A stretch of 64,000 nt of DNA from Leadbetterella sp. (GTDB lineage: Bacteria > Bacteroidota > Bacteroidia > Cytophagales > Spirosomataceae), in contig JAHBUH010000019.1 of NCBI GenBank assembly GCA_019638185.1, positions 1 to 64,000 on the forward strand, written 5' to 3'. A program made the translations under genes and the position numbers. Below the pieces are notes generated by a model. The model was not told the origin of the DNA. It saw only the letters and a list, made by a program, of their open reading frames with translations, and made no database searches. This document shows, one piece after another, positions 1-64,000 of this stretch (the stretch's first letter is position 1; the number at the start of each line of letters is the position of its first letter).

Positions 1-2153
1 GTACGGACATTTCTCCCTGGGTGTTCAAAGCGCTGATTGCCACGGAGGATAAGCGTTTTGACCGGCATTCGGGCATTGACCTGCGCAGAATGGCCAGTGT
101 GGTGGTGGGAATCCTGACCGGTGATTCGGACCGGGGTGGGGGAAGTACCATTTCCCAGCAGCTGGCTAAGAACCTGTATAACACCCGCCGCAAGGAGATG
201 CGCGGGGTGCTGTATCGTATTCCTTTGCTGGGTACCCTCATTTATAAAGCCAAAGAGTGGATCACTGCTATTCAACTGGAAAAACGCTTCACCAAGGGGG
301 AGATCGTTACCATGTACCTCAATACCGTGGATTACGGAAACAATGCCTTCGGGATCAAGACGGCTGCCAAGACGTATTTTGATAAAACGCCGGATAAACT
401 GGATGTGTCGGAATCCGCCGTGCTGGTGGGTCTGCAGAAAGCCACCACGTATTATAATCCTATTCGTAACCCGGAGAACTCGAAGCGGAGACGGAATACG
501 GTACTGGGTCGCCTGGTGCAGAACGGTGACCTGGATGCCGCCGAGGCTGAAAAACTGATGGCGGAAGATATTAAGCTGGATGTGAATATCGAGGAGGCGA
601 GTGACGGGCTGGGGAATTATTTCAAAGTAGCCCTGGCCAAGCAGATTGAGAAGTGGGCCAAAGAGAAGGATATTGATATTGACATTTACCGTGACGGTCT
701 GAAGATTCATACCACCATTGATTCCCGCATGCAGATTTATGCGGAGTCAGCCGTGGAAACCCACATGCGGATGCTGCAGCGGGAGTTTGACGCCCAGTGG
801 AAGGATAAAAATCCCTGGACGTACGAAAACGGCGATGAGATCCCCAATTTTATTGAAACCGTAGCGAAAAGGACCCGGTATTACCAGCAGCTGGAAGTGA
901 AGTTTAACGGCAACCAGGACTCCATCAGGTATTACATGAATAAACCTATGCGGATGAAGCTTTTCAGCTGGAAAGGCCCCATAGAGAAGGAGATCAGCCA
1001 CATGGATTCGCTGCGGTATTACAAGCGCTTCCTGCAGGCGGGTATGATGGCTTACGACCCGTATTCCGGCTTTATTAAGGCCTGGGTAGGAGGCGTGGAT
1101 TTTGATCATTTCAAATATGACCATGTGCGCCAGGGCCGGCGTCAGCCCGGCTCGGTCTTTAAGCCGGTAGTGTATACGGCAGCTATAGACGGCCCGATGG
1201 ACCTGGGCCCATGTGACCGCCGCCAGGACAAGATGGTGGAACTGAAATGGAAGGAGAACGGAGAAGAAAAAGTGTGGCGCCCGCGGAACGCTAACGGCAC
1301 GTATTCAGGCGCTAACCTGACGTTAAGGTCGGCTCTGGCCCGGTCTGTAAATACGGTGGCTGTGCAATTGACGAATGAAATGAAGCCCCGCAGCGTGATT
1401 GAGTATGCCCGCAAGATGGGCATTACCTCTGACCTGGAGAACGTGGCGTCTATCGGCCTGGGTACCTCGGATGTATCGCTGTATGAGCTGGTGGCGGCCT
1501 ATGGTATTTTCCTGAACGAAGGCATCTACCGGGAGCCCATCCTGGTGTTTAAGATAGAAGACAGTAACGGCAAGATACTGGCGGAATTCAAGCCCGAAGA
1601 GCATCAGGCCATCCGGCCGGAATCTGCCTACCTGATGCAGTATATGCTGCGCGGTAACGTGGAGGAGTCGGGCGGAACGGGCCGGAGAATGTATAATTAT
1701 AGTGCTCTTTTCCGGAATGGTGGCCAGGTGGCCGGCAAAACAGGCACCACGTCTAATTACTCCGATGCCTGGTATGTGGGCTTTACCAAAGACCTGGTGT
1801 GTGGTGTATGGGTGGGCGGCGATGATCGGAGCATTCACTTCAAGGGGAGCCTGGGAGAAGGAAGTAAGTCGGCGCTGCCGGTTTTCGGTATCTTTATGAA
1901 TAATGTTTATACGGATAAAGCCCTGGGTTATGTGGCGGGACCTTTCCCTAAACCGGCTATAAAAATTCAGAAAGATTACCTGGGCTGTGCTTCCTATGAC
2001 GTGGAGGAAATCTTAGGTGACAGCCTGAATACGGCTGAAATAGACTCCATCCGTGCGTATAAGAACCGGTTCCGGGACGATTCGCTGATCCGCATGGATA
2101 AGCTGGAGCGCGCCCTGCCCATCCGGAAACCGGATAGCCTGAAGCTGCAGTAG
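1..2153 (+). CDS. Class A penicillin-binding protein (PBP1A-type), 5'-truncated by the window edge
   Basis: Bifunctional peptidoglycan glycosyltransferase/transpeptidase, which polymerises lipid II and cross-links stem peptides on the outer face of the inner membrane. The reading frame is open to the left edge (codons from base 3 read TDISPWVFKAL), so the N-terminal anchor and true start lie outside. Counting from the GTG at base 21, the GT51 motifs are ATEDKRFDRHSGID (about 7-20), GGGSTISQQLAKN (39-51) and a KAKEW...LEKRFTKGEI block. The transpeptidase triad is complete: SVFK with Ser378, SVN at 442-444 and KTGT at 573-576. All catalytic motifs are intact, so the gene should be functional. 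The C-terminus lacks an obvious extra domain. The next gene, ychF, starts 119 bases downstream and is probably a separate unit. Family assignment is firm; distinguishing PBP1A from PBP1B or PBP1C is less so. Confidence 0.95.
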   Translation, partial: TDISPWVFKALIATEDKRFDRHSGIDLRRMASVVVGILTGDSDRGGGSTISQQLAKNLYNTRRKEMRGVLYRIPLLGTLIYKAKEWITAIQLEKRFTKGEIVTMYLNTVDYGNNAFGIKTAAKTYFDKTPDKLDVSESAVLVGLQKATTYYNPIRNPENSKRRRNTVLGRLVQNGDLDAAEAEKLMAEDIKLDVNIEEASDGLGNYFKVALAKQIEKWAKEKDIDIDIYRDGLKIHTTIDSRMQIYAESAVETHMRMLQREFDAQWKDKNPWTYENGDEIPNFIETVAKRTRYYQQLEVKFNGNQDSIRYYMNKPMRMKLFSWKGPIEKEISHMDSLRYYKRFLQAGMMAYDPYSGFIKAWVGGVDFDHFKYDHVRQGRRQPGSVFKPVVYTAAIDGPMDLGPCDRRQDKMVELKWKENGEEKVWRPRNANGTYSGANLTLRSALARSVNTVAVQLTNEMKPRSVIEYARKMGITSDLENVASIGLGTSDVSLYELVAAYGIFLNEGIYREPILVFKIEDSNGKILAEFKPEEHQAIRPESAYLMQYMLRGNVEESGGTGRRMYNYSALFRNGGQVAGKTGTTSNYSDAWYVGFTKDLVCGVWVGGDDRSIHFKGSLGEGSKSALPVFGIFMNNVYTDKALGYVAGPFPKPAIKIQKDYLGCASYDVEEILGDSLNTAEIDSIRAYKNRFRDDSLIRMDKLERALPIRKPDSLKLQ

Positions 2154-2272
2154 GCGGGTGTTTTACCGCCGGACTGAGATTTACCTTTACGCTGAGGAGA
2201 TAAGGGCTTTTCGGGCCATGGTTAGGGATTGTGTGATAAAAAGCGTAATTTCGCGAAAAATTTTACAATCGT

Positions 2273-3376
2273 ATGGCTTTAAGGGCAGGGATCGTTGGTT
2301 TACCTAACGTAGGCAAGTCCACTTTATTCAACGCAGTTTCTACCAGCGCCAAGGCGCAGGCTTCCAATTACCGGTTCTGTACCATTGACCCTAACGTGGG
2401 CCTGGTGGATGTGCCCGATCAGCGGCTGGATCAGCTGGCTGAGCTGGTAAATCCCAATAAGGTGGTTCCCACGCAGATAGAGATCGTGGATATCGCCGGA
2501 CTGGTGAAAGGAGCGTCACGCGGGGAAGGACTGGGAAATAAGTTCCTGGGCAATATCCGTGAAGTAGATGCCATCATCCACGTAGTGCGGTGTTTTGAAG
2601 ATGAGAATGTACTGCGGGAGGAAGGGGCCATTAACCCGGTTTCCGATAAAGAAATTATAGATACTGAGCTGCAGCTGAAAGACCTGGAGTCGGTGGAAAA
2701 GAAAATACAGCGGATCCAGAAGCAGGCCCGTGTGGGCGGTGACGCCCAGGCTAAAATGGAGCTGGAGGTACTGGAGGCTGTGAAGCAGTGGCTGGAGCAG
2801 GGGAAAAATGTACGGGGGCTGGGCCTGACTAAAGAGCAGATGGTGGCCATTAATGACCTTTTCCTGTTAACCGTAAAACCCACGCTGTATGTGGCTAATG
2901 TAGACGAGGGTTCCATGCACACCGGGAACAAGTATTCGGAGGCTTTGCAGAAAGTAGCCAATGAGGAAGGTGCTGAACTTATTGTGCTGAACAACAGCAT
3001 TGAGGCGCAGATTGCAGAAATGGAAGATGCCGATGATAAGGCCATGTTTTTTGCCGAGTACAATATGGAGGAGCCCGGTCTGAATAAGCTGATCCGCTCA
3101 GCCTATAAGCTCCTGAACCTGGCTACTTATTTTACGGCCGGTGTGCAGGAAGTGCGGGCCTGGACCATCGGTAAGGGCTGGAAAGCGCCGCAGGCGGCCA
3201 GCGTGATCCATACCGATTTTGAAAAAGGATTTATCAAGGCCGAGGTGATCTCGTTTGAAGACCGGATCAAATACAAGACCGAGGCGGGCTGTCGCGATGC
3301 CGGTAAGCTGCGTATTGAAGGCAAAGAATATATAGTGCAGGACGGTGACGTGATGCATTTCCGGTTTAACGTGTAA
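2273..3376 (+). CDS. ychF: Redox-regulated ATPase YchF (Obg family)
   Basis: Universally conserved cytoplasmic P-loop ATPase of the TRAFAC/Obg group that associates with ribosomes. The G1 loop GLPNVGKSTLFNA is at residues 9-21, the G3 motif DIAGLVKGAS lies near residue 73, and the usual NKxD G4 is replaced by NVDE, the change that gives YchF/OLA1 proteins ATP rather than GTP preference. A coiled-coil insert (about 130-170) is followed by a C-terminal TGS-like domain ending in QDGDVMHFRFNV. The length of 367 aa fits the family. An imperfect TAnnTTTG-like -7 box (TAATTTCG, 2246-2253) lies just upstream, so it may have its own promoter. Start ATG at 2273 matches the family N-terminus. Confidence 0.97.
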   Translation: MALRAGIVGLPNVGKSTLFNAVSTSAKAQASNYRFCTIDPNVGLVDVPDQRLDQLAELVNPNKVVPTQIEIVDIAGLVKGASRGEGLGNKFLGNIREVDAIIHVVRCFEDENVLREEGAINPVSDKEIIDTELQLKDLESVEKKIQRIQKQARVGGDAQAKMELEVLEAVKQWLEQGKNVRGLGLTKEQMVAINDLFLLTVKPTLYVANVDEGSMHTGNKYSEALQKVANEEGAELIVLNNSIEAQIAEMEDADDKAMFFAEYNMEEPGLNKLIRSAYKLLNLATYFTAGVQEVRAWTIGKGWKAPQAASVIHTDFEKGFIKAEVISFEDRIKYKTEAGCRDAGKLRIEGKEYIVQDGDVMHFRFNV

Positions 3377-3444
3377 TACATTAATTCTGCTTATCCAGGG
3401 TCATTTCAAAAAACTGGGCCCGGCTTATTGTTTTTAAAGGATGA

Positions 3445-4263
3445 TTATAAAAGCGCAAAGGTGACCTCGAATACAATGGTTTTGTAAATAATGGTAAGCA
3501 TGGCCGTATGCAGACAGACGAATAGAAACCCCTTGACCAGGGCTATCCACCACTTTTCCATAAATACTTTCCGGAACAAAACAGACACGTATACTATAAA
3601 TATTACAGAGAGCAGGAAGCTGATCTTGCCCTCTGTAAGGTAGCTGGGGGAATTCGTGATCCTGATGATAGCGAGGTATAAAGGCGGAAATAAAAGATAA
3701 AAGGCCAGCACATAGAAAATGTTTATTTCCGTGGCCAGTATAAAATTATCAAAGAGGTGCCGTTTTTTGTAGAAATACAGTAGCCAGAGCAGGGGAACCG
3801 TAAACGGGATCAGCAGGAGCAGCAGTATTTTGGAGGTACTCTGGGATTTTTGATGAAACTTTTCCGCGAGCTGTGCTTCTGTCAGGTTTTCCTGCTGTAT
3901 TCTCTTTTCAATCTGCCCGCTGATGTAAGGGCCCGTGAACCTGATATTCTTATAATATTTCATTTCCATGTTCAGCCCGGAAAATAAGGGAAAAACAAGG
4001 TACAGCACCACCACTAACAAGTAAAAGGAAACCGGCTTGTAGTATTTCTGGCGCAGTCCATTGCTGTAATCCTTTGATAATTTACCCGGATGCAGGAAGA
4101 GGGTCTTCAAAGTGGTAAAAAACTTTCCTTCAAAGTGGGTAATGAAATGAACGGCTTCGCCGAAGAGCTTTTTGACGGATTTATCTTCTTCCGTATAAAC
4201 TTTCTGCCCGCAGTGATTGCAGTATTTCCCGTTTACTTCTGCGTTGCAATTTTTACATTCCAT
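3445..4263 (-). CDS. DUF3667 zinc-ribbon membrane protein
   Basis: The N-terminus carries a four-cysteine zinc ribbon (C3, C6, C15, C18), followed by the characteristic FEGKFFTTLKTLFLHPGKL and GLRQKYYKPVSFYLL segments of DUF3667. Roughly five hydrophobic segments follow (VSFYLLVVVLYLVFPLF, ILLLLLIPFTVPLLWLLYF, FYVLAFYLLFPPLYLAII, ISFLLSVIFIVYVSVLF, GFLFVCLHTAMLTII), so it is an inner-membrane protein with a cytoplasmic metal-binding head. The family is common in Bacteroidota and has no established function. It converges with ychF, and no clear terminator hairpin is visible in the 68-base gap. No partner gene suggests its role. Family identification is good; function is unknown. Confidence 0.8.
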   Translation of the reverse strand: MECKNCNAEVNGKYCNHCGQKVYTEEDKSVKKLFGEAVHFITHFEGKFFTTLKTLFLHPGKLSKDYSNGLRQKYYKPVSFYLLVVVLYLVFPLFSGLNMEMKYYKNIRFTGPYISGQIEKRIQQENLTEAQLAEKFHQKSQSTSKILLLLLIPFTVPLLWLLYFYKKRHLFDNFILATEINIFYVLAFYLLFPPLYLAIIRITNSPSYLTEGKISFLLSVIFIVYVSVLFRKVFMEKWWIALVKGFLFVCLHTAMLTIIYKTIVFEVTFALL

Positions 4264-4454
4264 GGGCTTTAAGGTTATTTTGCCTTTTCAAAAAAGCGTT
4301 CCGGGGAAACATCTCTTTCCGGCTCCTTCAAAAGTAGAGGATCTGGCCAACCCGGAATTGTAAAAATTTCCGTTTTTTACATGGGAGGTGTGTAATCCAT
4401 TGAATGCCAATTTTTAATACTCTATATTTATGCCGGCTAATTTATTGCTGTTTC

Positions 4455-5264
4455 ATGAACGTAAGTTTTTACCGGCCTCACTCCCTGTTAAAGGAATACA
4501 TCAAAGGGTATACCATCAGCAACCTGAGCAGTACGGGAATCGAGCTGATTCCCGGGGGATATCCGGCCATGGGGATCGTGTTAGATGACGCCGTGCAGAT
4601 TGAGGACCAGGAGAGTAAGCAGCAGTATAATTTCCCCGTGCATTTCCTGGGGCAGGTTACGGAGTTTCACCGGTTTATAGCCAGCGTACAGAATATCATT
4701 AATGTAATCTTTGAGCCCTGGGCACCGTATGAGCTGTTCGGGCTGCCGCAATGGGAGTTTGCCAATACGGGTACCGACGGGCATGCCTTCATCCCGGAAG
4801 CGGAACCTTTACACGCCTGGCTGAGAGAAAGCCGCCATAACTCCCTGAAGTGCATTGAAATACTGGACCGGTATTTTCTGACTCTCCTTTCCGGTCATTC
4901 GGCCCGCTCAAAAATCCCGCCTGCGTTTTTTCGTCATATACAGGCTGAGCGAGGCAATCTCACCCAGAAAGAGATCTTGTCCAGGGTGTATATGGGGAAG
5001 ACAAAGTTTCATGAAGAGTTTAAGAATGTTACCGGCATCTCCTCCAAGATGTATTGCCGCATCATCCGCTTTAACCGGGTTTATTCCGATGTGCTGGCAA
5101 AAGATGCGGTGCGCTGGAAGGAGCTGATCTATGATGATTATTATGATCAGGCCCATTTTATAAAGGAGTTTCGTCATTTTACGGCGGCCAGCCCTTCCAA
5201 AAAGGATATTCACGCACCGGGCCTGTGCCAGCATCTGCTGATGGCGGCGAAGGGAAATGGTTAA
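4455..5264 (+). CDS. AraC-family transcriptional regulator
   Basis: Predicted cytoplasmic DNA-binding regulator. I place the start at ATG 4455 (MNVSFYRPHSLLKEYIKGY) rather than ATG 4404, because the 17 extra residues are hydrophobic and Cys-rich, unlike the family's N-terminus. The N-terminal ~150 residues match the cupin-like sensor seen in Bacteroidota AraC proteins (ELIPGGYPAMGIVL, PVHFLGQVTEFHRF). The C-terminal region holds the two helix-turn-helix units: RVYMGKTKFHEEFKNVTGIS, RIIRFNRVY, and DDYYDQAHFIKEFRHFTAASP, the classic second-HTH signature. The convergent neighbour's stop codon shares a hairpin with this gene's stop. The target and inducer cannot be told from sequence. Confidence 0.88.
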   Translation: MNVSFYRPHSLLKEYIKGYTISNLSSTGIELIPGGYPAMGIVLDDAVQIEDQESKQQYNFPVHFLGQVTEFHRFIASVQNIINVIFEPWAPYELFGLPQWEFANTGTDGHAFIPEAEPLHAWLRESRHNSLKCIEILDRYFLTLLSGHSARSKIPPAFFRHIQAERGNLTQKEILSRVYMGKTKFHEEFKNVTGISSKMYCRIIRFNRVYSDVLAKDAVRWKELIYDDYYDQAHFIKEFRHFTAASPSKKDIHAPGLCQHLLMAAKGNG

Positions 5265-5282
5265 GGGGGCGGACCCCCTTAA
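5261..5282. terminator. Bidirectional hairpin containing both convergent stop codons
   Basis: A perfect 9-bp stem (TTAAGGGGG / CCCCCTTAA) with a 4-base loop. The TAA of the AraC gene (5262-5264) and the TAA of the minus-strand gene (5279-5281) sit in opposite arms. There is no U-tract, so intrinsic termination is plausible rather than certain. It may instead act as an mRNA 3'-end protecting structure for both transcripts. Confidence 0.55.
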
Positions 5283-6436
5283 TCTGCTGTCACGTCAATT
5301 ATGCCTTCCATATTTTCCAGCCGGGCCATAAGTCCCCAGCCGTAAAAGTCATTGGCTACGCCAATAAGCAGCTCATTAGCGCCGGCTTTTAACTGCAGGG
5401 GTGCCCGGGTGTTCGAGATGGATATGCGGCCGTTAGGGTATTTTTGCATGGTAATGTCTTCCCAGAAATGGTTTTTGTCTGCCAGTACCATTTTACCGTT
5501 CAGAACTACCCATATCTCATCACTGAAACCTAGTTGAAGCAGAGTTTTAAAGGCTTCCCGGGTCACAATGTTGGCTTTAAGCCAGACGATCTTCCTGTCG
5601 GTATAGTACTTGCCTTCGGCATTGATCCCGGAATTAGCCCCGAACTTCCGGGTGAGGTTCACCATGCCCCGCCGCTCGGCAGAGAGTGTTTCGGTATATT
5701 GAGAAGGGGCCGGCAGCCGGGTAGATACCGGTTCGGTGCCTGATGGCAGGGGCTCAGGAGTGGTAGCTTTCCAGAGTCGGATGTATTTGGGGTCGTGATC
5801 GGTTATATCGGGCAATGCTTCCGGATGCAGGCCCTCGGTTTTACCGGGGTATACTGCCAGGTTAGAGATCATGGAATACCCTTCAAAAGCCAGGGTTCCC
5901 TGGCCGGTTCTTCCTTCCAGTTCAGGGATATCCAATGCGGATTTTGGAGAATGATTCAGAAAGACCCGTAGGCGTTTTCCTGAAATAACCAGTTTTACCC
6001 GGTTCCATTCATTGGGTCTTAATTGGGCCGGAGCCTGGTATTCATCGTACATGTCCCACATATTTATCCCATCCAGGTAGGGGGCATACTGAATGCCGTC
6101 ATTGGCATATTTGCTACTGGCTTTGCCGTTTGCAGACAGGGCGATTTCGAAAGCCTTGGACCGGAAATACACGATCTCCTGCTCCTTATCGTCTTTCCTT
6201 CTGAAATAAATGGAATAGGCAAATTCGGGTAAAAGCGGCTTTAAGTCGTACTCAATGGTACCGTCTTTAAAAACATAATTTTTTAAAACCACGGGTCCGG
6301 AATGGGTATCTAATTTCATTACCCCGGCTTCTTTAAATACGGCTTTTCCCTCCCAGCTTTCCCGGGTAAGTGGCACTTGCTGGGCCAGGCAGGAGTAGCC
6401 CAGCAGGCATAAAATAAGAGCGATCTTTGTTTTCAT
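5279..6436 (-). CDS. Secreted LamG/concanavalin-like beta-sandwich protein, function unknown
   Basis: I place the start at ATG 6434-6436 (MKTKIALILCLLGYSCLAQQ), which gives a clear Sec signal peptide; the upstream ATG at 6490 adds 18 non-signal residues. The mature protein has a LamG/DUF1080-like beta-sandwich in its first half (GTIEYDLKPL, FAYSIYFRRKDD, NEWNRVKLVISGKRLRVFLN, ISNLAVYPG) and a second beta-rich domain near the C-terminus (DEIWVVLNGKMVL, LKAGANELLIGVANDFYGWGLMARLE), like the ligand-binding jelly-rolls on glycosidases. No catalytic motif is recognised. It is transcribed divergently from a membrane-bound regulator whose C-terminal domain looks like the same beta-sandwich. Likely periplasmic or surface-exposed. 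Confidence 0.75.
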   Translation of the reverse strand: MKTKIALILCLLGYSCLAQQVPLTRESWEGKAVFKEAGVMKLDTHSGPVVLKNYVFKDGTIEYDLKPLLPEFAYSIYFRRKDDKEQEIVYFRSKAFEIALSANGKASSKYANDGIQYAPYLDGINMWDMYDEYQAPAQLRPNEWNRVKLVISGKRLRVFLNHSPKSALDIPELEGRTGQGTLAFEGYSMISNLAVYPGKTEGLHPEALPDITDHDPKYIRLWKATTPEPLPSGTEPVSTRLPAPSQYTETLSAERRGMVNLTRKFGANSGINAEGKYYTDRKIVWLKANIVTREAFKTLLQLGFSDEIWVVLNGKMVLADKNHFWEDITMQKYPNGRISISNTRAPLQLKAGANELLIGVANDFYGWGLMARLENMEGIIDVTAD

Positions 6437-6484
6437 TATTAGAGTTTTTTTTGCAAAACTTTGAAGAATCTGCGGGTTAGCCGG

Positions 6485-6512
6485 TTTCAAAACCGTTTCA
6501 AGTTAATTTCAA
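6485..6512. promoter_or_regulatory. Three TTTCAA direct repeats at exact 11-bp spacing (candidate operator)
   Basis: TTTCAA occurs at 6485-6490, 6496-6501 and 6507-6512, i.e. on one helical face, inside the divergent intergenic region between the secreted LamG-like gene and the membrane regulator gene. Helically phased direct repeats are typical of operators bound cooperatively. The regulator encoded at 6554 is the obvious candidate ligand. No experimental or comparative support is available here. Confidence 0.45.
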
Positions 6513-6536
6513 GTCCGCTCATGTTTTGGATGTTCG

Positions 6537-6544
6537 TATCTTTG
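6537..6544 (+). promoter_or_regulatory. Bacteroidota -7 element TATCTTTG
   Basis: An exact match to the TAnnTTTG -7 consensus, 9 bases before the ATG at 6554. Transcription starting about 7 bases downstream would give a nearly leaderless mRNA. No convincing -33 element is visible at the usual spacing. Confidence 0.4.
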
Positions 6545-6553
6545 AAATGAATT

Positions 6554-7741
6554 ATGGAAGAGCTGATACAGGAATTGGAGGAAAAGCTGGGCTGGGGTGA
6601 CAGCCGGCACTGGAGCCGGTATGATTTTGAGAGGCTGAGTGAACGGATTATGGCTGAAACTAAAACCGCCCTGAGCGTGTCTACTTTAATGCGGGTCTTC
6701 GGGAAAGTGGAGTACCGCAGCCGTCCATCAGTAACCACTTTGAACACATTGGCTCAGTTTCTGGGTTACACCGACTGGCGAAATTTCTCTGCCCGTCATG
6801 ATTCTGCTGAGCTTGTTCTCCCTGCCCGGCCCCGGAAAGCAAGATTATGGTACCTCCTCCTGCTGGGCGGTGCACTGATCAGCATCCTGCTTTTTCTTTC
6901 CGGGAAAGAGACCCTGTATCGCAGCGAAGATTTCTCCTTCTCCTCCCGGAAGGTCCTGACCACCGGCGTGCCTAACTCGGTGGTATTTGATTATGATGCC
7001 AGCCGCGCCGGTGCCGGCGATTCCGTCTATATCAGCCAGGATTGGGACATCAGCCGCAAAATCCCGGTCAGCAGGAAAGATAAGCACCATTCCTCCATCT
7101 ACTATTTCCCCGGGTATTTTAAGGCAAAACTGTTGGTGGGCTCGCAGGTAGTGAAAGAACACAGCATCTGTATCATGACCGATGGCTGGTTAGGGCTGAT
7201 TGAAAATACGCAGAAAGGTGAGCCCTTTTACCTTAAGGATATCCGGGATCCTGAAACCGGGGTGGTTTCCGTAAAAGATTCAATGGAAAACGGGCAGCCG
7301 CTCCCCGCCAGCCTGTATAACGTCAGGGAATTTAAAGGTATCCTTTCCGATGATTTTGTTTTTGAAACGGAGGTGAAAGGAAGCAGTACGGGCATTTGCG
7401 AACGACTGAACCTCTTCCTCCTGGCGGAAGATGATATTTTGACGATACCCTTGGTAAAAAAGGGGTGCACCGGCGACCTGCAGATTTACGCGTTCGGACA
7501 TACAGAAAACAGCCGGAATACGGATCTCACCGGTTTTGGGGTGGATCCCCGCCAATGGAATAAAGTAAGGATAGCCATAAACAGCGGAAAGCTGAAAATT
7601 CTGATCAATCAGAAAGAAGTTTACACAAAAGATATGCAGGTTAAGCCGGCTACGATCTCCGGGGTATTGTTCCGGTTTTCAGGGGGCGGGGCGGTTAGAA
7701 ATACCCTTTTTGAGTCGGGGAGAAACCGGGTGGAGCTTTAG
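6554..7741 (+). CDS. Membrane-anchored one-component regulator with C-terminal LamG-like sensor
   Basis: Residues 1-85 are a helical, predicted DNA-binding domain widespread in Bacteroidota regulators (LSVSTLMRVFGKVEYRS, TLNTLAQFLGYTDWRNF). One transmembrane segment follows (LWYLLLLGGALISILLFLSG, about 97-115). The rest is periplasmic and beta-rich, ending in a LamG-like fold (FVFETEVKGS, RQWNKVRIAINSGKLKILIN). This resembles a ToxR-type layout in which an extracytoplasmic domain senses and an N-terminal domain binds DNA. It is divergent from a secreted protein with a related beta-sandwich and probably controls it through the shared intergenic region. DNA binding is inferred from family resemblance, not demonstrated. 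Confidence 0.7.
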   Translation: MEELIQELEEKLGWGDSRHWSRYDFERLSERIMAETKTALSVSTLMRVFGKVEYRSRPSVTTLNTLAQFLGYTDWRNFSARHDSAELVLPARPRKARLWYLLLLGGALISILLFLSGKETLYRSEDFSFSSRKVLTTGVPNSVVFDYDASRAGAGDSVYISQDWDISRKIPVSRKDKHHSSIYYFPGYFKAKLLVGSQVVKEHSICIMTDGWLGLIENTQKGEPFYLKDIRDPETGVVSVKDSMENGQPLPASLYNVREFKGILSDDFVFETEVKGSSTGICERLNLFLLAEDDILTIPLVKKGCTGDLQIYAFGHTENSRNTDLTGFGVDPRQWNKVRIAINSGKLKILINQKEVYTKDMQVKPATISGVLFRFSGGGAVRNTLFESGRNRVEL

Positions 7742-7754
7742 ATATGGGACTGTA

Positions 7755-7781
7755 GGGATGACAGGATTTGAACCTGCGACC
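7755..7781 (-). pseudogene. tRNA 3'-end remnant (tRNA-Pro-like)
   Basis: On the minus strand this 27-base stretch reads as the end of a tRNA: variable-loop edge, the T-arm with GGTTCAAATCC and the 3' acceptor strand ending in CATCCC. It most resembles a Bacteroidota tRNA-Pro from memory. The anticodon arm, D-arm and 5' acceptor strand are absent, so it is not a functional tRNA. Such fragments are commonly left where integrases use a tRNA 3' end as an attachment site. No integrase is present nearby. Confidence 0.6.
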
Positions 7782-7796
7782 ATATGAAAACCGAGA

Positions 7797-7837
7797 GGAG
7801 CTTTAAATGCGGGTGTATAAGGCCCGATTAAAGCTCC
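7797..7837. terminator. Hairpin between convergent genes, overlapping the response-regulator stop
   Basis: Arms GGAGCTTTAA (7797-7806) and TTAAAGCTCC (7828-7837) are perfect complements, with an inner CGGG/CCCG pairing (7810-7813 / 7823-7826). The minus-strand stop codon at 7828-7830 is inside the stem. It lies between two converging genes and could terminate either transcript; no long U-tract follows. Confidence 0.45.
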
Positions 7838-8541
7838 CGGATTTGTTGCATAAAACTGTCTTTATAGGAGTCACTGACCGGGATAATATGTTTCTCTATA
7901 AAAATCCTTTGCCGTTCTATGGAGGTGATTTTTTCGAGAGACACAATATAGGATTTATGCACCCGAACAAACCGGTTAGCCGGTAAATTTTCGATTATTT
8001 TGGTGAGGCTGGTTAAGGTTAGCAGCTTTTGGTCGGGAGTATAGACCGTGGCATAATCTTTCCCGCCTTCAATAAAAAGGATGTCCTGTAGAGCCACCTT
8101 TTGCAGCCGGTGCGATGATTTTATAAAAATGAAATCCGGGGACTGAACCGGTGCCGGTACTAATGGCGGAGGGGATAGATTCTTCTGAAGCTGTAACAGG
8201 CTCAAAGCCTTTCGGGTAGCTGTCAATAACCTTTCAAACGATACCGGCTTCAGAAGATAGTCTATGACATCATGTTCGTATCCCTCCAATGCAAATTCCT
8301 GGTGTGCGGTGGTGATAATGACCATGGCCTTTCCCTGTAGTAATCTCATAAACTGAAAACCCGTCATATCCGGCATTTGCAGATCAAGACAGATGAGCTG
8401 AATATTTTCATGCTCTATAAGATCATACCCTTCCAGCACCTCGGTACTGCTGAGTATTTTATCCACATACGGGATTTTCTTCAGGTGGCTTTCCAGGACT
8501 TTCAGGGCCAGCGGTTCATCATCTATAATTAAAACATTCAT
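7828..8541 (-). CDS. LytTR-family response regulator
   Basis: Cytoplasmic two-component regulator. The receiver domain (1-115) has the acidic pair D7-D8, the phospho-acceptor D53 in CLDLQMPDMTG, the T/S switch in ITTAH and the K of LLKPVSF. The LytTR DNA-binding domain (about 135-237) shows FIFIKSSHRLQKVAL, DILFIEGGKDYATVY and NRFVRVHKSYIVSLEKI. At 237 aa it is standard length. It is encoded immediately after its kinase (one base between genes), so the two are co-transcribed and translationally coupled. The likely regulon includes the divergent outer-membrane receptor at 9768, by position. Confidence 0.95.
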   Translation of the reverse strand: MNVLIIDDEPLALKVLESHLKKIPYVDKILSSTEVLEGYDLIEHENIQLICLDLQMPDMTGFQFMRLLQGKAMVIITTAHQEFALEGYEHDVIDYLLKPVSFERLLTATRKALSLLQLQKNLSPPPLVPAPVQSPDFIFIKSSHRLQKVALQDILFIEGGKDYATVYTPDQKLLTLTSLTKIIENLPANRFVRVHKSYIVSLEKITSIERQRIFIEKHIIPVSDSYKDSFMQQIREL

Positions 8542-8542
8542 C

Positions 8543-9574
8543 TTATCCGTTCAGTTTTATGGTTAACAGGACTTCAAAATCAGGGCCTTCATCGGTAATA
8601 TTTAATGTATGACGACCGGGATAGAGCAGGTTTAAGCGCCGTTTTACATTTTGTAAACCGATTCCCCCCATGGAATCCTTGTTTTTATCGCTTATTTTAT
8701 TTTTTGTATAAAACAGCAGGGTATGGTCTTCTACCAGGATATGAATGACCAGAGGAGCAGTCAGGTCGGTTACTTCGCCATGCTTAAAAGCGTTTTCCAC
8801 AAACGAAATAAGCAGCAGAGGAGCAATGAAATGATCATTTGTAATCCCCTGGGTGTCAAACCGGATATGGGGAGGACGTTCGTACCGGAGTTTCTGAATG
8901 GATATCAGGTGGCTCAGGTAGGCGATCTCCTTTTTCAGCGGTACTTTTTCCGTATTGGATTCGTGTAAAACGTAACGCATCATTTCTGATAATTTCATGA
9001 TGGCATCCGGTGTTTTTTCCGGCTCGGACAGGGACAGCCCATACAGGTTATTAAAGGTATTGAAGAGAAAATGGGGATTGATCTGGCTTTTCAGAAATTT
9101 TAGTTCCATAGCGTTTTTTTCTTTTTCAACTTGCTCCTGGTGGTACAGATCATCAAAAATTTTGAGGGTAAAGCAAAAGAAAATACCAAAGGCACTGAAA
9201 AGGACATTTTCGGAAAAGTACTGCCCGGGAAGTATTTTTTCCGGGTATTGCCATTTTCCAAAGCAGGGCCCTATGAATTTTTGTTCGATAAGGTAGCGGA
9301 GCAGAACATCAGCAGCGATCATCAGGAAAATAGAAGCGGCGGCTGCTATATATTTCTTTTCTGAAATTAATTTCCCGAAAATGTAGAGGCTGATGTAGCA
9401 GACCAGGATGGTTCTACCGTAGCCAACGGCCGTAAAAGGATCTTTCAGGTCTTTATAAAAGGTGGGCCAGGTGACCTGGTTATTGTTATGCCAGGCTACA
9501 TTCAGGATAATGCCTAACAATACAAATGCCGCCCAGAAAGCGGTATGAGACAATATTTTCCTTTTTCGGATCAC
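8543..9574 (-). CDS. LytS-like sensor histidine kinase
   Basis: Integral-membrane sensor kinase. Four or so N-terminal hydrophobic segments (TAFWAAFVLLGIILNVAW, TILVCYISLYIFGKLI, IAAAASIFLMIAADVLL, VLFSAFGIFFCFTLKIF) form the input module. The His_kinase motif follows: LKSQINPHFLFNTFNNLYGL with the phospho-accepting His168, then the ATPase domain with PLLLISFVENAFKHG (N-box) and GGIGLQNVKRRLNLLY (G-box). There is no extracellular sensor loop of size, so the signal is probably sensed in the membrane. It is paired with the LytTR regulator immediately downstream. Confidence 0.94.
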   Translation of the reverse strand: MIRKRKILSHTAFWAAFVLLGIILNVAWHNNNQVTWPTFYKDLKDPFTAVGYGRTILVCYISLYIFGKLISEKKYIAAAASIFLMIAADVLLRYLIEQKFIGPCFGKWQYPEKILPGQYFSENVLFSAFGIFFCFTLKIFDDLYHQEQVEKEKNAMELKFLKSQINPHFLFNTFNNLYGLSLSEPEKTPDAIMKLSEMMRYVLHESNTEKVPLKKEIAYLSHLISIQKLRYERPPHIRFDTQGITNDHFIAPLLLISFVENAFKHGEVTDLTAPLVIHILVEDHTLLFYTKNKISDKNKDSMGGIGLQNVKRRLNLLYPGRHTLNITDEGPDFEVLLTIKLNG

Positions 9575-9736
9575 TGGTTTTTGGGATAAAAATAATACAG
9601 CAGGAAAAGATTACCTCTATAAACTCCGCAAACCGTGCTTTTTTATCCGCCAATGCCTGGCGGTGCGCTTTGACGCTTTCACAAAGACATTCAGGGCCTT
9701 AGCCGATTTCAGGCATGGAGGGGATCAGCCCTCATT

Positions 9737-9759
9737 TACTTTTGAAACGAAAAAGTAAG
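9737..9759 (+). promoter_or_regulatory. Putative promoter with overlapping inverted repeat upstream of the outer-membrane receptor
   Basis: TACTTTTG at 9737-9744 matches the TAnnTTTG -7 consensus. It also forms the left arm of an inverted repeat (TTACTTTT at 9736-9743, AAAAGTAA at 9751-9758) separated by seven bases, ending ten bases before the receptor ATG. The position suggests an operator overlapping the start of transcription or a short 5' hairpin. A LytTR binding site here would make sense but cannot be proved. Confidence 0.4.
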
Positions 9760-9767
9760 CCTGTAGT

Positions 9768-12146
9768 ATGAAACACCTGTTTTTAATTCTGTTTATCATT
9801 TCCACTGCCGTGTATGGTCAGGAACCAGTGGCGATTCGCGGAAAGATCCTGATCCATCCGCAGGAGCCCGCCGGTTTTGCCAGTATATTGCTGCTTCAGA
9901 AAGCCGGCATTTCCTGGGTAGCGGCTACGCTTACCGACTCGGCCGGGAGTTTCGCCCTGAAAGCCGTTCCGGGTCGGTACCTGTTGAAAATCAGGTATAC
10001 AGGTTATAAAGAGAGAGAAGTGGAAGTAGTAGCTGCCGATACCGCCCGGGAAATTTACCTGGAACCGATAGTTCTTATACCGGATGAGCGTGTCCTTCAG
10101 GAGGTGGTGGTCAGTGCCCCTAAGCCGTTCCTGGAACAAAGGATAGACCGGCTCGTAGTCAATCTTTCAGGCGGTGTGGTAAATGCGGGAGCTACCGCTT
10201 TTGAGATCCTGCAAAAAGTTCCGGGAATAGTACTGGTCAATAACCGCATTACTATTTCCGGAAAATCAGGCGTCATTATCATGATAAACGGGAAGCCCTC
10301 GCCGTATACGGATATGGAGTCGGTCATACGGGATATCCCCGCTGCCCATATTGAGAAAATAGAACTTATAAGCCACCCGGGTGCCCGTTTTGAGGCCAGT
10401 GGAAACGCCGGGGTCATTAACATGGTTTTAAAAAAGAATAAATATGCCGGTTTAAACGGAGACGGGGTAGCAGGCGGCGGAGGTAGTATATATGATCAGA
10501 GGCCGGTAAAGTCAGAAGATAAAATGTATTACAGGATTACTAACTCGCTTAACCTGAATTACCGGAAAGGGAACGTAAATGTTTTCGGAAGTTTTGACTA
10601 CCTGAAAAGATCTGTTTTTGAAGTGAATAATATGGACCGGATCATTGGGGATACCTTTTATAAACAAACCAATTATTATCCTTATCACTACCATAACCTT
10701 AACTACCGGACGGGGGTAGATTATTTTATCAGCGCCAGGTCTGTCATTGGCCTTTTGCTGACCGGGTATGACCGGAACGGCCAGGGCACAGGAGTCACCT
10801 ATACGGATCTCCTGGAAGAATCTGTTTTGCAGAAAGGGTTCAGAACAGACGTTACTACCCGCATTCACCGAAAGAACACTACTGCTAATATCAACTTCAG
10901 CCATAAGTTTGACTCTACGGGGAAGGCACTGAACCTGGATCTGGATATTTCAAAATATAATTACAGAAACCAAAGTGATATATGGATAGCTGACGGTCTC
11001 AAAAATCACTGGTTGCAATCCGGAAATACGCCGCTGAGTTATTGGACGGCCAAGGCCGATTTTGAAAACCCTGTGCGCCCTACCGTAAAGCTGGAAACAG
11101 GGTTTAAGGTGTCGAAGGTAAAGATAGAGAATGACCTGATCTTTAAGCGGAACGGAATTCCAGATCTCAGCCGCTCAAGCCGGTTTAATTACTATGAATC
11201 GGTTTATGCTGCTTATGGAAGTGTGACCAAAGAATATGATAAAATGAGGTTTCAAATAGGGTTGCGGCTTGAAAATACGGCTAACCGGGGGCTTTTGGCG
11301 GATTCCCTGGTGTTAAAAAGGAAGTTTCTGCAGCTGTTTCCCAGTTTTTATTTCCAGAAAACATTCAGGAGTGAACTTAACGCCACTGTTTCCTATAGCA
11401 GGCGCTTAGATCGTCCTAACTTTCAGTTGCTTAGTCCGTTCGAATATTTTATTGATTCGCTTACTTATTACAAAGGAAACCCCACTTTACTGCCCCAGCT
11501 TACCCATGCCGTAAAGTTTTCCCTAAGTCGTGAAAAACTGCCCACACTCTCCTTTTCGTATAATTTCACCCGGCAGGTTATCTATAATGAAGTGCCCTAT
11601 CAGAACGGAGCGGTCACTTTCATGCACGCGGAAAACCTGGGTACATTTCGTAATGGGGTGATAGAACTGAATTACCCGTTTACCATAAGGAAAAAAGTGA
11701 CGGGGTATTCCGGCGCTCAGGCTGTTCATAACTCTTTTTATGCCCCTTATCAGAATACGGCTTATCACAGAAAGATGTGGAACGGACAGTTTTACGGTGG
11801 TTTTACCTGGAAGGTCAGTCCTGCACTGGCAGCCGAGCTGAATACCTATTATTCTACCGGTCAGCTGAATGAGTTTGCCCGTATAAGTGCCTCTTCGGGT
11901 GTGAATATCGGCGTTCAGCTGTCTGTATGGAAAGACAAAGGCCGGCTGGCTCTACAGGTGAATGATGTGTTTTACAGGAATTCAGTTAAAAGTACCATTG
12001 ACTTTTATCCTATTCACATTCGCTATTTTTACAGGGACGATTCCCGGAATTTCCGGTTAACTTTTTCATATACCTTCGGAAAACATAAGATAAATAAAGC
12101 TAGGGAGCGGCAGTCCGGCTCAGAGGAAGAGGAGCGGCGGCTGTGA
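9768..12146 (+). CDS. Outer-membrane beta-barrel receptor (TonB-dependent-receptor-like)
   Basis: Signal peptide MKHLFLILFIISTAVYGQ, then a carboxypeptidase-regulatory-like domain (about 20-100; GSFALKAVPGRYLLKIRYTG), a plug-like domain (about 115-225; VVNAGATAFEILQKVPGIVL, GARFEASGNAGVINMVLKK) and a long barrel of alternating aromatic strands to the C-terminus. This matches the Bacteroidota outer-membrane beta-barrel group related to TonB-dependent receptors. The substrate is unknown. The C-terminal tail is charged (SGSEEEERRL) rather than ending in an aromatic strand, which is slightly unusual. It is divergent from the LytTR/LytS pair, which probably regulates it, and is followed by a strong terminator. 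No SusD-like partner is present, so a polysaccharide-utilisation role is not supported. Confidence 0.88.
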   Translation: MKHLFLILFIISTAVYGQEPVAIRGKILIHPQEPAGFASILLLQKAGISWVAATLTDSAGSFALKAVPGRYLLKIRYTGYKEREVEVVAADTAREIYLEPIVLIPDERVLQEVVVSAPKPFLEQRIDRLVVNLSGGVVNAGATAFEILQKVPGIVLVNNRITISGKSGVIIMINGKPSPYTDMESVIRDIPAAHIEKIELISHPGARFEASGNAGVINMVLKKNKYAGLNGDGVAGGGGSIYDQRPVKSEDKMYYRITNSLNLNYRKGNVNVFGSFDYLKRSVFEVNNMDRIIGDTFYKQTNYYPYHYHNLNYRTGVDYFISARSVIGLLLTGYDRNGQGTGVTYTDLLEESVLQKGFRTDVTTRIHRKNTTANINFSHKFDSTGKALNLDLDISKYNYRNQSDIWIADGLKNHWLQSGNTPLSYWTAKADFENPVRPTVKLETGFKVSKVKIENDLIFKRNGIPDLSRSSRFNYYESVYAAYGSVTKEYDKMRFQIGLRLENTANRGLLADSLVLKRKFLQLFPSFYFQKTFRSELNATVSYSRRLDRPNFQLLSPFEYFIDSLTYYKGNPTLLPQLTHAVKFSLSREKLPTLSFSYNFTRQVIYNEVPYQNGAVTFMHAENLGTFRNGVIELNYPFTIRKKVTGYSGAQAVHNSFYAPYQNTAYHRKMWNGQFYGGFTWKVSPALAAELNTYYSTGQLNEFARISASSGVNIGVQLSVWKDKGRLALQVNDVFYRNSVKSTIDFYPIHIRYFYRDDSRNFRLTFSYTFGKHKINKARERQSGSEEEERRL

Positions 12147-12201
12147 GCCGGATCCATTCAACCGCCAAAATTACCATGTAAAGCGGAGTAAGCTCTGATT
12201 C

Positions 12202-12238
12202 AAAAAGAGATCGCCTGTCAGCGGGCGATCTCTTTTTT
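12202..12238. terminator. Strong bidirectional Rho-independent terminator
   Basis: A 14-base arm AAAAAGAGATCGCC pairs with GGCGATCTCTTTTT across a short GC-rich loop. T-runs or A-runs on both sides make it usable in both directions. It separates the convergent receptor and NmrA-like genes. Confidence 0.88.
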
Positions 12239-12243
12239 GGATT

Positions 12244-13104
12244 TCAATGAATATAATCTATGAATCGGGTCTGTGGTTTTCCCAGTAATTCCCAGGTTTC
12301 ACCGGCCTCAAATTTTTCAGGGTAATTATTGAGTGCTTCAATTATTTTGGCGCCATAGCTGAATTTATTGCTGAATTTTCCGGCCAGTTTCAGGAAAAAG
12401 AGGGGCGCCTTTACTACCCGGAGGTTGGTTTTACGGGAATATTTTTTATAGAAGCGGGCGGCCTCATCTGCCGTAAATCCTTCCTGCCCCTGGATCACAA
12501 ACTCCTGGTTACCAGGGTTAAGTTCAAATGCCCTTATCACCTGCCTCCCGTAATCTTCTGCGGCGATAAGGAACATTTTAAACCTTGATTTACCTGCCAG
12601 GGCAATAAAATTCCCCTGCCGGTAAGCGCCTTTGTCAAAGCTCTCCATAAACGTGGAAGGGTAAAAAATGGAGTACGGGATTCCGGCAGACCGGATCTTA
12701 TTCACGGCAGTATTTTTCATTTCAAAAGCCCACCAGTGGAACCCGTTTTGTCCCTGGTATAAATGTACCAGGGAGGAAAGGTAACCTATTCTTTTTAGAG
12801 ATGATGCTTTAGCCGCTGCCAGGATATTATCCAGCCCCTCCCTTTCAGGCTGAAAATCATCTTCTGCACTACCCTGAGCCACTGAGAGGTTTAAATAAAG
12901 ATATTCCAGCCCGGTCAGGAAGTGCCGTAGTGCGGCCATATCCTGCAAGTCCCCCCGGATGTATTGAACGCGATCACCGAAAAGGCGTTTTGCTTTTTCA
13001 ATATCCCGCACGAAAACAGTGACTTCAAACCCCGCTTCCATAAAGACCTGGGTAACGGGGATGCCAAGCATACCCGTAGCACCGATAATACCTATTTTTC
13101 TCAT
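12244..13104 (-). CDS. NmrA-like / atypical SDR family NAD(P)-binding protein
   Basis: Cytoplasmic Rossmann-fold protein of 286 aa. The dinucleotide-binding loop is IGATGMLGIPV (residues 7-17), followed by VFVRDIEKAKRLFGDRVQYIRGDLQD, the pattern of NmrA/atypical short-chain dehydrogenases. The active-site YxxxK of classical SDRs is not evident; the equivalent region reads WWAFEMKNTAVNKIRSAGIPYSIFYPSTFME, as in NmrA-like proteins. Substrate unknown; it may be a redox sensor rather than an enzyme. Monocistronic: bounded by a strong terminator downstream and a divergent cytochrome gene upstream. Confidence 0.85.
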   Translation of the reverse strand: MRKIGIIGATGMLGIPVTQVFMEAGFEVTVFVRDIEKAKRLFGDRVQYIRGDLQDMAALRHFLTGLEYLYLNLSVAQGSAEDDFQPEREGLDNILAAAKASSLKRIGYLSSLVHLYQGQNGFHWWAFEMKNTAVNKIRSAGIPYSIFYPSTFMESFDKGAYRQGNFIALAGKSRFKMFLIAAEDYGRQVIRAFELNPGNQEFVIQGQEGFTADEAARFYKKYSRKTNLRVVKAPLFFLKLAGKFSNKFSYGAKIIEALNNYPEKFEAGETWELLGKPQTRFIDYIH

Positions 13105-13296
13105 TCTTACCCGATTAATTTGGGGTTAAAAATACAGGTAAATTCTAACGGTGTTCAAATAACCTGTATGAATGGTGAAAAAACTGTCATGAAATGATGC
13201 GGCTGCAATTCATCCCCTGTTTTATACAGCTCATACCATTGCCTCTATGTACTGATTCTGCCGTGCAGCATCTTTGTGCAACTAATGTTTTACAAA

Positions 13297-13821
13297 ATGA
13301 AAAAGGTTTACAAAGTATTAAGGGGTGTGATGGCCCTGATTTTGATTGGAATCGGGATGGCCGGCACTTATCTGAAAGTATTTTTGCCTGACGTGGGCCA
13401 GCCCCGGCCTAAGCCTGCTGAGAATGACCGGGTAGCGTACGGGGCTTACATTATAAATGCATAGGGCTGTGTGGACTGCCATAGCAAAGTGGATGAAAAA
13501 GGGGTTCTTATAAAAGGCGCGGAATTTGGCGGCGGCAGGGAGTTCGGTCAACCGGCAGGCATTATACGCTCACCCAACATAACTTTTGATAGAGAAAGCG
13601 GCATAGGGCACTGGACAAAAGAGATGTTTGTACAGCGTTTTAAAGCCTATGCAGACAGCAGTTATGCCTCCCCGAAACTTACACCTGCGGATTTAAACAG
13701 CCCCATGCCCTGGCTGATGTATTCGGGTATGAAGAATGAAGACCTGGAGGCCATATACGCTTACCTGCAAAGTTTAAAGCCCATTCATAACCAGGTAAGC
13801 AGGGCGGAAAAAGCAAGATAA
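13297..13821 (+). pseudogene. Monoheme cytochrome c gene interrupted by an in-frame amber codon
   Basis: Reading from ATG 13297, the frame encodes an N-terminal membrane anchor (VLRGVMALILIGIGMAGTYL) and reaches TAG at 13462-13464. Without that codon the frame continues with GCVDCHSK, a CxxCH heme-attachment site, then SPNITFDRESGIGHW, and PMPWLMYSGM, which could give the distal Met, ending at TAA 13819-13821. The whole would be a 174-codon membrane-anchored cytochrome c. The stop falls two codons before the first heme cysteine, and a single C-to-T change from CAG would explain it. Everything downstream still looks under coding constraint, so the break is recent, a sequencing error, or read through. 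Confidence 0.8.
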
Positions 13822-13871
13822 AATATAGGAGGCAGATTTCGGGAAACATAAAATAAATGAGGATTAATGCA

Positions 13872-13879
13872 TACATTTG
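13872..13879 (+). promoter_or_regulatory. Bacteroidota -7 element TACATTTG upstream of the DUF1016 gene
   Basis: An exact TAnnTTTG match 13 bases before the ATG at 13893. The flanking region is AT-rich. No clear -33 element was found at standard spacing. Confidence 0.4.
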
Positions 13880-13892
13880 TGTAGCAACTTAA

Positions 13893-14900
13893 ATGATTAT
13901 GCTTATTAACTCATCCATCATAACCGACATCAAATCTATTATTGCTCATTCGAAAGAAAAAGCAATTCGCGCCGTTGATCATCAGCGAACCCTAATGTAC
14001 TGGCATATCGGCAAACGCATCTTTGAGGAAGAACAGGAGGGGAAGGAGCGTGCTGATTATGGTAAATATCTCACAGAATACATTGCTCGGGCATTGGAAC
14101 CCGAATATGGCAGGGGTTATTCCAGGCGTCAGATAGAGCTTTTCAGGCAGTTTTATCGGACTTTTCCAATTGCGAATGCACTGCGTTCGCAATTGGGGTG
14201 GACACAGTATAAATTACTCATCCGGATTGATAATCAGGATAAAAGAGAGTTTTATATTGCTGAAACGATTAAAAATAATTGGACTTCAAGGCAATTGGAG
14301 AGGCAGATGTATAGTAACTTATATGAACGCCTTTTACTAAATAACGACAAGGAAAGCGTATTGGCCGTTGCTAAAAAAGAAAAACAGCCCTCAGACGCCC
14401 GTGAAATCATCAAAGATCCGATGTTCCTGGAGTTCCTAGGGTTAAAAAGGGAAGCGTCATTTTATGAAAAAGACCTGGAAAGTGCTATTCTTACCCATTT
14501 GCAGGATTTTTTATTGGAATTAGGCAATGGATTCTCGTTTGTGGCAAGGCAGAAAAGAATACATCTTGAAGGCGATGAGTTTTTTGCGGATCTGGTCTTT
14601 TATAACCGATTAATGCAGTGCTTTGTGATCATTGAGATTAAAACCTCGCGACTCACCCACCAGGATATAGGTCAACTGCAAATGTATGTGAACTATTATG
14701 ACCGTATAGAAAAATTGCCGCATGAGAACCCCACCATCGGTATCCTGCCTTGCGCAAGTAAAAATGATACGGTAGTACGCTTTACCTTACCTGAAGGTCA
14801 AAAGCAGATAATTGCCAGCCAGTACGAACTCTACCTGCCTACAGAAAAGCAGTTATTGGAAGAAGTGCAAAAAGAATTGAAGAACTTTGAGAACAAATAA
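13893..14900 (+). CDS. DUF1016 (YhcG-type) PD-(D/E)XK nuclease family protein
   Basis: An N-terminal DUF1016 helical domain (about 1-160; RTLMYWHIGKRIFEEEQ, GYSRRQIELFRQFYRTFP, LGWTQYKLLIRI, WTSRQLERQM) is followed by a C-terminal restriction-endonuclease-like domain. The nuclease motif is visible as D233 in FFADLVFYNR and E248-I-K250 in CFVIIEIKTS, with QLQMYVNYYD after it. It is a full-length family member. The family occurs near type I restriction systems and in mobile regions, but none is present here. The gene is AT-rich relative to the backbone (one 60-base line, 14281-14340, is 38% GC), suggesting transfer. Its stop is one base from the next start, so it is coupled to the CYTH gene. 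Confidence 0.9.
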   Translation: MIMLINSSIITDIKSIIAHSKEKAIRAVDHQRTLMYWHIGKRIFEEEQEGKERADYGKYLTEYIARALEPEYGRGYSRRQIELFRQFYRTFPIANALRSQLGWTQYKLLIRIDNQDKREFYIAETIKNNWTSRQLERQMYSNLYERLLLNNDKESVLAVAKKEKQPSDAREIIKDPMFLEFLGLKREASFYEKDLESAILTHLQDFLLELGNGFSFVARQKRIHLEGDEFFADLVFYNRLMQCFVIIEIKTSRLTHQDIGQLQMYVNYYDRIEKLPHENPTIGILPCASKNDTVVRFTLPEGQKQIIASQYELYLPTEKQLLEEVQKELKNFENK

Positions 14901-14901
14901 C

Positions 14902-15432
14902 ATGAACATTAAAAACTTTGAATTTAAAGCAAAAGTAGAGGGGATTGAACCTTACGAAGAAAAGCTGCTTACCCTGAATCCTGAATATAAAGGGCTTGAC
15001 TACCAGTCGGATACTTATTTTAACGTTCGGCAGGGAAGGCTGAAGCTGCGGGAAGGCAATATTGAAAACTCCCTGATCCACTATGACCGGGAGGATATTG
15101 CCGGTTCCAAAGAATCGCAGATCATATTATACCGGCACACGCCGGATAAAGCCCTGAAAGACATTCTGACCCTACAGCTCGGAGTAAAAATAGTAGTGGA
15201 AAAAAGAAGGAAAATCTATTTTATCGGCAATGTTAAATTTCATTTTGATGTGGTTGAAAACCTGGGAACCTTCATTGAAGTAGAAGCCATTGATGACCGG
15301 GAGGAATTTACCATTGAGGAGCTGAAAGCCCAATGCGATCATTACTTCCATTTCTTTAATCTGACGGCAGCTGACCTGGTAGATCAATCCTACAGCGACC
15401 TGCTCATAACCCTCCAAAGCAGCAGATCATAA
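14902..15432 (+). CDS. CYTH-domain protein (class IV adenylate cyclase-like / triphosphate-binding)
   Basis: Start at ATG 14902 (MNIKNFEFKAK), one base after the preceding stop; the upstream TTG is less likely. The CYTH tunnel-fold signature is present: the N-terminal FEFKAK acidic/basic alternation (ExKxK form), QGRLKLRE, the basic strand EKRRKIYF, and FHFDVVENLGTFIEVEAID. Such proteins bind a triphosphate with metals; members act as adenylate cyclases, thiamine triphosphatases or tripolyphosphatases, and I cannot choose among these. At 176 aa it is a single-domain form. Pairing with a nuclease of the DUF1016 family in a tight two-gene unit is unexpected. Confidence 0.82.
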   Translation: MNIKNFEFKAKVEGIEPYEEKLLTLNPEYKGLDYQSDTYFNVRQGRLKLREGNIENSLIHYDREDIAGSKESQIILYRHTPDKALKDILTLQLGVKIVVEKRRKIYFIGNVKFHFDVVENLGTFIEVEAIDDREEFTIEELKAQCDHYFHFFNLTAADLVDQSYSDLLITLQSSRS

Positions 15433-15460
15433 ACCCACCGCCAAGCACTCTAATTAACCA

Positions 15461-16414
15461 TCAACCATTAAAAAGTGTCCCTCCCAGCCGTTTATACACC
15501 AGCAAAGCCGCCGCCAGGTCCTCTACCGCCAGCCCGGCCGACTTAAACAGGGTGATTTCTTCTGCGGAGGTTCTGCCCGGGTGGAGGCTTTTGACCAGTT
15601 CGGCGATATCGGCCCGGATATCTTTTTCAGAAATAAGGCCGGAAGCAATGGGGATGGCCAGGTCACCGGTTTCATGAGGCGCGCCTATCCGGGAATCTGC
15701 AAACAGCGTGCTCTTCCGGATAGCCTCGTCATCAGTTTCCCGGGTATCAGGTTTATGCGAGCCGATCAGGTCCAGGTGGGTGCCCGGCTTCAGCCATTCT
15801 CCCCGGATAACGGGCGTGGGTGACAGGGTGGCACAGGAGATCACATCGGCCTGATGGGCAGCCTCCCCCAGGTTAGAAACGGCCACAGCCGGGATGCCCT
15901 TCACTTCCAACGATGCCACAAAGTGATTAAGCTTATCGGGATCACGCATCCACACGCTTACTTTCTTAAAGTTTCTTACGGCCCGGTGCGCCTGAACCAG
16001 GTGCTGCGCTACTTTTCCGCCGCCCACTACCAATAAGTGTTCCGAGTCCTCCCGGGAGAGGAAAGAAGAAGCCAGGGCGGAAGTGCAGGCCGTTCTCCGC
16101 GAGGTGATCTCAGCGGCATTCATCATGGCCAGGGGCTGGCCGGTACGGGAATTACTGAGCAGGTAGCGGGCAAAGATGGACGGCATATTCTGCCGGGCAT
16201 TCCCGGGCGCTACCGTTACCTGCTTCATGCCCATGTACTCCTGATTCCAGACCGGCATCAGGATGAGGGTGTTTTCGTCACCGTCACTGGTTTTGTAAAA
16301 ATGGTGATGCCGGAGAGGCATGGTATAATCGGTCCGGAAAATATCCCGGATGGCTTCTATCAGGTCAGGATAATCCAGGTAGTCCGTGATTTTATGGTCA
16401 GGTACGATGAGCAT
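15461..16414 (-). CDS. Ornithine cyclodeaminase / mu-crystallin family protein
   Basis: Cytoplasmic NAD(P)-dependent enzyme family that includes ornithine cyclodeaminase, alanine dehydrogenase of archaea and ketimine reductases. It shows the family N-terminus (MPLRHHHFYKTSDGDENTLILMPVW, then YMGMKQVTVAPGN), RTGQPLAMMNAAEITSRRTACTSALAS, the Rossmann loop VVGGGKVAQHLVQA near residue 130, and the GSHKPDTRETDDEAI segment near the substrate site. Length (317 aa) is normal. The exact substrate is undetermined: ornithine, a cyclic imine or another amino acid are all possible. A large palindrome lies directly upstream, between it and the divergent gene. Confidence 0.9.
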   Translation of the reverse strand: MLIVPDHKITDYLDYPDLIEAIRDIFRTDYTMPLRHHHFYKTSDGDENTLILMPVWNQEYMGMKQVTVAPGNARQNMPSIFARYLLSNSRTGQPLAMMNAAEITSRRTACTSALASSFLSREDSEHLLVVGGGKVAQHLVQAHRAVRNFKKVSVWMRDPDKLNHFVASLEVKGIPAVAVSNLGEAAHQADVISCATLSPTPVIRGEWLKPGTHLDLIGSHKPDTRETDDEAIRKSTLFADSRIGAPHETGDLAIPIASGLISEKDIRADIAELVKSLHPGRTSAEEITLFKSAGLAVEDLAAALLVYKRLGGTLFNG

Positions 16415-16424
16415 AAGGAAATAT

Positions 16425-16465
16425 TTTTTTACAAATTAGTACTTCAATTCCTAATTTGTAAAAAA
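16425..16465. repeat. 15-bp perfect palindromic arms in a divergent promoter region
   Basis: TTTTTTACAAATTAG (16425-16439) and CTAATTTGTAAAAAA (16451-16465) are exact inverted copies around an 11-base spacer, starting 11 bases upstream of the ornithine-cyclodeaminase-like start codon. As it lies between two divergent starts it is unlikely to be a terminator. An operator for a dimeric regulator, or a 5'-UTR hairpin, fits better. Confidence 0.6.
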
Positions 16466-16623
16466 TACGCTGCGATAACTATCAATAGGTACCGGCCCCG
16501 AACCGGTATCTACAGAAATCTCTTCCACAAATAGGATTCTAAAAATAAAATATTTAATATTATGGATATTTTACCGGGACATAGCTGCCATTGAGTTCGT
16601 GACCTCCCGAATCTTAACTCTTC

Positions 16624-17316
16624 ATGATCAAATTCCTGGTTTGTGTTACCCTGCTTTGTTTCGGGATTTCTGCCGAAGGCCAGCTCATCGATTTTTCCCG
16701 GATAAAGCAGCGGAAGGTGCGTAAGCTGATGAGCGAAAATCACCTGGCGAACCAGAAAGATTTTAACGGCATGGAGACCGCCTGCTTTGCAGAGGGAGAG
16801 GGATACTCCAAAAATTCCATGACCTTCCTGGTGAAAGCCCGGCCGGAGGCGGTGTGGTATGCCTACCGGAACAGTACCCCGAAACAGTGCTGGGTCGGAA
16901 AGCGGGTCTCTTTCGGAGTGCTTTATGACGAACCGGAAAAGCCGCTGGTGTATGCTGATGGCCCGTACGGCGGTATGAAGGTGGGCCAGATCATTTTCAT
17001 CCAGCTCCGTTTGCTGAAAGGCCTCTACAAACTGGCCGTAGCGCATAAGGTGGTGGCCATTGATGATGCCCAAAAAACTCTCCAGATCTGTTATATGAAG
17101 AAGGGCGCCTCGGAAGGAAGCCAGTTTATTAGCCTCCGGGAAACCCCTGATGGCTTTACAGAGGTCACACATAATACGTATTACAAAAGCAAGTCGAAAT
17201 TCAGAGACAAACGCATCTACCCGGGTATCCACGAAAAGGTGATCTCCGAATACCATTCCAATGTGGCCCGAAGCGTGATTTATGAGCACCTGGCCGCCAC
17301 TGAAATTATGCCCTGA
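16624..17316 (+). CDS. Secreted protein of unknown function
   Basis: 230 aa with a signal peptide (MIKFLVCVTLLCFGISAEGQ). The mature part has a repeating beta-strand character: SMTFLVKARPEAVWYAYRNS, KRVSFGVLYDEPEKPLVYA, MKVGQIIFIQLRLLKGLYKLAVAHKVVAIDD, KTLQICYMKKGASEGSQFISL, GFTEVTHNTYYKSKS, and a C-terminal helix (HEKVISEYHSNVARSVIYEHL). The strand order with a long final helix recalls a START/SRPBCC-like fold, but no motif confirms it. Single gene, divergent from the ornithine-cyclodeaminase-like gene. I do not recognise a function. Confidence 0.6.
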   Translation: MIKFLVCVTLLCFGISAEGQLIDFSRIKQRKVRKLMSENHLANQKDFNGMETACFAEGEGYSKNSMTFLVKARPEAVWYAYRNSTPKQCWVGKRVSFGVLYDEPEKPLVYADGPYGGMKVGQIIFIQLRLLKGLYKLAVAHKVVAIDDAQKTLQICYMKKGASEGSQFISLRETPDGFTEVTHNTYYKSKSKFRDKRIYPGIHEKVISEYHSNVARSVIYEHLAATEIMP

Positions 17317-17428
17317 TCTACCGAATCCGGTTTTTTATCTTTAGTGTGAAATTTTTTCCGCAGGAAATATGCAGCTATTTGCTTCTTTCTTGATACTTTT
17401 AGATATTCTTTAACAACCCAAAATAACT

Positions 17429-19072
17429 ATGAAGAGACGGGACTTTATTCAATGGTCCGGGATGGGCGTAGGCGCCATCCTGGGATCTTCTATTCCTGTA
17501 ATCGGAAGGGCGGTGACTCCGGAGGAGCTGCTGGAGCCTGCCGCTGACAGGGCCCTCAAAAAACGCCTCGCTGATGTGGCGCTGAATGCTGCACGGGCCA
17601 AAGGCGCCACCTATTCCGACGTCCGGATAGGCCGCTACCTGCAGCAATTCCTTTTTACCCGTGAAAAAAATGTACAGAATATTACCAATGCGGAGTCGTA
17701 CGGTGTAGGTATCCGGGTCATCGTTAACGGCACCTGGGGTTTTGCCGCCACCAGCGATGTCACCCCCGATGGTATAGCCCGGTGCGCCGAAACGGCCGTG
17801 GCCATTGCCAAAGCCAACTCCCGCATCCAGACCGAGCCCGTAAACCTGGCTCCTCAGAAAGGTGTAGGTGAGGTGGTCTGGAATACCCCCATCCAAAAGA
17901 ACGCCTTCCAGGTCCCGGTGCAGGAGAAAATAGACCTGCTGCTGAATGTAAACAGCCAGGCCATGCAAAACGGCGCGGCTTTTGTTACTTCTAACCTCTT
18001 CCAGGTGAATGAGCAGAAGTATTTTGCCTCTACGGACGGCTCCTACATTGACCAGGACATTCACCGGATATGGCCTACTTTTACCGTGACCGTCATAGAT
18101 AAGGCCGCCGGGAAATTCAAGACCCGTGACGCCCTCAGTTCCCCCATGGGCATGGGCTATGAATACATGGACGGCCTGGCATCGGAAAAAATCCCCGGCC
18201 CGAACGGCCTGGTGGGCTACCGGAACTCCTACGATATGGTGGAAGACGCCATCCTGGCCGCTAAGCAGTCGAAAGAGAAAGTAACGGCCAAGTCCGTGGA
18301 AGCCGGGAAATATGACCTGGTGCTGGATCCTAACCACCTGGGCCTGACCATCCACGAATCCGTAGGGCACCCTACCGAGCTGGACAGGGTGCTGGGCTAT
18401 GAGGCTAATTACGCCGGAACCAGCTTTGCTACCCTGGATAAATGGCGGTCCAAATCATTCAACTACGGAAGTCCGCTGGTGAATATCGTAGCCGACAAGA
18501 CCCAGCCCCACACCCTGGGCTGCGTGGGGTATGACGATGAGGGCGTTCCGTGTAAACAGTGGGATATCATTAAAAACGGTATCCTGGTGAACTACCAGGC
18601 TACGCGTGACCAGGTGGGCATTCTGGGCGAGAAAGAGTCGCACGGGTGCTGCTATGCCGACGACTGGAGCTCGGTGCAGTTTCAGCGCATGCCTAACGTA
18701 TCCCTCCTGCCCGGTAAGGAGAAGCTGAATGTGAATGACATGATCAAAGGCGTGGAGAAAGGGATCTATATCATTGGGCGGGGGTCTTACTCCATTGACC
18801 AGCAGCGGTATAACTTCCAGTTCGGAGGGCAGCTTTTCTACGAGATCAAAAATGGGCAGATCGCCGGTATGCTGGATGACGTGGCCTACCAGTCCAATAC
18901 CCAGGAATTTTGGAACTCCTGTGCCCAGATCTGCGACAAGGACGATTACCGTACATTCGGGTCGTTTTTTGATGGAAAAGGACAGCCCTCCCAGGTCAGC
19001 GCCGTGTCGCACGGTAGCTCCACTACCCGTTTTAACGGCGTCAATGTTATCAATACCGGACGTAAAATCTAA
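17429..19072 (+). CDS. TldD-type metalloprotease subunit with Tat signal (copy 1)
   Basis: Catalytic subunit of a TldD/TldE-type zinc peptidase. The N-terminus MKRRDFIQWSGMGVGAILG is a twin-arginine signal (RRDFI) followed by a hydrophobic stretch and a likely cleavage after GRA, so the protein should be exported, unlike cytoplasmic E. coli TldD. The zinc motif HESVGH gives His309, Glu310 and His314. The C-terminal GxCGKxGQ block of classical TldD reads GSFFDGKGQPSQ here, lacking the Cys that I recall as the third zinc ligand; other Cys (NSCAQICDK) lie about 20 residues upstream. At 547 aa it is longer than E. coli TldD (about 480). The partner TldE-like gene starts six bases downstream. Copy 2 at 20473 is clearly a tandem paralogue. 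Confidence 0.92.
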   Translation: MKRRDFIQWSGMGVGAILGSSIPVIGRAVTPEELLEPAADRALKKRLADVALNAARAKGATYSDVRIGRYLQQFLFTREKNVQNITNAESYGVGIRVIVNGTWGFAATSDVTPDGIARCAETAVAIAKANSRIQTEPVNLAPQKGVGEVVWNTPIQKNAFQVPVQEKIDLLLNVNSQAMQNGAAFVTSNLFQVNEQKYFASTDGSYIDQDIHRIWPTFTVTVIDKAAGKFKTRDALSSPMGMGYEYMDGLASEKIPGPNGLVGYRNSYDMVEDAILAAKQSKEKVTAKSVEAGKYDLVLDPNHLGLTIHESVGHPTELDRVLGYEANYAGTSFATLDKWRSKSFNYGSPLVNIVADKTQPHTLGCVGYDDEGVPCKQWDIIKNGILVNYQATRDQVGILGEKESHGCCYADDWSSVQFQRMPNVSLLPGKEKLNVNDMIKGVEKGIYIIGRGSYSIDQQRYNFQFGGQLFYEIKNGQIAGMLDDVAYQSNTQEFWNSCAQICDKDDYRTFGSFFDGKGQPSQVSAVSHGSSTTRFNGVNVINTGRKI

Positions 19073-19078
19073 ACGATC

Positions 19079-20398
19079 ATGGCAATTTTAAGCAGAGAAG
19101 AAGCAAAAAAAATCATAGATAAGGTTTTATCGTATGCTAAAGCCGATGAAACCGCAGTAAGTCTGGGCGGCAGTAAAACCGGGAATATCCGTTATGCGCG
19201 GAATACGGTTTCCACCAGTGGGGAATCCACTAACCTGGCGCTGGCCGTAACCTCGGTGTTCGGCAAGCGATCCGGAACGGCCACCATCAATGAATTTGAT
19301 GATGAGTCGCTGGAAAAAACCGTACGGCGGGCCGAGGAGATCGCCCGTCTGGCGCCTGAAAATCCGGAATATGTACCCATGCTGGGCCCGCAGCAGTATA
19401 CGGAGGTAAAAGAAACCTATGCTGATGCCACCGCCGCCATTAACCCGGAATACCGGGCCAAGGCCGCCCTGGACAGCATTGAGATCTGTAAAAAGAAAAA
19501 CCTGACTTCCGCCGGCTACCTGGAAGACACCACGGGCTTTAACGCCATGGGAAACAGCAAGGGGCTCTTTGCCTATAACCGCTCCACGTCAGTAGACTTC
19601 TCCGTTACCGTGAGAACAGAAGACGGGCTGGGATCCGGCTATGCCATCCAGGATTATAACGATGCCCGGAAACTGAACGCCGCCGCTTCTACCGAGGTGG
19701 CCGCCCAGAAGGCCCTGGCCTCTAAAGGCGCCCTGGCGCTGGAGCCCGGGAAATATACCGTGATCCTGGAACCCGTGGCCGCCGCTGACCTCATTCAGAA
19801 CATGATGCGCAGCCTGGATGCCCGGAATGCCGATGAAGGCCGTAGTTTCCTCAGCAAAAAAGGCGGTGGTACCCGCCTGGGGGAAAAGCTGTTTGACGAA
19901 CGCGTTACCATCTATTCCGACCCCACAAACCCGGAAATCCCGCAATCGGGCTTCGTGATGGACGGCCGGCCCCGGGAGAAAACCACCTGGATAGAAAAGG
20001 GAGTGGTGAAAAATATGGCTTACTCGCGTTTCTGGGCGCAGAAACAGGGCGTAAAAGCGCTTCCACCGCCGTTTGGCTTTATCATGGAGGGCGGTAACGA
20101 ATCACTGGCTGACCTCATCAAAGGAACCAAAAAAGGGATCCTGGTGACCCGCTTCTGGTACATCCGGGCGGTAGATCCTCAGACCCTGCTGTATACGGGC
20201 CTTACCCGTGACGGAACTTTTTATATTGAGAATGGTAAAATCAAGCACCCCATCAAGAACTTCCGTTTTAACGAAAGCCCGGTGATCATGCTGAATAATG
20301 TGGAGGCTATGGGTAAGCCGGTGCGGGTAAATGGCAGCCTGATTCCGCCGCTGAAGATCCGGGACTTCACGTTCTCCAGCCTGTCAGATGCGGTGTAA
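19079..20398 (+). CDS. TldE/PmbA-type subunit (copy 1)
   Basis: Non-catalytic partner of TldD. It has the shared family N-terminus (LSYAKADETAVSLGGSKTGNIRYARN, AVTSVFGKRSGTATINEFDDESL), the mid-domain GKYTVILEPVAAADLIQNMM and the C-terminal block TGLTRDGTFYIENGKIKHPIKNFRFNESP. There is no HExxxH motif, as expected for the TldE/PmbA branch. At 439 aa it is family length. Its N-terminus MAILSREEAKKIID is cytoplasmic in character with no Sec or Tat signal, although its TldD partner is predicted to be exported. Co-folding and piggy-back Tat export, or a missed signal, would resolve this. Translation is probably coupled to the gene before it. Confidence 0.9.
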   Translation: MAILSREEAKKIIDKVLSYAKADETAVSLGGSKTGNIRYARNTVSTSGESTNLALAVTSVFGKRSGTATINEFDDESLEKTVRRAEEIARLAPENPEYVPMLGPQQYTEVKETYADATAAINPEYRAKAALDSIEICKKKNLTSAGYLEDTTGFNAMGNSKGLFAYNRSTSVDFSVTVRTEDGLGSGYAIQDYNDARKLNAAASTEVAAQKALASKGALALEPGKYTVILEPVAAADLIQNMMRSLDARNADEGRSFLSKKGGGTRLGEKLFDERVTIYSDPTNPEIPQSGFVMDGRPREKTTWIEKGVVKNMAYSRFWAQKQGVKALPPPFGFIMEGGNESLADLIKGTKKGILVTRFWYIRAVDPQTLLYTGLTRDGTFYIENGKIKHPIKNFRFNESPVIMLNNVEAMGKPVRVNGSLIPPLKIRDFTFSSLSDAV

Positions 20399-20472
20399 AC
20401 TCTCCGCATATAGTGATCAGTATATGAAAAAGCATACTTAATTTATACCCGGACTTATTAAACAAAATTACA

Positions 20473-22107
20473 TTGAAAAGAAGAGATTTTATCCAACTAT
20501 CAGGACTGGGCATCGGCGGAATGATGATGATCCCCGTTCTGGGCCACGCCACCACTCCTGAATCCTTCCTGGACTCCGGAATGGATGTAGCCGTAAAAAA
20601 GCGCCTGGCCGATGCCGCATTAAATGCTGCAAAATCCAAGGGCGCCACCTATACCGATGTACGCATCGGGCGCTACCTGAACCAGTATGTGATCACCCGT
20701 GAAAATAAGGTGCAGAACATCGTTAATACGGAATCATACGGTGTAGGCGTGCGGGTGATTGCCGACGGCTGCTGGGGTTTTGCGGCCATCGTGGATGCCA
20801 AAACCGAACGCGATACCGCTAAAGCGGCTGAAGAAGCGGTGGCCATTGCCAAGGCAAACGCCCGGCTCATGAAAAGCCCGGTGATCCTGGCGCCGCAAAA
20901 CGGCTACGGCGAGGTAAGCTGGAAGGCACCCATTAAGCGGAATGCTTTTGAAGTGCCTATCCAGGAAAAGGTAGACCTGCTGCTGGGCGTAAACGATGCC
21001 GCCATGAAAAACGGGGCTAATTACGTAAACTCCATCCTGTTTATGGTGAATGAGCAGAAATATTTTGCCTCTTCTGACGGCTCCTACATTGACCAGGATA
21101 TCCACCGGATGTGGCCCATTTTTGCGGTGACCTGTATAGATCCCAAAACCGGGAAATTTGAGACCCGGCAGTCGCTCAGCGCCCCCATGGGCATGGGTTA
21201 TGATTATCTGCAGGTAAACCCTGCCGATAAAGTAACGGGTATAACCACCCGCTATAACATGGGGTACGACATGCTGGAAGACGTAACCGCTGCCGCGCAG
21301 CAGGCCAAGGAGAAGCTCACGGCGAAATCCGTGGAAGCCGGGAAATATGACCTGGTGCTGGATCCATCCCACCTCTGGCTGACCATTCACGAGTCTGTAG
21401 GCCACCCGCTGGAGCTGGACCGCGTGCTGGGTTACGAGGCTAACTTTGCCGGTACCTCCTTTGCTACGCTGGATAAGCTGAAATCGGGCAACTTTAACTA
21501 CGGAAGTCCCCAGGTAACGCTCTTTGCCGATAAAACCCGGGAGGGTTCATTGGGTGCGGTAGGCTGGGACGACGAAGGCGTGAAGACCAAACGTTGGGAC
21601 CTGGTAAAAGACGGTACGCTGGTGAACTACCAGGCTATCCGTGACCAGGTGCATATCCTGGGCGAAAAAGAGTCGCACGGGTGCTGCTACGCCGACAGCT
21701 GGAGCTCAGTGCAGTTCCAGCGTATGCCGAACGTCTCCCTGGCGCCGGGCAAAGCACCACTCTCGGTAAAAGAGATGATCAAAGACGTTAAAAAAGGTAT
21801 TTATATTATCGGAGACGGTTCATTCTCCATTGACCAGCAGCGGTATAACTTCCAGTTTGGCGGACAGCTGTTTTACGAGATCAAAGACGGTGAGATCACA
21901 GGCATGCTGAAAGACGTGGCTTACCAGTCTAACACCCAGGAATTCTGGAATTCATGTGTGCAGGTGTGTGATGAGAAAGACTTTCGCCTGGGCGGATCTT
22001 TCTTTGACGGTAAAGGGCAGCCTTCGCAGTCCAGCGCCGTATCTCACGGAAGTTCCACCGCGCGTTTTAATGGGGTCAATGTTATTAACACCGCTCGTAA
22101 AATTTAA
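20473..22107 (+). CDS. TldD-type metalloprotease subunit with Tat signal (copy 2)
   Basis: Tandem paralogue of the TldD at 17429, with long identical stretches. It starts with TTG at 20473 (MKRRDFIQLSGLGIGGMM), since the Tat signal begins there and no in-frame ATG precedes it. Signal cleavage probably follows GHA. The zinc motif HESVGH gives His306, Glu307 and His311. As in copy 1, the C-terminal Cys of GxCGKxGQ is absent (GSFFDGKGQPSQ). The divergence (for example WGFAAIVDAKTERDT versus WGFAATSDVTPDGIA) shows an old rather than recent duplication. The 74-base gap after the preceding TldE gene may contain a promoter, but none is clear. Confidence 0.91.
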   Translation: MKRRDFIQLSGLGIGGMMMIPVLGHATTPESFLDSGMDVAVKKRLADAALNAAKSKGATYTDVRIGRYLNQYVITRENKVQNIVNTESYGVGVRVIADGCWGFAAIVDAKTERDTAKAAEEAVAIAKANARLMKSPVILAPQNGYGEVSWKAPIKRNAFEVPIQEKVDLLLGVNDAAMKNGANYVNSILFMVNEQKYFASSDGSYIDQDIHRMWPIFAVTCIDPKTGKFETRQSLSAPMGMGYDYLQVNPADKVTGITTRYNMGYDMLEDVTAAAQQAKEKLTAKSVEAGKYDLVLDPSHLWLTIHESVGHPLELDRVLGYEANFAGTSFATLDKLKSGNFNYGSPQVTLFADKTREGSLGAVGWDDEGVKTKRWDLVKDGTLVNYQAIRDQVHILGEKESHGCCYADSWSSVQFQRMPNVSLAPGKAPLSVKEMIKDVKKGIYIIGDGSFSIDQQRYNFQFGGQLFYEIKDGEITGMLKDVAYQSNTQEFWNSCVQVCDEKDFRLGGSFFDGKGQPSQSSAVSHGSSTARFNGVNVINTARKI

Positions 22108-22112
22108 ATATC

Positions 22113-23450
22113 ATGTCAGTAATATTATCAGAAGCAGAAGCCAAGGCCCTGCTCCAAAAAGTTATAAAGCTCTCTAAAGCGGACGAATGTGAAGCTAACC
22201 TGCTGGGAGAGATCCGCGGAAACATCCGTTATGCCCGGAACGAAGTGTCCACCAGCGGCAGCCTGATCAATAAAAACCTGGTGGTGCAGTCGGCCTTCGG
22301 AAAGAAAGTGGGCGTGGCCACCATCGATGAATTTGACGATGCCTCCCTGGAAAAAGTAGTGCGCCGGGCCGAAGAACTGGCCCGCCTGGCACCGGAAAAC
22401 CCCGAATACATGGGCGTGCTGGAACCTCAGCAATATGGCAAGTCGAACGGCTTTTTTGAATCTACCGCAAAGATCACCCCGGAGGTACGGGCCGAAGCCG
22501 TGGCCAAAAGCCTGGCGCTTTCGGGCCAGAACCAGCTTACTTCTGCGGGATTCCTGGAAAACCGGGCGGGCTTTTCAGCCATGATGAACTCCAAGGGGCT
22601 GTTTGCCTACTATCCCAGTACCGGGGTGAACTTCTCGCTTACCGTACGTACCGATGACGGTAAGGGCTCCGGTTATGTGATCCGGGGATATAACGACTTC
22701 TCCCGGCTGGATACCGAAGCTGCCAGCCGTATTGCCGTGCAGAAAGCCCGCGGGTCCGTGGGCGCCAAGGCCCTGGAGCCGGGAAAATATACCGTTATCC
22801 TGGAACCTACGGCCGCAGCCGTACTGCTGGAAAGCCTCTATTATGATATGGACGCCCGGGGGGCCGATGAGGGCCGGTCTTCCTTCAGCAAGCCGGGCGG
22901 TAAAACCCGGCTGGGTGAGAAGATCGTGGATGAGCGCGTGAACATCTATTCGGATCCTGCACACCCCGAGCTGCCCGCCGCACCGTGGGCAGGTGACGGC
23001 CAGCCCCAGAAGCGGGTGTCGTGGATAGAGAAAGGCGTGGTGAAAAACCTGGCTTACTCCCGGTATTGGGCGCAGCAGAAAGGCGTTAAGCCCCTGCCGT
23101 ATCCCGGGAATATGATCATGGAAGGCGGCACTGCCAGCCTGGAAGAAATGATCAAAAATACAAAGAAAGGCATCCTGGTGACCAAGCTGTGGTATATCCG
23201 GCCGGTAGATCCGCAAACCCTGCTGATGACCGGCCTTACCCGTGACGGTACGTTTTATATTGAAGACGGAAAGATCAAACATCCAATCAAGAATTTCCGT
23301 TTTAATGAAAGCCCTATCATCATGCTGAATAACCTCGAAACCCTCGGTAAGTCAGAGCGGGTGGTCAGCACGGAGTCGGATCAGAGCTATATGGTGCCGC
23401 CTATGAAAATCAGGGAGTTTACTTTCTCTTCCCTGTCAGACGCGGTATAA
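22113..23450 (+). CDS. TldE/PmbA-type subunit (copy 2)
   Basis: Paralogue of the 19079 gene, starting five bases after TldD copy 2. Family blocks include NLLGEIRGNIRYARNEVSTSG, GVATIDEFDDASLEKVVRRAEELARLAPENPEY, PGKYTVILEPTAAAVLLESL and TGLTRDGTFYIEDGKIKHPIKNFRFNESP. It has no HExxxH and no export signal. Compared with copy 1 the end contains a few extra residues (STESDQSYMVPPMKIREF). It presumably forms a specific complex with TldD copy 2, giving two distinct heterodimers; cross-pairing cannot be excluded. The next gene begins 18 bases on. Confidence 0.9.
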   Translation: MSVILSEAEAKALLQKVIKLSKADECEANLLGEIRGNIRYARNEVSTSGSLINKNLVVQSAFGKKVGVATIDEFDDASLEKVVRRAEELARLAPENPEYMGVLEPQQYGKSNGFFESTAKITPEVRAEAVAKSLALSGQNQLTSAGFLENRAGFSAMMNSKGLFAYYPSTGVNFSLTVRTDDGKGSGYVIRGYNDFSRLDTEAASRIAVQKARGSVGAKALEPGKYTVILEPTAAAVLLESLYYDMDARGADEGRSSFSKPGGKTRLGEKIVDERVNIYSDPAHPELPAAPWAGDGQPQKRVSWIEKGVVKNLAYSRYWAQQKGVKPLPYPGNMIMEGGTASLEEMIKNTKKGILVTKLWYIRPVDPQTLLMTGLTRDGTFYIEDGKIKHPIKNFRFNESPIIMLNNLETLGKSERVVSTESDQSYMVPPMKIREFTFSSLSDAV

Positions 23451-23468
23451 AGTAAACAGAATTGACTT

Positions 23469-24083
23469 TTGAAGCCTTTCGTTTTTACCAGAATACAATA
23501 CACATCAGGGAATTGGGATACGGATCAGCGTATGCCTTCCAATCTCCTGCATTCCCTGGTAGAATACACCACCATCCCCATTGATGAGAAGGAGCGGGTG
23601 GTGCAGCTGAGTAGTAACGACATCTTCAAAAGTCAATTCTGCTACCTGAGCGGCCATAAGCTGGTGGAGTTTTCGTCCGAAGAGCGTGATCATTTCCGGC
23701 GGTATGTCCTGAACGGGGGATTTGTGTTTGTGGACGATTGTAACCACGATATCGACGGGCTTTTTGCGAAGTCATTCGAGCAGGAAATGGCCCGGACCTT
23801 CGGGCAGGGTGCCCTGCATAAGATACCCAATAACCACCCGCTCTATACCTGTTTTTTTGAGTTTGAGGGGCCGCCTACCACCAGCTTTGAGCTGAATGGC
23901 TGGGGCGATGACCTGGTGCACGACTACCTGAAGGCTATAGAAGTAAACGGCCGGATAGGGGTGCTGTACAGCAACAAAGATTACGGCTGCGAGTGGGATT
24001 ACGATTTTAGAAACAAACGTTGGCTCATGGAAGATAACACAAAATTCGGGGTCAATATCATCAAATACGCATTAACGGTTTGA
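23469..24083 (+). CDS. DUF4159 domain protein
   Basis: 204 aa, beginning at TTG 23469 (MKPFVFTRIQYTSGNWDTDQR). It shows the DUF4159 pattern: FTRIQYTSG...W near the N-terminus, LSSNDIFKSQFCYLSGHKLVEFS, and GGFVFVDDCNHDIDGLFAKSFEQEM, followed by HPLYTCFFEF and GRIGVLYSNKDYGCEWDY. The fold resembles class-I glutamine-amidotransferase-like domains without a catalytic Cys nucleophile at the expected site. There is no signal peptide, so it is probably cytoplasmic here. DUF4159 proteins are often encoded next to MoxR/DUF58 genes, as seen here. The stop codon overlaps the MoxR start, indicating translational coupling. Confidence 0.83.
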   Translation: MKPFVFTRIQYTSGNWDTDQRMPSNLLHSLVEYTTIPIDEKERVVQLSSNDIFKSQFCYLSGHKLVEFSSEERDHFRRYVLNGGFVFVDDCNHDIDGLFAKSFEQEMARTFGQGALHKIPNNHPLYTCFFEFEGPPTTSFELNGWGDDLVHDYLKAIEVNGRIGVLYSNKDYGCEWDYDFRNKRWLMEDNTKFGVNIIKYALTV

Positions 24084-25051
24084 AAACACTGGAAGAATAT
24101 AAAGGGCTGGTGGCCCGGCTGCCCGCACTGAAAAAAGAGATTGCGAAGGTAATTGTAGGGCAGGAAGAGGCGGTAGACGAGATCATGATTTCCCTGCTGG
24201 CGGGCGGGCACTGCCTGCTGGAGGGCGTACCCGGGCTGGCTAAAACCCTCATGGTGAAGACCCTGGCCGATGCCCTGGATATGAAATTTAAACGCATCCA
24301 GTTCACTCCTGATCTCATGCCGGGCGATATTATCGGTACGGAGGTGATGGAAGAAGAAGCCGGACGGAAATTCTTCCGGTTTACCCAGGGGCCGGTCTTT
24401 GCCAATATCGTACTGGCAGATGAGATTAACCGTACGCCGCCCAAAACGCAGTCGGCTCTGCTCGAAGCCATGCAGGAGTATAAAGTGACTTATTCCGGCA
24501 CTACGCATGCCCTGCCGTCACCGTTTTTTATTATTGCTACGCAAAACCCCATTGAACAGGCGGGTACCTATCCGCTGCCGGAGGCCCAGTTGGACCGCTT
24601 CCTGCTGTACATCCGGCTGGGTTACCCTTCCGAGCAGGAAGAGCTACTGGTACTGAAAAATACTACGGGAGTAAAGAAAGAAAATGTCCAAAACGTACTG
24701 TCAGGGGAAGAGATCCTGGAGCTGCAGCAGCTGACCCGGCAGGTGCATATCAGCGATGAGCTGATTGAGAAAATAAGTGCCCTGGTGCGGTCTACAAGGC
24801 CTGAGGGCAGCCCGTCGGCTTTTGTAAAGCAGTGGTGCGACTGGGGTGCCGGCCCCCGTGCCGGCCAGGCGCTGGTCTTGTGTTCCAAGGCCCGGGCCGT
24901 ACTGAACGGGCGTTTTTCCGTGATCCCGGAAGACATCACCGCGCTGGCTTTTCCCGTGCTGCGGCACCGGATAGCCCTGAACTTTAAGGCGGAAGCAGAG
25001 GGTATTACCGCTGACCGCGTGATAGAGGAGCTGACCCATGGACGCCGCTGA
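24080..25051 (+). CDS. MoxR-family AAA+ ATPase
   Basis: Cytoplasmic AAA+ chaperone-like ATPase. The Walker A GVPGLAKT is at residues 49-56, Walker B is IVLADEIN, followed by RTPPKTQSALLEAMQE and sensor 1 FIIATQNPIEQAGTYPLPEAQLDRF, all diagnostic of MoxR. The start is TTG 24080, overlapping the DUF4159 stop by four bases; no ATG lies near enough to retain the N-terminus. MoxR proteins act with vWA-domain partners to mature or activate enzyme complexes, often inserting metals or subunits. Here the vWA partner is the DUF58 gene overlapping its end by 14 bases. Confidence 0.95.
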   Translation: MKTLEEYKGLVARLPALKKEIAKVIVGQEEAVDEIMISLLAGGHCLLEGVPGLAKTLMVKTLADALDMKFKRIQFTPDLMPGDIIGTEVMEEEAGRKFFRFTQGPVFANIVLADEINRTPPKTQSALLEAMQEYKVTYSGTTHALPSPFFIIATQNPIEQAGTYPLPEAQLDRFLLYIRLGYPSEQEELLVLKNTTGVKKENVQNVLSGEEILELQQLTRQVHISDELIEKISALVRSTRPEGSPSAFVKQWCDWGAGPRAGQALVLCSKARAVLNGRFSVIPEDITALAFPVLRHRIALNFKAEAEGITADRVIEELTHGRR

Positions 25052-25907
25052 ACTGATCCGGCTGAATAACCTTCAACTGGCCGCCCGGGTGGTCAGTGAC
25101 CGCCTTTTGCTGGGCGTTCATCATAGCCGGCGTACGGGTGTGGGTACCGAGTTTGAACAATACCGCCCTTACTTCCCCGGCGATGACCTCCGGCGGGTAG
25201 ACTGGAAACTATACGCCCGTTCCGGGAAATACCTGGTGAAAGAATCTGCTACCGAAAGCCACCTGCACATCCGGATGATCCTGGACCTTTCCGGTTCCAT
25301 GAATTATGCGGAGACGGGCGTGAGCCGCCTGGCCTACAGTAAAATCCTGCTGGCTTCCCTGGCTTACATGGGCTACCGCCAAAGTGACCCCCTGAGTTTG
25401 TATACCTTGAAAGAGGAGGGCCTGGAGCTGCAGGTAAAAGAGGGGCGGAACTCCTTTTACCGTATCCTCTATCAGCTGGAGAATGCCGTGGCAGAAGGAA
25501 AGAGTATGCCGGAAACGGCGGCCTTTCCGGAATTCCAATACCGGCAAAAAGAGCTGCTCATCCTGGTATCTGACCTCCTGCAGGCCGGGGAAGAATGGAT
25601 AAACATGATTAAAAAAGCAGCTTCACCCCACCGGCAGATCCTGATCTTCCAGGTGCTGGGTGATCAGGAGCTGGACTTTAACCTGGAAGGGTTTTACCGT
25701 TTCAAAGACCTGGAAACCGGGGCAGAAGTGGAGCTGGAAGCGGAGAGTATCCGGAAACCCTTCCGGGCGGCCATTAACGGCTACCTGGCCGGGCTGGAAG
25801 AAGACCTGCGCCTACCGGACGTTCACCTGGTACGGGCCTCGCTCCACAGGCCGCTGGCCGGGGTGATTGCCGAAGGACTAAAAACCCTGAGCCGATGGAA
25901 TTTCTGA
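25038..25907 (+). CDS. DUF58 protein with von Willebrand A-like MIDAS
   Basis: 289 aa. The DUF58 signature is present in the N-terminal half (HSRRTGVGTEFEQYRPYFPGDDLRRVDWKLYARSGKYLVKE), and a MIDAS metal site DLSGS starts at Asp83, then LLILVSDLL later. It contains no transmembrane segment, so it is cytoplasmic and the expected direct partner of the MoxR ATPase. The start ATG 25038 lies inside the MoxR gene. Its last 13 bases overlap the next gene. The family is usually described as part of aerotolerance (Bat)-like operons, but here it sits with TldD/E and DUF4159. Confidence 0.93.
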   Translation: MDAAELIRLNNLQLAARVVSDRLLLGVHHSRRTGVGTEFEQYRPYFPGDDLRRVDWKLYARSGKYLVKESATESHLHIRMILDLSGSMNYAETGVSRLAYSKILLASLAYMGYRQSDPLSLYTLKEEGLELQVKEGRNSFYRILYQLENAVAEGKSMPETAAFPEFQYRQKELLILVSDLLQAGEEWINMIKKAASPHRQILIFQVLGDQELDFNLEGFYRFKDLETGAEVELEAESIRKPFRAAINGYLAGLEEDLRLPDVHLVRASLHRPLAGVIAEGLKTLSRWNF

Positions 25908-27145
25908 ACCCGGGCATCCTCTGGGGAGCGTTAGCTATCAGCCTTCCTGTCATCCTCCATTTCTGGCATCAGAAAAGGGGGAAGGAGCTGCCGTGGGCGG
26001 CTAATCGCTGGCTCAGCGGTCTGGTACTGCAAAAATCGCGCGGGATACGCCTGGAAAACCTTCTTTTACTGATCCTGCGCTGCCTGCTGCTGCTTTTACT
26101 GGTGTTCTGGTTAAGTGAGCCCCTGTTTAAGCGCCTGACCGGGAAACAGGAAAAAGTACACTGGATACAGCCGGACAAGGCTGTAGTGGAAAATTTCAGG
26201 TTTGAGCTGGAAGAGGCAGAAAAAAGAGGTGAAAAGCGGTTCTGGTTTAACGGAGAGCCGGTTACCGCACTGAGTATTCTGCCCGAAGATACGGGCGCAG
26301 ACCTCCAGTTGGGCATTAATAAAGTAAGAACGGAGGGTCAGGCGGAAATTTACCTTTCCGGCACCGATGATTTTACCCGTTTCTCCAGGGTCTATCTGCC
26401 GGAACCATACCGGCTTCACCCGCTTTCTTCCCGTTTCGGGGAACCGGGCGGTGGGGAAGCGCTTTCTGCAGACAGGCTGATGGCCGGGAACGACAACCCG
26501 TCCGGGGGGCGGGTTCGCGCAAAAGGTGCGCAGGGTGAAGGAGACACCCCGTCAGCGGGAAAGGTATATACAAGAGATGAGCCAGGTGTAAAAGGAGATG
26601 ATAAGAGCAGTATGTCAAAGGGTACTGCTCTAACAGAAGTACGGGTCTCGCAGATCGGAGGATCTGCTTCCCGGCCGCTGAAAGTTTTACTGGAAAGTGA
26701 GAAAGCGAGTGTTTCTGCTGCGCTGAAAGCCATTACCGATGTTTACGGGCTGCATTTTGAAGTAGATTCGCAGCGTCAGGCCGGCCGGCGGTATGATCTG
26801 GTCTTCAGCCATGAGCCGGACTCGTCAGCGGAGTTGAGCGTGGTTTCCGCTGCTGCCGCCCTGCACGCAAACCGGATGACAGCAGCTCACCGCGTGATCT
26901 GGTTTAATGAGCGGCTGACGGCAGAAACCTCCGATGCTGTTTTTAACGGTCAGCTCCCGGAGATCCTGTTGGAAGCCCTGGTAAAAGATAGACCGGCGCT
27001 GGTGCTCAGTGATCGCCAGCTTCGGGATAAATTTGCGGTAAGGCCTCCGCGTAGCATAGAAAGTTCGTTCCATTCCGTTATACTGGTACTGTTTATCCTG
27101 GCGCTGGGCGCCGAACGGTGGTTCGCAATCCATAAAAATTCATGA
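25895..27145 (+). CDS. BatA N-terminal-domain membrane protein
   Basis: The N-terminus MEFLNPGILWGALAISLPVILHFWHQKRGKELPW is the typical BatA N-terminal domain with its first transmembrane helix; a second helix is LLLLILRCLLLLLLVFWLS (about residues 49-67). A periplasmic region of about 320 residues follows, with one C-terminal helix (SVILVLFILALGAERWF). Within it, about 185-250 is a low-complexity Gly/Lys/Ser/Pro stretch that looks like an insertion. No MIDAS is visible, so it is not a vWA protein itself. It overlaps the DUF58 gene by 13 bases and the next gene by the ATGA motif. Probably the membrane anchor of the MoxR/DUF58 complex; function inferred from context only. Confidence 0.8.
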   Translation: MEFLNPGILWGALAISLPVILHFWHQKRGKELPWAANRWLSGLVLQKSRGIRLENLLLLILRCLLLLLLVFWLSEPLFKRLTGKQEKVHWIQPDKAVVENFRFELEEAEKRGEKRFWFNGEPVTALSILPEDTGADLQLGINKVRTEGQAEIYLSGTDDFTRFSRVYLPEPYRLHPLSSRFGEPGGGEALSADRLMAGNDNPSGGRVRAKGAQGEGDTPSAGKVYTRDEPGVKGDDKSSMSKGTALTEVRVSQIGGSASRPLKVLLESEKASVSAALKAITDVYGLHFEVDSQRQAGRRYDLVFSHEPDSSAELSVVSAAAALHANRMTAAHRVIWFNERLTAETSDAVFNGQLPEILLEALVKDRPALVLSDRQLRDKFAVRPPRSIESSFHSVILVLFILALGAERWFAIHKNS

Positions 27146-29358
27146 ACCTGGTTAACCGCATCATATCGTCAGTACATCGGCAGCTCCACATTTCGGCGTG
27201 GATGCGCTGCCTGCTGGCCGGGCTGTCAGCGGGCCTGGTGGCGCAGGCCTTCGGGCAGTGGCTGCCTCTGAGCCTGGCGGTCGGTATGGCGGGTTTTTCA
27301 GTTTGCGCTTTCTTCCTGAAGCCCTGGGCTGACCGCCGGCCGGAAGCGATCCGCATCCTGCATGAACGCCTCTCGGATGCAGAATACAGCCTGGACCTGG
27401 CAGGCATCGCACAGCCCAATGTGGCGGAGCAGCTTCAACTGGAGCGGCTGGCGCAGCAGTTGGAAAATACAGGCGCTCCCCGGGTATGGGATAAGCGGCT
27501 GGGAGGATTTCTGCTGGCGTTTGTACTGGGGATGGCCGTGTATGCTGCCTGGCCCGCCTGGAAGAAGAAAGCCACGCTCACACAGCCACCTTATTCGGAA
27601 AAAGAAGTGCATACCGCACCTGCCAAGCCCCGTATCCCGGCTTTCCGGGAGGCTGAAGTGCGCATTATGCCGCCAGCCTATACGGGCCTTCCGGAAAAAA
27701 ACAGCCGCGATCTGAACATTTCGTCCATTGCGGGTACGGTATTGCAGTGGCGCATGCGGTTTTCAGACGCAGACGGCCTGAAAGTTACCCTGAATAACAG
27801 CCGGGGCGAGGAACTGGCCTTCACCCGGAAAGGAGAGGTTTTTGAATATGCCGATCGCCTCCGGTCTTCCGGCCTTTACGGCATACGGGCTTACTGGAAA
27901 GATTCACTCATCTACCAGTCGGATTACTACCGCCTGGAAGCCCTGATCGATGCCCCGCCCCGCATAGAGCCTGCCTCCCGCGATTTGTACCGTTTTCATT
28001 TTCTGAAGGATCCGAAAACCCTGGCAGTAGCGGCAAAAATAGCTGACGATTTCCTGGTAAAGCAGGTCTACCTGGTGGCCACCCTGGCACGGGGCTCAGG
28101 TGAGAACGTGAAGTTCAGAGAAGTGAAATTCCCGGTCAGCAGCCAGGCCTTTAAAACAGGAAATGTGTCTAAAACCATCGACCTGAAAGCGCTTAACTTC
28201 GCTCCCGGCGATGAACTTTACTACTATTGGGCAGCCGTGGATAACAAGGCCCCCGAACCGAACTTCAGTAAATCAGACACTTACTTCCTGGTGTATAAAG
28301 ATACGGCTGCGCTGAATGAGAGTGAGTTGGCCACCATGGCGGTCAATATCCTTCCAGAGTACTTCCGGAGCCAGCGTCAGATCATTATTGATACGGAAAA
28401 GCTGATTGCCAAACGAAACAAACAGGGCAAACAGGAATTTAACTCGGCGTCTAATGAGATCGGTTTTGATCAGAAAGCGCTCCGGATCCGTTACGGGCAA
28501 TACCTGGGCGAGGAGTATGAAACTTCTATCGGCGGGCACGGGCATGCCGACAGCAATGACCCGCTGGAAGGCTTTTCACACCGCCACGACAGCCAGGAGG
28601 AAGGCCACCACGATCACAGCCTGAAAATGTTTTCCCCGCAGAATGTACGCTCAGCGGAAGAGCATGACCACGATCACGGCAAAAGTACCCCGGCACCTGA
28701 AAATCCTACAGAGGCGCTGGCGGCGCTTCTGGAGGCCTATGTGCACTCGCATGATAACGCCGAAGCCAATACATTCTACGAGCAGTCTACCCGCAGCATC
28801 CTGAAAACCGCCCTTGAAAATATGTGGCAGTCGGAGCTGCATTTAAGACTCTACGAGCCGGAAAAGGCGCTCCCCTACGAAAATAAGGCCCTGGAACTGC
28901 TGAAAGAAGTGCAGCAGAAGGCCCGTACGTTCATTGCCAAAACCAGCTATGACCCGCCGCCGATCAAGGAAAAGGAGCTGCGAATGAAAGGCGAGCTGAA
29001 AAAGTTTAACCGTACATTCAGCACGGAAAAAGAACTAAGCCGGGAGCAGATCAGCGCCCTGGCCGGACAGGTGGCCGGCTATGCGGCAGGAGATACCCCG
29101 CTTTCACCGTCACAGAAGCAGACGGTGGCGGTATTGAGCCGGCAGATCAGCGGGATTGTGGTAAATGCCGGCCTGGATAAGTGGAAACTGCTCACCCTGC
29201 TTCAGAAGCTGCTGAATGATCAGCGGCTGTCGGCCTCCGAACAGCTTACTCTGAAAAACGGGCTGTTCACCCTGAGCGCCGTGCAGAAAAATGCAGAGCC
29301 TCCCACCGGCATCAGCGATAAAAGATTGGAAAAAGCATTCTGGAAAAACCTGTTGTAA
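27142..29358 (+). CDS. DUF4175-like large inner-membrane protein with His-rich segment
   Basis: 738 aa. Two N-terminal hydrophobic segments (CLLAGLSAGLVAQAFGQWL then LSLAVGMAGFSVCAFFL) and a third (GFLLAFVLGMAVYAAWPAW, about 115-133) anchor a large periplasmic part. It includes beta-rich repeats (EVRIMPPAYTGLP, LQWRMRFSDADGLKVTLNN) and a later helical region. Residues near 470-515 form a very His/Asp/Glu-rich stretch (GHGHADSND, GFSHRHDSQEEGHHDH, EEHDHDHG), a plausible metal-binding patch. Overall it resembles DUF4175-type proteins found beside MoxR/DUF58 genes. It overlaps the previous gene by ATGA, so it is coupled. The family assignment is moderate; the His-rich insert is directly seen. 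Confidence 0.65.
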   Translation: MNLVNRIISSVHRQLHISAWMRCLLAGLSAGLVAQAFGQWLPLSLAVGMAGFSVCAFFLKPWADRRPEAIRILHERLSDAEYSLDLAGIAQPNVAEQLQLERLAQQLENTGAPRVWDKRLGGFLLAFVLGMAVYAAWPAWKKKATLTQPPYSEKEVHTAPAKPRIPAFREAEVRIMPPAYTGLPEKNSRDLNISSIAGTVLQWRMRFSDADGLKVTLNNSRGEELAFTRKGEVFEYADRLRSSGLYGIRAYWKDSLIYQSDYYRLEALIDAPPRIEPASRDLYRFHFLKDPKTLAVAAKIADDFLVKQVYLVATLARGSGENVKFREVKFPVSSQAFKTGNVSKTIDLKALNFAPGDELYYYWAAVDNKAPEPNFSKSDTYFLVYKDTAALNESELATMAVNILPEYFRSQRQIIIDTEKLIAKRNKQGKQEFNSASNEIGFDQKALRIRYGQYLGEEYETSIGGHGHADSNDPLEGFSHRHDSQEEGHHDHSLKMFSPQNVRSAEEHDHDHGKSTPAPENPTEALAALLEAYVHSHDNAEANTFYEQSTRSILKTALENMWQSELHLRLYEPEKALPYENKALELLKEVQQKARTFIAKTSYDPPPIKEKELRMKGELKKFNRTFSTEKELSREQISALAGQVAGYAAGDTPLSPSQKQTVAVLSRQISGIVVNAGLDKWKLLTLLQKLLNDQRLSASEQLTLKNGLFTLSAVQKNAEPPTGISDKRLEKAFWKNLL

Positions 29359-29362
29359 ATTA

Positions 29363-30988
29363 ATGATATTGGCCTTACTGATTATGGAACCCCTTCTCTG
29401 CCGGATCCTCTCCGGTTTCCTGGTGGTAGTGGGCATCTTCACTATCCGGAAACTGCTGCGGTCTCCGGCCCTCAGTGTACGCCAGCGAAACGTGAAGATC
29501 GGGTTGAATGCCCTGCTGATGGTGCTGGCCATCCTGTTCCTGCTTGTACCCGGCCTCCCGCATCAGCAGGACCGGGAAGCACTGCTGGTTTATGACACCG
29601 GTATTCCTTCCGCAGTAACAGATTCCGTACGGGCGGCCTGGAAAATTAAACGTTCGGTTTCCGCTAAAACCTTCAACCGGAAATTCCGGGAATACAGCGG
29701 TCAGCGTTTCGTGTTCCTGGGGCAGGAGGTACATCCCCGCCTGCTGAGTAACCTGGCGGGGAAGGAAGTACAGTGGGTCCCGTATTTTGCTCCCGGGGTT
29801 TTGCAGGAGGTGGCCTGGGAAGGTATTTTACGAAAAGGGGAGCGGCAAACCGTATCCGGGAAGATCTACCTGTCCCGGCCGGGAAAAATAAAACTGGTGT
29901 ACGGAGATAAGGTATTGGACAGCCTCTCCCTTGTAGCCGGCTTCGGCGCTTTCCGCCTTTCTTTCCCGGTTTTTGCCGAAGGCCGGAACGTGATCCCCCT
30001 GGAAACAGGCGCGCAGCCTTTGCAGAACATAGCTTTTTATGCGCAGCCCGTGCGGCCTCTGGTTATCAGCATGATCCTGGATAATCCTGATTTTGAAAGC
30101 CGTATCCTGGCCGAGTGGCTGGGTGCGCAGGAGCACCAGGTGGAAATTTCCACCCCGGTGGCCAGCTCGGTTTTATACGAAAGCCGTATCAATAAAACGG
30201 CTGCAAAACGGGCCCCTGACCTGGTGATCGCCACCCCGGCCCGCGCCACGGACAGCCGGGTGAAAAAAGCGTTAGCCGAGGGTAGGAGTGTGCTTTTCCT
30301 GGGTTTAGGAGAGGTGACTGATGCACTTTCCCGGATAAACCGCGCCACGGGTACCTCTTTCTCGGCCCGGAGAGTCACGGCCCATGAAAATCTTCCGCTC
30401 AGAAATGGGCTCACTGCCCTGCCTTACCAGCTGAATCCCCGGCCTAACCAGCGGCAGCTGGGCAGCTGGCCGGTAAGCTTTCAGAAAAACGGGGCTAAGG
30501 TGGCGGTAAGCCTGCTGAACGAGACTTTCCCGGCCCGTTTAAGCGGTGATACGCTGACCTACAGTGAAATATGGACGGAGATCACCACCGGGCTTTGTGA
30601 TTCAGACAGTTTAAGGACCCGGGTACAGGCGCCGGTGTTTAAAGATGTGCCGGTACAGTTCAGCCTGCATACCCCCGAAACCGCCGTATGGCCGGACCAG
30701 GATACGCTTTACCTGCGGCCTTCACCCGTTAACCCGGCTAAAAAGATCGGAGACTACACCTTTACCACTACCGGCTGGAACACCCTGAAGCCGCTGGGCG
30801 AAATCTACGTGGAAGACTCCACGGCCTTCGCTGCAGCAGCCCGGTGGAAAAACTGGGTGAAGGCCAATAACACGCTCCTGGAAACGGGAGCTTCACCGGC
30901 CATTGGCCCGCTTCCTGCCACCTTATGGTTCTGGGCCTTCTTTCTTTGCCTGGCCGCCCTGTGGGTAGAGGCAAAATTCAGATATTAA
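29363..30988 (+). CDS. Membrane protein of unknown function, last gene of the MoxR/TldD cluster
   Basis: Start at ATG 29363, five bases after the previous stop; an ATG 21 bases further on is an alternative, and the longer frame would overlap the upstream gene. Two N-terminal helices (LCRILSGFLVVVGIFTI, IGLNALLMVLAILFLLVPGL) and one C-terminal helix (LPATLWFWAFFLCLAALWVEAKF) flank a ~450-residue soluble region. That region has alternating helix/strand segments (ALLVYDTGIP, FVFLGQEVHPRLLSNL, APDLVIATPARATDSRVKKAL, RSVLFLGLGEVTDALSRI) suggestive of a glutamine-amidotransferase-like fold, as in many Bat-operon membrane proteins. No catalytic residues are recognised. It ends the tightly packed gene run; a 109-base gap follows. 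Confidence 0.7.
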   Translation: MILALLIMEPLLCRILSGFLVVVGIFTIRKLLRSPALSVRQRNVKIGLNALLMVLAILFLLVPGLPHQQDREALLVYDTGIPSAVTDSVRAAWKIKRSVSAKTFNRKFREYSGQRFVFLGQEVHPRLLSNLAGKEVQWVPYFAPGVLQEVAWEGILRKGERQTVSGKIYLSRPGKIKLVYGDKVLDSLSLVAGFGAFRLSFPVFAEGRNVIPLETGAQPLQNIAFYAQPVRPLVISMILDNPDFESRILAEWLGAQEHQVEISTPVASSVLYESRINKTAAKRAPDLVIATPARATDSRVKKALAEGRSVLFLGLGEVTDALSRINRATGTSFSARRVTAHENLPLRNGLTALPYQLNPRPNQRQLGSWPVSFQKNGAKVAVSLLNETFPARLSGDTLTYSEIWTEITTGLCDSDSLRTRVQAPVFKDVPVQFSLHTPETAVWPDQDTLYLRPSPVNPAKKIGDYTFTTTGWNTLKPLGEIYVEDSTAFAAAARWKNWVKANNTLLETGASPAIGPLPATLWFWAFFLCLAALWVEAKFRY

Positions 30989-31015
30989 CGGTAGTAAATT
31001 GAAAATAATTAGTTG

Positions 31016-31023
31016 TAATTTTG
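31016..31023 (+). promoter_or_regulatory. Bacteroidota -7 element TAATTTTG upstream of the NtrY-like kinase
   Basis: An exact TAnnTTTG match in an AT-rich 109-base gap, about 75 bases before the kinase ATG. It suggests that the kinase gene is transcribed independently of the preceding operon. The -33 region is not convincing. Confidence 0.35.
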
Positions 31024-31097
31024 TGCTCAGAATGTGAAAAACTCAGCGTATATTTAAGAGTGCTTTTAATATAACGTGAAATTTAGTCAAGAAAGCT

Positions 31098-34000
31098 ATG
31101 AAATTTAATAACAGGTTTACCGTGCTGGTCATGGGTATATCTCTGTTAATCTGTGGTGTATTAGGCCATGAATATCCGGGAAAAAAGACTCATGATGCTG
31201 TCTTGCAGCAGAGCTACGACCGAGAAATCGCCGTGGTCAGGACAGAGCATGCCAGGATCAGTAAGCTGATCAATGCCGGGAGAACTGTATCTTTTCAGGA
31301 ACTGAGCGTCCCTACCACTTACCCTTATTTTATTTTTGCCAATGGGAAAATGATCTACTGGTCATGCAATAATAATATTCCCAGGTACCAGAGAGATGTA
31401 GCCGGTGCGCCGGCAGAAAGGCTTTTCGAGGTAGATGGTGACCCTTCCGTGCTGGTCAGGTCTTCTCTTGCTAACCGCTATGACATTGTGAGTGTGGTAG
31501 ATCTGCTCAGGGATAAGAACTATACCACTAACTTCCGCCTCCCGGATTTCAATTCAGCCATTTTCTTTTTGAAGCCGGAGAAGGTTTCGGCGAACCCCTT
31601 TCCGGGCGCCCTTGAAGTCCGCGCACCGGATGGCCGCCCCATCTTTTATACACAGATCAGGGAGACTCTGCAGCACATGAGCTTTAAAACCTCTCCCATC
31701 AGTATAATCCTGATTGTTCTGGGCATGCTGATGGTGTGGAATACCATCTATATGCAATCTATAAAGCTGTCTAACCGGCACCAATACCTGACTGCCGGGG
31801 TGCTCATGGGGTTTTCTTTCCTGGTGCTGCGGCTGCTGATGCGCTATTTTAACATCCCGTGGATATTCTTCCCGAATAAGCTGATCGATGTGGTCTACGG
31901 AAACCTGTTTATTGATACGCTTTGTGCGCTGATCATTCTGACCAAGTTTTCCCTGGCCCAATACAGGGCTCTCTTATATATTAATATCGAGGGGCTTAGG
32001 CCTTTTATGCGGAATGTCCTGTCTGTCCTGTGTGTGCTGTTTATGTTTGTGCTGGGCCGTGCGGTTTGGTGGCTGATTGATCATACCTACCAGGAGAGCC
32101 TGATTGAAAATCATTATTCGGTAAGTTTTTACCTGAGCAATGTTAAAGATACCATGTATGTGTATCTTTTCATCCTGCTTGGGGTCTACTTCTTAAGTAC
32201 GCATTCGGTGGCCAATGTGTATAAGCGGCTTCAGCCGGAATACCGCAAAGGCACCTTCTTCTGGGGTTTGGGTACCCTGACCGGTATGGCCCTTACCTGG
32301 TGGCTGAATTGGGGCATGATCATTGCCAGCAGCAGCCTTTTTCTCCTGGTGGTTTATCTTTTACGCCTGCCCCGGTATTTTTACCGCCTGCGCTCCTTTA
32401 CCTATGTGTACTATATCATCGGGGCTTTTGCATATACGCTTATCCTGTTTTATGTTTTGTTTCAAAAGGATCAGCAACGGAGCCTGCGGGAAAAAGAGAA
32501 TTTTGCGGAACGCTACCTGAACGGCAAAGATCAGCGCCTGGAGAGGCAGATCTACCAGATGAGCGCCATGTTCCGGAAGTCGGGTTTATTTAACCAGCTT
32601 CTGGAAGGAAAAGCCACCGTTCCTGAAGTGGAAGAAGGAGTTAAGGAGAGCCTATATAACAGCTTCCTGGATCATTTTTTAGTGACATTTGAGGTTTTTG
32701 ACTCTAGCGGCAGGGAACTTACCCCGCATAAAAACCATAAGTTAAACGACTTCCGGGCGCAAACGCTGAAGGCTTCCTACCCCACAGAATACCCGAACCT
32801 TTACCTCACCCGTAGTTCGGAAGAAACTTCGTACTATACCCTGTATTACGAAGTAAGCGGCCCGGGAACCCCACCAGGCACCGTACTCTTCCGCCTTTAT
32901 CCTAACCGGAGCGGCAACCTGAACCTGAAAACCCTGCTGCAGATGAAGCGGGTAGTGCATAATCCGTTTACCCGCTATTACAGCTACGGGGTTTTTGATT
33001 CCAGCGGAAACCTGGTCTACCAGTATGGAAACTACAATTATAACCGGCTGTTTAATACCGATGTGGCCAATAAACTGGGTGTTTTTCAGAAAGAGGCCAT
33101 GCATAAAGGATACTCGCACTTTGCCCGGAAGGGTGACGGCGATAAGATCATTGTGGTATCGGAAAAGAAGGAGTTTTATAAAGATATGCTGGCTAACTTC
33201 TCCTTCCTTTTCTTCGTTTCGCTCATCGGGGTGATGGGGCTGCTGATCTTTATGGGCTTTTTTAACGACTTTAAGCGCTACCAGATGAACCTGTCAGGCA
33301 AGATCCAGCTCTATCTGAACGGTGCCTTCCTGCTGCCGCTGACCATCATCATGATCATAGGTGCGGTGATCATAAAAAATATGTTTTCCGACATCCGGGA
33401 TGAATCCATGCTGAGCACCTCCCTGAATATTTCCGAAGTGCTCAATATTTACGGGCAGAATTATGATTCCGGGAAATTCACCAGGAGAGACCTCCGCAAT
33501 AACCTGGATAACCTGGCCAGGAGCTCTTCCGTAGATATTAACCTCTATGATCTGAACGGCACCTTGTTTTACTCATCTTCCCTGCCTTATCAGAACCTGG
33601 AAAACCCGCTATATATCAATCCCAAGGCTTACTCCACCATCCGGGATGAGGGCGCATCTGTCATTCTACTGGATGATTTCCAGGAGAAGATCAACTTCAA
33701 GACGGCTTTTATACCGGTGAAGGGGCTCTCCAATAACCTGACCTGTATAGCGGGGATTAATTATATTGATGCACAAACGGCGGTGCAATCGTGGACCAGG
33801 CAGATCTGGCAAACCCTGCTTATCGCTTTCCTGATCATTTTCTTCCTGTTGTACACCTTTTCTTTTGTGTCAAGTAAGCGGCTTACCGAGCCGCTGAAGC
33901 TGATTGCGGATAAGATCAAGTCGGTGAACTTTCACGAGCGCAACAAAGAGATCGTCTGGGAGGCCAAAGACGAGATCGGCCTGCTCACCGGCGAATATAA

Positions 34001-34763
34001 CCGGATGCTGAGGAAGCTGGAAGAGAGTAAGCAGGCCCTTTCCATCAGTGAAAAGCAGTCGGCCTGGCGCGACATGGCCAAGCAGCTGGCCCATGAGATC
34101 CGTAATCCGCTTACACCCATGATGCTGCAGGTGCAGCAATTGCAGCGGCTGGTACTTTCTGATCACCCCGATGTGAAAAAGCGGATACTCCGTTTACTGG
34201 GCTCCATCAGTGACCAGATCGAAAACATCACCGGTATCTCGCTGTCGTTTTCCAAATTTGCCGAAATGCCCCTGCCTGCCCACGAGGAGTTTGACGTGGT
34301 GGCCACCGTGAAAAGCGTACCTGACCTGTTCAGAGGTAACCCGGAAATCCATTTTAACAGCACGGAAGAGGAACTTTGGGTGCGGGGCGACAGCAAAACC
34401 ATCAAAAGGACAGTGGCTTACCTCATTAAAAGCGGGGTGGATTCGGTTCCGCCAAACCGCAAGCCGGTGATCTCTATATCTATTTCCAAGGGGAAAACCA
34501 GCGCCACCATTGAGATCCGGGATAACGGCAGGGGTATCCCCGAAGAAATGCAGGAGAAGGTTTTCCGGCCCACCTTCAGTGAGAAAGACGAGGAGATCGG
34601 CTTCGGGCTCAGTATCTCCAAGATCAGTATAGAGCACTTCGGAGGGAACATCTGGTTTGAATCCGAAGACGGCAAAGGCAAAACCTTTTACATAGAACTC
34701 TTGCTCCGGGAAACGGATAATTGGGACAATGTGGCTACCGTAAACGATAAGGCCATTTTCTAA
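31098..34763 (+). CDS. NtrY-like sensor histidine kinase with about 12 transmembrane segments
   Basis: 1221 aa inner-membrane sensor kinase. By eye there are about 12 hydrophobic segments: one at the N-terminus, a block of eight between residues ~200 and 470, two near 700-760, and one at ~900. They separate three extracytoplasmic loops that could each sense. Then follow a HAMP linker, KQLAHEIRNPLTPMM with the phospho-accepting His999, DNGRGIP (G1) and GFGLSISK (G2). The N-box, normally LLxNAxxA, reads YLIKSGVDSVP with Ser1112 in place of the Mg-binding Asn, which may reduce or alter ATPase function. No response regulator is adjacent. The AT-rich start region has a possible own promoter. The kinase family is certain; activity is open. 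Confidence 0.9.
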   Translation: MKFNNRFTVLVMGISLLICGVLGHEYPGKKTHDAVLQQSYDREIAVVRTEHARISKLINAGRTVSFQELSVPTTYPYFIFANGKMIYWSCNNNIPRYQRDVAGAPAERLFEVDGDPSVLVRSSLANRYDIVSVVDLLRDKNYTTNFRLPDFNSAIFFLKPEKVSANPFPGALEVRAPDGRPIFYTQIRETLQHMSFKTSPISIILIVLGMLMVWNTIYMQSIKLSNRHQYLTAGVLMGFSFLVLRLLMRYFNIPWIFFPNKLIDVVYGNLFIDTLCALIILTKFSLAQYRALLYINIEGLRPFMRNVLSVLCVLFMFVLGRAVWWLIDHTYQESLIENHYSVSFYLSNVKDTMYVYLFILLGVYFLSTHSVANVYKRLQPEYRKGTFFWGLGTLTGMALTWWLNWGMIIASSSLFLLVVYLLRLPRYFYRLRSFTYVYYIIGAFAYTLILFYVLFQKDQQRSLREKENFAERYLNGKDQRLERQIYQMSAMFRKSGLFNQLLEGKATVPEVEEGVKESLYNSFLDHFLVTFEVFDSSGRELTPHKNHKLNDFRAQTLKASYPTEYPNLYLTRSSEETSYYTLYYEVSGPGTPPGTVLFRLYPNRSGNLNLKTLLQMKRVVHNPFTRYYSYGVFDSSGNLVYQYGNYNYNRLFNTDVANKLGVFQKEAMHKGYSHFARKGDGDKIIVVSEKKEFYKDMLANFSFLFFVSLIGVMGLLIFMGFFNDFKRYQMNLSGKIQLYLNGAFLLPLTIIMIIGAVIIKNMFSDIRDESMLSTSLNISEVLNIYGQNYDSGKFTRRDLRNNLDNLARSSSVDINLYDLNGTLFYSSSLPYQNLENPLYINPKAYSTIRDEGASVILLDDFQEKINFKTAFIPVKGLSNNLTCIAGINYIDAQTAVQSWTRQIWQTLLIAFLIIFFLLYTFSFVSSKRLTEPLKLIADKIKSVNFHERNKEIVWEAKDEIGLLTGEYNRMLRKLEESKQALSISEKQSAWRDMAKQLAHEIRNPLTPMMLQVQQLQRLVLSDHPDVKKRILRLLGSISDQIENITGISLSFSKFAEMPLPAHEEFDVVATVKSVPDLFRGNPEIHFNSTEEELWVRGDSKTIKRTVAYLIKSGVDSVPPNRKPVISISISKGKTSATIEIRDNGRGIPEEMQEKVFRPTFSEKDEEIGFGLSISKISIEHFGGNIWFESEDGKGKTFYIELLLRETDNWDNVATVNDKAIF

Positions 34764-34785
34764 GAACTGGAGTCAATCTCTCTGA

Positions 34786-35709
34786 TTACTTTATACGGCG
34801 ATTTTTCCGAAGAATGAAGTTTACTTTTTCTTCGCTTTCGCCGGTGATGGCCCGGATAGTGGCCAGGTCAATGCCGTTATCGTGAGCATTTAAGATGGTT
34901 TGCACCAAAGCTTTCTCATGACCTTCTGCCATTCCCTGCTCTTTGCCTCGTTGCATACCTTCAGCGATCAATTGGTCGTAAGCTGTCATCATTCGGGTGC
35001 TCATATCGCCAGATAGATTTTTAATAGACTCCTTAATAAATTCTGAATCAAGGTAAGGGCCTTGTAATATGTAAACAAAAATAGAATAGGTTATGTTCAA
35101 TCCCAAATACGGGATAAGATTTTCAAGTATCGCATGAAAATTTGCTTTCAGCCCTTCGGGATCAAAATAATATTTTTGGTAGAGGATGGCACTTGTCAGA
35201 AGCCCGTTGGTTAAAGCCCGTATTTGTTCTGCTGAAACGTGCCGGAGATTGACAAATTCAGTAGCAAATGACGGCAGGTAAGGTTGTATTAAATCAGGAT
35301 ACCCGGAGAAATAGGTATCCAGCGTCTTAAATGTCCATCCCGCTTTGCCGTGATAATAGAGAATGGGGATGATGGGTTCTGCTTTTTTCTTTTCCTTGAT
35401 TTGTTTCCGGTATCCGGAAGCCAGGTAGTCGAGTAGCTGAAAGGCGGCTTCGGGATCAGCATAGCTCTTGTGCTCCAGTAAGAGACTTATCCGGAGCTTC
35501 TTTTTTTCGTGCATCTCAACACTCCAGACCAGGTCTGAAAACGATGCTTTCAGGTTTTCATTGATATAGGAAGTATCCTGGTGAGTCAATGTTTTGAAAT
35601 CTATGATCTTCACCAGGGAGCCGGGAAGGTACTCTTTCAGGAAGTCTACAGCCAACTCTTTGTGAGAAAGAAGCTGTTTGATAAAATTATCGTGGGCGCG
35701 GATAGGCAT
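34786..35709 (-). CDS. Rpn-family (YhgA-like) recombination-promoting nuclease/putative transposase-like protein
   Basis: Start at ATG 35707-35709 (MPIRAHDNFIKQLLSHKELAVDFLKEYLPG), the standard family opening; the upstream ATG adds 18 unlikely residues. The PD-(D/E)XK-type N-terminal domain shows SFSDLVWSVEMHEKKKLRISLLLEHKSYAD: Asp in SDLVW and Glu-His-Lys in LLEHKS are the probable catalytic residues. Then come LPILYYHGKAGWTF-like and LRHVSAEQIRAL segments. A C-terminal helical tail has MQRGKEQGMAEGHEKAL. Members are often mobile and patchily distributed; the gene is AT-rich (the line 35041-35100 is 30% GC). It is probably a solitary selfish or defence-like nuclease, not a DDE transposase. 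Confidence 0.85.
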   Translation of the reverse strand: MPIRAHDNFIKQLLSHKELAVDFLKEYLPGSLVKIIDFKTLTHQDTSYINENLKASFSDLVWSVEMHEKKKLRISLLLEHKSYADPEAAFQLLDYLASGYRKQIKEKKKAEPIIPILYYHGKAGWTFKTLDTYFSGYPDLIQPYLPSFATEFVNLRHVSAEQIRALTNGLLTSAILYQKYYFDPEGLKANFHAILENLIPYLGLNITYSIFVYILQGPYLDSEFIKESIKNLSGDMSTRMMTAYDQLIAEGMQRGKEQGMAEGHEKALVQTILNAHDNGIDLATIRAITGESEEKVNFILRKNRRIK

Positions 35710-35785
35710 AACTTTACAGGTGTGAACTGCCTGCAAGATAAGATGAATATTTAAACCAGGCAAACTCCCTAAAAAAACTTTATAC

Positions 35786-38700
35786 TCACCTGCCCCCAGG
35801 CATCACCACCCGTACTACCTCCAGCGGATCGAGATACACCAGGTAGAGGTGTATGGCGGAATAACCCATTTGAATCAAAAGACGGGCGTAGTCCTGGAGC
35901 TGCTTTTCATGGGCGGCGCGGCGCTTCCCGGTGTTGTAGTCCAGGATATACACCTGGTCGTTAAGGAATACTACGCGGTCGGGGCGGCGGGTGCTGCTAT
36001 GGCTGGAAAGGATATCGGCCTCATTTTTTACCAGGGCATTTTCTTCAAACAGGGGCGCCAGCTCCGGGTGCTGAAGTACGGCACGGATCTTATGCGTGAC
36101 CGTTTCTGCCAGTTCTTCCGGGAGCAACCCTTCTTTCCCGAGAGCGCTGACCACCGGTTCCAGGTCAGTGGCCCGGCGGATCCTCTCGAAGGCTGCGTGG
36201 ATCAGGTTCCCTTCCTGTACCCTTTCTTCCGGGGGCGTCCATTTAATTTTCAGGCCGGGTCTCCCCCGGAACGGCTCCGGCAGATGGATCTCGAAACGGG
36301 AGGGCGGCGCTTTTTCCTCGCGGCTGCCCCGGGGGCTCTTCTGCCCGAACTCATAAAGCCGCTGCTCCGGTTGGAAGATGCCTTCTGTGTGCAGAAAATG
36401 CTCTGCAAGCTGCCCGATCTGCTCTATGGCCAGGCCTTTCTGGCTTTCTTTAGCCCAGATCCATAGATATTGGCGGTCTACGGCGCGGGTGAGCGCCACG
36501 TACAGCATATTGAGGTTCTCAATGTAAAACAGGTCTTTTTCCCGTTGAAGGATCTCCGCGGAAAATTCAAAATCCTGGGTGTAGCTGAAGGGTGCGGAAC
36601 GGATACGGCCTGATGCCGATTCCAGTTCCGGGTAATCCAGCTCATCTATACTCAGCCAGATCTGGGAGTCGGGCTTGGGGGTGGTTCGCCAGCTGATAAA
36701 AGGCAGGATCACTATGGGGTATTCCAGGCCTTTGGCTTTATGAATGGTGTTAATGGTGATGGCGTTTGCGGCACCGGCCGGGATGGCCAGCTCAGTTTTC
36801 CGGGTATCCCAGTGGCGGAGGAAATCCGCCAGGCTCTTTGACCTCCGCGTGGTATAATCCAGTGCGTGGTCCAGGAAAGCCAGGAGGTATTCTGCCGATC
36901 CGCCCTGGTGGAGAAGCCCGAACTTTGCCGTGAAAAACTCCGACAGCTGGTAGGGGTCCAGCCCGGTCATGCCTTCCAGGTCAATGCCGGCATTGGCAAA
37001 AAACGCCAGGAAACCGGCAGGAGGGAAGGAGCAGACGGTCTCCAGGTCATAGGCGGAAGAATCCATGTTTTTCACCAGGAAGAAGAATTGCAGGAACTCA
37101 AACCGCTCAAACTGCCTTTCCGGGTGCAAGGCAAACCGCAGCGCAGACACCAGGAACTTTACCTCCCGGTTATTGTTCAACTTCAGGGCTTCGGAAGAAC
37201 TGATGGCATAGCCGGCACTTTTTAAAACCCCGGCCATTTCCTCGCCTTCATCCTTCTTGCGGCACAGGATGCAGATGTCGGACAGCCGGTACCCGTCTGA
37301 CAGGATATCCGCTACCAGCGCTGTAATTTTTTCGCCGGCATCATCTTCTCCCTTCCGGAGCACTTCAATGGCCGTATAGCCCCCGGTTTTAGGGTCAGCC
37401 GGCGTATGCTGAAGGTAATCACTGAATACCTGTGAGGCCAGCGGGCTGGCTTCGTTTTCCAGGATGGAGGTAAACAGCCGGTTATTAAAGGCAATGATCT
37501 CCGCGCGGCTGCGGTAGTTGGTACTCAGGGTTTTAAGCCCGGTGACCATGTTGATAGTACTGATCTGGGAAAGCTGGATCTCCGGTGCCCGGGTCAGGAA
37601 ATAGTCCTGCTGCTGTTTAATCAGGTCCAGCATCAGCATCACATTTCCGCCCCGCCAGCTGTAGATGGCCTGCTTGGGGTCACCTACAATCAGGTTTTCA
37701 TGATTTTTGGAGACGGCGTTCTCAAAGAGGGGCAGCAGGTTAAAAAACTGGATATCAGAGGTATCCTGGAACTCATCTACCAGGATATGGTTATACTTTT
37801 CCCCGATGCGCTCATAGATATACGGTACGGGCTCACTGGCCACAATGTCCAGGATACGCCGGTTAAAATCAGCCAGCACCGCCTCGTTATTTTCGGTCAG
37901 AAGGGTATTGATCTCCCCGGTAATAACGGCCAGGAACGGGATTTTCAGCAGGTTTTTATCGATGGCCCGGAGAATGGCGTACTTCTCAGTTCGAAGGGCC
38001 AGGATAGCCAGCCCCAGTTCCCGCAGCCGGGGCGAGATCTCATCGATGTGGGCCGCGGCCGGGCTTTTAGCCGTATACCACCGGTCTTCTTCCAGGGTGG
38101 CCAGGACATAGCTGCCGGGCATATTCTTTTCCCAAAGCAGGGCCGGGTTGGGGGCCAGTTTGTCAAAAAATCCCCCGATGCCCCGGGCGCCCTGGTGAAA
38201 GTCAGTGGCGCTCAGCCCCTTTGACCGGATGACGCCGGACGCCTCTTTGGCTAGTTTTCCCGCGGCCAGCTCCGTTTCTTTCAGATAACTCCGGATCTTA
38301 CTCTTGATTTCCAGTACATCCCGGTGGCTAAGCAGCCGGTTTTTCCCGATCTCAACGGCGTTATTGTCGCGGTAGATGACCTTCGCAAACTCTACAATAT
38401 CTTTCTGAAGGGTGTTCCAGCTCTGGTTTTCATCCAGTTTGCTCAGGGCAAACTCCTTAAACATCTCCGTCAGCCCGGCGTCATCACCCACCCGGTCTAT
38501 CAGCCGGCTGACCGCCTCTTCGATCAGCCGGCCCGTATCCAGTACGATCTCGTAATTATAGGGGAGGTTCAGGTCAAAAGTAAAAGAACTGATGACCTGG
38601 TTCACAAAACTATCTATTGTCTTGATCGCAAAATCATTGTAATTCTGCAGAACATGGTGAAGCACGGCCCCTGCCCGCTGCCGGAGCGTTTCAGGAGAAA

Positions 38701-38950
38701 GGTGCGGGAGGTCTTCGGAAAGCAGCTGCAGCAATACAGACCCGCCGGCCTTCCCGGAGCTGAGCTCTTTTAATGCACTGATAATCCTTTTTTTCATCTC
38801 CTCGGCGGCATCGTTCGTGAAGGTCATGGCCAGGATGGTCCGGTAATAATCCGGTTTCTCCGCGCTTAAAGCCAGCCGCAGGTATTCGCGGGTGAGCGTG
38901 AAGGTCTTCCCGGATCCCGCAGAAGATGAGTAAATGGTAAATAGTGCCAT
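35786..38950 (-). CDS. UvrD/Rep-type helicase-nuclease, AddA/RecB-like
   Basis: Start at ATG 38948-38950 (MALFTIYSSSAGSGKTFTLTREYL); the longer frame would overlap the divergent receptor gene. SF1 motifs are present: Walker A SSAGSGKT at about 8-15, AMTFTNDAAEEMKKR, HILVDEFQDTSDIQ (motif II), GDPKQAIYSWRGG (motif III), TINTIHKAKGLEYPIVILPF (motif V) and NMLYVALTRAVDR (motif VI). The C-terminal RecB-type nuclease has RRPDRVVF, YILDYNTGK and QLQDYA. In the expected DYK motif the Lys is Asn1006, so nuclease activity is doubtful while helicase motifs look intact. A 3'-overhang repair role with an AddB partner is likely, but no addB is in the window. Confidence 0.9.
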   Translation of the reverse strand: MALFTIYSSSAGSGKTFTLTREYLRLALSAEKPDYYRTILAMTFTNDAAEEMKKRIISALKELSSGKAGGSVLLQLLSEDLPHLSPETLRQRAGAVLHHVLQNYNDFAIKTIDSFVNQVISSFTFDLNLPYNYEIVLDTGRLIEEAVSRLIDRVGDDAGLTEMFKEFALSKLDENQSWNTLQKDIVEFAKVIYRDNNAVEIGKNRLLSHRDVLEIKSKIRSYLKETELAAGKLAKEASGVIRSKGLSATDFHQGARGIGGFFDKLAPNPALLWEKNMPGSYVLATLEEDRWYTAKSPAAAHIDEISPRLRELGLAILALRTEKYAILRAIDKNLLKIPFLAVITGEINTLLTENNEAVLADFNRRILDIVASEPVPYIYERIGEKYNHILVDEFQDTSDIQFFNLLPLFENAVSKNHENLIVGDPKQAIYSWRGGNVMLMLDLIKQQQDYFLTRAPEIQLSQISTINMVTGLKTLSTNYRSRAEIIAFNNRLFTSILENEASPLASQVFSDYLQHTPADPKTGGYTAIEVLRKGEDDAGEKITALVADILSDGYRLSDICILCRKKDEGEEMAGVLKSAGYAISSSEALKLNNNREVKFLVSALRFALHPERQFERFEFLQFFFLVKNMDSSAYDLETVCSFPPAGFLAFFANAGIDLEGMTGLDPYQLSEFFTAKFGLLHQGGSAEYLLAFLDHALDYTTRRSKSLADFLRHWDTRKTELAIPAGAANAITINTIHKAKGLEYPIVILPFISWRTTPKPDSQIWLSIDELDYPELESASGRIRSAPFSYTQDFEFSAEILQREKDLFYIENLNMLYVALTRAVDRQYLWIWAKESQKGLAIEQIGQLAEHFLHTEGIFQPEQRLYEFGQKSPRGSREEKAPPSRFEIHLPEPFRGRPGLKIKWTPPEERVQEGNLIHAAFERIRRATDLEPVVSALGKEGLLPEELAETVTHKIRAVLQHPELAPLFEENALVKNEADILSSHSSTRRPDRVVFLNDQVYILDYNTGKRRAAHEKQLQDYARLLIQMGYSAIHLYLVYLDPLEVVRVVMPGGR

Positions 38951-39019
38951 AACCTCAAAGATAGGGGAAAGCCCCCGCTTATTTCTGAAAAATGATGCGT
39001 TTTTAAAAAACGGACAGCC

Positions 39020-39027
39020 TATATTTG
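39020..39027 (+). promoter_or_regulatory. Bacteroidota -7 element TATATTTG upstream of a TonB receptor
   Basis: An exact TAnnTTTG match 23 bases before the ATG at 39051, in the short divergent gap beyond the helicase start at 38950. An upstream T-run (39000-39004) is a weak candidate -33 region. Confidence 0.45.
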
Positions 39028-39050
39028 CCGGGTAATTACAAAATCTCCTC

Positions 39051-41315
39051 ATGAAGTTATTGACGCTTGCAGGCCTGTTGGTTTCACTTAATATTTTTGC
39101 GCAAAATACCCAAACCGTAAAAATTCATTTGTCTGACCGGCAAAGCCACCTCCCTATTGAAGGGGCTAACGTATCCATTCCTAAATATGCACTGGCGGCT
39201 TCCACCGATGCCGGCGGGAATGTACGTTTTGACGGGGTACCTCTGGGCCGGCTGGAGGTAGAGATCAGCTCAGTGGAATACGGGAAATACATTTACCGGG
39301 AACTGCTGCTGGAAAACGCCCGGCAGCTGGTGCTGGACCTGGAACTTCAGGCCAGCGGTAAAGAACTGGAAGAAGTGAAAGTAACCTCTTCGGCGCCGTC
39401 TACTTCGGCGCTTATGAACGTGGAAAGCATTACCGCAGAACAGATATTCCGGTTTCCAGCCACGTTTTTTGACCCCGCGCGACTGGCCATGTCGTTTGCA
39501 GGCGTAGCCAATACCAATGACCAGGCCAATAACGTGTCTGTACGGGGAAATTCCCCGGAATTTGTCCAGTGGCGTATGGAAGGCGTGGAGATCGTAAACC
39601 CGAACCACCTGAGTAATGCCGGCATGTTTTCCGATAAACCGGCCGCAGTAGGAGGAGGAACTAACATCCTTTCCGCACAGATGCTGGGTAATATGAACTT
39701 CCTGAGCGGCGCCTTCCCGGCCGGTTATTCCAATGCCCTGGCAGGGGTTTTTGACATGAACCTGCGAACTGGTAACAGCGAAGAATACCAGCACGTGATC
39801 CAGGCCGGGCTGATCGGGGTGGATCTTTCTTCCGAAGGGCCCATTAATAAGAAAAAAGGCAGCAGCTACCTGGTTAACTACCGGTATTCTTTCACCGGCC
39901 TGCTGGCGCTGGCCGGGGTGAACTTCGGCGGAGAGGCTATTGCCTTCCAGGATGTGGCTTTTAACCTGAACTTCCCCACCCGGAAAGCGGGCACCTTCAC
40001 TTTCTTCGGTATGGGCGGGATATCGTCTAATATCTTTGCCCCGGATGCCGACAGCACCACCTGGGAGTCGTCAAAAGACCTGAATAATATAGACTTTTAC
40101 GGCCGGATGGGGCTGCTGGGTGCCAAACACTCCGTGAAGCTCTTTAAGAAATGGAACCTGCGGACCGTGCTGGTGAACTCAGCACTGGAAAACCTGCGGA
40201 ATGCCTATTCGGGGGATGAGAACGTGGATTATGACTATTCCGCTAAAAACTACCTCAGCTTATCTACGGCGGTTTCCGGTGACCTGAACGCCCTGTGGGC
40301 CGTGAATGCCGGTGTTCAGGTCAGTCACCAGTTTAATAAGTTTAACTACATTGATTCCGACCAGATCTTTTACAGCATGAGTAATCTTTTGGTACAACCC
40401 TACCTGAGGATCACGAACAGCCGGCGGGGCCGGTTTAACTACAACGTCGGGTTTGTGTCACCTTACTACTCCTTCAGCGGTTCGCAGTACCTGGAGCCGC
40501 GCCTTTCAGCGGATTATTCACTGACTGCCGGGCACAAGGTGAAAGCCGCTTACGGACTGCACAGCCAGGTGGTATCTAACCGGGTGGCCTTCTACCTGCC
40601 CTATAGGCCGGCGCGGTCGCATCATTTCACGCTGGGCTATCAGTTTGACCCGGATACCCGCCAGTCGTTCTCGGCAGAACTGTTTTACCAGAATATGTTT
40701 AACCTCACCCGTTTTGACTCGCTCTACGTTTCTGTCCTGAACGGGTATGAGATCGGGGATTTTACCAACGGCTATTACGTGCTGAACCAGAAAAATCAGG
40801 GCCGGAACTACGGGGTGGAGCTGAACTATAAACACTACCTCACTAACGGCTTCTTTGCCCTGCTTAACGCCACTTTCTACAAGTCGCAGTTCAAGGCCTT
40901 CGACAATAAGTTCTATGATACCCGTTACGCGGGGAATTACATTTATAACGCCACCGCCGGCAAGGAATGGGAAATGAAAAACGGGAAGCTGTGGGGACTG
41001 AACGCCCGCTTAAACTGGGTGGGAGGCTTCCGCGACTACCAGATTATCACGGAAGAATACCAGGACGCGCTGTATGTGTATTATAACATGGAGTCACCGC
41101 TTTACGTCAAGTACGACGATTATTTCCGGGTAGACCTCCGGGCTTACATCAAGACCCCCAAAAAGCGCGGATCGCAGACCATTTCCCTGGATATCCAGAA
41201 CCTGACTAACCGGGCCAATGTGGCTTACAATTACTTTGATAGCTACCAGATGAAAGTGATGCAGAAGAAGCAGCTGGGGCTGGTGCCTATGCTGAATTAC
41301 CGTTGGGAATTTTAA
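39051..41315 (+). CDS. TonB-dependent receptor
   Basis: Outer-membrane transporter, 754 aa. Signal peptide MKLLTLAGLLVSLNIFAQN, then a carboxypeptidase-regulatory-like domain (about 25-105; HLPIEGANVSIPKYALAASTD, GNVRFDGVPLGRLEVEISS), a plug domain (about 110-240; RLAMSFAGVANTNDQANNVSVRGNSPEFVQWRMEGVEI) and a barrel ending in VPMLNYRWEF with the C-terminal Phe typical of outer-membrane proteins. No SusD partner is present and the substrate is unknown. It precedes cmk by 11 bases, so an essential housekeeping gene appears to sit in the same transcript. The upstream -7 box supports a promoter here. Confidence 0.93.
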   Translation: MKLLTLAGLLVSLNIFAQNTQTVKIHLSDRQSHLPIEGANVSIPKYALAASTDAGGNVRFDGVPLGRLEVEISSVEYGKYIYRELLLENARQLVLDLELQASGKELEEVKVTSSAPSTSALMNVESITAEQIFRFPATFFDPARLAMSFAGVANTNDQANNVSVRGNSPEFVQWRMEGVEIVNPNHLSNAGMFSDKPAAVGGGTNILSAQMLGNMNFLSGAFPAGYSNALAGVFDMNLRTGNSEEYQHVIQAGLIGVDLSSEGPINKKKGSSYLVNYRYSFTGLLALAGVNFGGEAIAFQDVAFNLNFPTRKAGTFTFFGMGGISSNIFAPDADSTTWESSKDLNNIDFYGRMGLLGAKHSVKLFKKWNLRTVLVNSALENLRNAYSGDENVDYDYSAKNYLSLSTAVSGDLNALWAVNAGVQVSHQFNKFNYIDSDQIFYSMSNLLVQPYLRITNSRRGRFNYNVGFVSPYYSFSGSQYLEPRLSADYSLTAGHKVKAAYGLHSQVVSNRVAFYLPYRPARSHHFTLGYQFDPDTRQSFSAELFYQNMFNLTRFDSLYVSVLNGYEIGDFTNGYYVLNQKNQGRNYGVELNYKHYLTNGFFALLNATFYKSQFKAFDNKFYDTRYAGNYIYNATAGKEWEMKNGKLWGLNARLNWVGGFRDYQIITEEYQDALYVYYNMESPLYVKYDDYFRVDLRAYIKTPKKRGSQTISLDIQNLTNRANVAYNYFDSYQMKVMQKKQLGLVPMLNYRWEF

Positions 41316-41326
41316 GCGCTTATACT

Positions 41327-42046
41327 ATGTCTAAGATCATTATATCCATTGACGGCTACTCCTCCTGCGGAAAAAGCAGTACGGCGAAGCAGGTAGCGGA
41401 AAAGCTGGGCTACCAGTATATTGACACGGGCGCCATGTACCGGGCGGTTACCCTCTATTTCCTGCAAAACCATATCAGCCTGAGTAATCCCCGAGAAGTG
41501 GCCGGCGCCCTGGAGAAGATCGAAATAGAATTCAGGCCCAATAAAGAAGGCAAAAGTGACACCTTCCTGAACGGGCTGAATGTGGAGGCGGAGATCCGGA
41601 AGCTCTACGTGGCTGACCAGGTCAGCGAGGTGGCGGCCATCGGCGAGGTCAGGAGGGCTATGGTCAAACAGCAGCAGCGCATGGGCCGTAGAAAGGGCTT
41701 TGTGCTGGATGGCCGCGATATAGGCACCGTGGTTTTCCCCGATGCTGAACTGAAGATCTTTATGAATGCCGATCCGCTGGTAAGGGCCCGGCGCCGTCAG
41801 GAAGAGCTGATGGAGAAGGGGGAGCTGATCGACTTTGACGATATCCTGGAAAACATCAGGAAACGGGATATTATTGACACCACCCGGGCGGAGAGCCCGC
41901 TGCGCCAGGCGCCGGATGCTTACGAGCTGGATACCACTTACATGACCCTGGATGAGCAGGTGGAAAGGGTGGTGCTGCTGGCCGATTCCGTTATCAGCCT
42001 TCAGCTATCAGCGTCACCTGATCATGATCAAAAAGCGGATGGCTGA
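41327..42046 (+). CDS. cmk: Cytidylate kinase
   Basis: Phosphorylates CMP/dCMP in pyrimidine nucleotide synthesis, cytoplasmic. Start ATG 41327 (MSKIIISIDGYSSCGKSSTAKQVAEKLGYQYIDTGAMYRAV) matches the family; the P-loop GYSSCGKS is at residues 10-17. The substrate region FVLDGRDIGTVVFPDAELKIFMNADPLVRARRRQEEL and the lid region KRDIIDTTRAESPLRQAPDAYELDTT are all typical. It carries a C-terminal extension (SVISLQLSASPDHDQKADG) without recognised function. It lies between a TonB receptor and an FAD oxidoreductase, with gaps of 11 and 8 bases. Confidence 0.97.
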   Translation: MSKIIISIDGYSSCGKSSTAKQVAEKLGYQYIDTGAMYRAVTLYFLQNHISLSNPREVAGALEKIEIEFRPNKEGKSDTFLNGLNVEAEIRKLYVADQVSEVAAIGEVRRAMVKQQQRMGRRKGFVLDGRDIGTVVFPDAELKIFMNADPLVRARRRQEELMEKGELIDFDDILENIRKRDIIDTTRAESPLRQAPDAYELDTTYMTLDEQVERVVLLADSVISLQLSASPDHDQKADG

Positions 42047-42054
42047 CAGCTAAA

Positions 42055-43116
42055 ATGAAAAAGACGGATTGCCTCATCGTAGGATCCGGCCTGGCCGGAT
42101 CCGTGCTGGCCCTGGAGCTGCTTCGGGCCGGAAGTACCGTAACCATGATCGCGGATTCTTCCCGGTCCACTTCCAGCCGGGTGGCCGGCGGGCTGATTAA
42201 CCCGGTTACCGGGAAATACCTGGCTAAAACCTGGCTGGCCAACGAGCTTTTCAGTGGCCTGGCCGCCTATTACACCGGCCTGGAAACCCTGCTTTCTGCT
42301 TCTTTTTATCATCCCACAGGGCTGTTCAGGCCTTTTACCGGGGCGGAGCACCGCAGGAGCTCCCTGGCCCAGATAGCTAAGCACGGGCTGGAAGATTACC
42401 TCCGGATCCGGCAGGCTGATGCGGCCTTCAGTACCTGTTTTACGGGGGAAACGGAGGGTATGTACGCGCCTGCAGCCGGCTGGCTGGATATGCCGGCCTT
42501 CCTGGATGCCGCCGCGCGCTACCTGCAGCAGGAGGCGGAATGGGTGGATGCCGTGTTTGACTTTGCCGGACTTTCCGTTCAGGAAGAAAGCGTAAACTAC
42601 GGCGAATGGGAGGCCGCCCGTATTATTTTCTGTGAAGGTTTTTACGCCCGCCATAACCCTTATTTCAGCTGGCTGCCTTTTAATCCCGTGAAAGGCGAGA
42701 CCCTGCTGGGGGTAATTGAAGACTATCCCGCGGATACCATCGTGAACCAGGGCAAATGGATTATCCCGCTGGGCGGCGACCGGGTGCGCCTGGGCGCCAC
42801 TTACTCCTGGCATGAGCTGGATTTTGAGCCGAGCGCCAGGGGAAGGGAAGAGCTCCTGCAGGCGGCCGGGAAGATGCTGAAAAAGCCCTTTAGCGTTACC
42901 GGCCAGCAGGCCGGCGTACGGCCCGCTACCAAAGACCGCAGGCCGTTTGTGGGGCGACATCCGCAGCAGGAGAGGCTATGGATTTTTAACGGCCTGGGAG
43001 CAAAAGGCGTGTCGCTGGCACCTTACTTCGCGGGCCAACTGGTGAGAAATATAAGGCACGGTGAACTAATTCACCCGGAAGCAAACATCGAAAGATTTTA
43101 TGCGTTATATTCGTAG
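42055..43116 (+). CDS. FAD-dependent oxidoreductase (DAO/MnmC-like)
   Basis: 353 aa. The FAD-binding dinucleotide fold starts at DCLIVGSGLAGSVLALELLRAG (GSGLAG, residues 10-15). A second region, SSRVAGGLINPVTGKYLAKTW, and FNPVKGETLLGVIED, then GVRPATKDRRPFVGRHP and NGLGAKGVSLAPYFAGQL, are those of the D-amino-acid-oxidase/MnmC C-terminal family. The substrate is unknown: it could oxidise an amine or glycine-like compound. It has no signal peptide and is cytoplasmic. It lies eight bases downstream of cmk and 15 bases upstream of the next gene, so is in the same operon. Confidence 0.88.
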   Translation: MKKTDCLIVGSGLAGSVLALELLRAGSTVTMIADSSRSTSSRVAGGLINPVTGKYLAKTWLANELFSGLAAYYTGLETLLSASFYHPTGLFRPFTGAEHRRSSLAQIAKHGLEDYLRIRQADAAFSTCFTGETEGMYAPAAGWLDMPAFLDAAARYLQQEAEWVDAVFDFAGLSVQEESVNYGEWEAARIIFCEGFYARHNPYFSWLPFNPVKGETLLGVIEDYPADTIVNQGKWIIPLGGDRVRLGATYSWHELDFEPSARGREELLQAAGKMLKKPFSVTGQQAGVRPATKDRRPFVGRHPQQERLWIFNGLGAKGVSLAPYFAGQLVRNIRHGELIHPEANIERFYALYS

Positions 43117-43131
43117 GTTGATTTTTCATGG

Positions 43132-45405
43132 ATGATAAGATTACTATCCCTCATATTCGTTTGTTTTCTGGTGGCTGAACCCGTTCTGGCCCAAAGGTAT
43201 TACGGGGTTTCAAAAGAGGAGTTTGGGAAAAGCAAGATCCAGAACAAAGAATTTCAGTGGAGAACCTTCAGTTCGGCTAATTTTGCCTATAACTTCTACC
43301 GGGGCGGGGAACAGATCACCCGGAACGCTGCCGCCTTCCTGGAAAAATCCTACCCCCGCATTACCGGCATCCTGGGCTATATTCCCTATGAACCGGTGAC
43401 CATCTTTGTCTTTAATTCCCCGGCTGATCTGAACTCCACTAATCTTATCGGGGATCGCGCCCACGTGGAAAACGGAACCCTGCTGGACGGCCGGCACAGC
43501 CGCATACTGACCGCCTATGATAAAAATGATTCGCTTTTTCATAAGCAACTGGTAAGTAATGTCTCCGCCATTTATGTGTATGATATGCTGTATGGCGGCA
43601 ATGTGCGGGAATCCCTGGAAAGCCAGATCCTGCTTAACCTGCCCGAATGGTTCACTGCCGGCATAGCCGCCTATGTGGCCGAGGAAGATAACTCGTCGCG
43701 CTTTGATACCTTTAAAACCGCCATTTCCGCGGTACAGTCACAGCGGCTCAAAAACCTGAAAGGGGATGAGGCCCGGCTGGTGGGCCAGTCCATCTGGAAT
43801 TATATTGCCCTGAAATACGGGAAAGACAATATCTCCAATATCCTGAACCTCACCCGGATCATTCATAATGAGCAGTCCAGCATCACCAGCACGCTGGGCA
43901 TCTCTTTCTCCAAATTTATGAAAGACTGGACCGATTTTTACCTGGCCGGCGTGCCCCTGCATGAGGCCCCTCGGGAAACAGTGCCGGTGGCAGTGAGGCC
44001 CCTTCCCAAGCGGATCACTAACCTGGCTCCGGGAGAAGTGGATACCGATGATTACCAGTTTGATGAGGCTAACGTGCGCCGTTATCGGAAAAGTACTTCC
44101 ACTACCGCCGCTACCGCTAACAGCCGTGAGAATAAGGGGGTAAGCCCGGGCGGAACGGGGGATCCCCGCCTGTCATCCATAAAGCTGTTTAAAAACTTTC
44201 TGGTCAGTAATGACCGGAAGATCGATGTGCTGGTAGACCCGGTAAGGCAGTTTGGCCTGGGGTATGCCATTTCCTTCCATGACCTGCTGCAGAACAATGT
44301 CTTCTCTTTTAACTCGTTCATCCGGCCTTCCACACCGCTGTTTAAAAACTTTGATTACGGGCTGACCTATGGCCATTATTCCCGGAAGATCGATTATGTG
44401 TTCAAGTACGAGAAGCGGTCAGTGAACCTGGAGACCATAGACAGCCGCGATGCCTTTCTTTTCCGCCCGCTGAACCATGTGGTTTCCCGTGATCAGCCCG
44501 AATACCTCATGCGCAGGCTGGTGCAGCAGCGGATTTCAGCCACCATCATCTATCCTTTCTCTACGCGCCTGAAGCTGGAGATCACTCCTGCCGTGGTGAA
44601 AAACCAGGATATGAATTATGACCTGACCTCGACTAAAAGCATTTCTTCCGATTTTTACTTTGCACCTAACCTCAGCCTGGTCTTTGATAACACCCGGGTA
44701 AGTGCCCTGGGGGTAGAAACGGGTACCAAGGCCAAGGTGTCTTTTGACCGGTATTTCCATACTTCCAATACGCTGAGAAGCTTTAAAAATACGTACTTTG
44801 ATGTGCGTCATTACCAGCGGATCTTCCGCGGACTTCAGCTGGCCGGCCGCCTGAGCTACGGTACATCGCGGGGAAATGCGCCTAAATATTCCTTTATCGG
44901 CGGGGTGGAAAATAGTGTTAACCGCTCCACCTACCAGACGGATGAGATCGTTAACGGGGGAGACCCGGATAATAAAAATATCCTGCTGTATAATTTCCCG
45001 GGTACGCTTCGGGGCTTTGATTTCGGCCGCCTTTACGGCAATAACCACCTCCTGGGTAACGTAGAGCTGAGGTCGTACCTGGTGGAGATCCTGCCCCAGA
45101 TGGCCCTGTCCAGCAGTTTCCTGCGGAACATGCAGATCGTGGGCTTCTATGACATCGGTACGGCCTGGATGGGCTCTAAAGGTCCTTTTAACCGTCAGAA
45201 CAGCTTAAATACCATCATAACCGGGCAGAACAGCCCCTTCCTGATTGAAGTGACTAACTTTAAAAACCCGTTCCTGTCGGGCTTTGGGGCCGGTCTCCGT
45301 ACGTCCATCCTGGGGATATTTATCCGGGCTGACTACGCCTATGGCTTTGAAGACGGTTCGGTCACCTCTCCTAAATTTCACCTTTCCGTGGGCCGGGATT
45401 TTTAG
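43132..45405 (+). CDS. Peptidase-MA-like domain fused to a BamA-like outer-membrane barrel
   Basis: 757 aa with signal peptide MIRLLSLIFVCFLVAEPVLAQ. Residues ~35-280 resemble gluzincin peptidase-MA-type domains (FAYNFYRGGEQITRNAAAFLE, VTIFVFNSPADLNSTNL, LPEWFTAGIAAYVAEED), but the HExxH zinc motif is degenerate: HKQLVSN from His137. So this part is probably a binding pseudo-peptidase. From ~345 a beta-barrel follows with many aromatic strands and PGTLRGFDFGRLYGNNHLLGNVELR, a VRGF-like loop as in BamA/TamA, ending in VGRDF with a C-terminal Phe. It is likely an outer-membrane protein with a periplasmic N-terminal domain. The linker near 315-340 is Ser/Thr-rich. Specific function unknown. Confidence 0.75.
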   Translation: MIRLLSLIFVCFLVAEPVLAQRYYGVSKEEFGKSKIQNKEFQWRTFSSANFAYNFYRGGEQITRNAAAFLEKSYPRITGILGYIPYEPVTIFVFNSPADLNSTNLIGDRAHVENGTLLDGRHSRILTAYDKNDSLFHKQLVSNVSAIYVYDMLYGGNVRESLESQILLNLPEWFTAGIAAYVAEEDNSSRFDTFKTAISAVQSQRLKNLKGDEARLVGQSIWNYIALKYGKDNISNILNLTRIIHNEQSSITSTLGISFSKFMKDWTDFYLAGVPLHEAPRETVPVAVRPLPKRITNLAPGEVDTDDYQFDEANVRRYRKSTSTTAATANSRENKGVSPGGTGDPRLSSIKLFKNFLVSNDRKIDVLVDPVRQFGLGYAISFHDLLQNNVFSFNSFIRPSTPLFKNFDYGLTYGHYSRKIDYVFKYEKRSVNLETIDSRDAFLFRPLNHVVSRDQPEYLMRRLVQQRISATIIYPFSTRLKLEITPAVVKNQDMNYDLTSTKSISSDFYFAPNLSLVFDNTRVSALGVETGTKAKVSFDRYFHTSNTLRSFKNTYFDVRHYQRIFRGLQLAGRLSYGTSRGNAPKYSFIGGVENSVNRSTYQTDEIVNGGDPDNKNILLYNFPGTLRGFDFGRLYGNNHLLGNVELRSYLVEILPQMALSSSFLRNMQIVGFYDIGTAWMGSKGPFNRQNSLNTIITGQNSPFLIEVTNFKNPFLSGFGAGLRTSILGIFIRADYAYGFEDGSVTSPKFHLSVGRDF

Positions 45406-45728
45406 GCAATGGATGAAAGACGGGAGCCGTATAGCTCAGGAACAAAAACCCCTTTCCCCTTTCTGTTCTTAGCAGACCCTTCGCTTGCGGGCTGCTAAAT
45501 CCCTTTCTGCCTTCTCCGTATTGGCATAGTTTTAGCTATACTTTACCTATAGGTCCTCCAGGCCTGCAGAATCACCGCGATAATTTATTTTAGGGAATAA
45601 GCCGCGGTTTGAAATTTTTGGCTTGGTTATTGGTATATGAATCCAGAGGACTCCGGGGAGCGTTCCCTGGCCTGAAAACCCGGATTTGGGACACTATTTT
45701 AAGAGGTGAGTATATATTATTGAAAAAT
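45406..45728. other. Intergenic region with no supported gene
   Basis: A 323-base gap before the porP gene. It holds a modest hairpin (TAGCAG at 45470-45475 with CTGCTA at 45492-45497 and inner CCC/GGG), which could be a weak terminator for the upstream operon, and no convincing TAnnTTTG box. An in-frame upstream extension of porP to 45609 exists but lacks a signal peptide at its start, so I treat it as untranslated. Confidence 0.6.
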
Positions 45729-46715
45729 ATGAAACATCGGAATTTTACTCAATTTTGGATAATGCTGCTGGCAGCCTGCGGAATTTCCTGGTCGGCCTCG
45801 GCCCAGCAGGAAGTATTCTATTCCCAGTATATGTTCAATACCATGGCCATTAACCCGGCCTATGCGGGTAGCCGCGACGTGCTGAGCATTACCGCCCTGG
45901 GTCGCTACCAGTGGATAGGCGTGAACGGTGCCCCCAAAACGCACTCCCTGACCCTGGACATGCCGTTTCAAAACGAGAAAATGGGGATAGGTCTTACGGC
46001 CTATAACGACAATATCGGCCGCTGGAATACCACGGGAGTTAACCTGGCTTACGCTTATAAATTCAAGCTGACCGAAAGAACCACCATGTCATTAGGGGTG
46101 CAGCCTACCGTTACTAACGTGAGCGCTAACCTCTTTAACGTGAAGAACATTGACGAAAATGACCCGGCCTTTAATATGGACGTTTCGCGTTTTGTGTTTA
46201 ACGCCGGTCTGGGTATGTTTATCAGCAATGACAAAGCGTATTTCGGACTGTCGGTACCCCAGCTGATCGAGCAGCGCATCTCGCCTAATCCGGACAGCGA
46301 AGGCAAGACCCAACGGCATTACTTTGCCATGATGGGTTTTGTGGTGGGTAAAGGTAATTTCAAGCTGAAGCCTTCTACCGTGATCCGGGTAACGAAAGGC
46401 GCTCCGGTAGGGCTGGACGGTAACCTGAACCTCTGGTACCGCGACAAGATCGCTATTGGCTTCTCGGCCCGTAAATCGCAGATGGTCTTCTCGGGAACCG
46501 ATCAGATGGATGCCCTGGTGGGAATGCTGGAACTCCAGCTCACCCCGCAGCTCCGGATCGGTTTTGCCTACGATACCAGCTTAGGCAAATTCAACGAAAA
46601 CAGTGAAGGACAAACCTTTTATAAAAAAATAGCCGGAACCCCTACTTATGAAGGATTCCTGAGGTACGAATTCGGATTCGGAAAAGATAAGATCGTTACT
46701 CCGCGCTATTTCTAA
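45729..46715 (+). CDS. PorP/SprF family type IX secretion-associated outer-membrane protein (copy 1)
   Basis: Start at ATG 45729 (MKHRNFTQFWIMLLAACGIS), giving a signal peptide ending SASAQQ. The PorP/SprF hallmark follows: QEVFYSQYMFNTMAINPAYAGSRD, GVNGAPKTHSLTLDMPFQNEKMGIGLTAYND and repeated barrel strands to FGFGKDKIVTPRYF. These proteins sit in the outer membrane and partner type IX secretion/gliding machinery or anchor exported adhesins. At about 328 aa it is standard. It is 19 bases from the PorE-like gene, so an operon. Which T9SS subsystem it serves cannot be told, as no porK-N genes are in view. Confidence 0.93.
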   Translation: MKHRNFTQFWIMLLAACGISWSASAQQEVFYSQYMFNTMAINPAYAGSRDVLSITALGRYQWIGVNGAPKTHSLTLDMPFQNEKMGIGLTAYNDNIGRWNTTGVNLAYAYKFKLTERTTMSLGVQPTVTNVSANLFNVKNIDENDPAFNMDVSRFVFNAGLGMFISNDKAYFGLSVPQLIEQRISPNPDSEGKTQRHYFAMMGFVVGKGNFKLKPSTVIRVTKGAPVGLDGNLNLWYRDKIAIGFSARKSQMVFSGTDQMDALVGMLELQLTPQLRIGFAYDTSLGKFNENSEGQTFYKKIAGTPTYEGFLRYEFGFGKDKIVTPRYF

Positions 46716-46734
46716 ATACCCACCCTCAAAAGAA

Positions 46735-49176
46735 ATGACGAACGTGAAAAATTTAACCCTGATATTGCTTTTCCTGTTCTGTGCTCAGGTGGCGGCCGCT
46801 CAGAGTGTTTTGATCAAAACGGCTAACCACTACTACGAGAGCATGAGCTATATGAAGGCCATAACAGCCTATGAGGAGGTTCTTAAAAAGAAAAACATCT
46901 CCGACATAGAGAGAGTTATGGTGATGAAAAACCTGGCAGAAAGCTACCTGAAAGTAAAGGATGCCGTAAATGCCGAGCGCGTACTGCAATCCCTGCTGAA
47001 TTCCGGTGTGGATCTCGGTGCTGACCGTCCCGCCCTCACACTTTCCTACGCCCGGGCACTGGCCAGTAATTCCAAATACAAGGAGTCTCAGGAACAGTTT
47101 GATAGTTACCTGCTGCTGGTGGAAAATGATGAACGGGCCAAAGGCTTCTCCAAACTATACGAAGACATCAGCGTACTGGCCAGAAATGTGGACTGCTATA
47201 AGGTAGACTATCTTTCTATCAATACTTCCGCTGCCGACTTCAGCCCGGTGAAATACCAGAACGGGCTGGTGTTTGTGTCGAACCGGAAAAACCCGGGTGG
47301 CGTTCGCCGCGTGTTTGAATGGAATAACAGCCCTTTCCTGGACCTGTATCACCTGGATGAGATGTCTAAAATCTCTTCCGGAGAAGCCGGGCTGGGCGGC
47401 GCTTCTTCTGCCAGAAATACCAAAACCCGGAAGACCCCGGAGGTAGGAGCCGATGAATATACGGTATCTACCGCTAACGACTCGCCCACCCTGGGTGTGT
47501 ATGGGGGCGGAAATATAGGTGGTAACCGGAAAAGCGGGTATTCCGATAAGGCGCTGACAGAAAGTGACCGCATGAGCAGTACCATTAACTCCAAATACCA
47601 TGAAGGGCCCGTGGCCTTCTTCAAAGACGGAAGACGGGTGATCTTTACCCGGAATAATATGAAGGGTGGAAGCCCGAAAAAGAGCGATGACGGGATCATC
47701 AAGCTGAAAATGTACTCGGCAGAAGCCAAAAAAGACGGCTGGACAAACATCACCGAGCTGCCTTTTAACTCCGATCAATATTCTACCGGCCACCCTTCGC
47801 TTTCAGCGGATGAGCGCCTGCTTTTCTTTGTGTCGGATATGCCCGGTGGCTATGGCGGAACGGATATCTACGTATCGCGGTACGAAGGTTCAGGATGGGG
47901 AGCACCCATTAACCTCGGCGATAAAATCAATACCCCGGGAAATGAAATGTTTCCTTTTGTAGACGAAGCGGGTAACCTCTATTTCTCTTCTGACGGCCAC
48001 CCCGGCCTGGGCGAGCTGGATATCTTCTACGTACGCCTGGAAGGCACGGATGTCAAAGGCAAAGTGACTAACCTGGGTATGCCGCTGAACTCCAGTAAAG
48101 ACGACTTCGGGATCATTACTGACGGACAGCGGAAATCGGGCTACTTCTCTTCTAACCGGAAGGAAGGCGGTGATGATGACGATATCTATAAGTTTGACCG
48201 GGAATGTGAGGCCGGCTGTGAACTGCTGATAGCAGTATACGATGCCGACACCAAAATGCCGCTGGATCATTCCAAAATCACCTATACCGATGACAAAGGA
48301 AACGAGAAGAGCGTGGAAACCGATGCTGACGGTATAGTGAAACTGGATAATATTGTGGTGAGTCATAACTATTCTTTCAAGGCTACGAAAGACGGGTATA
48401 ACCCGAACACCGTGCCTTACATGACGGAAGAGTGTGATATGGAAACACCCCGCCTGGAAATACCGCTGCAAAGACCCGGACTGGACAGTAGCAGCCTGAT
48501 TGCCAAAGACCGGATCCCTTCCAGCCTGCGGCCGGATGCCAAAACCTGTGTAATCCGGGGCAAGGTGAAGATGCTGTCTACCAAAGCCGCTATGGATGGC
48601 GTGCTGGTTACCCTGAAAAACGAGTGTGACGGTACCACCATCACCACTTACTCCGATAAAGACGGTAACTTTGAATTTACCGCTGTGGAAGGCTGTGATT
48701 ACACCCTGCAGGGCAAAAAAGACGAATACGGTTCCAAAGCCTCCCTGCTGGAGAAATTTAATTGTAATAACGCCGCTAATATCGTACCGGAGATCTATAT
48801 GTTCAAAAAAGGTGACGTGGTGGAGATTGAGAACATCTACTTTGACTATGGTAAATACTACATCCGCAGGGATGCCCGGGCCGGCCTGGATAAGCTGGTA
48901 GACATCATGCGCGAGTATCCGAATATGAAAGTGGAGCTCCGTTCGCATACCGACAGCCGCAGCTCCAAAGAATTTAACCAGAAGCTGTCGGATAACCGGG
49001 CAAAAAGTACGGCAGAATACCTGTTCAAGCGCGGTATCAGTCGCTCACGGATCCTGGATTACAAAGGCTTCGGCGAGAGCCAGCTGGTGAACGGCTGTGC
49101 TGACGGTGTGAAATGTTCGGAAAAAGAGCATCAGCTGAACCGCCGTACGGAAATAAAAGTAATGCAGCTGCATTAA
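46735..49176 (+). CDS. PorE-like OmpA-family protein (TPR, beta-propeller, CRD, OmpA_C)
   Basis: 813 aa with signal MTNVKNLTLILLFLFCAQVAAAQ. Domain order: N-terminal TPR-like helices (about 25-130; YYESMSYMKAITAYEEVLKK), a PD40-type beta-propeller (about 165-480; PLNFTRN-like blades such as HPSLSADERLLFFVSDMPGGYGGTDIYV), carboxypeptidase-regulatory-like domains (about 500-690), then OmpA_C (about 700-813; IYFDYGKYYIRRDARAGLDKLVDIM, HTDSRSS, LSDNRAKSTAEYL) that binds peptidoglycan. This is the architecture of PorE from Porphyromonas T9SS. A His-free Ser/Gly-rich loop around 215-290 is an insertion. It links the outer-membrane PorP protein to peptidoglycan. Followed by a strong terminator. Confidence 0.9.
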   Translation: MTNVKNLTLILLFLFCAQVAAAQSVLIKTANHYYESMSYMKAITAYEEVLKKKNISDIERVMVMKNLAESYLKVKDAVNAERVLQSLLNSGVDLGADRPALTLSYARALASNSKYKESQEQFDSYLLLVENDERAKGFSKLYEDISVLARNVDCYKVDYLSINTSAADFSPVKYQNGLVFVSNRKNPGGVRRVFEWNNSPFLDLYHLDEMSKISSGEAGLGGASSARNTKTRKTPEVGADEYTVSTANDSPTLGVYGGGNIGGNRKSGYSDKALTESDRMSSTINSKYHEGPVAFFKDGRRVIFTRNNMKGGSPKKSDDGIIKLKMYSAEAKKDGWTNITELPFNSDQYSTGHPSLSADERLLFFVSDMPGGYGGTDIYVSRYEGSGWGAPINLGDKINTPGNEMFPFVDEAGNLYFSSDGHPGLGELDIFYVRLEGTDVKGKVTNLGMPLNSSKDDFGIITDGQRKSGYFSSNRKEGGDDDDIYKFDRECEAGCELLIAVYDADTKMPLDHSKITYTDDKGNEKSVETDADGIVKLDNIVVSHNYSFKATKDGYNPNTVPYMTEECDMETPRLEIPLQRPGLDSSSLIAKDRIPSSLRPDAKTCVIRGKVKMLSTKAAMDGVLVTLKNECDGTTITTYSDKDGNFEFTAVEGCDYTLQGKKDEYGSKASLLEKFNCNNAANIVPEIYMFKKGDVVEIENIYFDYGKYYIRRDARAGLDKLVDIMREYPNMKVELRSHTDSRSSKEFNQKLSDNRAKSTAEYLFKRGISRSRILDYKGFGESQLVNGCADGVKCSEKEHQLNRRTEIKVMQLH

Positions 49177-49200
49177 TATCTCATACTTTAATAAAAATCA

Positions 49201-49232
49201 GGCCGTTTAATTCGTGTTAAACGGCCTTTTTT
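49201..49232 (+). terminator. Rho-independent terminator after the PorE-like gene
   Basis: A perfect 10-bp stem GGCCGTTTAA / TTAAACGGCC with a 6-base loop (TTCGTG) and a six-T tail (49227-49232). It separates the first porP-porE unit from the second PorP/SprF gene. Confidence 0.93.
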
Positions 49233-49259
49233 ATATCTTACCCGGATTATTCTATACGT

Positions 49260-50159
49260 ATGAAAAAATACCTCCTGAGCTTTCTTCTGATGATCAGCCT
49301 GGCTTCCAGGGCGCAGATCGGCCTGCAAAACCAGTATCACTTTAATTACCTGGCCTTAAACCCGGCCCTGGCCGGAGAAAACGGCCCTTTTACCATTAAG
49401 GGAATTGTAGGGAACCAGTTTAACGGTAACCTGCGGTTTAACCAGCTGAGCCACGTGCTGGTGCTGGATGGACAGCTGTATAATAAGACGGGCCTGGCCT
49501 TCCAGAGTTCCAGCGATAACTACGGAAACAGCAGCGGGAATAATTTTAGCCTGAGTCTTTCGAAAGGGGCGGAACTGGGTGATTTCCGACTGAAGGGCGG
49601 TATAAATGCCGGCCTGGCCATTTTGCCCACCTACGCCCTGGTTTCTTCCAGCCCCCGAACGTCCTTTAACGCAGGTTTAGGGATATTTATGTCGTACTAC
49701 GGGGCATTCCTGGGGGTGTCCAAGCCCTCACTCTATGTGTCTAAGAACGACTTTTCCGTGAAAGAACCGTTCTACCTGAATGCCGGCTATACGTCTGAGG
49801 GGGACGAGAACTTTGTGACTTACAATGCCAATGTGCTCTGGGCCGGAATGGACGGCCGGAATAATTTTGATTTTAACCTTAAACTGTGGTTTAATAAGCG
49901 CCTGGCCCTGGCCGGATCCTACCGCATCAATAAAATATTTGATTACTATACCAAACAAAAGTCATTCATCCCCTCGGCCGAATACAAATTTACCGAAGAC
50001 CTCAGCCTGGGGCTGGCCTATAACACAAACACCCTTCAGTACTCTACCGCACCCGGCACCAGTAACCCGAATTTCCGGATGAACGGCATCTTCCAGTTCT
50101 ACCTGAAATATAACCGTGCAGACCGGAAAGGCGACAGCTGGTACTACGATAAGTTTTGA
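49260..50159 (+). CDS. PorP/SprF family outer-membrane protein (copy 2)
   Basis: 299 aa with signal MKKYLLSFLLMISLASRAQ, then the PorP/SprF start IGLQNQYHFNYLALNPALAGENGPFTI and barrel strands to the end (FQFYLKYNRADRKGDSWYYDKF, C-terminal Phe). It is divergent in sequence from copy 1, so it is not a recent duplicate and probably has a different partner. It lies just after a strong terminator and so has its own promoter or depends on readthrough. The 235-base gap that follows is AT-rich and contains only a weak 7-bp inverted repeat (50165-50188). Confidence 0.9.
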   Translation: MKKYLLSFLLMISLASRAQIGLQNQYHFNYLALNPALAGENGPFTIKGIVGNQFNGNLRFNQLSHVLVLDGQLYNKTGLAFQSSSDNYGNSSGNNFSLSLSKGAELGDFRLKGGINAGLAILPTYALVSSSPRTSFNAGLGIFMSYYGAFLGVSKPSLYVSKNDFSVKEPFYLNAGYTSEGDENFVTYNANVLWAGMDGRNNFDFNLKLWFNKRLALAGSYRINKIFDYYTKQKSFIPSAEYKFTEDLSLGLAYNTNTLQYSTAPGTSNPNFRMNGIFQFYLKYNRADRKGDSWYYDKF

Positions 50160-50394
50160 TTGATTTAGATAATATACTAAATATCTAATTAAAATAATCC
50201 CTTTTTTTCAATACCCTGCTGAAAATGGCAAAAAAAAGCTAAAAAAATCCGGAGTTTTCGGGTAAAGCCCCGGAAAAAATTGTGTTTTAAAAATAAAAGC
50301 GCGTAGTTCGCAAAGTAATCCCTTCACAGGGCATGATTCCTTAAATAATAAGCAGTTTTATAACAAAATAAGTGTTAAGAGAAAACTAAAAATA

Positions 50395-53163
50395 ATGGAC
50401 CAGTTTTCATTCATTGCCAATGGCGACGTCTCCGCTATTGAAGCATTATACAAACAATATTTACAAGATCCTGCATCGGTAGACAAAAGCTGGGAGTTCT
50501 TTTTTAAAGGTTACGAATTTTCCAATTCCTGGGGAGGCGGTAACGGCAAGGCAGCCCCTTCTTCCCTTTCAGAAGATACATTGAAAAAGGAACGGGAAGT
50601 GGTCCACCTGATCCGGGGCTACCGCTCCCGGGGGCACCTGCTCTCACAGATTGATCCCATCTACCCGGTGCGGAAATACAATGCTAACCTGGACCTGAAG
50701 TTTTTCGGGCTGAGTGAAGCGGATTACGACACCGTTTTCGAAGCAGGGGTGGAGGTATTCGGCCGGCCGGCCACACTCCGGGAAACAGAAACTTTCCTGA
50801 AGAATGTTTATGGCGGAAAAATAGGCTATGAATACCTGTACATCCGGGATTCGAAGATCAAGAACTGGCTCCGGAAAAAAGTGGAGTCAGACTACCTGAA
50901 TCACAAGACCTCCAAAACCCAGAAGGGCCGCATCCTGGCCCAGCTGAATAAGGCCGTGGCTTTTGAGAACTTCCTGCATACCAAATTCCTGGGTAAAAAG
51001 AGGTTCTCCCTGGAAGGGGGAGAATCCACCATCCCCGCACTGGATGCAGTAATCCAGTACGGTGCTAAACTGGGCGTGGAAGAAGTGGTGATCGGTATGG
51101 CTCATCGTGGCCGGCTGAACGTGCTGACGAATATCATGCAGAAGCCTTACGAGCAGGTTTTTAACGAGTTTGAGGAAAATGTGCCCACCCTGGAGTTCAG
51201 TGACGGTGACGTGAAATACCACATGGGGTACTCGTCCCAGATAGAGACCGAAGACGGTCACCGGGTTTCCCTGAAGCTGATGGCGAACCCCTCGCACCTG
51301 GAAACCGTAGACCCGGTGGTGCTGGGCTATGCCCGCGCCCGCGCCGATGCCCACTTTGAAAGCGCCGGTACCAAGTATAACGATTTCGACGATATTTACG
51401 ATAAAATCCTGCCTATCATCATCCATGGTGATGCCTCGCTGGCGGGCCAGGGCGTTGTTTACGAAGTGAACCAGATGTCTAACCTGCCCGGTTACTACGT
51501 GGGCGGCGCCATTCACTTTGTGATCAATAACCAGATCGGTTTTACCACCGATAACTATGACGCCCGCTCCAGCATTTACAGCTCAGATGTGGCCAAAATG
51601 CTGGATACGCCTATCCTGCACGTGAATGGCGATGATCCGGAGGCCGTGGTGTATGCCATGGAGCTGGCCGTGGAGTTCCGCCAGGAATTTAATAAAGACA
51701 TTTACATTGATATGATCTGTTACCGGAAATACGGGCATAACGAGGCCGATGAGCCCCGGTTTACCCAGCCCGGTATGTATGAGATCATTTCCAAGCATGC
51801 TTCTCCGCGGGAGATCTATATTGAAAAACTGAAATCAGACGGCACCATCACTGATGATGACGCCAAAAAGCTGAAGGAGCAGTTTGACAATAACCTCCAG
51901 GACCTGCTGTCTAAAGTGAAGCAAAACCAGCTTCCTTATGAGCTGCCTAAACTGGAAAGAGACTGGGCAGAGCTGCGCCGGTCTACCGTGGGTGATTTTG
52001 ACAGCTCCCCGAAAACCGGTATCAGCAAAGAGGAGATAGAACGGGTGGGCAATGCCCTTTCTTCGGTTCCGGAAGGATTCACTCCCATTAAGCAGATCGA
52101 AAAGGTGCTGGAAGAGAGGAAAGAGATATTCAGCGGCAAGAAACCGTTTAACTGGGCGGCTGCGGAACTCCTGGCCTACGGTTCTATCCTGTCGGAAGAT
52201 AAATGGGTCCGGATGTCCGGGCAGGACGTACAGCGGGGTACCTTCTCGCACCGTCATGCCATTCTCCACGATGTGAAAACCTATAAATGGTACAATAACC
52301 TTTCGCACATCAAACCCGTACAGGGGAAATTCGAGATCTATAACTCCCTACTTTCCGAGTACGCGGTGATGGGATTTGAGTACGGCTATGCCCTGGCTAA
52401 CCCTAACGCCCTGGTGATCTGGGAAGCACAGTTCGGGGATTTTGCTAACGGTGCGCAGATCATGATCGACCAGTTTGTGGTGGCGGCGGAATCCAAATGG
52501 AACCTCATGAACGGACTGGTTCTTTTACTGCCCCACGGCTACGAAGGCCAGGGACCGGAGCATTCCAATGCCCGGCCGGAGAGATTCCTGCAACTGGCCG
52601 GTGAGTACAATATTTATGTATGTAACTGTACATCCCCTGCTAACTTCTTCCATATGCTGAGAAGACAGCTGGCGCTTCCTTTCCGTAAGCCGTGTATTCA
52701 CATGTCGCCGAAGTCCATGCTGCGTCACCCGCAGGCGCTGTCGGAGATCAGCGAATTTGAGACCGGAACTTCCTTCCGGGAGGTGATCGGGGATCCGTCA
52801 GTAACGCCGAAGAAAGTAAAAAGGGTGCTGATGTGTACCGGTAAGGTTTACTATGACCTGCTGAAGCGCAAGACCGAAACGGCACGGGAAGACATCGCCA
52901 TCGTGCGGATGGAGCAGCTGTATCCTTTCCCGAAAGTACAGCTGATGGCTGAACTGGATAAATACCCGGGCGCAGAACGCGTATGGGTGCAGGAAGAACC
53001 CCTGAACATGGGTTACTGGTCTTACCTGAAACGGGAATTTGCAGACGGTATCAGCGAGGTGATTTCCCGCAAGATCAGCGCGTCACCGGCTACCGGTTAT
53101 ACCAAAAACCATAACGAGTTCCAGAATAAGATCGTTGATAAAGCATTTGAACTGAACAAATAG
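50395..53163 (+). CDS. sucA: 2-oxoglutarate dehydrogenase E1 component
   Basis: Thiamine-diphosphate-dependent decarboxylase of the TCA cycle, forming the E1 part of the OGDH complex with SucB and Lpd. The length of 922 aa is normal. Motifs: N-terminal DQFSFIANGDVSAIEALYKQYLQDPASVDKSWEFFF (E2-binding arm), GMAHRGRLNVLTNIMQKPYEQVFNEF, HMGYSSQIETEDGHRVSLKLMANPSHLE, IHGDASLAGQGVVYE and INNQIGFTT of the ThDP pocket, and the transketolase-like C-terminal region. Ten bases before sucB; one operon. The 235-base AT-rich upstream gap is the likely promoter region. Confidence 0.98.
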   Translation: MDQFSFIANGDVSAIEALYKQYLQDPASVDKSWEFFFKGYEFSNSWGGGNGKAAPSSLSEDTLKKEREVVHLIRGYRSRGHLLSQIDPIYPVRKYNANLDLKFFGLSEADYDTVFEAGVEVFGRPATLRETETFLKNVYGGKIGYEYLYIRDSKIKNWLRKKVESDYLNHKTSKTQKGRILAQLNKAVAFENFLHTKFLGKKRFSLEGGESTIPALDAVIQYGAKLGVEEVVIGMAHRGRLNVLTNIMQKPYEQVFNEFEENVPTLEFSDGDVKYHMGYSSQIETEDGHRVSLKLMANPSHLETVDPVVLGYARARADAHFESAGTKYNDFDDIYDKILPIIIHGDASLAGQGVVYEVNQMSNLPGYYVGGAIHFVINNQIGFTTDNYDARSSIYSSDVAKMLDTPILHVNGDDPEAVVYAMELAVEFRQEFNKDIYIDMICYRKYGHNEADEPRFTQPGMYEIISKHASPREIYIEKLKSDGTITDDDAKKLKEQFDNNLQDLLSKVKQNQLPYELPKLERDWAELRRSTVGDFDSSPKTGISKEEIERVGNALSSVPEGFTPIKQIEKVLEERKEIFSGKKPFNWAAAELLAYGSILSEDKWVRMSGQDVQRGTFSHRHAILHDVKTYKWYNNLSHIKPVQGKFEIYNSLLSEYAVMGFEYGYALANPNALVIWEAQFGDFANGAQIMIDQFVVAAESKWNLMNGLVLLLPHGYEGQGPEHSNARPERFLQLAGEYNIYVCNCTSPANFFHMLRRQLALPFRKPCIHMSPKSMLRHPQALSEISEFETGTSFREVIGDPSVTPKKVKRVLMCTGKVYYDLLKRKTETAREDIAIVRMEQLYPFPKVQLMAELDKYPGAERVWVQEEPLNMGYWSYLKREFADGISEVISRKISASPATGYTKNHNEFQNKIVDKAFELNK

Positions 53164-53172
53164 GATAATTAT

Positions 53173-54744
53173 ATGGCTATTGAAATGAAAGTACCCTCGG
53201 TAGGCGAGTCCGTTACAGAGGTGACTATAGCATCTTGGGTTAAGAAAGACGGTGACCTGGTCAAAATGGACGAGGTGATCTGTGAGCTCGAATCCGACAA
53301 GGCTACGTTTGAGCTTCCGGCTGAAGCAGACGGGATCTTACGGATAGTAGGAAAAGAGGGCGATACATTAAGCATAGGACAGGTGATCTGCAGGATCGAG
53401 GAAGCAGGTGGCAAAGCCATGGCCGACACATCGGCGGAAGCACCTGCAGCCAATTCAGCTCCGAAAGCTGCTGAGGCGGCACCGGTAGCAGCTCCTGCTG
53501 CTGAAACCGCAGCTGCGCCTGCAGAAGCCAAAACCATAGAGATCACGGTTCCTGCCGTAGGCGAATCCATCTCCGAAGTAACCGTTTCCAGCTGGATAAA
53601 GAAAACCGGCGATACCGTGGGACTGGACGAGATTATCTGTGAACTGGAATCGGATAAGGCTACTTTTGAGCTGCCTTCCCCCCAGGCCGGAACGCTGACC
53701 GTGGTGGCCAATGAGGGTGATGTGGTGCCTATCGGCGGTGTGCTGGCTAAGCTCACCGTAGGAGCAGGTGCTCCGGCACAGTCGTCTGTTCCGCTGGAAG
53801 CAGCGCCTGCCGCTCCGGTGGCTGTCGCTTCGGAAACTTCCGACAGCTACGCGGCGGGCCATCCTTCACCGGCTGCCGCTAAAACGCTGGCCGAAAAAGG
53901 AATCTCACCGGCTTCCGTTCAGGGTACCGGCGTAGGAGGCCGGATCACGAAAGAAGACGCCCAAAACGCCAGTGCCACACCGGCTAAGGCAGCTGAAGCG
54001 CCGAAAGCAGAAGCCGCTCCGGCCGCACCCGCTGCCAGCGGTGCCCGTACTTCCCGGAGAGAGAAAATGAGCTCGCTCCGCAAGACCATTGCCCGCAGGC
54101 TGGTAGCTGTGAAAAGCGAAACCGCCATGCTTACCACGTTTAACGAGGTAGACATGAAGCCCATCATGGATCTGCGTAAACAGTATAAAGATAAATTTAA
54201 GGAAGTACACGGCGTAGGCCTCGGGTTTATGTCGTTCTTTACCAAAGCCTGTTCCATCGCTCTCCAGGATTTCCCGGTAGTGAATGCGTTCATTGACGGT
54301 GAAGAGATCGTTTATAATGACTTTACCGATATTTCTATCGCGGTGTCTGCGCCGAGAGGGCTGGTAGTTCCGGTGATCCGGAATGCCGAGAAAATGTCGT
54401 TCAGTGATATCGAATCCGAAGTGGTGCGGCTGGCTGTAAAAGCCCGCGATAACAAACTGACCATCGAGGAAATGACCGGTGGAACCTTTACCATCACCAA
54501 TGGCGGTATCTTTGGTTCCATGCTGTCTACGCCTATCATCAATGCGCCGCAATCGGCCATCCTGGGTATGCACAATATCGTGGAAAGACCGGTGGCCATT
54601 AACGGGCAGGTGGAGATACGCCCCATCATGTACGTGGCGCTTTCGTATGACCACCGTACCATTGACGGCAAGGATTCCGTAGGTTTCCTGGTACGCGTAA
54701 AACAGTTATTGGAGGATCCGATGCGGATGCTTCTGCAGGTGTAA
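53173..54744 (+). CDS. sucB: 2-oxoglutarate dehydrogenase E2 (dihydrolipoyl succinyltransferase) with two lipoyl domains
   Basis: 523 aa, longer than the usual ~400. It has two lipoyl domains: residues 1-78 with lipoyl-lysine K43 in ESDKATFE, and about 117-195 with K162 in the same motif, joined by Ala/Pro-rich linkers. Then a peripheral subunit-binding domain ([34 protein letters not shown]) and the catalytic acyltransferase core ([33 protein letters not shown] ... [18 protein letters not shown], catalytic HRTIDG). It transfers succinyl groups to CoA. The tandem lipoyl domains are probably a domain duplication in this lineage. All motifs intact. Confidence 0.96.
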
Positions 54745-54771
54745 TAATCTCGGGGTTTAATTCAAAAAATT

Positions 54772-56172
54772 ATGCAATACGACGTAATCGTTATAGGATC
54801 CGGACCCGGAGGGTACGTAGCCGCTATCCGGTGTGCCCAGCTGGGCTTTAAGACCGCCATTATCGAAAAATACCCGGTGATGGGCGGAACCTGCCTGAAT
54901 GTGGGCTGTATCCCGTCTAAAGCGCTGCTGGATTCGTCAGAACACTATTACAATGCCGTACACCACTTTGATGAGCACGGCATCATCACCGGGAAAGTGA
55001 AAGCTGACCTGGCCAGGATGATCGAGCGGAAAGGCGGTGTGGTGAAGAAAATGAATGATGGCATCAGCTTCCTGATGAAGAAGAACAAGATCGACGTGAA
55101 GAACGGTTTTGGGTCATTCGTGGATAAAAATACGGTGAAAGTGGCGAAAGCTGACGGCTCGGAAGAGCAGATCACGGGCAAAAACATCATTATTGCCACG
55201 GGATCCAAGCCTACCATCCTGCCGTTTATGAATTACGATAAAACCCGGATCATCACCTCTACGGAAGCCTTATCGCTGAAGGAGCTGCCTAAGCACCTGA
55301 TCGTGATCGGTGCCGGGGTGATCGGTGCGGAGCTGGGTTCGGTATATGCCCGCCTGGGCTCTAAAGTGACCTTTGTGGAATTTGCAGAGGGCATGATCCC
55401 TACCATGGATAAAGCGCTGGGCAAGGAGCTTCAGAAAACAGTAAAAAAACTGGGTGCCGATTTTCATTTCAATACCAAGGTAAGCCTGATTGAGAACCTG
55501 GGTAAAGAAGTGAAAGTGACCGCAGAAAATAAGGCCGGCGAGAAAGTGGAGATCACGGGCGACTACTGCCTGGTGTCTATCGGCCGGAGGCCTTATACCG
55601 ATAACCTGAACCTGGAAGCCGCCGGCGTACAGTCAGAGAAAGGCCGGGTGGTGGTAGATGATCACACGCTCCAGACCAATGTACCGGGCATTTATGCCAT
55701 CGGTGACGTGGTGCGCGGGGCCATGCTGGCGCACAAGGCAGAAGAAGAAGGCGTGCTGGTAGCCGAGACCCTGGCCGGACAGAAGCCGCATATTAACTAT
55801 AACCTGATCCCCGGTGTGGTGTACACCTGGCCGGAGGTGGCGGCGGTAGGAAAAACAGAAGACGAATTAAAAGCCGCAGGAGTAGCGTACAAGGCCGGTC
55901 AGTTTCCGTTCAAGGCGCTGGGAAGGGCCACCGCCAGCGGTGACGTAGACGGTTTTGTGAAGGTACTGGCCGATAAGAACACCGATGAGATCCTGGGTGT
56001 GCACATTATCGGGGCACGGGCCGCAGACATGATCGGTGAGGCGGTGATAGCCATGGAATTCAGGGCTTCGGCAGAAGATGTGGCCCGTTCTTCCCACGCG
56101 CATCCTACCTACCTGGAAGCCCTGAAAGAGGCCTGCCTGGCCGCTACGGGGAACCGGTCTATCCATATGTGA
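54772..56172 (+). CDS. lpdA: Dihydrolipoyl dehydrogenase (E3)
   Basis: 466 aa FAD-dependent disulfide reductase that reoxidises lipoyl groups with NAD+. FAD-binding VIVIGSGPGGYVAAIRC at the N-terminus, redox disulfide C41-x4-C46 in GGTCLNVGCIPSK, NAD-binding VIGAGVIGAELGSVYARLGSKVTFVE, FAD-binding TNVPGIYAIGDVV, and the catalytic C-terminal His motif SSHAHPTYLEALKEA. It lies 27 bases after sucB and completes the OGDH operon; it may also serve other lipoyl complexes. Followed by a strong hairpin. Confidence 0.97.
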   Translation: MQYDVIVIGSGPGGYVAAIRCAQLGFKTAIIEKYPVMGGTCLNVGCIPSKALLDSSEHYYNAVHHFDEHGIITGKVKADLARMIERKGGVVKKMNDGISFLMKKNKIDVKNGFGSFVDKNTVKVAKADGSEEQITGKNIIIATGSKPTILPFMNYDKTRIITSTEALSLKELPKHLIVIGAGVIGAELGSVYARLGSKVTFVEFAEGMIPTMDKALGKELQKTVKKLGADFHFNTKVSLIENLGKEVKVTAENKAGEKVEITGDYCLVSIGRRPYTDNLNLEAAGVQSEKGRVVVDDHTLQTNVPGIYAIGDVVRGAMLAHKAEEEGVLVAETLAGQKPHINYNLIPGVVYTWPEVAAVGKTEDELKAAGVAYKAGQFPFKALGRATASGDVDGFVKVLADKNTDEILGVHIIGARAADMIGEAVIAMEFRASAEDVARSSHAHPTYLEALKEACLAATGNRSIHM

Positions 56173-56199
56173 AAGAGTGCAGATGATATTTAATGCAGT

Positions 56200-56231
56200 A
56201 AGACCTCATTTTTTAATTAAAATGAGGTCTT
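56200..56231. terminator. Terminator hairpin at the end of the OGDH operon
   Basis: Thirteen-base arms AAGACCTCATTTT and AAAATGAGGTCTT with a 6-base loop, 28 bases after the lpd stop. The A/T edges make it usable in either direction. Confidence 0.85.
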
Positions 56232-56314
56232 GTGTTTAAACCTTCTTAAATTTATAGTAGTTTACGCTGGGGTCAGAATTGTAACATAGAAATAACAACT
56301 GTAAAAGGTACATT

Positions 56315-58831
56315 TTGCAAACTGCAGAAAATAAATTTTGGCAATTCGATGCTAATTACTGGCTAAAGAACTTAAATAGTTCTGTGAGCGGCTTATCACA
56401 ATCGGAAGCCGACAAAATTCTTCGTGAAAACGGGCTGCATCTCAAAAATCAATCGGCACTAAAAAAAGACGTTTTGCTTTTTGTGGGTCAATTTAAAAGC
56501 CCACTGATGCTGCTGTTGATTGCAGCCGTTATTATATCTGCATTTCTTGGTGACACTTCCGATGTATTTATTATACTCTTCATTGTTTTATCCAGTGGGT
56601 TACTCAGCTTCTTTCAGGAACGAAATGCCGGTAGAGTGGTTGAGAAGCTGCAATCCATGCTTTCGTTAAAAGCAACCGTATTACGTGACGGACTGCCCCG
56701 GGAAATAGTAGTAACTCAGGTAGTAAAAGGTGATGTAATTATTCTGAAAGCAGGGGATATACTGCCTGCTGACGGTCTCATCCTGGAGTCGGATGAGCTG
56801 TATGCCAATGAAGCAAGTTTAACAGGTGAATCTTATCCGGTAAGGAAAGAAGCCGGTGTATTGGATGAACAAACCCTGCTGGCGAAAAGAACAAACTGTC
56901 TTTGGCAAGGAACAAACATTGTGAGTGGTAATGCTAAGGCGTTAGTCATTCAAACGGGAGAAGAAACCATTTTTGGAAGTATCGCAAAAAATGTCTCTGT
57001 AAAAGTGGAGACTTCTTTTGAAAAAGGCATTAAGGATTTTGGTCTTTTCCTGATGAAAATCACGCTGTTATTAGGCGTGTTTATTCTTGCCGTAAACCTG
57101 CTTAATCACAAAGGCATTATTGACTCTGCCCTGTTTGCACTGGCTTTGGTAGTGGGGATGGCTCCTGAACTTTTGCCTGCCATTACATCCATTGCTATGA
57201 GTGCCGGAGCAAAAAGATTATTAGACAGGAAAGTAATTGTAAAAAAACTAAATTCTATACAAAACCTCGGTGAAGTAAATTTATTATGCACCGATAAAAC
57301 CGGAACCATCACTGAAGGAATAATAAAGATAGCGGGCATCATTGATGAATCCGGAGAGGAAAGCAGCTTTGTAAAAGAACTGGCGTTTTGGAACTCCACG
57401 TTTGAAACAGGATATTCTAACCCCATAGATGAAGCGTTAAAGCAAATCAAACCTGACACCAATAATTCGGTTGAAAAAATAGGTGAAGTGCCTTATGATT
57501 TTAACCGGAAAAGATTGAGCATCGCCATAAGCAGTAAAAAAGAAAATTTACTGATTACTAAAGGTGCATTTACGCAAGTACTGGAAATCTGTTCAGCCAT
57601 CAGATTAAGTAATGAGAAAGTTGAAAATATTGATGCACACAAAGAGGAATTAGAAAGAAAGTTTACGGAATTCGGTATGAAAGGTTTGCGGGCCATTGCG
57701 GTTTGCTACAAAAATATAGATACAACTCAGGTCACAAAAAACCTTGAATCGGAGATGATTTTTGCAGGCTTTGTTCTGATGAATGATCCGGTAAAATCAG
57801 GTATAACCGAAACAATTGATGAGTTACATAAACTATCCGTTGGTTTAAAAATAATTACGGGCGATAATGCAAATGTAGCGGGAGCTACCGCCCGGAATAT
57901 TGGTATTGAGAACCCCGTAATCATGTCGGGTAAAGAACTTTCCAATACAAGCCAGGAAGCATTGATACAATTGGTGAAAAATGTTCACATTTTTGCTGAA
58001 GTGGAGCCTCAGCAGAAAGAACGGATCATATTAGCACTCAAAGGCACTTATACGGTTGCTTATATGGGTGACGGAATCAATGATGTATCGGCCATCAATG
58101 CAGCCGATGTAGGCATTTCGGTTGATAATGCTGTAGATGTAGCAAGAGAAGCCGCTGATTTTGTGTTGTTGGAAAAAGACCTGATGGTAATTGCGCACGG
58201 CATAAGAGAAGGAAGAAAAACATTTGCCAATACATTAAAATACCTCTATATCAGTACGGGTTCTACTTTTGGTAATATGTGCAGCGTGGCTTTTGCTTCA
58301 TTGGCCCTGCCGTTTCTGCCCATGCTTCCCAAGCAAATATTATTAACCAATTTTCTCACTGATTTTCCGTTTCTTGCCGTTTCAACGGACAATGTAGATG
58401 CGGAACAATTGGAAAAACCCGGCAAATGGGATATTAAACTCATCCGTGATTATATGGTGGTTTTTGGTGTACATAGTTCACTTTTTGACCTGATTACTTT
58501 TACGGTACTTTATTTTATACTGAAAGTAAAAGAAGCTGAATTTCAGACCGGCTGGTTTATCGAATCGGTTCTTACCGAACTACTGATTGTTTTCATCATC
58601 CGCACACACAAGAATTTTTTTAAAAGCCAACCGGGCAGGTATCTTTTTATTTTGAGTATTGTAGCATTAATCCTCACCATCGGACTTCCTTATTTGCCAT
58701 TTGCGAAAGACATTGGTTTTGTGCCGTTGCCATTGCTTAATTTGGGAGCAATGCTGGGGATAGTGGCAGCCTATATACTTACAGCTGACCTTTTAAAAGT
58801 TTGGTTATTCAAAAGACATCAGAATGCTTAA
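56315..58831 (+). CDS. mgtA: Magnesium-translocating P-type ATPase (MgtA/MgtB type)
   Basis: 838 aa P3B-type ATPase that imports Mg2+. The frame has no ATG before the conserved N-terminus (stop at 56282), so the start is TTG 56315, preceded by AAAAGG seven bases upstream. It shows FWQFDANYWLKNLNSSVSGLSQSEADKILRENG, the phosphorylation motif DKTGT (Asp327), TGES, GDGINDVSA and the M4 region ALALVVGMAPELLPAI. The gene is clearly AT-rich compared with its neighbours (line 56341-56400 is 38% GC; 55321-55380 in lpd is 57%), indicating transfer. No Mg-sensing leader was recognised in the 83-base upstream gap, and no MgtC/MgtE partner is adjacent. Confidence 0.95.
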   Translation: MQTAENKFWQFDANYWLKNLNSSVSGLSQSEADKILRENGLHLKNQSALKKDVLLFVGQFKSPLMLLLIAAVIISAFLGDTSDVFIILFIVLSSGLLSFFQERNAGRVVEKLQSMLSLKATVLRDGLPREIVVTQVVKGDVIILKAGDILPADGLILESDELYANEASLTGESYPVRKEAGVLDEQTLLAKRTNCLWQGTNIVSGNAKALVIQTGEETIFGSIAKNVSVKVETSFEKGIKDFGLFLMKITLLLGVFILAVNLLNHKGIIDSALFALALVVGMAPELLPAITSIAMSAGAKRLLDRKVIVKKLNSIQNLGEVNLLCTDKTGTITEGIIKIAGIIDESGEESSFVKELAFWNSTFETGYSNPIDEALKQIKPDTNNSVEKIGEVPYDFNRKRLSIAISSKKENLLITKGAFTQVLEICSAIRLSNEKVENIDAHKEELERKFTEFGMKGLRAIAVCYKNIDTTQVTKNLESEMIFAGFVLMNDPVKSGITETIDELHKLSVGLKIITGDNANVAGATARNIGIENPVIMSGKELSNTSQEALIQLVKNVHIFAEVEPQQKERIILALKGTYTVAYMGDGINDVSAINAADVGISVDNAVDVAREAADFVLLEKDLMVIAHGIREGRKTFANTLKYLYISTGSTFGNMCSVAFASLALPFLPMLPKQILLTNFLTDFPFLAVSTDNVDAEQLEKPGKWDIKLIRDYMVVFGVHSSLFDLITFTVLYFILKVKEAEFQTGWFIESVLTELLIVFIIRTHKNFFKSQPGRYLFILSIVALILTIGLPYLPFAKDIGFVPLPLLNLGAMLGIVAAYILTADLLKVWLFKRHQNA

Positions 58832-58947
58832 GTTCAGTCAGTCATAAGTTAAGGTCCCTGATACCCGATTTTTTTAATGCGGTTATCTTGCACCTGTCCC
58901 ACCAGCGTTAGATATACCTGGTTTTTGCTTGTATCTTTAAGATAATA

Positions 58948-61188
58948 ATGTCCGATTTCATGCGAAGAAAAATAATCCTTCTTTTCATTCTGGTCTATGG
59001 ATTAATCCATGTGACAAGTGCCCAATTACCGGTGATCCCCCGGCCTGAATCGGTTGAGATACTCCAGGGGGTATTTACCCTGCATCCTGATGTGAAGGTT
59101 CATGGAAGTGAAAGGCTGAGGCCTATTGCGGGGCTCCTGGAGGTAGCTTTACGAAGTTTGCCGGGTATAAACACCTCACGGGATACAGAGACGGCCGTTG
59201 AGTTAAAAATAGATTCACTGGGGAAAAAGGAAGCATATATATTATCTGTGACTCCACAGCAGATCCGGATCACCGGAAATGATGAAGCGGGCGTTTTTTA
59301 CGGGATTCAGACCCTTCTGCAGCTTGCCGGTCAGTCACCGGTTATCCCGGCCTGCCGGGTTACTGATTCGCCGCGGTTTGAATACCGGGGCTTGCACCTT
59401 GATGTAGGCCGGAACATGTTTCCGCTCAGTTTCCTTAAGAAGTACATTGACCTGATGGCTTATTATAAGCTGAATACCTTTCACTGGCACTTAACGGAAG
59501 ACCAGGGCTGGCGTATCGAGATCAAAAAATACCCGGAACTGCAGCGGGTGGCGGCTTACCGTAACGAAACCCTCATCGGGCATAAAAAAGATTCTCCCCA
59601 CCGTTTTGACGGGGTGCCTTACGGCGGCTTTTACACGCAGGAGGAGGTAAAAGAGCTGGTGCGGTATGCCGCTGAACGGCACATTACCATTATCCCGGAG
59701 ATTGAGATGCCCGGCCATGCCTCGGCCGCGCTGGCCGCTTACCCCCACCTGGGGTGCCGGGGGGTGGAGTATCACACGGCTACTTTCTGGGGCGTTTTTG
59801 ACGAGGTTTTCTGCGCCGGAAAAGACAGTACTTTCCTTTTCCTGGAAGACGTGCTGGATGAGGTCCTGGCGCTTTTTCCCTCCCGGTACATTCATATCGG
59901 GGGCGATGAGTGTCCGAAAACCCGGTGGGAGCAGTGCCCGCATTGCCAGAAACGTATGCGTGATCATCAGTTAAAAGATGAGCATGAACTGCAGAGCTAT
60001 TTTATCCGCCGGATAGAAAAATACGTGAACAGCCGGGGCCGCGAGATCATCGGCTGGGATGAGATCCTGGAAGGCGGCCTGAGCCCGAACGCCACCGTGA
60101 TGAGCTGGCGTGGAGAAGTGGGCGGCGTGGAATCGGCCCGCCAAAAGCACCGGGTGATCATGACCCCGGAAAGCCACCTGTATTTTGATTACTATCAGTC
60201 GCTGGATCCGGAGGAGCCCACGGCTGCCGCCTGGTATACGCCCCTGGATAAAGTGTATGGTTATGAGCCCTACCCCCGTGAACTGGAGCCGGAATTCCGC
60301 CCTTACGTGATCGGCGTGCAGGGCAATGTGTGGTCAGAGTATATGGCCACTCCCGAGCAGGTGGAATACATGGCTTTTCCGCGGATACTGGCGCTGGCCG
60401 AAACGGCCTGGACCTCTGCGGAGCAAAAAGATTACGGCCACTTCCTGGGGCGGCTGCGTCAGCAGGAAGCGCTGTTGAAAAGCCGGGGGGTGAATTATTT
60501 TGACCGTTACGAAGAACTGACTTATGCCTGGGAGAAAAATACGCTTACACTTACGTCTACCCTGCCCGGAGCGCAGATTTATTATACCCTGGACGGCAGT
60601 GAGCCTGGCGTTAAGGGCCTTTTGTATAAGGCCCCTCTCCGCCTGGAGAAAAGCGCGGTGATAAAAAGCCGTTTATTCCGGGAGGGCAAGCCCTACGGAA
60701 AAGTGCTGACACAGGATTTCCGCCTTCATAAAGCCGCTTTCCGGGAAGTGAAGCTCCGTCATCTGCCTAAGCCTGCCTTTAACCCGGCTTCGCCGTTTGC
60801 GCTGGTGAACGGGCTGACCGGGAACGCCCGCTACAATAACGGCGAGTGGGTGGGCTTCAGCGGGGAAGACATGGAGGCGGTCATTGACCTGGGAAAAGTA
60901 CAGCCGGTTTCCGGCTTAGGGATCAATATCCTCAAATATCACTGGCAAAGAATGTGGGAGCCCACTACCCTGGTATTTTATTTATCGGAAGATGGAGTAA
61001 ACTACAAAGAGGTATTTCAGACCCGGGAATTCCCGGAAAACGGGATCAATGCCGTGCGGGCTAAGATCCCCTCCACCCGGGCCCGGTACGTGAAAGTATT
61101 TGCCCAAAATAAGGGCATCATCCCGGCCGGGGAATATGGTGCGGGGGGCAAGGCCTGGCTCCTGGCGGATGAGATCTACGTAGATTAA
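58948..61188 (+). CDS. Family GH20 beta-N-acetylhexosaminidase
   Basis: 746 aa secreted glycosidase, removing terminal GlcNAc/GalNAc from chitin, glycans or peptidoglycan fragments. Start ATG 58948 or 58960; either gives a signal peptide ending in VTSAQ. Domain order: GH20b-like N-terminal domain (about 30-145), catalytic TIM barrel (about 145-500) with FEYRGLHLDVGRNMFPLSFLKKYIDLMAYYKLNTFHWHLTEDQGWRIEIKKYPEL and the catalytic pair Asp320-Glu321 in HIGGDECPK, then a chitobiase C-terminal-like domain (about 530-600; AQIYYTLDGSEP) and an F5/8 type C-like module at the end. All catalytic residues are present. Converges with the M19 gene, seven bases away. Confidence 0.96.
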   Translation: MSDFMRRKIILLFILVYGLIHVTSAQLPVIPRPESVEILQGVFTLHPDVKVHGSERLRPIAGLLEVALRSLPGINTSRDTETAVELKIDSLGKKEAYILSVTPQQIRITGNDEAGVFYGIQTLLQLAGQSPVIPACRVTDSPRFEYRGLHLDVGRNMFPLSFLKKYIDLMAYYKLNTFHWHLTEDQGWRIEIKKYPELQRVAAYRNETLIGHKKDSPHRFDGVPYGGFYTQEEVKELVRYAAERHITIIPEIEMPGHASAALAAYPHLGCRGVEYHTATFWGVFDEVFCAGKDSTFLFLEDVLDEVLALFPSRYIHIGGDECPKTRWEQCPHCQKRMRDHQLKDEHELQSYFIRRIEKYVNSRGREIIGWDEILEGGLSPNATVMSWRGEVGGVESARQKHRVIMTPESHLYFDYYQSLDPEEPTAAAWYTPLDKVYGYEPYPRELEPEFRPYVIGVQGNVWSEYMATPEQVEYMAFPRILALAETAWTSAEQKDYGHFLGRLRQQEALLKSRGVNYFDRYEELTYAWEKNTLTLTSTLPGAQIYYTLDGSEPGVKGLLYKAPLRLEKSAVIKSRLFREGKPYGKVLTQDFRLHKAAFREVKLRHLPKPAFNPASPFALVNGLTGNARYNNGEWVGFSGEDMEAVIDLGKVQPVSGLGINILKYHWQRMWEPTTLVFYLSEDGVNYKEVFQTREFPENGINAVRAKIPSTRARYVKVFAQNKGIIPAGEYGAGGKAWLLADEIYVD

Positions 61189-61195
61189 GCATGCG

Positions 61196-62266
61196 CTATT
61201 CCGGCAGCGCATTCCGCATAAACCGGAGCCAGTTGCCGTGGGCTATCTGCGCCACATCTTCATCGCTGTACCCGCGGCTTTGCAGGATAGGAAATACTTT
61301 TTGCATATCGGCGATGGTCTCCAGGTCATAGGGGCACTGCTCCCGGCCGAAGGCCCCGTCCAGGTCACTGCCTATGGCGGCGTGGCGGGTATTGCCGGCC
61401 AACTGGCAGATATGGTCAATGTTATCGGCCATAATGCTGAGCGAGCAGTTCATGGATTTGGGCGTAGAGCGGCCGCGCACCCAGCCCGGCACCATCATCC
61501 AGGCATCCAGGGCCACACCGATCACCGCATCGCGCTCCAGCAGGGCTTTGATCATGTCATCGCTGTACTGGCGGTTATGGTCTACAAACCGGCGGCAGTT
61601 ATTATGACTGGCCCATACGTTTCCTTTAAAGCGGCTGAGCGCGTCCCAGAAGGCGTCATCGTTCAGGTGAGTGGTATCCAGGATCATGTTCAGGCGCTCC
61701 ATTTCTGCCAGGAGGGCTATGCCGTCAGCATTCAGCGGGCCGGAAGAGTCGGTGCCGTTAGCGTACCGGCCCGGCCCGTAATGCCCTGGTCCTATGGCGC
61801 GCAGCCCGTAGCCGTAGGCCCGTTCCACGTAGCGGAGGTTAACCAGGGAATCCGCCCCTTCCAGGCTCAGCATGTAACCTATGGCGCTTTTATCCGTCTC
61901 CCAGCGGGCCAGGTGATCTTCCAGGTCTTTCCGGCACCGGATCATGCGCAGATGGCCGTCTTCTTCCATGGCCTTATACCAGGCCAGTTGCCCCTGGGTC
62001 TGGGCCCAGGCCTGCTCCGGGGAGAGCCAGCCGGGCAGCGGACTCCCCGGCTTCACATTCCGGGCAATCTGCGTGGCCACCACCAGGCCGATATTCCCTT
62101 TGCGAAGCTCATCAAAAGTGAGGGTGGCGTTTCCGCGGTCAGGTTTATCGGTCATGCCGGCTTCGCGGCGGTTCAGCTCATCCAGGGAAATGCGGAGGTC
62201 ACGGTTCCATTCCATGGCATTCATACTCAGGTCCAGGTGAGCGTCAATAATGAAGGGTTTTTCCAT
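61196..62266 (-). CDS. Membrane dipeptidase (peptidase M19)
   Basis: 356 aa zinc dipeptidase of the renal-dipeptidase family, which hydrolyses dipeptides with D- or L- C-terminal residues. The metal-binding HxD is His10-Asp12 (FIIDAHLDLSMNAMEWN); other family blocks are DSLVNLRYVERAYGYGLRAIGPGHYGPGRYANGTDSSGPLN, ILDTTHLNDDAFWDAL, WASHNNCRRFVDHNRQYSDDM and AIGSDLDGAFGREQCPYDL. No signal peptide is visible, so it may be cytoplasmic here. It is the last gene of a minus-strand run with RidA and GntP, 74 bases after RidA; a D-amino-acid or peptide-salvage role fits. Confidence 0.93.
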   Translation of the reverse strand: MEKPFIIDAHLDLSMNAMEWNRDLRISLDELNRREAGMTDKPDRGNATLTFDELRKGNIGLVVATQIARNVKPGSPLPGWLSPEQAWAQTQGQLAWYKAMEEDGHLRMIRCRKDLEDHLARWETDKSAIGYMLSLEGADSLVNLRYVERAYGYGLRAIGPGHYGPGRYANGTDSSGPLNADGIALLAEMERLNMILDTTHLNDDAFWDALSRFKGNVWASHNNCRRFVDHNRQYSDDMIKALLERDAVIGVALDAWMMVPGWVRGRSTPKSMNCSLSIMADNIDHICQLAGNTRHAAIGSDLDGAFGREQCPYDLETIADMQKVFPILQSRGYSDEDVAQIAHGNWLRFMRNALPE

Positions 62267-62340
62267 AATTTTAACGATGAGCCGTGAGCGCTAAGCGATG
62301 AGGGCCGGATTTCAGCTCAAAGCTAAGGGCACACAGCTAT

Positions 62341-62805
62341 TTAGTACAATTCAAAAAGTGCTTCTATTTCCACCGGGATGTTATCCGGCAGGGAGCCGAA
62401 ACCTACGGCGCTTCTTACCCCGATACCGTTCTCTTCGCCCCAAACGGAGGCAAACAGTTCGCTGCAGCCGTTAATGATAAAAGGGTGGCGCTCAAATTCC
62501 GGGGTACAATTTACCATTCCCAGCACTTTGATCACCCGCTTTATTTTATTCAGGCTGCCCAGGTTAGTTTTAATCGTGGAAAGCATGGTGAGGCCTACCT
62601 GCCGGGCGGCCAGCTTGCCTTCCTCTGCGTCCATTTCCCGGCCTATCCGCCCGATAATCAGACTGGCGTCATCCTGCACAGGCCCGTGACCCGAGAGGTA
62701 GAGGTACTTGCCGTCTGTCAGGCAGGGTTTATAAACGCCCTTGGGCGCCGGAGCCGGTGGAAGGGTCAGGCCCAGTTTTTCAAATTGTTCGTCTGCGTTG
62801 TACAT
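62341..62805 (-). CDS. RidA/YjgF family protein
   Basis: 154 aa, longer than classical ~128-aa RidA, matching the subgroup that opens with FEKLGLTLPPAPAPKGVYKPCLTDGKYLYLSGHGPVQDD. The fold is a homotrimeric chorismate-mutase-like barrel. The C-terminal RSAVGFGSLPDNIPVEIEALFEL holds the conserved Arg and Glu regions. RidA members deaminate reactive enamine/imine products made by PLP enzymes; here it likely protects a D-amino-acid or serine-type catabolic step. Encoded nine bases after the GntP permease stop, so co-transcribed. Confidence 0.92.
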   Translation of the reverse strand: MYNADEQFEKLGLTLPPAPAPKGVYKPCLTDGKYLYLSGHGPVQDDASLIIGRIGREMDAEEGKLAARQVGLTMLSTIKTNLGSLNKIKRVIKVLGMVNCTPEFERHPFIINGCSELFASVWGEENGIGVRSAVGFGSLPDNIPVEIEALFELY

Positions 62806-62814
62806 AAAGTATGT

Positions 62815-64000
62815 TTAAGTTAATAAGTGCAATGCCCATACGCCGGTCAGACCGGCTACTGATACGATGGCCTCCATTACGGACCACGACCGGAACGTAT
62901 CTTTGACGCTAAGCCCGAAATACTCCTTAAAGAGCCAGAAGCCGGAATCATTTACGTGGGAGAACATCAGGCTGCCCGCCCCGATGGCCAGTACCATCAG
63001 GTTAGGGTCAGTGCCGGAAGAGGTGACCAGGGGCAATAAAACCCCGCCGGCCGTCAGGGCCGCCACAGTGGCTGAGCCTACGCATCCGCGGATCACTGCC
63101 GTGATGATCCAGGCCAGCAGCAGCGGATGCACGTGCAGTTCCTGGAGGCTGGCCGCAATCTGCAGGCTGACCCCGCTATCTTCCATCACTTGTTTAAAAA
63201 TACCTGACCCGGCGATGATCAGGAGGATCATGGCAATGTCTTTCACAGCATCTTCATACACTTTCATCAGCCAGGTCATGCTTTTTCCCTGGCCCAGCCC
63301 CAGGGTGTAGCTGGCCAGCAGCAGCGCCAGGATCATCACCATGGAGGGGTTCCCCAGGAAGTGCACCACCTTCAGGGCCTCACCGGAAACCAGGTAGGGA
63401 AGAATGGTAAACAGGATCAGTGCAAAAACCGGGAAGAGTGCCGTAATAAAGCTGTTGGCCGTTCCGGGCAGGTTATTCTGCTCCGTTTCATGAGGCTGGA
63501 ACAGCGCGGAGGGGGCTCCCTGTATGCCGATCAGGCTTTTTGAAAACACCGGTCCGCCCAGGATGATGGCCGGTACCGCTATGATCAGGCCATAGATGAG
63601 GGTAACGCCCATATCGGCATTGAAAAGGGTGACCAGCGCCACGGGAGAGGGGTGGGGCGGGATAAACCCATGAGTTACTGACAGCGCCGAGAGCATGGGC
63701 AGGCCGATATACACCGCCGGCAGCCGGTATTTATACACAATGGAGAAGATCAGCGGCACCAGCAGCACAAAGCCCACGCCGTAAAACAGCGGAATCCCTA
63801 CAATAAACCCGGTGACGGTCAGCCCCCAACGCATGTATTTTTCACCGAATATCCGCACCATCACGGCGGCGATCCGGTCGGCCGCACCGCTTTCAGCCAC
63901 CAGCTTACCCAGCATGGCCCCCAGCACCAGGATCAGCGTGAGGCTGCCCATAATGCCGCCTATGCCTTTCTCCACTGACTTAATGATGCTGTCAGGCGCA
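62815..64000 (-). CDS. GntP-family permease, 5'-truncated by the window edge
   Basis: Inner-membrane proton symporter of the GntP family (gluconate, D-serine and other small acids). The frame stays open to base 64000, reading APDSIIKSVEKGIGG upstream of a GTG, so the start lies outside. Family motifs: GGIMGSLTLILVLGAMLGKLVAESGAADRIA, FYGVGFVLLVPLIFSIVYKYRLPAVYIGLPMLSALSVTHGFIPPHPSPVALV, and TSSGTDPNLMVLAIGAGSLMFSHVNDSGFWLFKEYFGLSVKDTF. About ten hydrophobic segments are visible. The substrate is inferred from neighbours (RidA, M19) to be an amino acid or its derivative rather than gluconate; not proven. Confidence 0.94.
   Translation of the reverse strand, partial: APDSIIKSVEKGIGGIMGSLTLILVLGAMLGKLVAESGAADRIAAVMVRIFGEKYMRWGLTVTGFIVGIPLFYGVGFVLLVPLIFSIVYKYRLPAVYIGLPMLSALSVTHGFIPPHPSPVALVTLFNADMGVTLIYGLIIAVPAIILGGPVFSKSLIGIQGAPSALFQPHETEQNNLPGTANSFITALFPVFALILFTILPYLVSGEALKVVHFLGNPSMVMILALLLASYTLGLGQGKSMTWLMKVYEDAVKDIAMILLIIAGSGIFKQVMEDSGVSLQIAASLQELHVHPLLLAWIITAVIRGCVGSATVAALTAGGVLLPLVTSSGTDPNLMVLAIGAGSLMFSHVNDSGFWLFKEYFGLSVKDTFRSWSVMEAIVSVAGLTGVWALHLLT

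Follow-up and report, generated by a model that had tools for sequence, protein, structure and literature searches.

Evidence for a conserved union of Tat-type TldD/TldE proteases with a DUF4159-MoxR-DUF58-BatA membrane module in Bacteroidota

The window, which is the whole stretch of 64,000 nucleotides of Leadbetterella sp. DNA that we analyzed, contains a run of ten genes (17429 to 30988), all encoded in the same direction on the forward strand. Their order is TldD-TldE-TldD-TldE-DUF4159-MoxR-DUF58-BatA-like-DUF4175-like, followed by a gene (ORF10) for a protein with two transmembrane segments and a GATase1-like domain. The original prediction had described a one-directional run with gaps of 74 bases or less, and every gene lies where it had been placed. 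The gaps among the first five genes are 6, 74, 5, and 18 bases, and the neighbors downstream overlap. Pfam matches identify TldD/PmbA in four of the genes, as well as DUF4159, the AAA_3 domain of MoxR, DUF58, and BatA. Beyond the run, at 31098, there is a gene for a histidine-kinase-like protein of 1221 amino acids, which we left out of the unit because it is missing from the 25 most recurrent neighbor groups at the loci of relatives.

All four of the protease-family genes have the three PmbA_TldD domains (1st, 2nd, and 3rd) above the gathering cut-off. TldD1 (17429..19072) has a Tat-like N-terminus (MKRRDFIQ...) and the zinc motif HESVGH, and TldE1 (19079..20398) is its non-catalytic partner, in which no signal peptide was seen. 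TldD2 (20473..22107), which starts with TTG, is a second Tat-like TldD with 71% identity to TldD1, and TldE2 (22113..23450) is a second TldE without a signal and with 63% identity to TldE1. HExxGH is present in all 141 distinct TldD that we compared, while HExxxH is absent from all 123 distinct TldE. Two cysteines near the C-terminus of TldD are candidates for the third metal ligand: all 145 readable rows (five of them repeats) have C498, and 136 have C502; the alignment with the 5nj5 profile ends before these cysteines. TldD1 is a relative of chain A of 5nj5, which is E. coli TldD, and the best PDB relatives of TldE1 are PmbA-family chains. TldD1 scores below the cut-offs of the NCBIfam equivalogs for TldD/PmbA (142.5 bits versus 635, and 79.7 versus 513), and by these scores the window's TldD represents a divergent subfamily outside the named equivalogs.

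The fifth gene (23469..24083) encodes a DUF4159 protein of what we call type 2, with a GATase1-like fold and no signal in the window; it is strongly conserved (DDCNHDID...). Next are a MoxR AAA+ ATPase (24080..25051; AAA_3, E = 3e-65) with Walker A and B motifs, which is presumably cytoplasmic, and a vWA-like DUF58 protein (25038..25907) with a DxSxS motif and no transmembrane segment by hydropathy. An AAA_3 ATPase with Walker motifs adjoins a DxSxS vWA-like protein, as in other MoxR-vWA pairs. Of 76 distinct MoxR orthologues, all have Walker A and 72 fit the Walker B pattern, and 65 of 67 distinct DUF58 orthologues have DxSxS; the PDB relative of MoxR is 2r44. The BatA-like membrane protein (25895..27145) matches PF07584 (E = 7.2e-16), as do all 15 of its aligned orthologues, and hydropathy indicates two N-terminal transmembrane segments, a large loop, and one C-terminal segment. 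ORF9 (27142..29358) is a membrane protein with His-rich segments and, in the alignment of its orthologues, an invariant His. The original prediction called ORF9 DUF4175-like; DUF4175 has no match in the window protein itself, but 6 of 16 orthologues do match (best E = 5.9e-21). ORF10 (29363..30988) has two N-terminal transmembrane segments, a beta-sandwich, a GATase1-like domain, and a C-terminal transmembrane segment. Its longest frame starts at 29291, within ORF9, but the in-frame ATG codons at 29363 and 29384 (located from the translation) are likelier starts. On hydropathy only, the large domains of the BatA-like protein, ORF9, and ORF10 are predicted to lie outside.

We compared the locus with the best 80 loci of at least 595 relatives, which were gathered by means of a TldD alignment only. 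Of the 80 loci, 67 have DUF4159, and in all 67 the preceding cluster gene is TldE. After DUF4159, the order MoxR, DUF58, BatA, ORF9, ORF10 is kept in 67 of 67 for as far as the fetched DNA extends (ORF10 is reached in 36), with unrelated ORFs between some of the cluster genes. Among the 13 loci without DUF4159, seven have less than 1 kb past the last Tld gene and one has 2.7 kb. The other five (L104, L107, L116, L147, and L159) have at least 3.5 kb, from which DUF4159 is absent, so in these it is not adjacent. When we searched the entire genomes of these 13 loci and of L149, type-2 DUF4159 was found in 13 of the 14; it was not found in L143, whose genome is 2.0 Mb. The two paralogous protease pairs highlighted by the original prediction are real in the window but are not essential to the arrangement: the loci have one, two, three, or four TldD ORFs in 48, 22, 9, and 1 cases, respectively (lower bounds where the locus is cut). 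One TldD/TldE pair looks like the basic form. In trees, TldD1 and TldD2 fall into separate clades that are common to other Spirosomaceae (support 0.96 and 0.56), as do TldE1 and TldE2 (0.82 and 0.72), so the duplication of the pair looks old, with uneven support.

The tie extends to the presence or absence of the genes. Of the 101 genomes that we surveyed in the window's family, 64 have type-2 DUF4159 together with TldD and 36 have neither; the one split genome has TldD alone and is 66% complete (Fisher's exact test, P = 1e-26, which ignores relatedness). Because five genera hold both states, the two genes seem to have been gained or lost together repeatedly. In a sample of 148 genomes from the phylum, DUF4159 of any type occurs in 109 and TldD in 38. 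With the window's DUF4159 as the query, the copies split into those of 13 genomes, with at least 346 bits, and all others, with at most 84 bits. These 13 genomes hold type-2 DUF4159 (72–84% identity, the window itself aside), and Tat-type TldD accompanies it in all 13. We found no case of type-2 DUF4159 without TldD in the 101 and 148 genomes searched. The reverse case exists: G004 has Tat-type TldD/E and no type-2 DUF4159, which counts against a coupled machine. In another four genomes (G133, G137, G125, and G079), the stretches that we fetched contain TldD/E and DUF4159 but none of DUF58, BatA, ORF9, and ORF10, and the membrane block is thus not universal.

Overall, these comparisons contradict the picture in which TldD/E is mostly found alone and the MoxR cluster elsewhere, under which the adjacency would have been put down to chance. 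Because the union is conserved, chance adjacency is excluded, and the data strongly support TldD/E with DUF4159-MoxR-DUF58-BatA-DUF4175 as a real evolutionary unit that is inherited together. Since the order, or at least the company, of the genes is kept in nearly all of the sampled carriers of the enzyme, the protease and the MoxR module probably cooperate in the cell envelope.

In at least 52 of the 64 genomes, no more than 10 kb separates TldE from DUF4159; in six, the nearest listed TldE is farther off on the same contig (more than 100 kb in five of them, and up to 610 kb), and in six it is on a different contig. We examined 8 of these 12 genomes, and the DUF4159-MoxR-DUF58-BatA-ORF9-ORF10 block was intact in seven; in the eighth (G178), DUF4159 was by itself in 19 kb. 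TldD/E and DUF4159 therefore co-occur even where they are unlinked. In G133, DUF4159 adjoins both TldD/E and MoxR, and the remaining membrane genes are not found close by; the DUF4159 genes of G125 and G079 are apart from both TldD/E and the MoxR block. DUF4159 may thus be the link between the halves, but the evidence is mixed. Comparisons of the DUF4159 profile with ORF10 and of ORF10 with BatA were both insignificant, which counts against a coupled machine. DUF4159 has a Tat-like start of its own in five distant relatives, and the type-1 paralogue has a Sec-like N-terminus in three loci (as judged by eye); both observations count in favor of a coupled machine.

The Tat pathway exports folded proteins. 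The original prediction considered both TldD and TldE to be Tat-exported; a Tat-like motif is present in TldD but not in TldE, which like DUF4159 is signal-less in the window. Both of the window's TldD begin with [ML]KRRDF, and 140 of the 141 distinct TldD start with R[RK]x[FW], the remaining one beginning at a contig end; this pattern was widened after a narrower first version gave 97 of 121. After the motif comes a mildly hydrophobic segment, whose 14 residues include no K, R, D, or E in 138 of 146 rows. In TldE, a Tat-like motif is absent from all 123 distinct sequences (113 checked by pattern and 10 from printed sequences). With TIGR01409 (cut-off 16.7), TldD1 is above the cut-off at 17.6 bits and TldD2 is below it at 13.9. 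Five of the ten N-termini that we scored pass (TldD1, the TldD of two relatives, and the DUF4159 of two relatives), and there was no match for TldE1 (the control), for the TldD of two other relatives, or for the DUF4159 of one. The low score of TldD2 and the three unmatched N-termini from relatives count against the export proposal. TatC is present in the window's genome, but it has no discriminating power, being found in 147 of 148 genomes.

We sampled 14 genomes with Tat-type TldD. In all 14, every TldD-family gene that was found lies in the loci that we read, and all 26 of these TldD carry the Tat-like motif; no other TldD-family gene was found in these genomes at E = 0.001. Because all of the TldD carry the motif, TldE would be without a cytoplasmic TldD partner. 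In E. coli, activity requires both subunits (PMC5810440), and so the simplest answer is that TldE hitchhikes through Tat on TldD. From these motifs and counts, export of TldD via Tat is likely, and hitchhiking of TldE is plausible.

We tentatively favor, with somewhat less than even confidence, a machine in which a TldD/E protease is exported via Tat, with TldE and DUF4159 carried along by TldD, and is coupled to an inner-membrane module that is powered by MoxR and deals with unfolded peptides of the envelope. The gene unit, the co-inheritance, the catalytic residues, and the Tat-like motifs are supported by sequence and the folds by models, and a coupled machine is plausible. TldD would fold in the cytoplasm into the usual heterodimer with TldE, and the complex would exit through the Tat pathway on the signal of TldD alone; TldE would hitchhike without a signal, as would DUF4159 in most lineages. 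Outside, DUF4159 might dock the protease on a complex in the inner membrane, which the BatA-like, DUF4175-like, and ORF10 proteins would form with their large domains facing the periplasm. From the cytoplasm, MoxR and DUF58 would act on this complex (we infer the direction), spending ATP to assemble or gate it. Gating would let unfolded peptides reach the closed protease chamber, and peptides and damaged envelope chains, as the presumed substrates, would be cleared or trimmed. A partner that controls access makes sense because E. coli TldD/E is a closed chamber that is thought to admit unfolded chains via a narrow channel (PMC5810440). In a bolder form, which we consider doubtful, a cytoplasmic MoxR-DUF58 motor would act via the BatA, DUF4175, and GATase-like proteins to drive the unfolding of envelope chains and their feeding into an exported, self-compartmentalized TldD/E, a three-partner Tat hitchhiker with DUF4159 as the adaptor. 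The periplasm is not known to contain ATP, and ATP-dependent proteolysis there, if true, would be a new kind of system.

Alternatively, MoxR and DUF58 could act before export, by loading metal into or assembling TldD, TldE, and DUF4159 in the cytoplasm; the completed enzyme would afterwards be exported by Tat, and the membrane proteins would couple its assembly to the Tat gate. Metalloenzymes are matured by other MoxR-vWA pairs, Tat substrates are folded, TldD has a metal motif, and the ORF9 orthologues share their invariant His, all of which would fit; also, CoxD is needed for the metal cluster of CO dehydrogenase (PMC3893208). We nevertheless think this possibility unlikely, given that the large domains of BatA, ORF9, and ORF10 are predicted to be outside and that alphaproteobacteria and Gemmatirosa keep the MoxR block with no TldD in the 16.7–18.8 kb that we read. 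Recombinant E. coli TldD/E also contains its metal (PMC5810440), although MoxR proteins occur in E. coli as well. It is more doubtful still that the genes form a co-regulated envelope-stress operon in which the protease and the MoxR module act side by side with no joint machine. Such an operon could account for the separation of the two halves in some genomes and for the MoxR-DUF58-[BatA-DUF4159] operon that occurs without an adjoining TldD, but not readily for strict co-presence even when unlinked, or for type-2 DUF4159 never occurring without TldD in the 101 and 148 genomes.

There is only a slim chance that TldD is exported alone as a homodimer while TldE and DUF4159 remain inside with MoxR and DUF58 for some other task. 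TldE and most type-2 DUF4159 are indeed signal-less, TldD copies outnumber TldE copies in 6 of the 14 sampled genomes, and homodimerization has been claimed for Sulfolobus TldD (as discussed in PMC5810440). However, the requirement for both subunits in E. coli, the lack of any other TldD in all 14 genomes, and the Tat-like starts on DUF4159 in five relatives argue otherwise. The known role of TldD/E in microcin B17 (PMC5810440) and its link to PQQ supply in Gluconobacter (PMC8602642) raise the idea that the enzyme strips leaders from exported precursors in the maturation and export of a RiPP or PQQ-like peptide. We give this the lowest probability: no precursor, modifying enzyme, or transporter of at least 90 amino acids recurs widely at the loci, and the unit is broadly conserved in the phylum without a partner cluster. 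Because no additional gene family (ORFs of at least 90 amino acids) recurs beyond 17 of 101 loci, and the top group is a broad histidine-kinase-like cluster, RiPP-like maturation is not favored.

TldD/E and MoxR-DUF58-BatA modules are both widespread, and the cellular role of neither is settled. The strict tie between them in genomes, together with an exported protease, gives each a testable partner and a place. The tie may also connect the envelope and peptide-medium defects of a rhizobial MoxR operon (see below) to a concrete enzyme activity. Export of TldE and DUF4159 on the signal of TldD, if true, would be a large natural case of Tat hitchhiking by a protease.

The protein families and the alphaproteobacterial module are already known; in our literature search, we found no paper that describes the union of TldD/E with a DUF4159-MoxR-DUF58 module. 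Compared to E. coli TldD/TldE (PmbA), the window's enzymes share the three-domain families, the catalytic and non-catalytic subunits, and the HExxxH motif, but they differ in the N-terminal Tat-like extension, the duplicated pairs, the linkage to MoxR-DUF58, and scores far below the equivalog cut-offs. Elsewhere, tld genes are often near lon (PMC5810440). Hoch_4089 of Haliangium ochraceum (PDB 4i66) is also among the closest known proteins, and its title names no function.

The Bacteroides aerotolerance (Bat) operon comprises BatA to BatE along with MoxR and DUF58. It shares MoxR, DUF58, and the BatA N-terminal domain with the window, but the window has DUF4159, the DUF4175-like gene, and TldD/E in place of BatB–E; that domain is the sole Bat match, and the BatB–E families were not found among the ten window proteins. 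The other BatA gene found in the window's genome is on another contig. A plasmid of Gemmatirosa kalamazoonensis, from another phylum, has a weak DUF4159 (only 22.7 bits), MoxR, DUF58, BatA, and an ORF9-like gene (62.2 bits) in the same order as in the window, and no TldD in the 18.8 kb that we read.

In alphaproteobacteria, the operon is MoxR-DUF58-[BatA-DUF4159 fusion], an order that we saw in Sinorhizobium (L216). A Methylobacterium locus (L217) has the same three genes plus one with a hydrophobic start (by eye), which has a weak GATase1_like match below Pfam's cut-off and aligns with the ORF10 alignment in hhalign at a probability of 16.6% (E = 0.0015). These operons differ from the window in that their BatA protein carries DUF4159 as a C-terminal domain, where the window has a separate DUF4159 protein next to TldD/E, in that no TldD is in the stretches read, and in that the window inserts a DUF4175-like gene. 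Four predicted transmembrane segments in the fusion put DUF4159 on the side of the large loop, which counts in favor of a coupled machine. Vanderlinde and colleagues reportedly described, in 2011, the RL3499-RL3502 operon of Rhizobium leguminosarum as MoxR, DUF58, and two membrane proteins, and the gene order together with this gene content suggests that the S. meliloti operon (L216) is probably of the same kind. RL3499 is reported to be important for membrane integrity and morphology (PMC3893208), and insertions in RL3499 or RL3500 are scored as neutral on minimal mannitol medium but as growth-defective on tryptone-yeast medium (PMC5118466). The window too has MoxR, DUF58, BatA, DUF4159, and a GATase1-like membrane protein, and by analogy the peptide-medium defect may be a physiological clue to what the window's module does.

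In 16 of the 148 Bacteroidota genomes sampled, tatC and a type-1 DUF4159 gene, a paralogue of the window-like, type-2 copies that co-occur with Tat-type TldD, are separated by at most about 4.4 kb (G003, G008, G013, G018, G022, G030, G050, G058, G073, G081, G085, G104, G112, G123, G135, and G147; loci L219–L226 represent eight of these). The pairing was spotted by eye and the distances were then computed; types were assigned by score against the window protein. In several loci, genes that we recognised by eye as rpiB-like and glyA-like lie between the two. This proximity is possibly a second link between DUF4159 and Tat export, or possibly just a housekeeping neighbourhood.

The phylum may also contain a second, independent exported pair of TldD-like proteins. 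Adjacent TldD-like matches were found at L194:8188–11592, and adjoining double matches to PF19289 occur in nine genomes (G105, G101, G109, G059, G136, G027, G144, G086, and G043). The frames with adjacent matches are about 560–650 amino acids long, except in G086, which has one frame of 1,153 amino acids. By eye, both L194 genes begin with Sec-like signals.

Within the cluster itself, ORF9 (window 27142–29358) and its orthologues align with invariant histidine and histidine-rich loops in common, which could bind metal. ORFs recognised by eye as putative exported peptidases, M3-like and S41-like, lie inside the cluster at L088:13112–15235 and L120:14309–16603, each in a single relative. About 110 bases 3' of the operon, the window encodes a 1,221-amino-acid membrane protein (31098–34763) whose C-terminus looks, by eye, like a histidine kinase; among the relatives' loci, we saw no recurrence of this gene with the operon.

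Outside Bacteroidota, a stretch with 43% identity to residues 1–105 of TldD1, the first TldD of the operon, is present on five Xanthomonas plasmids, among them one of Xanthomonas hortorum (L201:4001–4294). No annotated gene is listed under this stretch, which hints that Tat-type TldD extends beyond the phylum. A Corynebacterium crudilactis plasmid carries a solitary DUF4159 gene (L202:5977–6594; 26% identity to the window copy) among plasmid resistance genes, with dihydrofolate reductase adjoining. On a plasmid of Gemmatirosa kalamazoonensis, from another phylum, a run that lacks TldD (L218:4832–15935) comprises a weak DUF4159 match and MoxR, DUF58, BatA, and ORF9-like genes, in the same order as in the window.
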